From NCBI GenBank assembly GCA_003650675.1, contig QMRH01000012.1, positions 1-41,081 on the forward strand: a stretch of 41,081 nucleotides of DNA. Direction: 5' to 3'. The translations under genes were made by a program, and so were the position numbers. Below are positions 1 to 41,081 of the stretch, piece by piece (position 1 is the first letter of the stretch; every line of letters starts with the position of its first letter). This DNA comes from Thermoprotei archaeon. Its GTDB lineage: Archaea > Thermoproteota > Thermoprotei > Thermofilales > B20-G17. Under the pieces are notes generated by a model. The model did not search any database. It saw nothing but the letters and a program-made list of their open reading frames with translations, and was not told the origin of the DNA.

Positions 1-60
1 CTTTATGAGCCAGACTTCATCAGAGAGCATTCGCGGGGAACGGGGCTCCGCACATCCTGA
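1..60 (+). CDS. C-terminal fragment of an unidentified protein
   Basis: The window opens inside an open frame that runs for 19 codons to a TGA at 58-60. The visible tail is LYEPDFIREHSRGTGLRTS, which has protein-like composition (charged and aromatic residues, no rare-codon run). The pyruvate kinase gene follows on the same strand after 118 bp. The fragment is too short for a family assignment. It could be a chance frame, but the other frames here close quickly and the gap to the next gene would otherwise be unusually long. Confidence 0.4.
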   Translation, partial: LYEPDFIREHSRGTGLRTS

Positions 61-178
61 CTTAAACAGATAATGTTCCTTGATACACTTTAATGTTACG
101 CAGATCGAAAACTGTTGCGAGCCTTACTTTATATTCTTCCATTGAAATAATTCTAGTAGGGTAAAGAGGTTCGTAGAA

Positions 179-1546
179 ATGCGTAGAACCAAAATATTTG
201 CAAGTATAGGACCTGCCTCGGATGACAGGAGTATTTTAGAGAGAATCCTCAGGAAGGTTGATGGCGTAAGGATCAACTTTTCCCATGGCACGGAGGAAGA
301 GTGGGTCAAGCGGATTGAACTTACAAGAGAATTGGAGGACAAGCTCGGCAAATACATTGCCTGTATGGGTGACCTGCAGGGTCCAAGCGTCAGAATAGGT
401 GCACTAAAAACCCCAATTAAACTGTACCCCGGTATGGGGGTTGTCTTAAAGCTTGCCGAAGAAAGCCTAAACCACACCATCCCCGTACCTAGTCCAGAGT
501 TCTTTGAGACGGTTGAAGAAAAAGACGTTGTCTTGACAGATGATGGTAAGGTTAGACTTAGGGTGGTTGAAAAAGAGAATCCATACATTGTTCGAGCCGA
601 AGCGTTGACTGATGGTTTACTGGAAAAGGGGAAGGTTCTTGTGGTTAGGGGGAAAGAATATAACATTAAATCACCTACAGAGAAGGATTTAAAATGCATA
701 GAATTTGCCGCTGAAATGGACCTCGACATAATCGCGGTAAGCTACGTCAGGAGTCCAGAAGAGGTAAACAAAATACGGGGGATAGCGGAAAGCTGTGGAT
801 TTAAAGGACTGATATTGTCCAAGATAGAGACTATAAGCGCCGTGAAGAAGCTGGAGGATATTATAAAGGTGTCCGACTACATTATGGTGGCTCGGGGGGA
901 TCTGGGGCTCCACTTTGGACTGGAAGTCGTACCGAAGCTTCAAAGCCGGATAGTGAACATGGCGCTGAAGATAGGTAAACCCGTGATGATTGCAACGCAG
1001 ATCCTAGAGTCGCTTAGATATAGCGATGTACCGACGCGTGCAGAGGTCAACGACATCTATACAGCTGTAAGAGAAGGAGTTGATTCGTTGCTTTTAACGG
1101 GAGAGACCGCGGCAGGAAGAAACCCTGTGAAGGCTGTGGAGTGGCTTAACCGTATAATAAGATCAGCACAGACCCCTGTGAAAGTACATGTAAAGGCGGA
1201 GGACATTAGAGACAGGTTTGTAGAAGGAATAGTGAAGTTGGCGGAGGATTTAGGCGCCCGGCTGGTAATCTACTCGGTTTCAGGGAAAACAGGTTTCAGG
1301 ACTGCAAAATACCGGCCATACACCATTGTATACATCGGCACTCCCTCCAAGAAAAACGCCAGGCTTCTAAACACCCTCTGGAACCTTCAACCCTTACTGG
1401 TTCAAGCAAAAAACTATACGGAAGGAATAAGAGCCACCGTGAAACTAGCCCTAGAAAAGGGATACATACGTAAAGGGGAAACCTTGATCGCCACCTACGG
1501 ACTACAGAAAGCAAGAAGACATTTCGTCGAACTAATCGCACTATAG
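179..1546 (+). CDS. pyk: pyruvate kinase
   Basis: Pyruvate kinase transfers phosphate from phosphoenolpyruvate to ADP, giving pyruvate and ATP, the last step of glycolysis in the cytosol. The 455 residues match the usual archaeal length. The family signatures appear in order: TKIFASIGPAS at the N-terminus, RINFSHG near residue 32, GDLQGPSVR near 64 (the usual form is DTKGPEIR), SKIET near 219, the Mg/PEP loop MVARGDLG near 237, MIATQILESL near 271, PTRAEVND near 288 and LLTGETAAG near 305. The last third is the allosteric C-domain. The ATG at 179 follows an AGAGGT ribosome site by about 8 nt. The gene is monocistronic and followed by a 378 bp gap. The GDLQGP and SKIET variants are mild departures from consensus; the catalytic Lys, Glu and Asp positions look intact. 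Confidence 0.95.
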   Translation: MRRTKIFASIGPASDDRSILERILRKVDGVRINFSHGTEEEWVKRIELTRELEDKLGKYIACMGDLQGPSVRIGALKTPIKLYPGMGVVLKLAEESLNHTIPVPSPEFFETVEEKDVVLTDDGKVRLRVVEKENPYIVRAEALTDGLLEKGKVLVVRGKEYNIKSPTEKDLKCIEFAAEMDLDIIAVSYVRSPEEVNKIRGIAESCGFKGLILSKIETISAVKKLEDIIKVSDYIMVARGDLGLHFGLEVVPKLQSRIVNMALKIGKPVMIATQILESLRYSDVPTRAEVNDIYTAVREGVDSLLLTGETAAGRNPVKAVEWLNRIIRSAQTPVKVHVKAEDIRDRFVEGIVKLAEDLGARLVIYSVSGKTGFRTAKYRPYTIVYIGTPSKKNARLLNTLWNLQPLLVQAKNYTEGIRATVKLALEKGYIRKGETLIATYGLQKARRHFVELIAL

Positions 1547-1924
1547 ATGAGCAACCACTATTCAACAAGTAACGTAAATCTCCCAGCCACTAGAAGCATT
1601 CAAGCTATTCTGATTTAACATCAACCATAGGAATTGATTTAAACAATAAAATCCACCTATAAGTAGACTACCATCGGATGATGAATGCACGTCAGGGCGA
1701 TCTATGAGCGCATTGGTCTTTTCTGACCCTTCACTTAACATCTATCTTTGTATACTACTCAAAGTATCACGGAAAATCATCTACCTCCCAGAAAACAACC
1801 TAACAGAACATTTGAATACTACCCGAATCAGAAACTGTTTCGAAGCTCAGAATGGTTTTCATTTTTATCTTATAATGGAAAACGGGAGGAGAACATAGAT
1901 GATTTCTCTATGAACTTAAGGCTA
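1547..1924. other. intergenic region without a supportable gene
   Basis: This 378 bp lies between the convergent pyruvate kinase and flavin reductase genes. Two overlapping short frames (about 64 and 74 codons) occur in it, but they lack ribosome sites, family features and coding-like composition, so I do not call them. The only structured candidate is a possible C/D box RNA near 1672-1732, listed separately. Confidence 0.5.
1672..1732 (+). ncRNA. possible C/D box guide RNA
   Basis: A perfect C box (ATGATGA, 1678-1684) and a perfect D box (CTGA, 1723-1726) lie 38 nt apart in sequence with no credible gene. They are flanked by GG and CC that could close a short terminal stem, as in archaeal C/D sRNAs. 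The internal boxes are poor: GCGA at 1697-1700 would have to act as D' and TATGAG at 1703-1708 as C'. With internal boxes this weak, chance is a real alternative. Confidence 0.22.
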
Positions 1925-2434
1925 TTAATCGCTTTTAGTTATTTTCCAGGGCATGCCTATGTAATGGACTAGTGGTTTCTCGTCGCTCATCCTGTAGGCG
2001 TCTACGACTTCTCCTACAACCATTATATGGTCGCCGGCTTCCACCTCGTTCACTACCCTGCATTCTAGCACTATTGAGGCTGTAGGAATTACGGGAGCCG
2101 TTATGGTCTTTGCCTCTTCAGGTGTTATTCCAGCTACGGAGAATTTATCCACGTTTCTACTTGATAGACTACCGAAGACATTGTATGCTACTTCTTCCAG
2201 TGAGGGGGTGACAACATTTACTACAAAGCACTTGTATTTACGTATAAAGTTGAGGGTGTTGCGTGAAGGAGCTATTGATACCATGATTAAGGGAGGGCTC
2301 CAGGAAACCCTAGAAGCCCAGGCAGCTGTCATACCTCCCCTGTTTTTAGGGTCATTGGGGTCACCGGCGGTAACTATTACTAGGGGTTGCGGTATGAAAC
2401 GCAACGCTTGAATGGGATTCAACTTTTTAAACAT
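1925..2434 (-). CDS. flavin reductase-like FMN-binding protein
   Basis: This 169-residue protein belongs to the flavin reductase-like (FMN-binding split barrel, flavoredoxin-type) family, which binds FMN and passes electrons between reduced pyridine nucleotide or ferredoxin partners and flavin acceptors in the cytosol. The family pattern is visible: an N-terminal P-x-x-x-VIVTAGD strand, then GGMTAAW (residues 33-39), a typical flavin-contacting loop, then WSPPLIMVSIAP, a FVVNVV strand near 72, and a central ECRVVNEVEAGDHIMVVGEVV segment that forms the second half of the barrel. The start is ATG. It is convergent with pyruvate kinase and has no obvious operon partner, so the redox partner cannot be inferred. 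Confidence 0.85.
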   Translation of the reverse strand: MFKKLNPIQALRFIPQPLVIVTAGDPNDPKNRGGMTAAWASRVSWSPPLIMVSIAPSRNTLNFIRKYKCFVVNVVTPSLEEVAYNVFGSLSSRNVDKFSVAGITPEEAKTITAPVIPTASIVLECRVVNEVEAGDHIMVVGEVVDAYRMSDEKPLVHYIGMPWKITKSD

Positions 2435-2672
2435 ATTTCCACCAATATTGTCCAGCGTTCATCATTTAATAATGTTTCGTATAATCGAATATTTATTAAC
2501 CTAAACTAGTTTTATAGGTGAATGGGTGACGAACAACTTCTAGAACTTTAACCCGGTAATATTATGGATGTTTTAAAGTAGGGGATGTAGGGTCGCTGAT
2601 GTATCTTAAATGTTAAATACCAAGAGATTTCTAGTATTCTGGTGAACCTTTATAGGTGAATTCCAGCTGAAC

Positions 2673-4013
2673 TTGTGGGCGTATCCCTTCGAGTTCCGTC
2701 CACCGCCTACAGCGGAGAAGGACATCAAGTTTCTTGTGAAATGGTGTGAGAAGCTTGGAGTCAATAAAGTTTTCTTCGCAGTTAGAAGAGGAATATATTC
2801 CTTCCATGAAAGCAAGATTCTCCCTCAAAACCCCCAGTTTAAAGGTTTTAATCTCCTAGGAAAAATAGTAAAGTCCCTTCATGATATAGGCGTTGAAGCA
2901 CATGGTATGGTTGTTGTTTCACCTTGGGTCAACCTACGGGAAAAGGTTCCCAGCGACATTGATCCCTGTCCACCCTTTTTAAGGAGGAGAGATTGGCTTC
3001 CAGTAGATAGGTATGGATTTAGAGAAGACGAGGCACCTTTCTTTGGGCGAACCTACGACCTGGATATAGGCCAGGAAGAGGTAAGACAGTTTATAGCAGA
3101 GTATGTCAGGGATCTTATAGAGGCTGTCCCAGAACTCGATGGAATACACCTAGATTTCATACGCTACAGGTACTGGAAAAGCACGTTAAAGATCATTGCA
3201 GGCCCGGGCTCCGAGTTTAGGAGAATCCCTCCTTCACCAGCTTTCATTAAAATGACCCTTAGCAGAAGGCTGTTAAACGAAGAGGAGGGCTTAAAGCTGG
3301 CCTATAAGATAATGGATGTACGGAACGCTGGAGGCCCTCCCTTCAAGGAGACCGAAATAATCCTTGAACGAGAATACCTCTACTGTTTCTGCGAAAAATG
3401 TCTGAAAAACTTTACGGATAAAACAGGTATAGAGTTCCCAGAAAACCTGAAAACAACCGATGAGAAATCCAGCTGGCTTCTAGAAAAACACAAAGAAGCT
3501 CTCATCAAATTCAGGATAGATAATGTCACCGACCAAGTGAGGAAGGTAAGGAAGGTGATGGACGAGGAAGGCTTCAACAAGCCTTTATCAGCCGCAACCT
3601 TTGCCCGGTTCCCGCCCCACGGCACAACCGACACCAAGCCGCCGTCCGAAGAAGACTACGATAAAATCCTTTATACAATTGCGCAGGACTGGACAAGCTG
3701 GGCCCGCGAAAAACTATTGGACTTTGCTGCTCCAATGCTCTACTGGATGCCACCCCAAAACATACTAGTAGCAACCCTCATCCTAAAGAAGAGGATCGGG
3801 AAAGACTTTCCACTATATCCTGGGATACTGACAGCCGACAACTATAAATATAAGCCTAAATGGTTGCTGGAAGCCGCGGAACTACTAAAAGAAAACAATA
3901 TCGAGGGACTTACCTTATTCAGGTACGGCACCTGGTGTGAAAGGGTAAGAAGAAACCTTGGAATGAAGCCCATATACCGTTACGAAAAGACCATAAAGAG
4001 AATAAAAGAATAA
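2673..4013 (+). CDS. putative glycoside hydrolase of the GHL10 type
   Basis: The 446-residue protein looks like a TIM-barrel glycosidase-like protein (GHL10/DUF187-type). Support comes from the early strand LGVNKVFFAVRRG, then AHGMVVVSPWVN near residue 78, LDIGQEEVRQFIAEYV near 130, and the hallmark ELDGIHLDFIRYRY near 155, which in this superfamily carries the acidic active-site residue. A later AAPMLYWMPP strand and LTLFRYGTW end the barrel. A CFCEKC motif near 239 may bind metal. There is no signal peptide, so it is probably cytosolic. The start is a TTG at 2673; an upstream in-frame stop at 2643 leaves only this TTG or the CTG at 2667. The substrate is unknown. A relation to the carbohydrate genes at 31-37 kb is possible but not shown by position. 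Confidence 0.72.
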   Translation: MWAYPFEFRPPPTAEKDIKFLVKWCEKLGVNKVFFAVRRGIYSFHESKILPQNPQFKGFNLLGKIVKSLHDIGVEAHGMVVVSPWVNLREKVPSDIDPCPPFLRRRDWLPVDRYGFREDEAPFFGRTYDLDIGQEEVRQFIAEYVRDLIEAVPELDGIHLDFIRYRYWKSTLKIIAGPGSEFRRIPPSPAFIKMTLSRRLLNEEEGLKLAYKIMDVRNAGGPPFKETEIILEREYLYCFCEKCLKNFTDKTGIEFPENLKTTDEKSSWLLEKHKEALIKFRIDNVTDQVRKVRKVMDEEGFNKPLSAATFARFPPHGTTDTKPPSEEDYDKILYTIAQDWTSWAREKLLDFAAPMLYWMPPQNILVATLILKKRIGKDFPLYPGILTADNYKYKPKWLLEAAELLKENNIEGLTLFRYGTWCERVRRNLGMKPIYRYEKTIKRIKE

Positions 4014-4122
4014 TCTAAACCAACTTTATTTTGGTTGGTTTTGTTACCTCGAGGTTCAACTTCATCCGTTTCATCGTAACATTTATTTTCACCATGCTTT
4101 AGTAGATTTTTAAGGTGAAGAA

Positions 4123-4905
4123 TTGGTAGTCGAAGAATATATTCCGTGTATAATATACAGCGGAGGCAGGAATATATTCGAGCTACATTTTACAATACCA
4201 AATAAGCCAGGACAGTTGCGGAGAGCCCTTAAGATATTTTCTGAACACAACATTGATCTCGTGAATATTAGTACATATTCTTTACCTGACTGGGATAGAG
4301 CACCCGTGTTTATGTTTGCTGATTTCACGGATTCAGATGTCAGCATAGAGGATATTAAAAAGATGCTTGAACAGACGACAGGCGACAAGGTTCACGTGAA
4401 AGTTCATCCTCCCAAGAGATTTATAATAGGGGAACTGGCTTTTCCACTTTATATATTTCCAGGTGTCAGGTGTCTAATATTAACTGAATACAACTTCCGC
4501 GAAATGATTAAAGGATTCTATGAAAAAATGGGTGAAACAGCCGCCGTTTTCCTCTATCATTTAGCCTACTCTGGCGGTAAGTTTATCGGGAAGTACCTTG
4601 CGGGAAAACTAAGCCTAAAGGATGAAGCCCTTTTAACAGAGGTTCTAAAATTCTATCAGGCCTGTGGCTGGGGACGTGTTAAACTGGTTAAATATAATCC
4701 AAAGAAACTGAAAATAGCCATAAGGATCTATGACTCCATCGAATGCGGTATCTTCAAGAACAGGGATAAGCCTGTTAGCCAGCTGATCAGAGGCCATATC
4801 AGCGGTGTACTTTCCGGCCTGTTAGAGAAAGAGGTTAGGGTGATGGAGACAAAATGTATAGCTAAAGGAGACCCCTACTGTGAGTTCCACATGGAGAAAG
4901 TTTAA
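4123..4905 (+). CDS. ACT domain plus V4R domain protein
   Basis: The protein has two small-molecule-binding modules. Residues about 15-90 form an ACT-type domain (ELHFTIPNKPGQLRRALKIF, then NIDLVNISTYS), the fold used to sense amino acids. Residues about 125-258 form a V4R domain, with GETAAVFLYHLAYSGGKFIG and the terminal motif CIAKGDPYCEF, whose two cysteines are typical of the family. There is no DNA-binding or catalytic domain, so it is probably a soluble ligand sensor acting through a partner. The TTG start at 4123 is supported by AAGGTGA ending about 5 nt upstream; no ATG lies in frame nearby. A second ACT-V4R protein lies at 17593-18435. The exact ligand is unknown. Confidence 0.75.
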   Translation: MVVEEYIPCIIYSGGRNIFELHFTIPNKPGQLRRALKIFSEHNIDLVNISTYSLPDWDRAPVFMFADFTDSDVSIEDIKKMLEQTTGDKVHVKVHPPKRFIIGELAFPLYIFPGVRCLILTEYNFREMIKGFYEKMGETAAVFLYHLAYSGGKFIGKYLAGKLSLKDEALLTEVLKFYQACGWGRVKLVKYNPKKLKIAIRIYDSIECGIFKNRDKPVSQLIRGHISGVLSGLLEKEVRVMETKCIAKGDPYCEFHMEKV

Positions 4906-4976
4906 TCCCGTTGTTTAAACTGATTTAAAAGACGTGGCGGGTTTTCTATGGTTGTGAAATAGGATTCCAGGAGATA

Positions 4977-6002
4977 TTAGCATATGAATACCTGTGCTAC
5001 GCTTATGGTGGCTGGTACAGTCTTAGGGCTATAGGAGACTCGGACCAGCGGTACGTTCTCCCCTATAGTATAGGAAATTAGCTTGTTTTCAGGAATTTTC
5101 AGCGAATCCAACTCCTCCCATGTCCCATTCAATGTATAGGTCTCTATTGAAAGCCTTCCAGATTCATCGGCTTTAAACAATAGCGTCACCTGTAATCCTA
5201 GAGCCGGGATTGGGTGACTTATAAGCTGTTTTTCCGTGACCTTGCCTTCGAGGAGGGACCTGCTTCTTAAGAGATGTAGCTTTAAAAGTAGTGAGGGCCG
5301 GGGGCTTCCCTCTAAAACTCTAAGTTGCCATGGATGTATGTCATTCCACACCCATTCCCTATCCACTGGCCCTCCATCGATGTCCAACAGTATTCCAAGG
5401 GAAGCAGACGGTTTCATGGATGTTAACCCTATTGAATAAGGATGACCTTCATGCACTACCATGGATTTACCTGTATGGGTTAACAGCGCTAGGCCACGCA
5501 GATGGGAGTCTATAAACCATAGAGCTAGTGTTTCGTGCATTGAAATTGTATAGGTATGTCTCTCCAGATGATAGTTTTCCGGTAAGCCTGGCAACGACAT
5601 TTTAAGCGGCTCGTCACCCCAGGCACCTGAAAACGCATACAACTTATCATTGTGAAGCATGAAGTGTGTTACCCCGCCTCCAAACAAGTCTTCTGCCTCG
5701 AAACCGAACCAAAGTAGGGGTCCGTTTTTCCATTTAGGTAGCTTTGCATGTAGCTGGAAAAAACCGTATCTGAAAGTAGCCTTCGACCTAAGGGAAACCG
5801 TTGTTATTTCCTTCGGCTTAAAGTACCTTGCCTCCGTAAAGTACGTGTACTTGCTCTCGTCCCACGAAATCCTCCAATATTTAGTAGGATCATCGGCTCT
5901 GAACCTCTCCCCCCTGGGTGTGTTTTCCCTGACCCAACAATAGAATAGGTTTCTAATATCCTCCTCGAGAACGTATCCAAATCTTATGGATGGAGATGGC
6001 GT
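4977..6002 (-). CDS. concanavalin-like beta-sandwich protein, unusual start
   Basis: The frame is open from 6014 down to the stop at 4977 and reads as convincing protein throughout, rich in Trp, Tyr and alternating beta-strand patterns. Segments such as TFRYGFFQLHAKLPKWKNG and PLLWFGFEAEDLFGGGVTHF resemble concanavalin A-like lectin/glucanase sandwiches (GH16-type strands), but no catalytic signature was recognised. The first ATG, GTG or TTG in frame is the TTG at 5687, which falls in the middle of the domain. A strong AGGGGGA sits at 6009-6015, and the codon 8 nt after it is ACG (6002). At 15849 the same leader pattern precedes a TTG start, so ACG may be the real start, or a start codon was lost. 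There is no signal peptide. The function is unknown, possibly carbohydrate binding. Confidence 0.6.
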   Translation of the reverse strand, partial: TPSPSIRFGYVLEEDIRNLFYCWVRENTPRGERFRADDPTKYWRISWDESKYTYFTEARYFKPKEITTVSLRSKATFRYGFFQLHAKLPKWKNGPLLWFGFEAEDLFGGGVTHFMLHNDKLYAFSGAWGDEPLKMSLPGLPENYHLERHTYTISMHETLALWFIDSHLRGLALLTHTGKSMVVHEGHPYSIGLTSMKPSASLGILLDIDGGPVDREWVWNDIHPWQLRVLEGSPRPSLLLKLHLLRSRSLLEGKVTEKQLISHPIPALGLQVTLLFKADESGRLSIETYTLNGTWEELDSLKIPENKLISYTIGENVPLVRVSYSPKTVPATISVAQVFIC

Positions 6003-6076
6003 GTCTAAATCCCCCTAAGAAATATATCTAGAGAAGCAATAAATACGATGCTATCGACGAAAAGTTTTCTGCGACT

Positions 6077-7033
6077 TCACTGAGGTAATTGAGTTATCTT
6101 ACCATTCAACATATCTATGAATTCTTCAAAATATTTTAATGGGACTCGTGCTCCAGCAGCCTTTCTATGTCCTCCTCCATGTACGGGAATCTCCTTTGAA
6201 AGCCTACGCAACACCTTATTTAAATCGATGTCCTCTTCGCTGGTTCTAAGACTCATGATAACTATGTCTCCTCGGATTTCCCCTGCAACACCCACCTTTC
6301 TTCCTGCTAGTGCTTTGACGTATGTGGCGGCCCTAGCTATACTACCAGAAGGATTCAGTATATAGGCTATTTCACCTTTAACCTTAAAGGATCCCTTTAT
6401 TTCACGTATCATCTTTTCCTCGTTAACGCTTTCTATAAGCGCCCTGATAAGTAGTTCTGATAGGGAGCTGGGAAGCCTGTTTTGGCTCAAGTGTTCAACT
6501 ACATGGCGTTTGAAATCATACATTTTCCGGCTCCCCTCCATACCTTGACTTAGGACACCTGCCTCAAAGTACACGAACCTCATATCCCAATCTTCTAAAG
6601 CCTTTCTAACGAACTGTGTGTTTATCATGTAATCTGATATGGCGCCGTAGAGTGCCACCCTATTATATTCCCAGGGCAACTTATCTTCGAAGAACTTGAA
6701 CGTTAATTCCGCCGCACAAGCCTCTTCACTGTGAACTACATTTCCAGGAAGCTCCTTTATCCTTATACCGAGTGGTTCAGGATGGTGATCTATATAAGTT
6801 AACTCGCCTTCACTAGAGATCCGAGAGAACAATTTAACTAGATCATTGAGATGCGCTTCATTTAACGCTATGTCGACTATTATCACGTGGTCTCCTGGCT
6901 TTACATTTTCCTTGATATCGTCGTAGAGTCCATAGGGATGTGTGAAAAACACGTTCACAGGGCCTAGGGCTGCAGACACTAAAGCAGCGGAGGTAACGCC
7001 ATCGCCATCTCCATGCGCAAACACCCATTTCAT
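6077..7033 (-). CDS. DHH-family phosphoesterase
   Basis: This 318-residue cytosolic protein belongs to the DHH/DHHA1 phosphoesterases, which use paired Mn ions to cleave phosphodiesters (RecJ-like exonucleases, nanoRNases, cyclic dinucleotide hydrolases). Motif I is HGDGDGVTSAAL (residues 7-18), motif II is IIVDIAL near 51, and motif III is YIDHHPEP near 79. The DHHA1 domain ends with VHGGGHRKAAGARV near 284, the nucleotide-contacting GGGH loop. The length fits the short archaeal single-unit form rather than full RecJ. The ATG at 7033 follows GGTGGT by 6 nt. The gene stands alone, divergent from tldD. The natural substrate cannot be told from sequence. Confidence 0.88.
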   Translation of the reverse strand: MKWVFAHGDGDGVTSAALVSAALGPVNVFFTHPYGLYDDIKENVKPGDHVIIVDIALNEAHLNDLVKLFSRISSEGELTYIDHHPEPLGIRIKELPGNVVHSEEACAAELTFKFFEDKLPWEYNRVALYGAISDYMINTQFVRKALEDWDMRFVYFEAGVLSQGMEGSRKMYDFKRHVVEHLSQNRLPSSLSELLIRALIESVNEEKMIREIKGSFKVKGEIAYILNPSGSIARAATYVKALAGRKVGVAGEIRGDIVIMSLRTSEEDIDLNKVLRRLSKEIPVHGGGHRKAAGARVPLKYFEEFIDMLNGKITQLPQ

Positions 7034-7238
7034 ATAAACACCACCTAATCCCCTGGGCTTTCACCGCGTCTTCTAACATCTTTGGATACGTCGACAGTAA
7101 TATCCATTTCTTTACAGCAACCTTAGAATATAGGTAGTTTCCGGTTTTCAGGACTGCAGTAAATTGAAGTGGGCGTCCAATCGCTATTATTTTCTTTAAA
7201 ACTTATCCTATCAAATAGAAAAATTGGCTTCATCAAGG

Positions 7239-7247
7239 TTTATAAAT
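7239..7247 (+). promoter_or_regulatory. TATA box for the tldD-tldE operon
   Basis: TTTATAAAT is centred about 27 nt upstream of the ATG at 7270. Archaeal transcripts start about 25 nt after the TATA box, so the mRNA would begin at or just before that ATG and be nearly leaderless. This favours the ATG at 7270 over the in-frame TTG at 7264. Confidence 0.5.
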
Positions 7248-7269
7248 TTTCTAATAGTTATTTTTGCTG

Positions 7270-8673
7270 ATGCAAACAAATGAATTGGATATTGTGGACC
7301 TATTACATCGTGTTGTTGAAAAGGGTTTAAAGTTCGGCGCAGAGTACGTTGACATACGCGTTGAAAATCTAGCTGGAACCAACATGTATATGCATAAGGG
7401 TGTAATGGAAGCATCGACATATGCTAGGCGTCAGGGGGCAGGCATAAGGTGTCTTGTTGACGGATCCTGGGGCTTCGCTGCTGTCGACACTGTGAAGGAG
7501 GATGCGTTGCTCGAGGCTGTGAAAGCCTCCCTAAAGATGGCCAGATCATCCGCCCCGGCTCGGAGAAGAAGGGTTAAGCTGGCCGAAACGAAAGTTTATA
7601 GAGATAAGGTGGAGGCTGTTGCTAAAATAAAGCCATCAGATGTGGATCCCCAAGATAAAGTCAAGCTGGTTGCCGAGGCAGACGAAAACATAAGAAGCTA
7701 CGGCGATATAATTAGAGATAATAGGGTGATATATAGCGATACCCTCTTTAAGAAAATCTTCGTTAGTAGCGAAGGAGCAGAGGTTATTATCGAAGGCTTC
7801 AGAACATATCTTAGAGTGGCTGCGGTAGCCGGGGAGGCTGGAACACTTTCTCCTGCGTACGAGGCTGTGGGTGGCGTTAAAGGATTTGAATTGTTTGAGG
7901 GTGAAAGACACATAGAGCTGGCTAAAACGGTTGCTGAAAGGGCTATAAGGCTCCTTAAGGCTTCTCTACCTAAAGGAGGCTTATCCACGGTTGTACTGGA
8001 CAACAAGTTGCTGGGGCTTATAGTCCACGAAGCTTTTGGACACACGGCTGAAGCCGATCTAGTGATAAGTGGAGACATGTTAACGGGAAAGATGGGGGAA
8101 TCAATAGCATCCGAGCTAGTCACCATAGTAGATGATCCTGGGCCAGCCTATGCCAACGGATGGACGCCCTACGACGATGAAGGGGTTAAAGCTAGGAAGG
8201 TGGTTATCGTGGAGAAAGGGGTTTTAAGGGAGTTCATGCAGAGCAGGGAGACAGCAGCTATCCTAGGTATGGAGCCCACTGGAAATGCACGGGCACAGGA
8301 CTACAGGTTTGCCCCCATAGTCCGTATGAGAAACACGTACATGTTGCCCGGCGACTGGAATCCAGAGGAAATAATAGCCGAGACGAAGGAGGGATATTAC
8401 CTTAAAGGAACCCTGGGGGGACAGGCTGACGCAAATGGTGAATTCATGTTCGGGGTTCAGGAAGCCTGGAGGATAGAAAACGGTGAACTAAAGGAACCCT
8501 ACAGAGGGGTTACGGTTTCAGGCAACGCTATAAACGTCTTGAAGAGCGTTGACGCGGTCGGTAAAGACCTTAAAATAGGTTTTCCAGGCACCTGTGGTAA
8601 AGGCCAGATGGCTCCAGTCGACGGCGGCGGTCCCCACATTAGATGTAAGATAATTGTAGGTGGTAGAAGATGA
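7270..8673 (+). CDS. tldD: TldD family metalloprotease subunit
   Basis: TldD is the zinc-bearing subunit of the TldD/TldE protease, which in bacteria trims peptides such as the microcin B17 leader and degrades CcdA; the archaeal substrate is unknown. The metal site HEAFGHTAEAD (near residue 256) is the family HExxxH motif. Typical surrounding segments are also present: SAEGAEVIIEGF-like text near 165, DDPGPAYANGWTPYDDEG near 290 and GNARAQDYRF near 338. The C-terminal beta-rich half ends CGKGQMAPVDGGGPHIR, a TldD signature. The length of about 467 residues is normal. The frame is also open to a TTG at 7264, but TATA spacing favours ATG 7270. The stop overlaps the start of tldE by 4 bp (ATGA), so the two are translated together. 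Confidence 0.9.
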   Translation: MQTNELDIVDLLHRVVEKGLKFGAEYVDIRVENLAGTNMYMHKGVMEASTYARRQGAGIRCLVDGSWGFAAVDTVKEDALLEAVKASLKMARSSAPARRRRVKLAETKVYRDKVEAVAKIKPSDVDPQDKVKLVAEADENIRSYGDIIRDNRVIYSDTLFKKIFVSSEGAEVIIEGFRTYLRVAAVAGEAGTLSPAYEAVGGVKGFELFEGERHIELAKTVAERAIRLLKASLPKGGLSTVVLDNKLLGLIVHEAFGHTAEADLVISGDMLTGKMGESIASELVTIVDDPGPAYANGWTPYDDEGVKARKVVIVEKGVLREFMQSRETAAILGMEPTGNARAQDYRFAPIVRMRNTYMLPGDWNPEEIIAETKEGYYLKGTLGGQADANGEFMFGVQEAWRIENGELKEPYRGVTVSGNAINVLKSVDAVGKDLKIGFPGTCGKGQMAPVDGGGPHIRCKIIVGGRR

Positions 8674-9977
8674 ATCTAGTTGAACATGCCATAAAATATG
8701 GGCTTAAAATAGGGGTAGATGAAGTCCACGCAGTGTACACGCGTTCAAAGGGCTTCGTAGTAGAGGTTGAAATGGACTCCATATCTAGAACCAGTTTCAT
8801 AGAACAGTCGCGTCTAGGGGTGATAGTGTTTGTCAATAAAAGGATAGCGGCTGCAAGCATTAACAATCCTACTGAACGTGACGTGGAGAAAGCAGTTGAA
8901 GCAGCATATAAAATAGCTAAAGCCTCTAAGCCGAACATCCATTGGAGCGGCCTCCCCGAACCTAAACCTTATCCTAAGGTGGAGGGACTATACGATAAAA
9001 GGATAAGTGAAATCGATGCAACAACGGTGGTGGAGCTCATGAAGACTGGGATCCAGGCCACCAAGCAGGCGGAAAATGTCAGCCTCATGCAGGGTGCCCT
9101 AGATATAGGTGTAGTGAAGAGACATCTAGGGAATAGTAGGGGTATAGATTGTAGCGAAATGTTCACGGAGCTTCGAACATACCTAGTTGCCGTGGCAAAG
9201 GAGGCTGGTGAAGTGGGAAGCTTCGCCGTTGAAAACTATTCTTCAAGGAAACTTGATGTAGACATGGAGCAATTGGGCAGAAATGTCTCGGAGAAAGCCC
9301 TTGAATCCTTGCACCTTAAACCTATTGAAAGCTTTAAGGGATCCATGATACTCGACTATGATGTTTCAGCCTACCTTTTCTCTGTCATAGGCATGGCCTA
9401 TAACGGGTTCAAGGTATGGAGTGGTAGCAGTCCGTGGAAGGACAAGTTGGGTGAAAAAGTTGCAGTAGACGAGCTCACCATAATCGATGACGGTACATTA
9501 CCAGGGGGGCTAAACTCGGCATCCTTTGACGGTGAAGGTTCACCGACAATGAGGAAAGTGGTTATCGAAAACGGTGTACTAAAGAAATTCATCAACAACA
9601 CTTACACAGGTAGACTGCTAAACATGGAGGCTACGGGAAACGCACTTTCTCCACTAGATGTAGGCCCTGCGAACACCATAATAGAGCCAGGTGACTGGAA
9701 GCCCGAAGAAATGATAAGGGATGTAAAGAAGGGGATACTTCTCAAAAGATTTTCTGGTAGAATTAATGTAGAGGACGGCCTGGTTTCAGGAACAGCAAAA
9801 CAAGCCTTCTACATCGAAAACGGCGAGAAAAAGTATCCCGTCAAAGAATGCATGGTTTCCGGAAACCTCTATGAAATGCTAATGAACATTACAGCAATTG
9901 GGAAGGAAACCAGAGATAAGGGAGGAGTAATAGTCCCCTTAGTGAAAATCGACAACGTCAACATCATTGGAAAATAA
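8670..9977 (+). CDS. pmbA: TldE/PmbA family protease subunit
   Basis: This is the second subunit of the TldD/TldE heterodimer. It lacks the HExxxH zinc motif, as expected for TldE/PmbA: the corresponding region reads LDYDVSAYLFSVIGMAYNG (near residue 230). Conserved family segments are GTLPGGLNSASFDGEGSPT near 276, GNALSPLDVGPANT near 320, and the C-terminal CMVSGNLYEML and AIGKETRDKGGVIVP. It has 435 residues, a normal length. The start ATG overlaps the tldD stop by 4 bp. The pair forms a bicistronic operon ending in a T-rich stretch. Tail-to-tail with it lies an IS200/IS605 remnant, which begins 45 bp after the stop codon. Confidence 0.9.
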   Translation: MNLVEHAIKYGLKIGVDEVHAVYTRSKGFVVEVEMDSISRTSFIEQSRLGVIVFVNKRIAAASINNPTERDVEKAVEAAYKIAKASKPNIHWSGLPEPKPYPKVEGLYDKRISEIDATTVVELMKTGIQATKQAENVSLMQGALDIGVVKRHLGNSRGIDCSEMFTELRTYLVAVAKEAGEVGSFAVENYSSRKLDVDMEQLGRNVSEKALESLHLKPIESFKGSMILDYDVSAYLFSVIGMAYNGFKVWSGSSPWKDKLGEKVAVDELTIIDDGTLPGGLNSASFDGEGSPTMRKVVIENGVLKKFINNTYTGRLLNMEATGNALSPLDVGPANTIIEPGDWKPEEMIRDVKKGILLKRFSGRINVEDGLVSGTAKQAFYIENGEKKYPVKECMVSGNLYEMLMNITAIGKETRDKGGVIVPLVKIDNVNIIGK

Positions 9978-9981
9978 AATA

Positions 9982-9994
9982 TTTTTTATCTTTT
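9982..9994 (+). terminator. T-rich terminator after pmbA
   Basis: A run of six T (9982-9987) followed by TTTT within 7 nt lies just after the pmbA stop. Archaeal RNA polymerase terminates at such oligo-T tracts without a hairpin. The call is by composition only. Confidence 0.35.
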
Positions 9995-10021
9995 AGTAAT
10001 ACCGTTAATCGCTTTAGTATG

Positions 10022-10218
10022 TTGATACTCCCCTTTTTAAGTGGGGGGATTTTTGCTTTTAGGGTGTTCATTGCCCTTTTTAGGCTCCCATTTCATCCCA
10101 CCCCACCTTAGGGGCTGTGCCGCCAGCCCGTCATCCCTACCCCTCCGAGAGGGACTCGGGACTATCGGAGAAGAATCCCCCATCAAAGCAGGGGGCTTTC
10201 CGGCACCATTTTTGTAAA
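10022..10218 (-). mobile_element. IS200/IS605 3'-end remnant (tnpB tail and right end, reRNA-like), copy 1
   Basis: Read on the minus strand, this 197 bp holds the last ~56 codons of a tnpB-like gene in an intact frame, ending QPLRWGGMKWEP, then SKNPPT and a stop, as archaeal TnpB C-termini do. It is followed by a GC-rich right-end hairpin (CCCC, A/T loop, GGGG) and the terminal GGAGTATCAA at 10031-10022. In IS605 elements the tnpB tail plus right end forms the omega/reRNA, and the guide is the host sequence just beyond the TCAA. Here that would be CATACTAAAGCGATTA, running into the pmbA 3' flank. No tnpA, no tnpB body and no left end are present. A second copy lies at 16430-16624. The alternative is a palindrome-associated MITE. 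Confidence 0.65.
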
Positions 10219-10442
10219 AGTAGATGGATTTATAGTGAACGAAGACTACTCATTTACTTGCATATATAGGTGTTTTTGAATGAAACTCTCAGGCATTTGT
10301 CGATGGCATATCCATAAGGTTGTCCAAATAATGTACAGAAGCATGGCTTCGATGAAATATTAAGTCTAAATGGGTGCCAAGGGAAGTATACAAGCATTTA
10401 AAATATTTAAAAGAAAAAGCACGGGTAGCCATGTTGAAGAAC

Positions 10443-10841
10443 TTAGGGTTTGGTGGTTATACCTAATCTGGTAGCAATGTTCTTTTGTCTGGTATCTAAA
10501 GTAAGGAGCGGTAGTTTCTTTGTGGATGCTAACGCTAAATACAGTGCATCATATATGGGGATACCCAAGGTCATGGAAATTTCGAAGGCTGAATCAATGT
10601 ACTTTAGTTCAGGTTCCAGTAGGATATTTTTTCCTATCATGGTTTTCAGTAAAATGTAAGCCTTATGTGCTTCTTTATCGTTTATAAGCCTCCTTAAATA
10701 CGCGGCTTTCCATATAGCGTTTACTACCTCTTTAACCACGTGATCTACCGAGACTGTGTAAACCATGTGTTCGGCTAGCTCTTCCCAGCCTTCCTCCCTT
10801 AGTATGAATGCGGTTAGAGCTGAAGCATCAACTACTATCAC
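10443..10841 (-). CDS. vapC: VapC-type PIN-domain toxin ribonuclease
   Basis: This 132-residue PIN-domain protein is a Mg-dependent RNase, the toxin of a VapBC pair. The acidic active-site residues are in place: D5 in IVVDASALTAF, E40 in VVKEVVNAIW, D98 in PIYDALYLALA and D116 in LLTLDTRQKNIA. The length is typical. It lies downstream of the vapB gene, with its start overlapping the vapB end by 14 bp, which suggests translational coupling. Expression is probably repressed by VapB or the VapBC complex at the palindromes at 11076-11118. It looks intact, unlike the second PIN gene at 18638-19157. Confidence 0.9.
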   Translation of the reverse strand: MIVVDASALTAFILREEGWEELAEHMVYTVSVDHVVKEVVNAIWKAAYLRRLINDKEAHKAYILLKTMIGKNILLEPELKYIDSAFEISMTLGIPIYDALYLALASTKKLPLLTLDTRQKNIATRLGITTKP

Positions 10842-11070
10842 GATCCTCTCTCACCACGCTAACGGAGAATCCTTTAGGAACACTCCATGACGCACTATGT
10901 AGTTTCTCCATGACCTTCACGAAGTTTTCTTTGGCCTCCAGTTCCCTTAACTTTGCTTCAACAAATTTTCTAAGTTCCTCGCTCCAGTTGACAATGTCCT
11001 TATATCTCTGCATCTTCTCCTTAACTTCGCGCCTAACCTTGAAGCTTACAACTTCACTTACAGCAGTCAT
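10828..11070 (-). CDS. vapB: VapB-type antitoxin
   Basis: This short basic/acidic protein neutralises the VapC encoded next to it. The N-terminal VSEVVSFKVRREVKEKMQRY has the beta-strand then helix pattern of a ribbon-helix-helix DNA-binding domain, and the rest (WSEELRKFVEAKLRELEA) is helical, with a tail that would wrap the toxin. The frame is open up to a TTG at 11091, but I choose the ATG at 11070 (80 residues). The TATA box at 11100-11106 puts the transcript start near 11077, downstream of the TTG, so the message would be nearly leaderless at this ATG. It is co-transcribed with vapC. Confidence 0.82.
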   Translation of the reverse strand: MTAVSEVVSFKVRREVKEKMQRYKDIVNWSEELRKFVEAKLRELEAKENFVKVMEKLHSASWSVPKGFSVSVVREDRDSS

Positions 11071-11075
11071 AGTAC

Positions 11076-11118
11076 ACCATATGGTAAACAAATTGGTAAT
11101 ATATATGGTTTACCAATT
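11076..11118 (-). promoter_or_regulatory. vapBC promoter with palindromic operators
   Basis: A perfect inverted repeat with 9 bp arms, AATTGGTAA (11091-11099) and TTACCAATT (11110-11118), encloses the TATA box TATATAT at 11100-11106. A second perfect palindrome, ACCATATGGT (11076-11085), covers the expected transcription start. A dimeric ribbon-helix-helix repressor bound here would block TBP and the polymerase, which fits VapB autoregulation. Confidence 0.6.
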
Positions 11119-11238
11119 ATTTTACCCCTGTTTTCATGTGCACTCAAAACTCGGTTATCGAGTTAGCCGACCTGAGTCTTCGGAAGTCCATAGATGTGAA
11201 CAATATATATTTGAAGACTTTTGTTGATGCGGTGGCTT

Positions 11239-11265
11239 GTTAGGGTAACCTAACATTTATATACC
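11239..11265 (+). promoter_or_regulatory. palindrome next to a TATA box, upstream of the decayed HEPN gene
   Basis: GTTAGG-GTAA-CCTAAC (11239-11254) is a perfect inverted repeat with 6 bp arms. A TATA-like ATTTATATA follows at once. This looks like a toxin-antitoxin style promoter and operator, now in front of a broken HEPN-like frame. Confidence 0.4.
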
Positions 11266-11376
11266 GGTGTCATAGTTTTCCTCAAGGGAATTACAGCTGA
11301 TAGGCCAGTTCATAATATCGTTTAGGGAAGGGTTTGAAGCAACGATCATGGTCGACCTGCTGTCTGACTAGCTTCT

Positions 11377-11583
11377 GAAGTAGACGTAGATGCATTAAAG
11401 TTGATGGATTGTGCTAGATTACTCGACAAGCACCATGTAGCTTCAAGGTATGTTAATATGCATCTCCCATGTAAGGGTACCGCCCTTCAAACTCTATGGA
11501 AAGACGATTCTGAAAAGGTGTTTAAAGTGCGTTCAAACGATAATAGAATTTGTAAAAACTTGAGGGGACGGCTGGAAGTCTGA
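11377..11583 (+). pseudogene. decayed HEPN-domain protein (C-terminal part)
   Basis: In this frame the text reads EVDVDALKLMDCARLLDKHH, then VASRYVNM, and continues open to a TGA at 11581. Archaeal HEPN proteins (partners of MNT nucleotidyltransferases) end in a very similar helix and loop, ARxLDKHYIPSRYP. The stretch before 11377 contains stops in this frame (for example at 11365-11367), and no N-terminal HEPN helices can be read through, so the gene looks truncated or frameshifted. A promoter-like palindrome and TATA box remain at 11239-11265. An alternative is a chance open frame of about 60 codons; the HEPN resemblance is by eye only. Confidence 0.38.
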
Positions 11584-11651
11584 AAAATATTTAGTAAAAT
11601 GCTGAAAACAGAAACCTTTACTCACCAGAGAAGTAATTTTCCACGGAAAGG

Positions 11652-11676
11652 TTTATATATTTTGTGCAATAGCACA
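11652..11676 (+). promoter_or_regulatory. TATA box and inverted repeat before the Cys/Arg-rich protein gene
   Basis: TTTATATAT (11652-11660) is a good archaeal TATA box about 37 nt before the ATG at 11693. Immediately after it lies TGTGC-AATA-GCACA (11663-11676), a perfect short inverted repeat between the TATA box and the expected start site, so it could be an operator. Confidence 0.42.
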
Positions 11677-11692
11677 TAATTGTTGCATAACC

Positions 11693-12013
11693 ATGCGAGT
11701 ACATAGAGAATGCGTCCACTATGTTAATGGTAGATGTACATTATATAATGTGGAAGTCCCACCCAATGGGGTTGCATGCCCAAACTTCATGCCAAAAAAT
11801 ACTTCAAACCGGATCCTGCAATCATTTATCAAATCATCTCGAAGACCTATACCTCCCTCGATCCAGACCCACAATATCTACTCTGGTCAAACAGGAGGCT
11901 TTTCTAGATTATTGCCAGCAGGTCAGCTTAGAAACCCGTTTCATTTTCCATTAGGTGGAGGACGTAGAGTAAGAAGACGTAGGAGGAGAAGGTATAGGGG
12001 AGGAGTACTGTAA
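11693..12013 (+). CDS. small Cys-containing protein with Arg-rich tail
   Basis: The 106-residue product has an N-terminal Cys cluster, CVHYVNGRCTLYNVEVPPNG followed by ACPNF (cysteines near residues 7, 15 and 29). This resembles short archaeal metal- or cluster-binding modules of the form C-x-h-x-NG-x-C-x-L-x-x-x-x-V-x-P-x-G-x-A-C-x-x-F. The middle is Ser/Pro-rich and probably disordered. The C-terminus is strikingly basic, GGGRRVRRRRRRRYRGG, and could contact nucleic acid. A good TATA box and inverted repeat precede it, and the ATG is close to the predicted transcript start. I do not recognise a characterised family. The low-complexity tail could also reflect decay of a longer protein. Confidence 0.65.
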   Translation: MRVHRECVHYVNGRCTLYNVEVPPNGVACPNFMPKNTSNRILQSFIKSSRRPIPPSIQTHNIYSGQTGGFSRLLPAGQLRNPFHFPLGGGRRVRRRRRRRYRGGVL

Positions 12014-12095
12014 AAGCATGCAACCTCTTTCTTTTAAACCATACCTCTAAAAAAATTATATCTTATAGCTAAGTAAATTTACGTGTTGAAAAACT

Positions 12096-14579
12096 ATGAG
12101 CTGGATTAAGCAGGGTAGGGGGTTTGCGTTTCCAGAGTACAAGCCACAGTGGCCTCCGGATCCCCCCTTCGACCTCCTTGAGGTTAAGGCTGACATAAAA
12201 ATCGACTTAAAGAAGAGGAGTATCTCGGGGCATTCTGTGAACACCTTCAAGATAAAGAAAAGCGTCAGAGAGCTGGTGTTGGATGGAGTCGACATGAATA
12301 TACTTAAAGTTGAGGCTGGTGGGAAGAAGATCGACTATACGTATGATGGAAGCCGTATAAGGATATTTTTCGAAGAAGAGTTGAATCCGGGAGATATTGT
12401 CAGCATAAAGGTTCAGTATTCAGTAAAGGAGCCTGTGAAGGGTGTATGGTTTGTACCAACCGATGGTACGGGTCCAGCGAAGTTGGCCTATACACAGGGG
12501 CAACCGGAGGACACGAGGTACTGGCTGCCTACATACGATTACCCGAATAGAAAAACCAAGGTCGAGTTGACAATAAGGTCTCCAAGAGGGCTTTACGCGG
12601 TAGCAAATGGTCTACTTGTGGAGAAAAATGAGGAGGGAGACTGGTGGGTCTGGAAGTATAGGCTCGACTCGAGGATTCCAACCTATCTAATAGCTTTCGC
12701 GGTAGGCGACTTTGCGGTGAAGGAAGAGGAGTATAATGGGGTGTTGCTTCAATACGTGGTTCCTAAAGGTAGGGAAGAGGATATTGAAAGAAGTTTCGCT
12801 AAAACCAAGGAAATTATGGCTTTCTTCGAGGAATATACTGGAGTAAAGTATCCATACCCAAAGTATACACAAGTGTGTATCGATGAATTCGTGGCCGGGG
12901 GCATGGAAAACGCCTCAGTCACACTCTTAACCTCTAGAACCCTACACGATGAAAAAGCGCATGAAGAGTTCCGTAGCGAGCCCCTAGTAGCACATGAAAT
13001 GGCCCACCAGTGGTTCGGAGATCTAGTGACATGCAAGGACTGGAGCCACCTCTGGTTAAACGAAAGCTTTGCAACATTAATGGAGGCCTTGTGGCGTAGA
13101 AGAGATCTAGGCGAAGACGAGTTTGTCTATGATCTAATACTAATGTTGGACTCCTACCTCGGTGAATATAAGAGCAGATACTCTAGGCCTATAGTAACAA
13201 GGTTGTATAAACATCCTGACGAGGTCTTCGATTCACACAATTATCCTAAAGGTGCACTGATACTTTGGTCTCTGGCAAACTATATAGGTGAAGAGAACTT
13301 CAGGAAAGCTATTAAAATATATCTTGAAAACAGGTTCGAGGATGTTGCGGACACGGATGATCTCAGAAAATGCATGGAAAAGGCTTCAGGCTTCTCATTA
13401 GACTGGTTTTTCGAGCAGTATGTCTTCAATTCAGGCCACCCTATACTTAAAGTAAACTATAGATGGCTTCCCAAGGACAAGATAGTTGAAATAAAGGTCT
13501 CCCAGACACAGAAGGGCGACAGTCTCGAGGAATATACATTGCCCCTAGAGGTTCTCATAATAGGAGACGGCTACGAGGAGAGGAGGAGGTTCTTGATAAA
13601 GGAGAGACAGCATGTATTCCCTATTCCATGTCCAGGTAAACCTAAGGCTGTATGCATAGATCCCGACTTCAAGTCATTTAAAGTCCTGCAGCTTGAAGTG
13701 GGGGTAGACGACCTCCTCTCCATGATAAAAAACTCTAAGAAGCTTTATCCTAGGGTTGTTGCAGCCAGGACTTTAGCAAGCAAGGGTAGCGCCAGGGTGG
13801 TTGAGGCCCTCAAGGAAATACTTTTAGATGAAAGCGAATTCTGGGGTCTTAGGTTTGAAGTCGCTAAGACGATAGGTTCAATAGGAGGAGAAACAGCCCT
13901 CCAGACACTGTTAGAGGCCCTGGAGAAGGTCAAGCATCCACGTGTAAGGAGAAGCATAGTTACTGCTCTGGGAGGCTTCAAAGACAAAAGAGCCTTCGAA
14001 GCCCTAGTAAAAGTCCTCCACAACGATGAGGAAGGATACTACGTCAGGGCTTCAGCTGCGGTTTCGCTTGCAAAAACAGGTTTCGACGAGGCTTTCGAAC
14101 ACCTTAAGAAAGCCCTAAACTATCCATCACATTCCGATGTGATAACAGCATCAGCATTGGAGGGTATGGGGATCCTAGGCACCAAGGAAGCCTTAGAAGA
14201 GGTTAAAAAATATCTAGCCGTAGATAAACCCCTCCACCTACGTGCAGCAGCCACCATGGCTCTCGGCTACTTCCCTACAGAAAGAAAGATCATAGAACTC
14301 CTTGAAACACAAGCTAAAAGCAGGCATCCAAGAATTAGAGGAGCTGTAGTTGCAGCCGCCAAAAGATCCCTAAGCCCGAGACTAATACCTCTGCTCGAGA
14401 AACTGCGTTCAGATCCCTCAGGCTCCGTAGCTAGAAGAGCTAGAGAAGCCTTAGAGGCTATAAGAAAACACATGGAGAAGGGAGAGGAATACAAGAAGCT
14501 GAGGGAGGAGCTAGAAAAACTCAGGGAAGAAGAGAGGAGACTTGCAGAAAGAGTGGAAAAGATAGAGAAAAAGTTCTAG
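12096..14579 (+). CDS. M1 family aminopeptidase with C-terminal HEAT repeats
   Basis: A cytosolic zinc aminopeptidase of the gluzincin M1 family that removes N-terminal residues from peptides. The exopeptidase motif reads GGMENAS (near residue 267, replacing GAMEN). The zinc site HEMAHQWFGD (near 300) and LNESFA (Glu near 322) complete HExxH-x18-E. The N-terminal beta-saddle domain is typical. After about residue 545 the usual helical domain is replaced by PBS-lyase/HEAT-like repeats (VVAARTLASKGSARVVEALK, LRFEVAKTIGSIGGETALQT and several more to about 785). The protein ends in a charged coiled coil (EKLREEERRLAERVEKIEKK). At 827 residues it is somewhat longer than archaeal tricorn-interacting-factor types. 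The ATG start lies 82 bp after the previous gene, with an AT-rich TATA-like stretch between. Confidence 0.9.
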   Translation: MSWIKQGRGFAFPEYKPQWPPDPPFDLLEVKADIKIDLKKRSISGHSVNTFKIKKSVRELVLDGVDMNILKVEAGGKKIDYTYDGSRIRIFFEEELNPGDIVSIKVQYSVKEPVKGVWFVPTDGTGPAKLAYTQGQPEDTRYWLPTYDYPNRKTKVELTIRSPRGLYAVANGLLVEKNEEGDWWVWKYRLDSRIPTYLIAFAVGDFAVKEEEYNGVLLQYVVPKGREEDIERSFAKTKEIMAFFEEYTGVKYPYPKYTQVCIDEFVAGGMENASVTLLTSRTLHDEKAHEEFRSEPLVAHEMAHQWFGDLVTCKDWSHLWLNESFATLMEALWRRRDLGEDEFVYDLILMLDSYLGEYKSRYSRPIVTRLYKHPDEVFDSHNYPKGALILWSLANYIGEENFRKAIKIYLENRFEDVADTDDLRKCMEKASGFSLDWFFEQYVFNSGHPILKVNYRWLPKDKIVEIKVSQTQKGDSLEEYTLPLEVLIIGDGYEERRRFLIKERQHVFPIPCPGKPKAVCIDPDFKSFKVLQLEVGVDDLLSMIKNSKKLYPRVVAARTLASKGSARVVEALKEILLDESEFWGLRFEVAKTIGSIGGETALQTLLEALEKVKHPRVRRSIVTALGGFKDKRAFEALVKVLHNDEEGYYVRASAAVSLAKTGFDEAFEHLKKALNYPSHSDVITASALEGMGILGTKEALEEVKKYLAVDKPLHLRAAATMALGYFPTERKIIELLETQAKSRHPRIRGAVVAAAKRSLSPRLIPLLEKLRSDPSGSVARRAREALEAIRKHMEKGEEYKKLREELEKLREEERRLAERVEKIEKKF

Positions 14580-14676
14580 AGGCTTCATTTCAATGAAACC
14601 CATCTAAATCAAATTGTTTTTATAGTATTAAAATGTTAAAAGAATAGTCGACTTAAATCAGCTGCCATAAAGTCTA

Positions 14677-15036
14677 CTATATTTCAATATACTTGTCTAT
14701 GAATTTCCTGTACCAGCCATTATACTCTTCTGGAGTTACTATATGTACTTCAAATGGGGTGTATTCACCTATCTTCTTCGCTATCTCGACTCTGAGCTTT
14801 ATTCTATCATCTGTTTTTTCAGCAAGCCTCGTCACCACCATTATATCTATATCACTATCCGGTTTAACGCGGCCCTTTACTATGCTTCCAAACAACATCA
14901 CTCTAGCTTGTTTATCGTATTTTCTTACAATTTCCTTCATTTTCTTCGCATAGAGTTCCGGCTTCTCAAAATATTTTTTCCATTTCCCTAAAGTCTCTAA
15001 TTTTAACTCAATTAATGTCAGTTTTTCTCCAAGCAT
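14677..15036 (-). CDS. MNT-type nucleotidyltransferase
   Basis: This small protein has the minimal nucleotidyltransferase fold: VMLFGSIVKGRVKPDSDIDI (near residues 46-65) carries the GS motif and the paired Asp of the catalytic site, and a third acidic residue follows in FEVHIVTPEE near 95. In MNT-HEPN toxin-antitoxin pairs such proteins add AMP to the HEPN RNase and silence it. The N-terminal 40 residues form an extra helix. It starts with ATG after a strong CAGGAGGTG, 19 bp inside the upstream HEPN gene, so the pair is translationally coupled. It is downstream of the HEPN gene, which is a common order for this pair. Confidence 0.88.
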   Translation of the reverse strand: MLGEKLTLIELKLETLGKWKKYFEKPELYAKKMKEIVRKYDKQARVMLFGSIVKGRVKPDSDIDIMVVTRLAEKTDDRIKLRVEIAKKIGEYTPFEVHIVTPEEYNGWYRKFIDKYIEI

Positions 15037-15410
15037 TCCAACACCTCCTGAACGTTCTTGGCAAACTTCAATACTCTTTCGGCAATTTCTTTATCGTAGC
15101 TTCTCGGCATATATCTCGAAGATATGTAGGCTTCTTCAAGTAGGTAAAATGTTTCAATGTTTCTTGTATAAAGTTTTTTTAATTCCTCTATTCCATAGAC
15201 CCTTATCGTGTCCTTTATTAATCGTACTAGGGAATGTGTTTTAGGGTAATCTCCTATCTTTTTATACAGAAGGTGTTTAAGAAAAAGCTGTAGAAACTGT
15301 TCAACATGGAATAGTACCAAATCATAGTCTCCACGGGCATAATCAGCTTGGGCACTTTTAAGAAAAGCTTTTGCTCTTCTTTTTAAAAAATCTTCAAAAT
15401 ACCTGTTCAG
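15018..15410 (-). CDS. HEPN-domain protein (toxin partner of MNT), CTG start
   Basis: The all-helical HEPN domain reads YFEDFLKRRAKAFLKSAQAD, then YARGDYDLVLFHVEQFLQLF, a classic HEPN helix pair, then GDYPKTHSLVRLI and AYISSRYMPRSY. HEPN proteins are RNases or RNA-binding toxins in MNT-HEPN systems. The first ATG, GTG or TTG in frame is a TTG at 15320, but it would cut the first helix in half, and coding-like sequence continues upstream. The frame is closed at an upstream TAA, and the codon placed about 5 nt after a strong AGGGGAGA (15415-15422) is a CTG at 15410, giving 130 residues. I take this CTG as the start. The gene overlaps the MNT gene by 19 bp. Confidence 0.78.
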   Translation of the reverse strand: MNRYFEDFLKRRAKAFLKSAQADYARGDYDLVLFHVEQFLQLFLKHLLYKKIGDYPKTHSLVRLIKDTIRVYGIEELKKLYTRNIETFYLLEEAYISSRYMPRSYDKEIAERVLKFAKNVQEVLECLEKN

Positions 15411-15540
15411 ATATTCTCCCCTGATAACCCATAGGTATTCCCCTATATAACTCCTATACTTTTAATAACAATCCATGTAAGTGCATCGTGGTTCTAAAAT
15501 GAATATATGGAGAATATGTGGATGTTTTAGAGAATCATTA

Positions 15541-15789
15541 ATGGAAAAATTTACCTTCAAGAACGCTTCAATTATCTCCACCATGATAATAATAAAATGT
15601 AAAAGATGTGGTTTCGAGTTTGGCCGCATAGATCCGGAGGCAGCTGCTTTTATCACAATAAACAGTATTTTAAATAAATATGGGTACCGTTGTCCAAGGT
15701 GTATAAGAAGAATTTCAAATGATTCTAGGGAATGGGGGTTTAAAGTGGGGAAAGCAAAGCTACTTGTAAAGGCTGAATCCAAATTTTAA
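15541..15789 (+). CDS. small zinc ribbon protein
   Basis: The conserved part is IKCKRCGFEFGRIDPEAAAF followed by NKYGYRCPRCIRRIS, a two-CxxC zinc ribbon, as in short archaeal proteins of unknown function that may bind nucleic acid. The frame is open from a GTG at 15481, with in-frame ATGs at 15502, 15541 and 15583. TATATGG-like sequence at 15506 would put a transcript start near 15535, so ATG 15541 is chosen; the conserved domain itself begins at the ATG at 15583, and a 68-residue product from there is equally possible. No ribosome site distinguishes them. It lies between the MNT-HEPN pair and the aldolase gene. Confidence 0.6.
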   Translation: MEKFTFKNASIISTMIIIKCKRCGFEFGRIDPEAAAFITINSILNKYGYRCPRCIRRISNDSREWGFKVGKAKLLVKAESKF

Positions 15790-15848
15790 GGTAGAACGCT
15801 AATATACTAACACCGAATAAACATGGGTAGCCTTAGGGGGATTTTAAC

Positions 15849-16433
15849 TTGCAATGTTGTGACCTTAGGTTGGAGCTTACAAAGGTTATGAGAATCCTAT
15901 ATGAGAGAAAATACATTTCCTCCCTCAGCGGAAACGCCAGTGTCAGGGAGCCGGGTTCAAGCGAATTCTGGATAACGCCGAGCGGTGTCTTCAAGGGCGC
16001 CCTCAAGCCCAGCGATATAATTAAAATGAGTGTTGACGGGAGGGTGCTCGAGGGAAGGTTGAAGCCATCAAGCGAATGGAGGTTTCATGCGGCAATTTAC
16101 AGGAAAAGGAAAGACGTTAACGCGGTAATACATGCACATAACCCAATTACCGTCGCTTTGACTATGGCCGGGGTGGCCATCGATCCTGTAACGGCAGAAG
16201 GGATCCTGTTTCTACGGAAAGTTAAAGTGATACCTTATGCTCCCCCCGGCTCCGAGGAGCTTGCAAAAAAGGTTGCTGAGGGTATAGGGGACTGTAATGC
16301 TCTCATCCTTGAAAAACATGGTGTTGTAGCTGTAGGCAGAAACCTAACGGAGGCAGAAGCCATAATAGAGACACTGGAAGATGAGGCATTGGTACATTTC
16401 ATCATACATGTTTTCCATGCTTTACACAGTTGA
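15849..16433 (+). CDS. class II aldolase (fuculose-phosphate aldolase-like)
   Basis: A zinc-dependent class II aldolase/adducin family enzyme, which cleaves ketose phosphates (fuculose-1-phosphate type) into dihydroxyacetone phosphate and an aldehyde; some relatives serve methionine salvage. Visible residues are the phosphate loop SLSGNASVR (near 24), the catalytic Glu in PSSEWRFHAAIY (near 77), the metal ligands HAHN (near 97-99) and the third His in LEKHGVVAVG (near 158). The 194 residues fit archaeal members. The TTG start at 15849 follows AGGGGG by about 8 nt. The stop TGA is supplied by the terminal TTGA of the IS605 remnant copy 2, so insertion took place exactly at the end of the gene and may have replaced a few C-terminal residues. 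Confidence 0.85.
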   Translation: MQCCDLRLELTKVMRILYERKYISSLSGNASVREPGSSEFWITPSGVFKGALKPSDIIKMSVDGRVLEGRLKPSSEWRFHAAIYRKRKDVNAVIHAHNPITVALTMAGVAIDPVTAEGILFLRKVKVIPYAPPGSEELAKKVAEGIGDCNALILEKHGVVAVGRNLTEAEAIIETLEDEALVHFIIHVFHALHS

Positions 16434-16624
16434 CACTCCCCCTACTTAGGTGGGGGATTTTTGCTTTTAGGGTGTTCATTGTCTTTTTGGGCTCCCATTT
16501 CATCCCACCCCACCTTAGGGGCTGTGCCGCCAGCCCGTCATCCCTACCCCCGAGAGGGACTCGGGACTATCGGAGAAGAATCCCCCCACCAAAGCAGGAG
16601 GCTTCCCGGCACCATTTTTGTAAA
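16430..16624 (-). mobile_element. IS200/IS605 3'-end remnant (tnpB tail and right end, reRNA-like), copy 2
   Basis: This is the second copy of the 197 bp unit at 10022-10218, in the same orientation and almost identical over the whole length. It differs by a few substitutions, a 1 nt and a 2 nt deletion, and a changed right-end hairpin (CCCCC...GGGGG). The deletions shift the tnpB-tail frame (CTCGGGGGTAGGG replaces CTCGGAGGGGTAGGG), so the protein reading is dead while the RNA-like sequence is kept. The right end terminates GGAGTGTCAA, and the adjoining guide position would read CTGTGTAAAGCATGGA, antisense to the last codons of the aldolase gene. No transposase or TnpB body is present. Confidence 0.65.
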
Positions 16625-16767
16625 TGCTGGTAGAAAGGGTGTCGTTGCACATTCTATTTGAGCCCTGTGGAACCACACCCGTAGCCATAGGAGAAGAAAG
16701 GGTGTTAACTGTTTTCGAGGACGATGGTTAAATACATCAAGATCTTTAACACCGTTTAAACCATGTG

Positions 16768-17466
16768 TTACGGTACGTGAAGTCCCTGTTTTTTCATGAA
16801 CCTGAGTACTCTAGTAGCAATGATTATGGCTAGAAGGTGGTCTATGAACAAGTCTTGCGGGACAAAGACGAGCACCGATGCTATAAAAAGCACTAGAATC
16901 TCGCCTGGTAAATTGAACCCAAAGTGGCTTACAATGTTTTTAGACCATCCTTTTAACCCTAAACCCAGAGCCGTGGGCTGCAGGGCGTAGTAACAGAATA
17001 CTAGGAAACCGAATACATATATGGGAAGGACCGAGAGGAACGAGATTGCCAAAAGAATTGCAATATCCTTTAACGAGGGGTGTAGGAGTCTTTTTGGAGA
17101 AGCCTTAGCATACTTCCTTGATAAACAGCTCATCAAGTAGCATGAAACAGGGAACATCCAGAGGTAGCCTGCCGTATAGCCTACAAGGACTTGGGGGCCG
17201 CCTCTAAACCCTGATGCAGCAGGCACATTGAATCCTATTAAAAGAAGATATATTGCTTGAGACAGAGCAGCATACTTCGGTTTAAGAGTTATCGCTGCTA
17301 AAATTACTATAAAGTTCTGCATAGTATAAGGCACAGGTCCCAAGTGAAATTCAATCTGCGCGAAAACAGCCGAAAGAGCCGCGAAAAAAGCTGAAAGAAC
17401 CATATGTATTCGTTTATCCTTCAGCTGATATGGGTTCTTCCAGCGTCGAGCCGCAGCCCTCTTCAT
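16768..17466 (-). CDS. bioY: BioY-type biotin transporter S component
   Basis: BioY is the substrate-binding membrane component of ECF-type biotin uptake and can work alone or with an energising ATPase module. The protein has about six membrane segments. The family signatures are GPVPYTMQNFIVILAA (near residue 42), then ALSQAIYLLLIGFNVPAAS, GGPQVLVGYTAGYLWMFP (near 88) and the C-terminal PQDLFIDHLLAIIIA, equivalent to the BioY PGDxxK region. At 232 residues it is slightly longer than most BioY because of a charged N-terminal extension and a longer middle loop. Start ATG. No ECF ATPase or T component lies nearby. The ligand is assigned by family. Confidence 0.85.
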   Translation of the reverse strand: MKRAAARRWKNPYQLKDKRIHMVLSAFFAALSAVFAQIEFHLGPVPYTMQNFIVILAAITLKPKYAALSQAIYLLLIGFNVPAASGFRGGPQVLVGYTAGYLWMFPVSCYLMSCLSRKYAKASPKRLLHPSLKDIAILLAISFLSVLPIYVFGFLVFCYYALQPTALGLGLKGWSKNIVSHFGFNLPGEILVLFIASVLVFVPQDLFIDHLLAIIIATRVLRFMKKQGLHVP

Positions 17467-17592
17467 AGCTCCAGCTCTCTAGTCATCTAAAGGACTCCAG
17501 ACTTAAAATACGTTGTCTAAGCCTTAAAGTTTCCATAAAACGATAACACTCTTTATTCTTCGAGATAAAGAGGCTGGTTCTCGGTCAAACCA

Positions 17593-18435
17593 TTATGTAC
17601 TCTTTTTTACTTCTATCAAGTATTCGCAGTAGGGATCTCCCCTGGCTATGCAATTTGTCTCTATGGCTATTATCTCGTTGAAATCGACACCACCCCAGTA
17701 TTCTGCAAACCAGCCTGCCACAATGCCTTTCAGTAAGCTCCCCCTATTCCCTCCAGAACCTTTAAATAGTTCACACTCAAAGCTTCCATGTATCCTTACA
17801 ATAGCTCTCCTTCGATGATCGTTTATCTCGACATCCTCCAGGATGCCGTAGCCGACAAGCTGGAAAAGTTTTTTGTTCAGTTCAAAAGCCATTTTCCTAT
17901 CGCCCGTAATCCTATAATGGTTTCTAAAGGCGTCTCTACCTATCTCGAATCCAATTAAATAGAGTAAAGCACCATAGCTTGAACCTATCTTTTCCCATCC
18001 CTTCTTGAAAAGATCTTTATAAATAACTTTACGTGTGATTACTACCCTCTCACCCATGAGCGTTAGCGGAAAGGAGCGGGCATCCACCGCTACCCCATCG
18101 AACAAGGGTTTATCGTACTCGACATCCACCACCATGGGGATCTTGCCAAGTTCGCTGACAAGCCTAGACGCCTCTTCTTCGCAGTTGGACAGATCAGCTA
18201 TTATGATCATCCTTAGCATACACCCTACTCCATGGGGTACAGACATCTTAAGTTGAAGTATCGGGATCTTTAATCTAGTAAAGGAGCTTACAATCCTTTC
18301 TAATACACCAACAACTTTTAAACTTTCATACTTAAGCTTAAGATAGAAAACATAGGGCCTGGTGTCAGGTAGATATACAAATCTACCTACCTCATAAGGC
18401 TCCCTCCTAGCTGTATACTCTAGAACCTCACCCAA
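17593..18435 (-). CDS. ACT-like plus V4R domain protein
   Basis: This 280-residue protein has the same two-part plan as the one at 4123-4905. An ACT-like region (YVFYLKLKYESLKVVGVLER then IPILQLKMSVPHG) spans residues about 28-115. A V4R domain follows (WEKIGSSYGALLYLIGFEIG, then SFECELFKG, and terminal IETNCIARGDPYCEY with its cysteine pair). It is probably a cytosolic sensor of a small ligand with no output domain of its own. The upstream 18436-18480 is very AT-rich and could hold its promoter. Its neighbour downstream is bioY, 126 bp away on the same strand; whether they form an operon is unclear. Confidence 0.72.
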   Translation of the reverse strand: MGEVLEYTARREPYEVGRFVYLPDTRPYVFYLKLKYESLKVVGVLERIVSSFTRLKIPILQLKMSVPHGVGCMLRMIIIADLSNCEEEASRLVSELGKIPMVVDVEYDKPLFDGVAVDARSFPLTLMGERVVITRKVIYKDLFKKGWEKIGSSYGALLYLIGFEIGRDAFRNHYRITGDRKMAFELNKKLFQLVGYGILEDVEINDHRRRAIVRIHGSFECELFKGSGGNRGSLLKGIVAGWFAEYWGGVDFNEIIAIETNCIARGDPYCEYLIEVKKST

Positions 18436-18637
18436 GTTCTTAACCCCAATTATATAAAATAACTTTTAAAATATAAGTATAATAAGTAAAATATGTCACT
18501 CTAAAATGGAAGCCTACAAACAGCATGAATGTGGGGGAATTAAAGGCCTCGGCATAGGTCCTACTTTTTCACCCCTAATTATCTTAAGGCCGTAAACAAT
18601 CTTCTCCTGAAAGGAAACTACAGATTAGCAAAGGTTT

Positions 18638-19157
18638 TTAAACCGGTGTCCATCTAACTATGCCGGGTATTGCGTCGAAGTCTTCATCTGCAGAAGCTAT
18701 GTTCATGCAATTTATTGAAGTCATTACAGCTATATGTAGAGAGTCTCTCGGCGGTAACGAATAGTTTTTCATGTACTCTATGAAGTCTTCAAGATGGAAA
18801 GGTTCTACACTTAGAATTTGTAGTCCCTCCATCCCCAATATTATGCTGATACCTTTCTCAACGTATGGGGCAACCTCAGCTACAACCTTTCGGTTCTCCT
18901 TTAACACCTTAAGAGGGTTTCTTCTGTACAGCTCTTCAACACGCCTTAACATAAGTTTGTATGCTAATTCGTCCAAAACCAGCGTAGATATATAGCCTTT
19001 TTAATTCTCCTTTCTCGATCCTTTCTAAAAACTCGGTGCAAATATCTCTAATGGGTTTTGGGCCACGTAGATACAAGTGGAAAATATTTGCGTCGACGAA
19101 AATAGAGGTACCTTTAGGTATCCTTGCTAACGCTTTGGCCATAGATTTAGTCCTCAT
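18638..19157 (-). pseudogene. vapC: PIN-domain VapC toxin gene split by one frameshift
   Basis: Two frames join to give one complete PIN protein. The first (ATG at 19157) holds the N-terminus with SIFVDANIFHLYL, the first active-site Asp. The second holds STLVLDELAYKL, PRDSLHIAV and IASADEDFD, the remaining acidic residues. The switch falls in a run of five A on the coding strand (18998-19002): removing one A turns ELKRLYIY into ELKGYISTLVLDEL, the normal family text. So the gene is a recent pseudogene, a sequencing error in a homopolymer, or a slippage-expressed gene. Its start overlaps the upstream antitoxin gene by 11 bp. The region downstream of the shift is otherwise undamaged. Confidence 0.8.
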
Positions 19158-19335
19158 ACTTTTCCTTAAAGTATAGTGGAATCAATTCGGGATCTAAAAC
19201 GGAGAACTCTAGTTCGTCTTCGCTGGGGTCTCCTAAGGTTCCGGAAAAACCCCTTACATTGATCTTCTTCCTGGGTTTAACGACGGCTTTTCCTTCGTCA
19301 TATAAACATAAGTTCTGATCCTTCCTGGAGCCCAC
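19147..19335 (-). CDS. antitoxin of the VapBC type
   Basis: The 62-residue product (GTG start at 19335) precedes the split PIN gene and overlaps it by 11 bp. The text VVKPRKKINVRGFSGTLGDP then DELEFSVLDPELIPLYFKEK is typical of short archaeal antitoxins partnered with PIN toxins. It has no clear ribbon-helix-helix or AbrB motif, so I assign it from position and general pattern. A 20 bp palindrome at 19358-19377, near the predicted transcription start, is a likely autoregulatory operator. The start is uncertain because no ATG is available; the GTG is the first usable codon after the palindrome apart from a TTG in another frame. Confidence 0.62.
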   Translation of the reverse strand: MGSRKDQNLCLYDEGKAVVKPRKKINVRGFSGTLGDPSEDELEFSVLDPELIPLYFKEKYED

Positions 19336-19357
19336 AAAACTTTTCTTATTTCTATGG

Positions 19358-19377
19358 GAAGGGTTAGCTAACCCTTC
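19358..19377 (-). promoter_or_regulatory. 20 bp perfect palindrome, likely operator of the antitoxin-PIN operon
   Basis: GAAGGGTTAGCTAACCCTTC is perfectly self-complementary. On the minus strand a TATA-like TTTATAAAG lies about 25-30 nt upstream (near 19397-19406), so the palindrome covers the expected transcription start. This is where an autoregulating antitoxin would bind. The shared TTAG/CTAA core also occurs in the palindrome at 11239-11254. Confidence 0.55.
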
Positions 19378-19509
19378 TTCCTAATCCTACTCTTACTTTC
19401 TTTATAAAATCCACCCCTACTAGTAAAATCCAACTTTAGCTAATAAGTCTAACACAAATAATTATTTCCTACACTATAGAAACATGTGGAAAATGGTCGA
19501 TAATATTTG

Positions 19510-21408
19510 CTAGAAAGGAATATAATATGGGCTTATCAGGGCTTTCTTTAGGAACAATATTATTACACCTAAACCTATTGCTAATCCTATACCGGCGTAT
19601 ATGCCGGCTACTATTACAAACCTGTTTTCGTTCCACCATTCATCGCCCATAAACTTTTTGGTGAGTCTAGCTATCACAATGCTAATAAGGAAGGATATTG
19701 CTACAGAGATCCAGGTCCGTGTCCCAGCTAATAGTGCAATACCCACAAGTGAGGGCGAAAGTTTGAGAATAACTGCCAGCACTGAAACCACGATTCCTGC
19801 AATGAAGCCTATGGAAATATCTTTGATGTTAAGGCTTAGGATGCTGTTTCCTCCGCCTACACCGGTTACAGCGGATATTAAGAGGTATTGTTCAGCTACT
19901 TGGACGGGGAAATTTATCATAGAAGCCGGGTAAGCTGAAGACGGTATAGGCGCCATCTTCCAAAAGACCTGCATATACAGGATTCCCATTATAGCTCCTA
20001 CAAACCATGCAAAGAACCATGCTTTAATATAGCTTCGAGGCTTCGTCTCACAGAGCAATGCTACCTTAAGTTGCTGCACTATGCCCACACCACCCGTATA
20101 AACGGTAAACCCTGCAGTTTGCGTAAACCAGAGTTTAGGATCACGGGCCCCAGTCAAGTACATTACCACTGGCACGAAGTAGGGGATATCAAAACTGAAA
20201 CCGTATTCGGCTAAAGCCCTTCCCTGTAGATGTGAAAACAGAAAAGACCATACTACTGATATTGACAGTATTAAAGGCAGATAAAATATGTTGAAGCCCG
20301 AGAGAACCCATGCTAGAAACGATGCAAGTATCGTCGAGGCGAAGAACAGGTATAATGCATACTTGGATCTAACGAACTCTACCCCAACAGTTCTCTTTCT
20401 AGTGAATTCCCTTATTGTACTTATAATATATTTTCTATAAAAGAAGATTTGTGCCAGAGCTATGGCTATTCCGAAGCCTATCGTAGGGTTTATCCAGAAC
20501 GAGATATAGGACCATGTATATATTTCACCTAAATTCATCCCTTTAATATACAATGGAAAGAGACCTCTCTTCACTAGAAGATTGTTGGCGAAAAGGTATA
20601 TGAAGATCGAGGAGATGGAGAGGAGTACTATAAAGGAGTGGGGCATAAAGAAGGCAAAGGTATATGACGCTAAGTCGGTGGATATTCCTAGACTTGCTCC
20701 AGGTAGAAAGTCTTCGATGAGTCTTGTGAAGTCATAGAATGGTATTGGTATCAATAAAATCCTATGGTCGGTCAACAATGGTATGACGTATGCCAATATA
20801 CCGTAGACTATACCAAGAATGGTTGTAGCCGTAAATATTCTCTTTTTAGAGGATTTGGGAACTACTAAGCTTAAAATAGTTTCCGCTGATACATTAGCCA
20901 AGGGGAAGGGTAATTTCTCTATTTCAATGAACTGGTGATAGAGGTAGACTCCGAGTGAGAAATCTATGATTTTCCCTAGGGTCCATGCAGAGAATAGTAT
21001 AAATATGGGTAGAATCCAGTCGTGGTGAAAGAATATTCTATGTTTGATGGCTGGAGAATACGGTGGAGGAGCCCACCAATCGGGGATAACTTTGTATAAT
21101 CCCAGATACTTTGCCATAGGATTTGACCGAAAATACATGTTTCCTATGAGTGCGAATGCTATGCTTCCTGTCACCGCTTCAGACGCTATAGAGTAAATTA
21201 TGAAAGCTTCTTGTTTGGTTAATGGTTTTTCCGAAAACTTGAAGATCTCTATGAAAAATATCAGGGAGATTATTGAGGCTGCGGATGAGAGGCTACCGCC
21301 CATTGTAAGTATGTAATATATGTTAGCTGGCAAAAGAATTAATATAACATAGAGTATCCCTATTAGAGATTTTACTGTGAAACCTTCCTTAAGAACGTCA
21401 TCCCTCAT
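19510..21408 (-). CDS. OPT-like multi-pass membrane protein (second of locus)
   Basis: A 632-residue integral membrane protein with roughly 14-16 hydrophobic segments and few soluble loops. A central loop reads HQFIEIEKLPFPLANVSAET (near residue 165), matching the E-x-LPFP motif of the oligopeptide transporter (OPT) superfamily, in which members take up peptides or metal chelates with protons. The OPT-like protein at 25953-27956 carries the same motif. A YPASMINFPVQVAEQYLLIS segment near 505 and a glycine-rich region after it also fit this fold. Start ATG; it overlaps the end of the upstream M28-FtsX gene by 11 bp, so it is the last gene of the five-gene minus-strand operon. The substrate is unknown. 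Confidence 0.7.
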   Translation of the reverse strand: MRDDVLKEGFTVKSLIGILYVILILLPANIYYILTMGGSLSSAASIISLIFFIEIFKFSEKPLTKQEAFIIYSIASEAVTGSIAFALIGNMYFRSNPMAKYLGLYKVIPDWWAPPPYSPAIKHRIFFHHDWILPIFILFSAWTLGKIIDFSLGVYLYHQFIEIEKLPFPLANVSAETILSLVVPKSSKKRIFTATTILGIVYGILAYVIPLLTDHRILLIPIPFYDFTRLIEDFLPGASLGISTDLASYTFAFFMPHSFIVLLSISSIFIYLFANNLLVKRGLFPLYIKGMNLGEIYTWSYISFWINPTIGFGIAIALAQIFFYRKYIISTIREFTRKRTVGVEFVRSKYALYLFFASTILASFLAWVLSGFNIFYLPLILSISVVWSFLFSHLQGRALAEYGFSFDIPYFVPVVMYLTGARDPKLWFTQTAGFTVYTGGVGIVQQLKVALLCETKPRSYIKAWFFAWFVGAIMGILYMQVFWKMAPIPSSAYPASMINFPVQVAEQYLLISAVTGVGGGNSILSLNIKDISIGFIAGIVVSVLAVILKLSPSLVGIALLAGTRTWISVAISFLISIVIARLTKKFMGDEWWNENRFVIVAGIYAGIGLAIGLGVIILFLKKALISPYYIPF

Positions 21409-24400
21409 ACTTCTCCCTCTCCTTAAGGGTTAACCCTCTCCATATTAGAAACTGTTTTCGAATATCATCTATAAGAAACATGGAAGATCTTCTCCAGGAT
21501 GAAATAGGTCCCTTCAAACAGTGGAGTTTGAGTATAAACTTAAATTGTTTTTCCCTACTCTTTACGGCCAGCAAATGCATTTCCTGTATTATACCAAGCT
21601 CATAAGGAGCCATCTGGAGCTCCACCTTCAGTATGGTAGCAGTTTTCTGGCGCTCAATGGAGGTTTTTAAAACGGAGTATTTTTCTCCCTCTCCATGGAT
21701 ATCAAGGTATTCTTTTATGAACTTCAGTATGGCATCCGCCTCCTGCCTACTTGTAATAACAAATGGTAGCGTTATGGTCCATTTATTTCCAACAGGTTTT
21801 GTTTCAGGCTTCCATCTTCTTTCAAGTGAAGGTGTAACCATTTTTGATGCCCTCCAAAGAGGATAGCTTGAGGCTAGAAGGGTGGAGGCTATCGAAAGTA
21901 GAGTAGAGTATACCGGTACGTTCACTGTATAACTCAGGTAGATTCCTGGAAGCAGATTGAAGATGTTTATCGTTTTCGCTAAAGCTATGCCAACAATGTA
22001 TCCTAGGACACCGCTAATTACGGAAAGTATTAAAGCCTCCATTAAAAACAGCCCTGAGACATGGTACGGGGATAACCCTAAGGCACTATATGTTTCGATC
22101 TCCTTTGATCTCTCATAGACATTTGAGAGCATTGAATTGAATATTATCAATATGCCTATGGCTATAGGTATGACAAGTTGTTCAGGTCTTTCAAAGACGT
22201 ATATGAGTGCACGGAAGTATTGATATACACTTTGGGTTTTCTTCGGAGTTAGTTGTGTAGCGTAAATGCTGTATGTTTCATTTAGATTTAACGTTAAGAG
22301 TCTTGCCGCTTTATCTAGCCAAGTATAGTCAAGTGGACGTACGGTGATTGCTAGGCTGTATATGTTGCCTCCAAGATCCCTAGCCAGTTTCGCAGGTATT
22401 ATCACTATAAAGTACCCGCGTTTTATCCTCCTATAAATAATGCTTGTAGGGATGTAGCTGAATAGCTTTATTTTCTCTCTTGTAGGCTTCTTAACCAGCC
22501 CCTTGAAGTCGATTAACGTGAAGTTTCCACCATCCAGATCTATCTTCGAACTAAATAGTTCGCCATCAATTATACCAACAACCTTTAACTTCAACGAGTT
22601 CGATAACTCGATGTATTCTTCACCTAAAGCTATTTTGGATAAATTTAAGTTAAGGTATTCTGCAGCAACGTCGTCCACTATACAGCTATAATAGTCGTCA
22701 TCATTGAACCACCTTCCCCGTGTTATTAAACCATCCACTCCGGTGACGCTTGCCTCCTCGGGTCCTAAGCCTAAAAATGCGCTCACATAGGCTTCAATAC
22801 TCATGTTTTTCGATCTTATTTTCAGCTCTTGCGGCGGATAATACCATATTCTTGATGAAATTGCAAATGTTCCATCAAGGTTTGATAAAAGTGAATATAT
22901 TTTTTCGATATATTTTTCAGGAATGGGTTGCCAAACCTGTCCTCTCACCAATATGCCAGTGTATGCCGGTGATGTATACGTATCTCTACTCACCACACCT
23001 AAAGTCAATGCCGGGAATGAAAATATTATCAATCCAAGTACAACGAGTATTAGTGTTGAGAAAAGTAGTATGCTTCTAGTCTTTCTTCTTCTAATGAAGG
23101 ATGAGCCAAGTGATATGGCTATAATTATTGCACCGCTACGGCTTATGCCAGCGAAATGCGGCCCCTTTAGTTTTTTCTTAAGGAAGCCTAGGGCATAAAT
23201 AAAGTCTGCGAAGGATAATAGTATTGCAGGCAACATTAAAACTGAGAGTAAGGCCCCTAGAAATAGTAGGAAAATATCCTCCATCAAGCCGAACGCCGGA
23301 TGTAGTACATATAGTACAGATAATGTAATGACGGAGAGTATAGATATTCTTATGATCTGTTGATTAGTGTTTTTCGACGAAAAGACTATTCTTTCAAGCA
23401 GGTAAATGAAGAACGGTAATAATATAAGTATGAACATGATCGATGCCTTTACATTTAAATCTTCATAGTATATTTTCTCGTGAACAACCCTGTTTATCTG
23501 CCATGACTCTATGGAGAATGTGATGAAAAAGTCGTATCTTAAAGCTTCGTATAGATATTTTCTTGCCTGGAGGATGTAATTACGGCTTCTCGTCATCAAA
23601 TCTTCGATTTCCAGGTTTTTGATGCCCTGTTCCTTCATTCGTAGATATCTTTCTAGATTTACATGGTATGTATCCTCCGCGATCCTTAGTGGAGTGAACT
23701 TAACGTGCTTTAAAATTCCGTAATTTACGGAAAAACCTTTACCCTGGTTATTAAGTATCAATAGGAATCTAGGTTCACCTTCCTTGGGGCTTCTCGAAAC
23801 CATGAACAGCTCTATGTTTACACCCGGCTGGAGGAAAACCATGAAGACCGGGTATCCTTCTTGGAACGAGGAGAATGTTGCACCATAAAATTGAGGCGAG
23901 GTATGGCTTGACGCCTCTAGGATTCTTATGTTATATATTGTTGGTATTGAAAGCGTTTCTGGCTCAATTATAAAGTAGAAAGCTATCGATCCACAGCGAA
24001 AAACGACGTGCGTCAGGTACTTTTCATCGCTGTTTATGGTGAAGTCAATATCTCTTCTATGTATACCGTAGTCTGTAAAGTATTCGATCTCTCCTTTATT
24101 GTTTAGGACTGCTGCTTCTATGATGTATTTGTATTCGATGGCGGGTAAATAGTCCGTACCTAGCCTAGCCGAGGAGGCTACTCCATGGAAAACAAATTCG
24201 CCGTTCTCATCTGTTAAATTCATTATGAAACCTGTCGTGGAGTAGTATCCTTCTGAATATGTTTCCTTGATTTTTGGTAAACCACCGTATAGGCCTAGAC
24301 CAAAGGAGTTCGGCATGCTGGCTACAACCCTTAACCTAACAATGGTGTTTGGGGCGGGGGTATACCATCCAGTACTTTGATTATATATTAGAACCTTACC

Positions 24401-25942
24401 TCTTACTGTGGAGAAGCCGCCATAGTTTGGATCAAAAAGCCTATATTTAGGCGGTTGAATTGTAAAATCTACGTCGTTTACAATGAAAGCTATTATTGAC
24501 GCCGCCTTATACAATATGTTTTCTTTCTGGGAGAGAATGTTCTTCCTGAATGCTTCTTCAAATTTAGGGTAGTTGTCATAGGGGGTTGTCCAATATAATT
24601 TCTGAGAAGGCACATAGATGGCTAATCCATATCCTCCTGCTAACGTGTATGCTTCGCTATCAAATATTGCCAGGGGGTCCCCGTACACTAAATTCAGCCA
24701 AGCGTATCCCGGATAAATAAAGTTGTCCACATTTGTGCTTTCACCATAGAGCTTGATTTTAAGTGTCTGTATATAATAGTTTAAGCGGTCAACAATCCCC
24801 GCCCTATAGAAATCAATACCCCTTGTAGGATTAAAGTAGAAGCGGCCAGCATGCAGTATCGCTATATCTGTCCCATAGGCTGATAGTGCAAGGTATATTA
24901 GGAGCCTAATATTCATGTCATCTGATGTAATAATCCTCTGTACAAATTCTCTGGCCCCGGCAAGCCCCTCCCAGTGCCCGGAGAAGCCTACAAAAAGTAA
25001 CGATTTTCTCGGCCTATTTTCTGAGAAAAACTTCGCTAACTCGAGTAGCATACTTATACCCAACGATTCATCGGCTCCAGGGGATAACGCCGGGATAACC
25101 GAAAAAGAATCGTAGTGTGCTGATAATACTATCACTTTATCTGGTAAGCTGGATCCTTTAATAAACCCTATAACGTTAAACGCTTTTACGCTCTTCCAAG
25201 CATAGTTGCCGTTGATTTTACCTCTAACTAAGGCTCCTTTTTCGAGTGCAGATAATATGGTTTTTATGTCGTTAAATTTAGCGTAGAATCTCGGGATACT
25301 AAGGGGGATGGAAACGTATTGTCCCTCAACGTTCATTCTAGTGAACTCTGTTACCGTGGAAGCTCCCGTAGTACTTTCGAATTCATAAGGTTCCACGAAG
25401 ATAAAGGCCTTCGGTGGACCAAGCATAACACCATATTTAAGCCAATTCATTCCCGTCTTAAAATCTAGTAAAACTATCTTATCGCTTAAATTTAAACCGT
25501 TATAGTCCACTAGCTCTCCTAACCTTACGTAAACTAAGTCACCTTCTATGGACTGGTTTCCCCCAGTCATAAATCCATTCGGCAACAAGGGATATATTTT
25601 AACACTTACCACGCGTTTATCAATTGTCACGGTGAGACTGTATTCACCTATTGGCGATAAAACTGTAAAGTTTTGAAGGTAAACTTTATCTGTATATTGT
25701 TTAAAGTAGCTAAAAATGTAGTTTGTGGCATTATAGTATCCGCTGTAACCTGTAACTCTAGAGCCAAGCGATGAAAAGAACATTACATGTCTCAATATAT
25801 TGGATGAACTATCATCAAGGAACTCCCTTATTCTTTCTATTTCAGCGGTATAATCTATTGGTATAGAAGATACACCAGATAGGAAAACTAGGTCTAGAAA
25901 AAGGATACTTAAAAATAAAAAACCTTTATATTTTTTCTTCAT
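21398..25942 (-). CDS. giant membrane protein: M28-like ectodomain plus FtsX-like permease
   Basis: About 1514 residues. After a signal peptide (KKKYKGFLFLSILFLDLVF), residues about 60-400 form an M28 peptidase-like domain with SAHYDSFSV near 275 and SPGADESLGISML near 288. The usual catalytic EE pair is replaced (FSGHWEGLAG) and the later Asp strand is missing (IYLALSAYG), so zinc catalysis is doubtful. Then come Ig/transthyretin-like beta regions (to about 800), several membrane spans (830-960), a MacB-core-like outer domain (near 990-1230), and an FtsX module (NSMLSNVYERSKEIETYSAL, ALGLSPYHVSG, YIVGIALA near 1270-1380). A soluble tail of ~140 residues follows. The frame opens at GTG 25951, but AGGGTGG precedes ATG 25942. 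No ABC ATPase, the usual FtsX partner, is nearby. Confidence 0.78.
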   Translation of the reverse strand: MKKKYKGFLFLSILFLDLVFLSGVSSIPIDYTAEIERIREFLDDSSSNILRHVMFFSSLGSRVTGYSGYYNATNYIFSYFKQYTDKVYLQNFTVLSPIGEYSLTVTIDKRVVSVKIYPLLPNGFMTGGNQSIEGDLVYVRLGELVDYNGLNLSDKIVLLDFKTGMNWLKYGVMLGPPKAFIFVEPYEFESTTGASTVTEFTRMNVEGQYVSIPLSIPRFYAKFNDIKTILSALEKGALVRGKINGNYAWKSVKAFNVIGFIKGSSLPDKVIVLSAHYDSFSVIPALSPGADESLGISMLLELAKFFSENRPRKSLLFVGFSGHWEGLAGAREFVQRIITSDDMNIRLLIYLALSAYGTDIAILHAGRFYFNPTRGIDFYRAGIVDRLNYYIQTLKIKLYGESTNVDNFIYPGYAWLNLVYGDPLAIFDSEAYTLAGGYGLAIYVPSQKLYWTTPYDNYPKFEEAFRKNILSQKENILYKAASIIAFIVNDVDFTIQPPKYRLFDPNYGGFSTVRGKVLIYNQSTGWYTPAPNTIVRLRVVASMPNSFGLGLYGGLPKIKETYSEGYYSTTGFIMNLTDENGEFVFHGVASSARLGTDYLPAIEYKYIIEAAVLNNKGEIEYFTDYGIHRRDIDFTINSDEKYLTHVVFRCGSIAFYFIIEPETLSIPTIYNIRILEASSHTSPQFYGATFSSFQEGYPVFMVFLQPGVNIELFMVSRSPKEGEPRFLLILNNQGKGFSVNYGILKHVKFTPLRIAEDTYHVNLERYLRMKEQGIKNLEIEDLMTRSRNYILQARKYLYEALRYDFFITFSIESWQINRVVHEKIYYEDLNVKASIMFILILLPFFIYLLERIVFSSKNTNQQIIRISILSVITLSVLYVLHPAFGLMEDIFLLFLGALLSVLMLPAILLSFADFIYALGFLKKKLKGPHFAGISRSGAIIIAISLGSSFIRRRKTRSILLFSTLILVVLGLIIFSFPALTLGVVSRDTYTSPAYTGILVRGQVWQPIPEKYIEKIYSLLSNLDGTFAISSRIWYYPPQELKIRSKNMSIEAYVSAFLGLGPEEASVTGVDGLITRGRWFNDDDYYSCIVDDVAAEYLNLNLSKIALGEEYIELSNSLKLKVVGIIDGELFSSKIDLDGGNFTLIDFKGLVKKPTREKIKLFSYIPTSIIYRRIKRGYFIVIIPAKLARDLGGNIYSLAITVRPLDYTWLDKAARLLTLNLNETYSIYATQLTPKKTQSVYQYFRALIYVFERPEQLVIPIAIGILIIFNSMLSNVYERSKEIETYSALGLSPYHVSGLFLMEALILSVISGVLGYIVGIALAKTINIFNLLPGIYLSYTVNVPVYSTLLSIASTLLASSYPLWRASKMVTPSLERRWKPETKPVGNKWTITLPFVITSRQEADAILKFIKEYLDIHGEGEKYSVLKTSIERQKTATILKVELQMAPYELGIIQEMHLLAVKSREKQFKFILKLHCLKGPISSWRRSSMFLIDDIRKQFLIWRGLTLKEREKYEG

Positions 25943-25952
25943 TTTTTCCACC

Positions 25953-27956
25953 CTAGATGGAAGCGAGGAAGTTTGCTAGGCCTGCAATCCATATTATGAA
26001 TAAACCGGCCGAGATTCCAATGATTATTCCTATTATAATGTCCATTGTTTTCTTGTATAGTTCTGCCCCTCCTATCCTTATAATTGTTCGTTTAACTATC
26101 CATGCTATGAAGAATGAGGTCCACCAATAATAGGTGTAGAAGCTTCCGCCCAGTATGTATCCTATTGGATTAAGGGGGAATCCGGGCCTAACAGCTCGTA
26201 GGTAAAGTAATATCATTACAATTATTATACCAAGGAGTGTTTGAGGAAGATATGGCGTACTTAGCTGCACGTTCAATGGACTGATATTTGTATAGTATAA
26301 AGTTAAATCCCTTGTATAGGCCTCTCCAAAGAGGTCTCTGATCGTGCTGTGGTAAAGATATATTAGGTTCTCGATACCGTACGTGTGGAAGGTCCATAAG
26401 GTCAACGGGAATGCTATTAAGATGGCCACGACTAGGGCTATTGCCTGAAATATGAAAGTTTTCTTTTCATCTAAATTATATTCGCTACATACTTTGTGGC
26501 ATTCTACTCTAAATACTAGAGGATTCCAGGCCATGGTGTTTCCGTTTAAAACAATGTTGTTTTGAAGGCTTATGAAACACTGTTGGGAGGGGGTTGGGCT
26601 TGGTCTTGGATTGAATAGCCCTAAAGCTCCCCCAATATCGTAGAATAATGCTAGGCTGAACAGTCTATTTGAATTACCTCCGATAACTAGTCCGTCTAGG
26701 GGATTTCCACCGCCAGATGCACGTATAACACACATGCCTATCGACGATAATAGGAGTATAAGTAGGGTAAAGAATACCATTACTAGGGGTTCTCCAGATA
26801 GCAAAAGTAGCGAAGAAACCGTTGTTATCGATACGACAAATAATATTATATACAACCTCGACGCTGCATCTCTTCTGGATTCTCCAAGTAAGTTTTTAGT
26901 TATATCTTTTATTGTACGCCAGTTGTAGATTAAGTAGAATAAGGCTAGCCCGTAGATTCCTCCTATGAGGGTTAAAGCTTCGGTACGCCAGAAACCGTAA
27001 GCGGGTGAGATCGTCATATCCCATGCGTATCCTTGGCTGGTAGCGTACTCTCTGAATCTCTCAGGATGCAAGAAGTATATGTCTACTGCGGGTAGCACCA
27101 CCATGTAGAAAATAAATGTAAGCCATTGCGTGAAGAGTACATCTATCGGAAGTAGGTATGCAAACGAGAACATTAGTGGATGTAGTGTTGTTTGGAGGAC
27201 GGAACCCCTAAGAACATACCTGGCTTCGGGGAAGATGTCCAGCCAGTCGATGCTAAACATTGCTGAAGGTGACGGCAGGAAGCTGGGATTGTTTAGTATA
27301 GTGTTTATAATGTCAGGTAACATGAACAAGAATGCTAGTATAAAGCCTCCGATAAACCCTGTGCTCTTCAGGAACCGTTTTGATCCCGGTTCTCCTTCTT
27401 CACCTATGATGGACAATGGAATGGTGGTCACGGGGAAAGGTAGTTTCTCCATGTCGACAAAGATTTTTTCGAATACAGGTGAAATAGATAGGAGTAGAAA
27501 CTCCCAGGAGAAGGCTAATGAAACCCAGTAGAGTAGAGGCGTGAGCCATATGTTCCAGGGGGTAAATGTTTCTCCGAGAAAAATCCCTCGCAACACTAGG
27601 GTGCTCTTGGGAGTCCAGAACTCTGGTACCCAATTAATCACCATCGACTTCAGCCGTGGGATATACGCAGCCCCGGTGGCCTGTGCCAGCCAGAAGGCTG
27701 GGATAGCACCCCATCCTAGAGACATAACAACCATGCTGTATATTAACGCTATTTCCCCTTTAGAGAAGTTAACAAGTTTCGAGGAACCTATTGCGCTGAG
27801 AACGAAAGTTATTAGTATGGGGGCCAGCAGGCTCACAGGAAAATCCGCGGCTGGGACTATTATCCATAGGGTGCTGTTCACAACTGTTAATACTACCACC
27901 AACAGCAATCCTACTATAAATGCTTTCGTGTAGTTGCCTCGAAATTCACCCTTCAT
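25953..27956 (-). CDS. OPT-like multi-pass membrane protein (DUF6785-type)
   Basis: A 667-residue polytopic membrane protein with about 15 hydrophobic spans. The loop IFVDMEKLPFPVTTIPLSII (near residue 168) is the OPT-superfamily E-x-LPFP motif shared with the paralogue at 19510-21408. Other family-like segments are FWLAQATGAAYIPRLKSMV near 88 and YAWDMTISPAYGFWRTEALT near 320. A Cys pair (CHKVC near 475) sits in a long loop. Start ATG with GGGGGA five to six bases upstream, immediately after the stop of the upstream secreted-protein gene, and 1 bp before the M28-FtsX gene follows. It is likely to be a transporter; the substrate could be peptides, glycopeptides or oligosaccharide-related compounds. 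Confidence 0.7.
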   Translation of the reverse strand: MKGEFRGNYTKAFIVGLLLVVVLTVVNSTLWIIVPAADFPVSLLAPILITFVLSAIGSSKLVNFSKGEIALIYSMVVMSLGWGAIPAFWLAQATGAAYIPRLKSMVINWVPEFWTPKSTLVLRGIFLGETFTPWNIWLTPLLYWVSLAFSWEFLLLSISPVFEKIFVDMEKLPFPVTTIPLSIIGEEGEPGSKRFLKSTGFIGGFILAFLFMLPDIINTILNNPSFLPSPSAMFSIDWLDIFPEARYVLRGSVLQTTLHPLMFSFAYLLPIDVLFTQWLTFIFYMVVLPAVDIYFLHPERFREYATSQGYAWDMTISPAYGFWRTEALTLIGGIYGLALFYLIYNWRTIKDITKNLLGESRRDAASRLYIILFVVSITTVSSLLLLSGEPLVMVFFTLLILLLSSIGMCVIRASGGGNPLDGLVIGGNSNRLFSLALFYDIGGALGLFNPRPSPTPSQQCFISLQNNIVLNGNTMAWNPLVFRVECHKVCSEYNLDEKKTFIFQAIALVVAILIAFPLTLWTFHTYGIENLIYLYHSTIRDLFGEAYTRDLTLYYTNISPLNVQLSTPYLPQTLLGIIIVMILLYLRAVRPGFPLNPIGYILGGSFYTYYWWTSFFIAWIVKRTIIRIGGAELYKKTMDIIIGIIIGISAGLFIIWIAGLANFLASI

Positions 27957-27957
27957 G

Positions 27958-29910
27958 TTAAATCCCCCTTTTTCTGAAATATTCTATAGACATACCGAAG
28001 ATTATGGCAATATACAGGGTGACAATAAATAATAAAGGAATATATTCCGGTAGTGCCATGCCGGCGACAAACGAAAGCATTATTTTCGCATATCCCGTGG
28101 ATCCAGCCACAGCCCTTACTTCCAGAACATTGTCCTTAAATGTATAATCGAATCCCTCTACGCCACGAATGTTGTTTATCTTTACGTATGCTGGCGGTCT
28201 ACTTAAACCGGTTATTCTACATACTATTAGGGTTCCTGGGGATGCAGATATATTAGCCAATATTTTATCTTTATCGACTAGAGGAGACGCCGTTAATGTT
28301 CCATTAGTACCGAATACCATTTCATCGATTACAGCAATGTTTACGTGTATTGTTACGTTTTCCTCCCTTGGAGAAACTACAAGTGTTTTTGAGCCTACTT
28401 TAAGGTCGTTCCAGAACACCATTATCTCTCTTTTTCCTAGCGTAAGGTTCAATAAAGCATTACCTAAAGCATTTGTTACGTTCATTTTACCTTCATCGCT
28501 AATGATTTTTAGGCCGGAAAGAGGGTTGCCTAAGATATCTTCGACTTTAAAAACGTAGATCGAAAATGTTTTTCTTTCCAAAACCACCCTCGGGATATCT
28601 GCTTCCACGAGAAGAGGCTGTTTCAGCATTTTCTCGTATTGATACATTTTGCTGTAATCGTTGCTCGTAAGTCTCTCGCTTTTATCTATTATTATGAAAA
28701 ATTTTACGGGGTTCTTGTAAGTCCCTGGGCCTACAACCTGGGTTCTAGTATCGGGGTTTCTTGTGTCCTTTATGTAGTCAAGACATCCTATATTATACCA
28801 GTGTTCTTTAACCAAGTCGAATACAGGATACTCCGGTATCACGGCTATAGCATCCGAAGGATTATTTCGGGTTATATCTATCTCCCAATATGCTTCATTG
28901 AAATCTACTCCAACTCCACCCCGATCCACCGACTTCGTTACGGATCCCTGATAAATTGTTCTATCAGACTGTAAAACAACGAAGTCATACCAACTAAATC
29001 TCGGAAACTGGAATTGGATGGGTCTAAAGTCATTAGCCTTTATAACAGTCTTCAACGTGACATTCTGTATTATTGTGATAACCGGAGAGTATGCACTAAA
29101 TATCCAGGTAGTCTCATATTCTCCGACACCCACATCCTTTTTTGAGACGTCTACAATTGGTCCCCAAAACTTTATATGTACGGCGATGGGCCCCAACGCG
29201 AGTATCTTGTAATTTATCTTCTTTGTATTAAAGACTTGGGAAAGCCACGTGTTCGAATAGTATATGAAAGCTCCTCCGCCGCCACTTCCATGGACGTATT
29301 TGGTTCCACTTCCAGCTTTATGTATAAGAGAAGTCATCCATCCACCTAAGCTCGAGTCCACAGTCACATTATAGAAGCTGTTTTCGACGTTTACTCCCCC
29401 GGTCTTGGTCTCAACGTACTTTAAATCAGTTTTATAGATTTTAAGTGGATCCTCTACCGTTTCGGGATCCTTTGCTCCGAAGAAGACGTAGTAAATAGCG
29501 TGGCTGTTTTTCGATATATTAGCTAAAAAGTATATGTTAAATGAAATGGTATTATTTTTGTAGAAAATTACATCACCTGTCTGACTTGGAACCTCTACTA
29601 GGACCCCGTTTTCCTCCTTAACCACCCTGACGTCTCTTATGTAAGCTACTCCACCATGTTTGGAGGAGGAGGGGCCGGTAATATACTCCACTTTTACTGC
29701 ACCTACATCTATCGGCGGGGTGCGAACTATAACTAGTTCTAGAGTTCTATCTATACCCGCAGTTTCAGCGAGCTTTATAACCCCTTTATATTTATACTCC
29801 TCATACTTCCCCTGAGGAGTTGCCGAAACTGAATATAGGGGGGTGAAAACTACACTACTATAAGAAGAAATAATAACTATAATTACTAGGTAGGAAAAAA
29901 ATTTGTTCAG
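27958..29910 (-). CDS. secreted, C-terminally anchored beta-sandwich protein, CTG start
   Basis: The mature protein has a mutarotase-like beta domain (ENSFYNVTVDSSLGGWMTSL, TWIFSAYSPVITIIQNVTL), followed by carboxypeptidase-regulatory-like Ig regions (LGNPLSGLKIISDEGKMNVT). It ends LPEYIPLLFIVTLYIAIIF, FGMSIEYFRKRGI: a PEY motif, one membrane span and a basic tail, reminiscent of archaeosortase sorting signals. The first ATG, GTG or TTG in frame is the GTG at 29691, but coding text continues upstream through a full signal peptide (NKFFSYLVIIVIISSYSSVV) to a CTG at 29910. That CTG follows GGAGGTGA by 6 nt, with the upstream stop codon inside that ribosome site. I therefore start at CTG (650 residues). 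It is probably extracellular, binding or processing a carbohydrate or glycopeptide. Confidence 0.72.
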   Translation of the reverse strand: MNKFFSYLVIIVIISSYSSVVFTPLYSVSATPQGKYEEYKYKGVIKLAETAGIDRTLELVIVRTPPIDVGAVKVEYITGPSSSKHGGVAYIRDVRVVKEENGVLVEVPSQTGDVIFYKNNTISFNIYFLANISKNSHAIYYVFFGAKDPETVEDPLKIYKTDLKYVETKTGGVNVENSFYNVTVDSSLGGWMTSLIHKAGSGTKYVHGSGGGGAFIYYSNTWLSQVFNTKKINYKILALGPIAVHIKFWGPIVDVSKKDVGVGEYETTWIFSAYSPVITIIQNVTLKTVIKANDFRPIQFQFPRFSWYDFVVLQSDRTIYQGSVTKSVDRGGVGVDFNEAYWEIDITRNNPSDAIAVIPEYPVFDLVKEHWYNIGCLDYIKDTRNPDTRTQVVGPGTYKNPVKFFIIIDKSERLTSNDYSKMYQYEKMLKQPLLVEADIPRVVLERKTFSIYVFKVEDILGNPLSGLKIISDEGKMNVTNALGNALLNLTLGKREIMVFWNDLKVGSKTLVVSPREENVTIHVNIAVIDEMVFGTNGTLTASPLVDKDKILANISASPGTLIVCRITGLSRPPAYVKINNIRGVEGFDYTFKDNVLEVRAVAGSTGYAKIMLSFVAGMALPEYIPLLFIVTLYIAIIFGMSIEYFRKRGI

Positions 29911-29916
29911 GTTTCC

Positions 29917-31089
29917 TCACCTCCTCCTCTTTGCAATAAACCAACCTACCACAAGTCCGACGATTAAACCAACGACTAACCCTATTATAGTTGAACTGGT
30001 CTGTACTTGCTGAAGCTGAGCCTGGGTGACCGTGTATTTCGACTTGTAATCTGAGTACTCTTGTTCAAGAGCTTGATACTGGTTTAAAAGGCTCTGATAT
30101 TCTTCATTGGTGTATGAGTGTGTCGATACGTATTCTGTATACTTCTTCTGGAGGGCTACTACTACGTTTTGGTCATAATAGTACTGTATATTTCTTAAGA
30201 GGCCTGCAATTTTCCTTACTTCATGGTAGTCCCCTGGACCAGCCCATATTATTGCATAGTTGACAAATGTTGTACCTGCTGGAAACACTTTTCCAGCCGG
30301 ATATTCAAACCACTTCGCATATAGGGATACTACTGACCATATGGCTCCATCCCATGCTCCTACAGTGGATTTTTCTCCTATGAAACTTTCAGGGTTAAAC
30401 CATATCACGCCTGCAGCCAGGTTTTGGGTTGGATTATATATTGCAACCCAGTCTTCGGCTAAAGGCAAGGTACCTTCCGAGGAATTTCCAAGGGTGACTG
30501 CAGCCATGCTTCCGTTAAGTGTAATAGATTTTAGAGTACCGTAGTAGTCCACGTAAAAGACTTTAGCGCCTGAAGTTGCTAGTGTTGCAGGTACAAATTC
30601 GGCCCCTATGGACGTTAAATTCATCGGGGAAAGGAGTGTTGCAGAGTATCTCACTAAGATTATTTCACCATCAGTAAAGAAGTATGTTATTTCGAATTTA
30701 ATGTTATTATTTAACGTTGTAACATTCAATACAGCTAGGTCATCTGAAACCATCTTAAATGCTACTGAAACGTTTGAGACATCTACACCCCATCTTGAGG
30801 AAACCCATCCAATGTCAGGACCCGTTGCAGTGATCTTTACATCGTCTACAAAGTCGACACCGGGTATTTTATGGTTCCTAAGGTCTATCAAACTAGCTCC
30901 CTGGGTTCCCTCAAAATAGCAACTAATATACGTGTTGTTTATCCAAAAGCTTTTAGTTGTCTCATTAACCCACTTGAAAACTATTTTTCCGTTACCAGGT
31001 GATGCTCGGACGTCAATATTGAACGTTAGTGGTAATAGTGTAAACAGCATTGCAACAATTATTATACTGCTTGTTAATCTTTTGTTCAT
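29917..31089 (-). CDS. secreted membrane-anchored protein with coiled-coil stalk
   Basis: First gene of the five-gene minus-strand operon. It has a signal peptide (MNKRLTSSIIIVAMLFTLLP), a beta-sandwich ectodomain of ~290 residues, a Gln/Tyr-rich coiled-coil stalk (EYQSLLNQYQALEQEYSDYK), and a C-terminal span with small residues and Arg tail (GLVVGLIVGLVVGWFIAKRR). The ectodomain shares order and wording with the sensor at 31267-32637: AAGVIWFN, SLYAKWFE and WAGPGDYHEVRKIA correspond to ILGVIWDL, SIYAKWVE and VGKGDWTSI, so it is probably a mutarotase-like sugar-binding fold. The frame is open to a TTG at 31131, but that adds a non-signal leader, so the ATG at 31089 is chosen. It could be the substrate-binding protein of the system. 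Confidence 0.75.
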   Translation of the reverse strand: MNKRLTSSIIIVAMLFTLLPLTFNIDVRASPGNGKIVFKWVNETTKSFWINNTYISCYFEGTQGASLIDLRNHKIPGVDFVDDVKITATGPDIGWVSSRWGVDVSNVSVAFKMVSDDLAVLNVTTLNNNIKFEITYFFTDGEIILVRYSATLLSPMNLTSIGAEFVPATLATSGAKVFYVDYYGTLKSITLNGSMAAVTLGNSSEGTLPLAEDWVAIYNPTQNLAAGVIWFNPESFIGEKSTVGAWDGAIWSVVSLYAKWFEYPAGKVFPAGTTFVNYAIIWAGPGDYHEVRKIAGLLRNIQYYYDQNVVVALQKKYTEYVSTHSYTNEEYQSLLNQYQALEQEYSDYKSKYTVTQAQLQQVQTSSTIIGLVVGLIVGLVVGWFIAKRRR

Positions 31090-31266
31090 TATACAGCACC
31101 ATTTTAACGTTTTTTCATTATATTTTAACAAATAGGCTATTTAATTTTTACGAAAACTTTTTATATTCTTAAGTACGGCCACATGAATCAAAACCAGTTA
31201 GGAACAAGTGTTGCCAAGTAATGGGAATTTTAATGAACATTTTTAAATTATTTTTCCTTTATTTCG
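31090..31266. promoter_or_regulatory. divergent promoter region between the five-gene operon and the sensor gene
   Basis: The 177 bp between the two divergent genes is very AT-rich. On the plus strand TTTTAAATTA (31241-31250) lies about 22 nt before the sensor ATG, near the leaderless spacing. On the minus strand AAATATAA near 31116-31123 could serve the operon. No perfect long palindrome was seen. A shared region fits control of both transcripts by the sensor, as Lrp-type regulators usually act on their neighbours. Confidence 0.4.
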
Positions 31267-32637
31267 ATGGAAGGATTGAAGGATATGGAACCATTACTGG
31301 ATGAAATAGATAGGAGAATACTAACAATACTGATGAATAACGGCAGGATATCTTTAATCGATATTGCAAGGGAACTCAAAGAATTGGGTTTCGATGTTAC
31401 AGTAACTACGATTAGGAGGAGAATGGAAGCTCTGGTTAAAAAAGGCATAATAAGGAAATTTACTGTTCAACTTGATGCCAGAAAAGTCAACTTTAACTAC
31501 CTTGCTCTCATGGAGATAAAAATAGATCCCTCAATGCTCTCGTTAGTAGCTAGAAACCTTGCGTCAATGTATGAGATAATTGAACTTTATATTCTTGAGG
31601 ATGAATCTAATATTTTTGCTAAGGTTCGATGTAGGTCCTCAGAGGAGCTTGTGAAGTTCATTGAAAAACTTTCAAGTATACCCTATATTAAAGACCTGAA
31701 ATCAAGACTTGTTTTACGGCCTGTAAAGGAGGAAGACAATTTTATTCCCTTGTTAAAGGAGGCCCGTGCAAGAATCTTCGATTTCGATGAAGACGGGATA
31801 GATGAGATTGTTTTAGAGAACGATAAAGTCCTTCTCTCAATAAAGCCGAACTCTGGTGGCAGGATAACAGACTTAGTATACAAGGAGAGTGGAGCAAATG
31901 AGGTGTACCCTACCCTTGGTATACTGTTTGACAATTTTGTAGAGGAAGGATGGGGTGTATACCTCTATAACAGTAAATATGATTATAAGGTGAAAAGGAT
32001 CTCTAATGGGGGTCTAGAAATCCATTTAAACACGTTGCTAAATGGAAGATACCTTAAGAAAATAATGTTGGAAAAAATAATTTCTCTTGACCCGAGAGAA
32101 CCCGTAATAGATGTTAAATACAAGGTAACGAATCTAAGCGAAAAAACTCAAAGGATTACACTATGGGTTTGCAACTATCTAAATATAGGTGGAAGTGTAG
32201 GGTCTGAAGACTGGATGTATCTACCCGTAGAGAACGGTACATTTGTAGAGCAGTTTAAGCCTCTATATTCCGGGATAACGTGGACCACGTTATATACAGA
32301 TAAAATAACCGAAGAATACAAGCAAGTTTACAATAGAAAACACACCCAGCTAAGCGACGAGAAAATAACTAACGGCTGGGCTGCCTACTACGACCAGGTG
32401 ACCAAGGAGATTCTAGGAGTGATATGGGATTTAAAGGAAGTTGCGCTTGTTAAAAGGTTTTTCAGTCCATCCTATTATTCAATTGAGTTAATCTACACCA
32501 CGAAAACCCTAGATCCTAAGGAATCAAAAGAATATGGGTTAATGTTCATTGTAGGAAAAGGAGACTGGACAAGTATCTATGCCAAGTGGGTGGAAAAATA
32601 CAGCCAAAATTACTATTCCATCAATACTTCAACATAA
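31267..32637 (+). CDS. Lrp/AsnC-type regulator fused to a sugar-binding-type sandwich domain
   Basis: The first ~75 residues are an Lrp/AsnC winged helix: LDEIDRRILTILMNNGRISL, then IARELKELG and TTIRRRMEALVKKGIIRKFT. Residues about 75-150 form an Lrp-like ligand or RAM half. From about 175 to the end (456 residues) there is a beta-sandwich of galactose-mutarotase type: VLLSIKPNSGGRITDLVYKE, VIDVKYKVTNLSEKTQRITL, EILGVIWDLKE, GKGDWTSIYAKW. The same elements occur in the secreted protein at 29917-31089 next to it. This suggests a one-component transcription factor sensing carbohydrate in the cytosol. It is divergent from the operon and overlaps the end of the GH94 gene by 25 bp tail to tail. 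ATG at 31267; an ATG at 31285 is also possible. Confidence 0.78.
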   Translation: MEGLKDMEPLLDEIDRRILTILMNNGRISLIDIARELKELGFDVTVTTIRRRMEALVKKGIIRKFTVQLDARKVNFNYLALMEIKIDPSMLSLVARNLASMYEIIELYILEDESNIFAKVRCRSSEELVKFIEKLSSIPYIKDLKSRLVLRPVKEEDNFIPLLKEARARIFDFDEDGIDEIVLENDKVLLSIKPNSGGRITDLVYKESGANEVYPTLGILFDNFVEEGWGVYLYNSKYDYKVKRISNGGLEIHLNTLLNGRYLKKIMLEKIISLDPREPVIDVKYKVTNLSEKTQRITLWVCNYLNIGGSVGSEDWMYLPVENGTFVEQFKPLYSGITWTTLYTDKITEEYKQVYNRKHTQLSDEKITNGWAAYYDQVTKEILGVIWDLKEVALVKRFFSPSYYSIELIYTTKTLDPKESKEYGLMFIVGKGDWTSIYAKWVEKYSQNYYSINTST

Positions 32638-34970
32638 TGTACTTTTCCGTCGGAAAACACGGGTACTATATTTGACTGTATCTCCGTACCATCCACCTTT
32701 ACGGCTTTTACTCTCTTATCATACTTATTCGTCTTTTTCACATCTATTTCATACACGGATCCTCTGAAATATCTTCTTATTTTAAACCCGCTCCACGAGG
32801 ATGGGATGCACGGATCAATTAACAGTCCATTATAGGTTGGCCTTATCCCTAAAATATAGTCTACAACGGCCCTTAGGCTCCATGCGGCTGAGCCTGTAAG
32901 CCATGAGTTCCATCCTTCTCCAAAGGATACGGAATCGGGACCTGAAATCCACTCAGATGTAACGTATGGCTCAGTTTTAGTCTTATTTACTTTTAGTCCC
33001 CTATAGGCTGGACAGGTTTTCTTGTATATGTTGTACGCCTTCCTATTCCTCTTTAAAAGGCATTCCGCGATTATCATCCATGTAACTGCATGCATGAATA
33101 TTCCCCCATTTTCTTTGGCTCCGGGGGCGTATCGAGTTATATATCCTAGTGTTTTATCCGGGGTTTTGTAGGCGGGCAGGAAAAGTGCTGGACCGTACTC
33201 GGTGTCCAGCAGTTTTTCGGCTGCCCTTATTGCCTTCAAAGCCTTTTTAAGGGGAGCTATACCGGAGATGACGGCCCAGCTTTGTGCGTTAAGAAATATC
33301 TTGCCTTCACTATTTCTACTGCTTCCTATGGGCTCCCCGTTATCCCTGAAACCCCTAACATACCATTCTCCGTCCCAACATATCTCGTTAAATTTTCTCT
33401 TAAGATCTCTTGCCTTTTCTTCATAGAAGGATGCCTCCTTGTCCTTTCCAATCAATCTACAGAGCTGGGAAAACTCTCTTAGAACAAGGTATAGAAACTC
33501 GGCCATCCAAGAGCTTTCTGCACCACCATTCCCTACAAATCCTATGGCGTTGAAGCCGTCATTCCAGTCGCCGCCGAGGAAAAGAGGCAGTCCTCTTTTA
33601 CTGAGATTCCTCAGGCTTCTATCGATAGCAAGCTTTATGTGGGTGAAAAGAGTAGCTACTCCTCCATCGTAGAAAGGAACATTCTCATCCAGTATACTAT
33701 AATCACCTGTCTCCTTAATGTAGTTTATAGTTATAAACGCCAGCCATAGAGGTGTATCAGCGTGCTTAGACTTCATACCTTTATCGTTTATTTCATGCCA
33801 CCCATGGAGCACGCTTCCATCGGAGAATTGGTGTCTAGCATGCTTCAATATTTGTTTCTTGGCCCAATTATAGTCTACAAGCAATAGTGTCAAAACATCT
33901 TGAAGTTGGTCTCTAAAACCATATGCGGCGGCCTGCTGGTAGTAAGATACCCTAGACAATATCCTGCTACTTATGGTCTGGTACTTATACCAGTAGTTGA
34001 CCAGAAAGTTGATGAATTTATCGGGGGTTTCTACGGTTACCTTGGAAAGAAGTTTATCCCACCATTCCTTAACATGCTCCAGTTCTTTTAGAGCCTCCCT
34101 TAGATCACTATACTTCTTTGCATAGCGATAGACTTCTTTTTCATCCTCTGAAACTCCAATGAATATGGTAAACGTTTTTTCTTCGTGAGGCTTGAGAGGA
34201 ATGAGGTATTTGAAAACTCCTGCAGGTTCAAATCCTCTTCCACTAGTTTTATGGCATGTTCCCGTTTTAACGCAAACAGGGTTTTTAAGGGATCTTCCTG
34301 CTCCAATAAACTTTTCTTTACTACCTTCAAAACTTTCTGGCGCTATAGAGCTCGATAAAAATGCCACATAATCCCAGGACCTGTTCCAGCTTCCGTCAAA
34401 CCCCGTCCAGAAAGTTTTTGTGACGAACATAATGTTATCTTTAACCCATAGATCGTAGAATAGGGAATGGAATTGTCTATCAATATCATATATTGTGCCA
34501 AGCCACCACTCAAGATAGGTGTAAAGCTCTAGTTTCCTCGTCCTATCTGTTCGGTTTTTTATTTTCACGATCCATACTTCCAGGGGGTCTTCTCTAGGAA
34601 CAAAGAAGGTAATCGTGGATTCGATATCTTCGTAGAGGCTTTGGATTACAGTATATCCTAATCCGTGGCGACAAACATACTCGTCTAGTTTCCTTATTGT
34701 AGGCTTGTATGTAGGCGACCAGTATTTGCCGTTTTCCAAGTCCTTTAGGTAAATATATCTTCCATCGAGGTCTTCAAATACGTTTTGACTCCACTTAGTT
34801 ACTCTGTTTAAATTACAGTCTATATACCAGCTAAACCCCCCACCAGTATGCGACAATATAACCCCATACCTACCGTTCGATAAAATGTTTACCCATGGTC
34901 TCGGCAAATCATACGTAGTTATTATAAATTCTTTTCCATCATTTGAAAAATAACCATATTTTTTTGCCAT
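32613..34970 (-). CDS. GH94 family glycoside phosphorylase
   Basis: A cytosolic enzyme of family GH94, which cleaves beta-linked disaccharides or oligosaccharides (cellobiose, chitobiose, laminaribiose or sophoro-oligosaccharide type) with inorganic phosphate to give a sugar-1-phosphate. Conserved signatures include YGFRDQLQDVLTLL near residue 350, the motif around the catalytic Asp GGDWNDGFNAIG near 468, GGAESSWMAEF, ENGGIFMHAVTW near 621, and SEWISGPDSVSFGEGWN followed by WLTGSAAWSLRAV near 690. The N-terminal beta-sandwich (DLPRPWVNILSNGRYGVILS) is normal for the family. At 785 residues it is close to the cellobiose-phosphorylase length. No signal peptide. Start ATG. Its 3' end overlaps that of the sensor gene by 25 bp. 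The exact linkage cannot be read from sequence. Confidence 0.9.
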   Translation of the reverse strand: MAKKYGYFSNDGKEFIITTYDLPRPWVNILSNGRYGVILSHTGGGFSWYIDCNLNRVTKWSQNVFEDLDGRYIYLKDLENGKYWSPTYKPTIRKLDEYVCRHGLGYTVIQSLYEDIESTITFFVPREDPLEVWIVKIKNRTDRTRKLELYTYLEWWLGTIYDIDRQFHSLFYDLWVKDNIMFVTKTFWTGFDGSWNRSWDYVAFLSSSIAPESFEGSKEKFIGAGRSLKNPVCVKTGTCHKTSGRGFEPAGVFKYLIPLKPHEEKTFTIFIGVSEDEKEVYRYAKKYSDLREALKELEHVKEWWDKLLSKVTVETPDKFINFLVNYWYKYQTISSRILSRVSYYQQAAAYGFRDQLQDVLTLLLVDYNWAKKQILKHARHQFSDGSVLHGWHEINDKGMKSKHADTPLWLAFITINYIKETGDYSILDENVPFYDGGVATLFTHIKLAIDRSLRNLSKRGLPLFLGGDWNDGFNAIGFVGNGGAESSWMAEFLYLVLREFSQLCRLIGKDKEASFYEEKARDLKRKFNEICWDGEWYVRGFRDNGEPIGSSRNSEGKIFLNAQSWAVISGIAPLKKALKAIRAAEKLLDTEYGPALFLPAYKTPDKTLGYITRYAPGAKENGGIFMHAVTWMIIAECLLKRNRKAYNIYKKTCPAYRGLKVNKTKTEPYVTSEWISGPDSVSFGEGWNSWLTGSAAWSLRAVVDYILGIRPTYNGLLIDPCIPSSWSGFKIRRYFRGSVYEIDVKKTNKYDKRVKAVKVDGTEIQSNIVPVFSDGKVHYVEVLME

Positions 34971-35160
34971 AATCTAAACCCTGGATGCATTTTTTTGACG
35001 TAGATATTTCAAATTTTTCATTTAAATTTTTTACTTTTACTTGAGGGGTTGGTTGACATATTTTATCATTAAAGTAAATAAAAATAACGTTCTTTTGGCA
35101 GATAATTGCATAGAAAAGTTAATTTTTTAGATCTCCGCTTTAATTAAATTGGGAGAGTTA
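34971..35160. promoter_or_regulatory. AT-rich divergent region between the GH94 and glycoamylase-like genes
   Basis: This 190 bp between two divergent carbohydrate genes is very AT-rich, with TTTAAATT-like TATA candidates on both strands (near 35017-35030 for the GH94 gene and 35137-35147 or 35119-35128 for the other). No clear palindrome was found. Both genes may share control by the sensor at 31267-32637. Confidence 0.35.
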
Positions 35161-37461
35161 ATGCTGTATGTAGATGTAAAAATATTTTTGTTGGTTCTCC
35201 TGCTTTTAGTGTCCTCCCTCGGCATCGGTAACCTTTATCTGGTTAAAGGGGATCCCGCTTCTCTCGAACTTAACAAAGAGTTTAGAGAATATCTTCTTGA
35301 ACTTGCTAGGGATACATGGAACTTCTTTGTAAGATATACGAATAATGATACAGGTCTTCCATACGATAGAAGTACTCCGGGAAATCCTCAGACCTCAATC
35401 ACAAATATAGGTCTCTACATGGCTTCGGTGGTGGCTGCCTGGGATCTCGGTTTTATAAACAGAAGTGAGGCTTTACAGCGGCTTAGAAAAACGATCGATA
35501 CCCTTTTTAAGCTGGAGAAATGGCATGGAATACCCTTCAACTGGTATGATGCAGATACTCTGAAACCTATATGGGGGAACTTTGTTTCGTCCGTGGATGC
35601 TGGATGGTATGCTGCTGGACTTATAGTTGCGCGAAGCGCGTTTCCAGAGCTATATGACAACTTAACTGCATTAATAGACATGATGGAGTGGGATAGGCTA
35701 TACGATCCCGATGCAAAGCTACTTTACATAGGATTTGATAGTTTAAAGAGAAAATATACACAGGCACATTATGATTACATTACGATTGAATCGAGGATGG
35801 CTAGCTTCATCGCCATAGGCACGGGTAAAATTCCCGCGGAACATTGGTTTGCATTGAAACGGGATCTACAGTACTTTTACAATATTTCTTTTATGTGGGG
35901 CTGGAACGGAGGCCTCTTCATCTACTATATGCCAGGTATATTTATAGATGAGAGGGGTTCATCCATCGCCAACTCCGCGATAAACGTCACCCTGGCCCAA
36001 ATAATGTTATCTGAATTGTCAGGATACCCGGTTTGGGGCTTCTCCCCCTCCGATATACCGCAAGGAGGCTATGGAATGAAATTCGATGTAGTCACTCCCC
36101 ACGCATCTGTTTTAGCACTAATATATTTCCCTGAGGAAACCCTACTGAACCTCCTTAAACTCGAAAAAATGGGGGTAAGATCAACCTATGGATTCAAAGA
36201 TTCCGTAAGCATGGCCGACGGGTCGGTTGATGAAGATTATCTAGCTTTAGATCAAGGCATGATCTTTTTAACTATAGCAAACTATCTCAATAACAGTATA
36301 TGGAAGTTTTTTGAGAAGGATCCGATAGCCGTTAAGGCACGAAAACTAGTTGGAGAATACAATGTGCCGGAAAGCATGCTTAAACTATATAGATTTATCT
36401 TTGTGAACGTCTCCAACATTGTTCTGGAAAAGCTCCTGGAAGAAAAGCCAGTGTTCTCGGCCATAAGGACCCTGCGGCTAGCTAAACTTTACTTCGCTTC
36501 TGGAGATCACGAAAAAGCATGGTATTATGCAAATAAAACCCTGGAAGAAATAAACAGTGCCGACGTCAACTCCGTCAAGAACGCTGTCTCCAAGATTTTG
36601 GCTGAAGCCGAGAACTCCATACTTTCTGCACGAAGGGAAAATAGAACCTCGAAGATTGCTAAGGCAGCGTCTCTCTACAATAGCTCGCTCACGGAGTTTA
36701 ACGAGGGGAAATACACGTCATCGTTTATCGATGCGGTAGTTGCAAAGTTCTATGCAAAGATATCGCGTCCAACGGTGGTTATGAAACGCGTTAAATTGAC
36801 TTTGACTTCAGATAAGGAAAAATACATCTTTCCCTGCAACGTAACGTTAAGGGGTACCATAAACCCCCGTCTACCAGTAAACATTATAATCGAGAGCTAT
36901 AGCAGGGGATCCTGGAAGGTCATTGCAATAGTAAAAGCTGATAAGAACGGCGTATTCACCTTCACATGGCAACCTGAATCCGGGAACTACACGGTCAGGG
37001 CAAGGTCTACAAGCTACAACTATTATTTACCCTCACAGTCGAACCATATAAAAATAAGTGTCCTCAAGGGGGAAAGAAAGCTTCGATTAAATTACACGAA
37101 AACAGCATATGTGAACGAAAATGTGTCAGTAACCGGCGAAATAGATCCTCCAGATGAGGCAGAGAATGTTTCCGTAAAGATAGTAAATCCCAAGGGCCAG
37201 GTATCCCACACTACTGTAGATGTTAAAAACGGGGCCTTCGCTTTGTCCATTAAACCCACTTTAGCTGGGTTATGGAACATAACGGTAACAATACCTGAAA
37301 CAGAAAACTATAAGGGGGTAAGTAAAACTCTCTCCATAAATGTTGTAGAAAAGGGTGGTTTAAACCTCGAGAATATAATTACAATAGTATTCCTGGCGGT
37401 AATTTTGCTGATATCGGCGATGGTGTTTAAACTCGGGAAGAACCTAAAACTCAGCCCCTAA
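35161..37461 (+). CDS. secreted, anchored glycoamylase-like (GH144-type) enzyme
   Basis: A signal peptide (MLYVDVKIFLLVLLLLVSSL) is followed by an (alpha/alpha)6-type catalytic region (about 35-420) with the glycoamylase/GH144 pattern: TSITNIGLYMASVVAAWDLG, FNWYDADTLKPIWGNFVSS, SVDAGWYAAGLIVAR, YDYITIESRMASFIAIGTGK, YGFKDSVSMADGS and LALDQGMIFLTIANYL near 380. Then come a helical linker and two Ig-like domains (about 555-725). A C-terminal span (IITIVFLAVILLISAMVFKL) anchors it outside the cell. GH144 members are endo-beta-1,2-glucanases. The frame is open to a TTG at 35149, but GGGAGAG precedes the ATG at 35161. With the divergent GH94 phosphorylase it forms a degrade-outside, phosphorolyse-inside pair. 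The exact linkage is inferred. Confidence 0.72.
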   Translation: MLYVDVKIFLLVLLLLVSSLGIGNLYLVKGDPASLELNKEFREYLLELARDTWNFFVRYTNNDTGLPYDRSTPGNPQTSITNIGLYMASVVAAWDLGFINRSEALQRLRKTIDTLFKLEKWHGIPFNWYDADTLKPIWGNFVSSVDAGWYAAGLIVARSAFPELYDNLTALIDMMEWDRLYDPDAKLLYIGFDSLKRKYTQAHYDYITIESRMASFIAIGTGKIPAEHWFALKRDLQYFYNISFMWGWNGGLFIYYMPGIFIDERGSSIANSAINVTLAQIMLSELSGYPVWGFSPSDIPQGGYGMKFDVVTPHASVLALIYFPEETLLNLLKLEKMGVRSTYGFKDSVSMADGSVDEDYLALDQGMIFLTIANYLNNSIWKFFEKDPIAVKARKLVGEYNVPESMLKLYRFIFVNVSNIVLEKLLEEKPVFSAIRTLRLAKLYFASGDHEKAWYYANKTLEEINSADVNSVKNAVSKILAEAENSILSARRENRTSKIAKAASLYNSSLTEFNEGKYTSSFIDAVVAKFYAKISRPTVVMKRVKLTLTSDKEKYIFPCNVTLRGTINPRLPVNIIIESYSRGSWKVIAIVKADKNGVFTFTWQPESGNYTVRARSTSYNYYLPSQSNHIKISVLKGERKLRLNYTKTAYVNENVSVTGEIDPPDEAENVSVKIVNPKGQVSHTTVDVKNGAFALSIKPTLAGLWNITVTIPETENYKGVSKTLSINVVEKGGLNLENIITIVFLAVILLISAMVFKLGKNLKLSP

Positions 37462-37511
37462 CCTTATCTAAATGGTTTTGTTAAATAATTTTTTGCACCG
37501 CTGATAAAATT

Positions 37512-37519
37512 TTTATATA
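37512..37519 (+). promoter_or_regulatory. TATA box for the YHS protein gene
   Basis: TTTATATA here should place the transcript start near 37541. The upstream in-frame ATG at 37522 would then lie before the start of the message, so the ATG at 37549 is the credible start. Confidence 0.5.
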
Positions 37520-37548
37520 ACATGTTGTTACTTGAAGTTGGTGAAACG

Positions 37549-37755
37549 ATGCCAAAAGACCCGGTTTGTGGAATGGAGGTAGATCAAGCTAAAACACAGT
37601 TTAAATCTGTGTATAAGGGGGAGATCTACTACTTCTGCAGTTCAGCATGCAAGAAGGAGTTTGAGAGTAAACCCGAAGAATACATTAAGCACGGGCCTAA
37701 AGGTATGCCCTCGGAACACCACGAACATGAACATGGTAAGAAGTGTTGTCACTAA
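37549..37755 (+). CDS. YHS-domain metal-binding protein
   Basis: A small cytosolic protein (68 residues) with the YHS domain DPVCGMEVDQ and YKGEIYYFCSSACKKEFESK, whose cysteines bind soft metals. Its C-terminus is His-rich, HHEHEHGKKCCH, giving more metal ligands. Such proteins often sit beside copper ATPases and act as metal carriers or sensors. The start at 37549 follows GGTGA by 4 nt and fits the TATA box at 37512-37519; the frame is also open to an ATG at 37522, which lies upstream of the predicted transcript start. It is convergent with the CopA gene 57 bp away and probably belongs to the same copper response. Confidence 0.85.
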   Translation: MPKDPVCGMEVDQAKTQFKSVYKGEIYYFCSSACKKEFESKPEEYIKHGPKGMPSEHHEHEHGKKCCH

Positions 37756-37812
37756 ATTTTATTAAGGAAAGAAATCAAATAAAATTAAGCTATTTTTGTC
37801 TCTGTTTTGCTT

Positions 37813-40236
37813 CTAGATTTCTGGCTTCCATCTCTTTAGCAGTAAGGCGTTCCCGGTCACGGATATGGAGCTGAGGGTCATTGCGAGCCCAGCAAATTCT
37901 GGTCTAAGTATCAGCCCTATGACGGTGTATAGTGCCCCCGCGGCCACTGGGATTAGTAGGGTGTTGTATATAAAGGCCCAGAAGATGTTGAACTTTATTT
38001 TCCTGAGTATCGCTTTACTGACTTTTATGGCGAATAGTACTGCTCGTAGATCGTTTTTGACCAGAACTATGTCTCCAGCCTCTTTCGCTATGTCTGTTCC
38101 CCCTCCCATTGCTATGCCTACGTCAGTTTGGGAGAGGCTGGGAGCATCGTTTATGCCGTCGCCAACCATAGCCACTATTTTTCCTTCGCGTTGAAGGTTC
38201 TTTATGACCTCGGTTTTGTCTTCGGGAAGAACCTCTGCTATAACCCTGTCTATTCCAAGGTTCCTTGCTATGGCTTCAGCGGTTTTTCTATTGTCACCTG
38301 TCAGCATGACCACCTCTAACCCCATCTTTCTAAGCCTGCTGACAACCTCTTTCGCGTACGGTCTAGGCGTATCAGCTATCGCGAATAATCCTGCAAGGGT
38401 CATTGGTCCAGGGTTTCCTCCAACCGCCATGTAGATCACCGTTTTAGCCTCCGCCCTAAGCCTACCGACGTAGCTTTCTGCGGCGGAAAGGTCTACCTCA
38501 AAGGAGTTCATCAGCTTCTCGTTGCCCAGAACCACAGTGCTTCCGTTAAACTTGGCGATCACCCCTTGTCCGGGAATAGTGTCAAAGAACTCTGGTTCAA
38601 CGTCCGGTGTAAGGCGCTTCGCCTTGGCTTTCTTCACTATGGCCTCCGCTAAGGGGTGTTCGCTCCTCCTCTCGGCTACATAGGCTAACTGGAGTATTTT
38701 ATCGGTGGCGAAGCCGTTTAAGGGAACAATGTCTGTTACCTCTAGCTCGCCTTTAGTCAACGTACCTGTCTTGTCGAAGACTATTGTAGATAGTTTCCCG
38801 ACCTTCTCTAAGGCCTCAGCGTTCTTGATTATTATACCTTCTTCAGCCGCCCTCCCGACACCGACCATTATGACTATGGGGGTGGCTAGCCCTAGGGCGC
38901 AGGGGCAGGCCACTAGTAGCACGGAGGCTGTGAAGAGTATTGCAAGGCTTAAGGGCATTCCATAGAAGCCGTACCAGAAGATGAAGGTGGCTATGGCTAT
39001 GACTATAATAATCCAGGTGAAGACGCCTGCAATCTTGTCTATGCTCTTCTGTATAGACGGTTTAGCTGTCTGAGCATACCGTACGAGTTTAATTATCTGG
39101 GATAACACTGTCTCCTTTCCAACCCGTGTAACAATTATCTTAAGCGCACTTGTCTTTAGGAGTGTTCCAGCCACCACAGGGTCTCTTTCTTTCTTTAGAA
39201 CCGGCATCGGCTCTCCAGTTAACATGGATTCATCTACATATCCCTGTCCGTCGATAATTATCCCATCCACAGGTATTCTTTCGCCAGCCCTGACGATAAC
39301 CACGTCCTTTAACTTAACCTGGTCGACTGGAATCTCCACTTCCTTGTCCTCCCTTATCACCCGTGCTGTCTTAGCCTGTAGCTGCAGGAGTTTTCTTACG
39401 GCTTCCCCTGTCCTGAACTTCATTTTAAGCTCAAGGTAGCGTCCCAGAAGTATGAAGGCTAGGACGACTGCTGCAGCTTCAAAGTAGGCGTCTTCGAAGT
39501 CCAGTAACCCAAGGAATACAGCTAAGCTGTAAACGTATGCAGACCCGGTACCCAGTGTGACCAGGGTATCCATGTTTGCTGTCTTGTTCTTTAGGGCCCT
39601 CCATGCACCTGCAAAGAACCGGCGACCACCTAAAACCACCACTGGTGTAGATAAAATGAATCCCACGAGATTTCTATACTCCCAGAACGGGGGTGTAGCC
39701 AAGTTAAGGTAGCCTGTATATATGTATAATGCAAGTATCACCGCGAGAGGCAGGCTGATAAGCGTGGCCTTTTTCATCTCCTTAAGCTGTTTTGCCAGAA
39801 CTTTTCTTTCAATGTCCTCTACCTCCACTTCACCCGTGACCTTTAATACCGTGTATCCAAGCGATTCCACCAGTTCTTTAATTTTTTCAGTGTCTATTTG
39901 CAAAGGATTTATGGTAATCCTAATACTTTGGGTTATGTGTGAAGCCATGCAGTCGATTACTCCAGGGTTTTTCTTCAGGTAATCTTCAATCCTTTTTTCG
40001 TCTTCAACGCCTTTAAGGTCTTTAACGGCCAGTAGTATTTCCTCCTTGTAGACGTCGTATCCAACGTCCCTTACCGCCCTCACTATCTCCTTCATCGAGA
40101 CTTTTCCTGGATCATACACTATGTCGGCCGACTCCGATGCTAGGCTAACCTGTGCATCAATTACGCCTCTAAGGGACTTCAGTTTCCTTTCTATGGTTAT
40201 GGCGCAGGTTGCGCAGTGCATTCCCACGATTTTCAT
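37813..40236 (-). CDS. copA: copper-exporting P1B-type ATPase
   Basis: An ATP-driven membrane pump for Cu+ (P1B-1 type). An N-terminal heavy-metal domain has [12 protein letters not shown] (Cys 8 and 11). A second, heavy-metal-like domain (about 70-150) has no CxxC and is probably inactive in binding. The transmembrane CPC motif, [12 protein letters not shown], lies near residue 445, the phosphorylated Asp is in [10 protein letters not shown] near 488, the actuator loop is [18 protein letters not shown] near 525 is the family His-Pro motif, and [10 protein letters not shown] near 695 is the hinge. The 807 residues are normal. Start ATG. The gene is divergent from the winged-helix regulator at 40355, which probably controls it. 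Confidence 0.93.
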
Positions 40237-40354
40237 TTTTCCCGGTTTTCCATACAGTCCACCACATATCTGTAATAAAGGAACCTATTAAAATTTTTTC
40301 GTTTAGGTACAAAAAATTTATTAGTGGTTATGTATCTATATAATCGGTGGGAAA
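40237..40354. promoter_or_regulatory. divergent promoter region of copA and the regulator
   Basis: This 118 bp gap contains an AT-rich core with TATA candidates for both directions: AAATTTATT near 40314-40322 and CTATATAAT near 40334-40342 on the plus strand, and AATTTTAATAGG on the minus strand. Imperfect repeats AGGAACC and TAGGTAC flank the core and could be regulator sites. No perfect palindrome was seen. Confidence 0.38.
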
Positions 40355-40906
40355 ATGGTGAAAATACCTGTTCCTGTAAGAATGGAGGAGGCTAAGGCCC
40401 TTGCCGACGAAGTAAGGTTATTTATACTCGACCTGTTGAGCAAGAATCCTAGAAGCGTCCAGGAGATCGTTGAAGAGCTTAAGAAAAGGGGCATGTACAA
40501 GAACATTAACACAGTTAGATACCATATTCGTCTCCTAAAGGAGGCTGGCTTAATAGAGCTAGTCAAAACCGAGGAGGTTAAGGGCGGGGTATTAAAATAC
40601 TATGCATCGAAGAGAAAAGTATACGCATTCGAGGTCCCCAAAGATGTGGAAATTATGTTAGAGCCCCTGGTAAACGACATGTACATGTACCTTAAACCGA
40701 TGATCCTAGAGCTCTTGGACAAACATAGACAGCTTATACTAGAGTCTGCAAGAAAACTAAAGCCCTGTCCCTACTGCATCACAGAACACTTCGCCGAATA
40801 CATTCTTGTTGAAGCCATGAGGAAAGCTTCGGGAAAGGTGTTCCACGACCCAGAGGTCGAGGAAAAACTCTTAACCTTCAAAGTTAAAGGAGAAGAAGGA
40901 GATTAG
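40355..40906 (+). CDS. winged-helix (ArsR-like) transcription regulator
   Basis: The N-terminal half is a winged helix: ALADEVRLFILDLLSKNPRS, VQEIVEELKKRGMYKNINTV, then RYHIRLLKEAGLIELVKTEE, with the recognition helix TVRYHIRLLKEAGL near residue 50. The C-terminal half is helical with CPYC near 138 and two His (EHF, FHDPEV), which could bind metal. It starts with ATG after GGTGGG. It is divergent from copA, so it is likely the copper-dependent repressor or activator of the copper genes. The downstream neighbour is convergent. Family and role are inferred from fold and context; the ligand is not proven. Confidence 0.72.
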   Translation: MVKIPVPVRMEEAKALADEVRLFILDLLSKNPRSVQEIVEELKKRGMYKNINTVRYHIRLLKEAGLIELVKTEEVKGGVLKYYASKRKVYAFEVPKDVEIMLEPLVNDMYMYLKPMILELLDKHRQLILESARKLKPCPYCITEHFAEYILVEAMRKASGKVFHDPEVEEKLLTFKVKGEEGD

Positions 40907-40916
40907 AGATCTAAAA

Positions 40917-41081
40917 CTAGGCTGTAATAAGTCTACAGGTCTCCCTCAACCCACAATATTTACATCCCCTTCTTCTTTTTTCTTTAAGCTTCTCCACCTG
41001 ACCCGCTAACGTCGCCTCAAGAACCTTCTCCCGCGCATGTAAAGCCCTGACCCTAAGCTTGGAATCCACCTTAACTTTAAC
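40917..41081 (-). CDS. C-terminal fragment of a Cys-cluster protein (cut by window end)
   Basis: The window ends inside a minus-strand gene: the frame runs open from the edge for 54 codons to a TAG at 40917. The text VKVDSKLRVRALHAREKVLE, ATLAGQVEKLKEKRRR is charged and helical, and it ends GCKYCGLRETCRLITA. A CxxC-x5-C cluster at the C-terminus resembles Cas4 or RecB-like nucleases with an iron-sulfur cluster, but only part of that pattern is visible, so I name no family. It is convergent with the winged-helix gene, 10 bp apart. Confidence 0.55.
   Translation of the reverse strand, partial: VKVKVDSKLRVRALHAREKVLEATLAGQVEKLKEKRRRGCKYCGLRETCRLITA

Follow-up and report, generated by a model that had tools for sequence, protein, structure and literature searches.

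A conserved archaeal gene trio linking two OPT-type carriers to a giant pseudo-peptidase FtsX protein: a candidate oligosaccharide importer

Two carriers, OPT_A and OPT_B, and a giant M28-FtsX protein, M, are on the sequence evidence encoded by a conserved, co-inherited and co-evolving three-gene unit, and the status of this trio as a functional unit is well supported. One copy lies in the window analysed here, a stretch of 41,081 bp that is one whole contig (C12) of the host genome (G000; 2.07 Mb, 149 contigs), whose nearest named relatives are the 'Thermoprotei archaeon' MAGs from Guaymas. We put the probability that OPT_A, M and OPT_B assemble into a single membrane complex for oligosaccharide import at about one half. 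More tentative is the proposal that they represent a new importer class, in which a heterodimeric OPT secondary carrier would be obligately coupled to a tethered pseudo-peptidase receptor with an FtsX mechanotransmission module, energised in trans, and which would provide a major, multi-copy oligosaccharide route across thermophilic archaea. The uptake systems of uncultured archaea (Bathyarchaeota, Brockarchaeota and relatives of Thermofilales) are not reliably readable from genomes, and the trio genes are currently annotated either as 'unknown' or as 'peptide transporter'.

The locus consists of five closely packed minus-strand genes, as the earlier note had described. The first, sand1 (31089-29917, ATG start), encodes a secreted beta-rich protein with a coiled stalk and a C-terminal TM helix, and sand2 (29910-27958, CTG start) a secreted, C-terminally anchored beta-sandwich protein; both are accessories. 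The core components follow: OPT_A (27956-25953), a DUF6785+DUF6784 carrier; M (25951-21398), of about 1,500 aa; and OPT_B (21408-19510), an OPT-superfamily carrier (PF03169) and by gene order the ortholog of Smar_1400. Successive genes are separated by gaps of 6, 1 and 1 bp, and M and OPT_B overlap by 11 bp. The likely start of sand2 is an in-frame CTG at 29910 (29910-29908) behind a strong GGAGGTGA ribosome site. The start chosen by the ORF finder, GTG 29691, is internal, and the signal peptide, which is lost if that codon is used, was missed because the finder is limited to ATG, GTG and TTG starts. Beside these genes are a divergent Lrp/AsnC-type regulator (31267-32637, plus strand), whose fused C-terminal domain resembles that of 4-alpha-glucanotransferase and whose homologues adjoin other trios; a cellobiose-phosphorylase-like GH94 phosphorylase (32613-34970, minus strand); and a large Glycoamylase (PF10091)/DUF3131 protein (35149-37461, plus strand) that matches the middle domain of cyclic beta-1,2-glucan synthase and endo-beta-1,2-glucanase. 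The latter two are context genes.

A Peptidase_M28 search of the host genome identified five giant M genes in total. The four outside the window belong to paralogous cassettes, all of which contain OPT_B and three of which contain OPT_A; one (L009) has five genes in the same order as the window, including two secreted anchored proteins. A wider scan of 84,980 species left 80 kept loci, from Thermoprotei, Thermofilaceae, Brockarchaeota, Bathyarchaeota, 'Thaumarchaeota' MAGs, Calditenuaceae, HR02 and Alkanophagales. After removal of near-duplicates (<60% identity kept) and restriction to loci with at least 4 kb on both sides (n = 27), the distance to M is at most 4 kb for OPT_B in 26/27 and for OPT_A in 23/27. 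The possibility that the genes are not found together in other genomes is thereby decisively contradicted, and the earlier note's suggestion of an unrecognised conserved system stands. Since the genes occur as A-M-B, A-B-M, M-B-A and in divergent forms, it is the linkage of the trio that has been kept and not the fixed gene order that the note had proposed to look for. Nor has the five-gene set been kept: sand1 and sand2 are lineage-specific, and the machine of five genes that the note envisaged contracts to a conserved unit of three.

The three genes are also inherited together. Of 41 related genomes, 18 carry M (E<=1e-100), the very same 18 carry OPT_B (E<=1e-20), and OPT_A is present in 17 of those plus one more. 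Across the phylum, 398 genomes were sampled: 52 (18 families) encode M, 51 OPT_B and 52 OPT_A; 48 genomes have all three and 56 at least one, against 6.8 co-occurrences expected per pair (Fisher 1e-53 to 1e-60, uncorrected for shared ancestry). Pairwise distances of the three proteins are correlated, their trees mirroring one another (Mantel r 0.84-0.87 for 36 triplets, 0/5000 permutations). Six Calditenuaceae-type genomes have one M plus one adjacent OPT_A-OPT_B pair, which is located far off or on another contig.

Profile search assigned no domain family to sand1 or sand2 of the window. The relatives of sand2 among 101 genomes are one close (73%, in G002) and one weak; in G002 a sand1 homologue accompanies it in the same order, and no direct sand1 relative was found in Staphylothermus. 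At paralogous positions in L009 and L012 there are secreted anchored proteins matching DUF4861 (PF16153) just above the cut-off of 22.3 bits (L009_426, 22.8; L012_507, 25.7; L012_518, 23.6), a cut-off that window sand2 does not reach. Fold matches of sand2 to GH38 mannosidase, aldose epimerase and PL26 lyase are hints only, because the model is of low confidence (pLDDT 43).

Family profiles bear out the domain calls of the earlier note for both carriers and for M. OPT_B matches PF03169 at 39.9 bits (cut-off 25.8) over profile positions 8-620 of 623, which places it in the OPT superfamily, while OPT_A scores 104.9 bits with DUF6785 and 63.6 bits with DUF6784. Alignment of the two family profiles (hhalign: 99.2%, E 1.4e-19, 524 columns) indicates homology between OPT_A and OPT_B over most of the length of both; PF03169 is also matched by two further OPT_A paralogues, in one case above and in the other below the cut-off. 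Both carriers have the E-x-LPFP loop noticed earlier, as IEIEKLPFP and VDMEKLPFP. Searched by sequence profile against the PDB, neither gave a match. To our knowledge, characterised OPT proteins transport peptides or metal chelates, never sugars, which counts against an oligosaccharide substrate. The literature searched contained no report of an OPT carrier with partner subunits and nothing on DUF6785, DUF6784 or DUF4861.

M scores 48.4 bits with M28 (cut-off 21.3) and 64.9 bits with FtsX (PF02687). It is predicted to begin with a signal peptide and a pseudo-M28 domain (residues ~45-500), continue with beta domains and a helical stalk (~513-830), and then span the membrane with seven TM helices, with a MacB-like outer domain (~985-1247) and a cytosolic C-terminal alpha/beta domain (1375-1517); signal peptide and helices were placed by hydrophobicity averaged over the alignment. 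The M28 fold is supported by a profile match to aminopeptidase 2ek8 (E 2.8e-17). However, in an alignment of 69 full-length M proteins the metal/catalytic set (His, Asp, Glu-Glu, Asp, His) is not kept. The first His is retained in 39/69, the last is replaced by Glu (E433) in 64/69, and the Glu-Glu pair has Glu at neither position in any protein, mostly being His-Trp instead. Judged by these residues the M28 domain is a pseudo-peptidase. Its pocket appears remodelled rather than decayed, since D281 is invariant (69/69) and E433, H326 (55/69), W327, Q328 and D431 are mostly conserved. Active peptidase processing by M is rejected on the absence of the catalytic Glu-Glu in 69/69, which leaves the processing arm of the earlier proposal (uptake or surface processing, likely of a glycan or glycopeptide) unsupported as far as M28 is concerned; uptake is still probable, and so are glycans as the substrate.

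The membrane part of M is predicted to have an FtsX/MacB/LolCDE-like fold. A model of residues 500-1517 (mean pLDDT 82, pTM 0.71) matches 5xu1, LolE and MacB in Foldseek with E values of 1e-8 to 3e-10, as well as other type VII ABC permeases. The motif ER..E...S..GL.P, with R1281, G1292 and P1295 invariant in 69/69, lies between the last TM helices, and we take it for the coupling motif, the part of MacB and LolCDE in contact with the ATPase. The cytosolic C-terminal domain gives weak StART-like matches (E ~0.04-0.09). Searching plasmids for M returned generic M28 or FtsX fragments only. Further M copies in the host are found at C54:3-2927, C9:78-2120 and C22:17663-18199, two of them cut by contig ends and one decayed (five stops). 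There is also a wider set of giants (970-1,800 aa) whose similarity to M is confined to the FtsX half (G000:C20:18221-19774 and 25020-27086, C9:6285-8345; and G016:C2, G020:C2 and G019:C2, with 1,800-aa frames); one, on C20, adjoins an M cassette.

No ABC ATPase gene was found in the window locus, the ATPase at 37813-40236 being a CopA-type P-type pump, and M is not encoded with a cognate ATPase as a type VII ABC permease would be. The earlier note's statement that no ATPase is present is therefore right for the locus but does not extend to the genome: M retains the FtsX docking motif, and MacB-type ATPases are encoded elsewhere. The host genome has 39 LolD-type matches, three of them close to the MacB/LolD type. 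Two of these three are 65-75% identical to ATPases encoded ~3 kb from the Staphylothermus trio and ~5 kb from the OPT_A-OPT_B pair of one Calditenuaceae genome, the only places in which such genes lie near trio genes. Because one of the two host MacB-type ATPases and the Staphylothermus ATPase pair have short FtsX neighbours of their own, any effect of theirs on M in trans is conjecture.

On another host contig (G000:C48, L121) a MacB-type ATPase without an FtsX neighbour adjoins a Yip1 protein, a pairing shared only with G002. Homologues of the Yip1 protein occur in 10/18 trio genomes versus 2/23 others (one incomplete genome, one spurious match). The two were considered as the missing energiser and dropped as a firm link, being adjacent only in G000 and G002. 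Opp/Dpp ABC partners, suspected from gene lengths beside the Calditenuaceae M, were discarded, since the genes there encode oxidoreductases and a membrane protein and no ABC components. Calditenuaceae-type M genes (L033, L035, L040, L041, L050 and L066) are followed by a fixed unknown pair, a 339-aa membrane protein and a 296-aa protein.

Neighbour genes, picked by nearness to trio loci, are mainly glycan genes. Glycan-active enzymes touch 3/5 host cassettes, namely those of the window, L009 (GH15, with a TrmB-like regulator grouping together with the L034 TrmB) and L012 (GH130). L010 adjoins a galactokinase-like gene, identified from its N-terminal sequence. In L019 a GH130 gene is in the same operon, together with an AsnC-type regulator, and other loci have GH10 (L024), GH53 (L043), GH106 (L070), an apiosidase (L032) and GH42/GH3/CBM (L038). 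Gfo/Idh/MocA dehydrogenases and URO-D proteins recur near trio loci. Counted against the glycan reading are PmbA/TldD-like peptidases and a nucleoside phosphorylase (both at L011), RuBisCO/IF-2B (L067), URO-D and radical SAM proteins. PmbA/TldD peptidase pairs are present on the contigs of 2/5 cassettes, at 7264-9977 of the window and at L011:14725-17579 (the latter from N-terminal sequence).

The cultured REPRESENTATIVE makes the trio testable. Its genome (G213, a single contig of 1,570,485 bases) carries M, OPT_A and OPT_B as Smar_1398, Smar_1399 and Smar_1400, counted from the glycogen synthase Smar_1393 in the numbering of PMC2678158; we take G213 to be S. marinus, an identification that rests partly on this numbering. 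The assignment of OPT_B fits, because Smar_1400 is the only OPT 'peptide transporter' listed for S. marinus (PMC2678158), and Smar_1400 is the only one of the three genes found in the literature. The next gene, 85 bp downstream of OPT_B, encodes a GH57 glycosidase whose N-terminus has a signal-like stretch.

That annotation, the description of S. marinus as a peptide fermenter (PMC2678158), which we count against oligosaccharides, the peptidase pairs of the window and L011, and the ancestry of OPT and M28 all speak for a rather unlikely alternative, in which the same complex of three would take up peptides or glycopeptides, with the pseudo-M28 domain as a peptide receptor of peptidase descent and OPT keeping its classic substrate. 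Against it, peptidase neighbours are few, and glycoside hydrolases, phosphorylases and sugar regulators recur, in S. marinus as in the host cassettes with glycan-active enzymes. Clearly unlikely is that the trio works outward, as an export or surface-assembly machine moving, for example, glycan or lipid-linked units by LolCDE/MacB-like mechanotransduction. LolCDE and MacB, which the FtsX part of M resembles, do act outward; the StART-like match and the glycogen synthase beside the Staphylothermus trio would also suit such a role. However, the CAZyme neighbours are mostly degradative and include glycoside phosphorylases, which need imported substrate, and the patchy spread in multiple copies is easier to reconcile with nutrient uptake than with a housekeeping role in the envelope. 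Less probable again is a general receptor-coupled OPT platform with no common chemistry, its substrate varying by cassette (sugars, peptides, nucleosides, cofactors) as the mixed neighbours might suggest (GH families, URO-D, nucleoside phosphorylase, RuBisCO/IF-2B, peptidases), for sugar genes are the most consistent theme and the unrelated neighbours may be incidental.

Under oligosaccharide import, complex formation, the receptor role of M and an ATPase in trans are predicted, and the substrate, direction and energy source of the trio are what we infer. OPT_A and OPT_B would pair as a heterodimeric secondary carrier. The ectodomain of M would serve as a membrane-tethered receptor, catching the glycan fragments that secreted glycosidases release and handing them to the carriers. 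Capture would be coupled to release through a conformational change of the FtsX type, powered by a housekeeping MacB-type ATPase in trans or by the carriers alone. Breakdown would be completed inside the cell by phosphorylases and hydrolases (GH94, GH130, GH15), sand1 and sand2 may be extra surface binding proteins, and the paralogous cassettes may differ in substrate. For the window, the enzymes encoded there point to beta-linked gluco-oligosaccharides of the cellobiose or sophorose type. If the proposal is true, a trio that occurs in several copies per genome and in 18 archaeal families of one phylum explains glycan uptake by many of them, annotations such as that of Smar_1400 need correcting, and an OPT carrier is coupled with both an ABC-type mechanotransmitter and a former peptidase that has become a receptor.

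The trio has partial counterparts among known systems. M shares with type VII ABC permeases (FtsX, MacB, LolCDE) the fold of TM helices and outer domain and the predicted ATPase-docking motif; it differs in its three additional TM helices, its ectodomain of 800 residues and the cytosolic domain, and in being linked to secondary carriers and not to an adjacent ATPase. The ADOP 'duplicated orphan permeases' (TIGR03434) are also FtsX permeases without an adjacent ATPase gene, but M is not duplicated, has an M28 ectodomain and OPT partners, and matches their model only weakly and partially (31.9 bits against a cut-off of 622.3). Nicastrin, nicalin and the transferrin receptor, in which an M28-fold ectodomain without catalytic residues is a receptor or scaffold, are profile matches of the M ectodomain; their membrane part, partners and organisms are different. 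The proposed scheme would by analogy recall TRAP transporters, binding-protein-dependent secondary carriers in which a receptor feeds the carrier, although no homology to TRAP parts was seen and the M receptor would be tethered and of M28 ancestry. With the OPT/YSL oligopeptide transporters, for which the barley YS1 structure is available (PMC9691689), the affinity lies in the Pfam score of OPT_B, its alignment with OPT_A and the common loop; what sets the trio apart is the obligate pairing of two homologous carriers, both with one another and with a giant protein at the surface.
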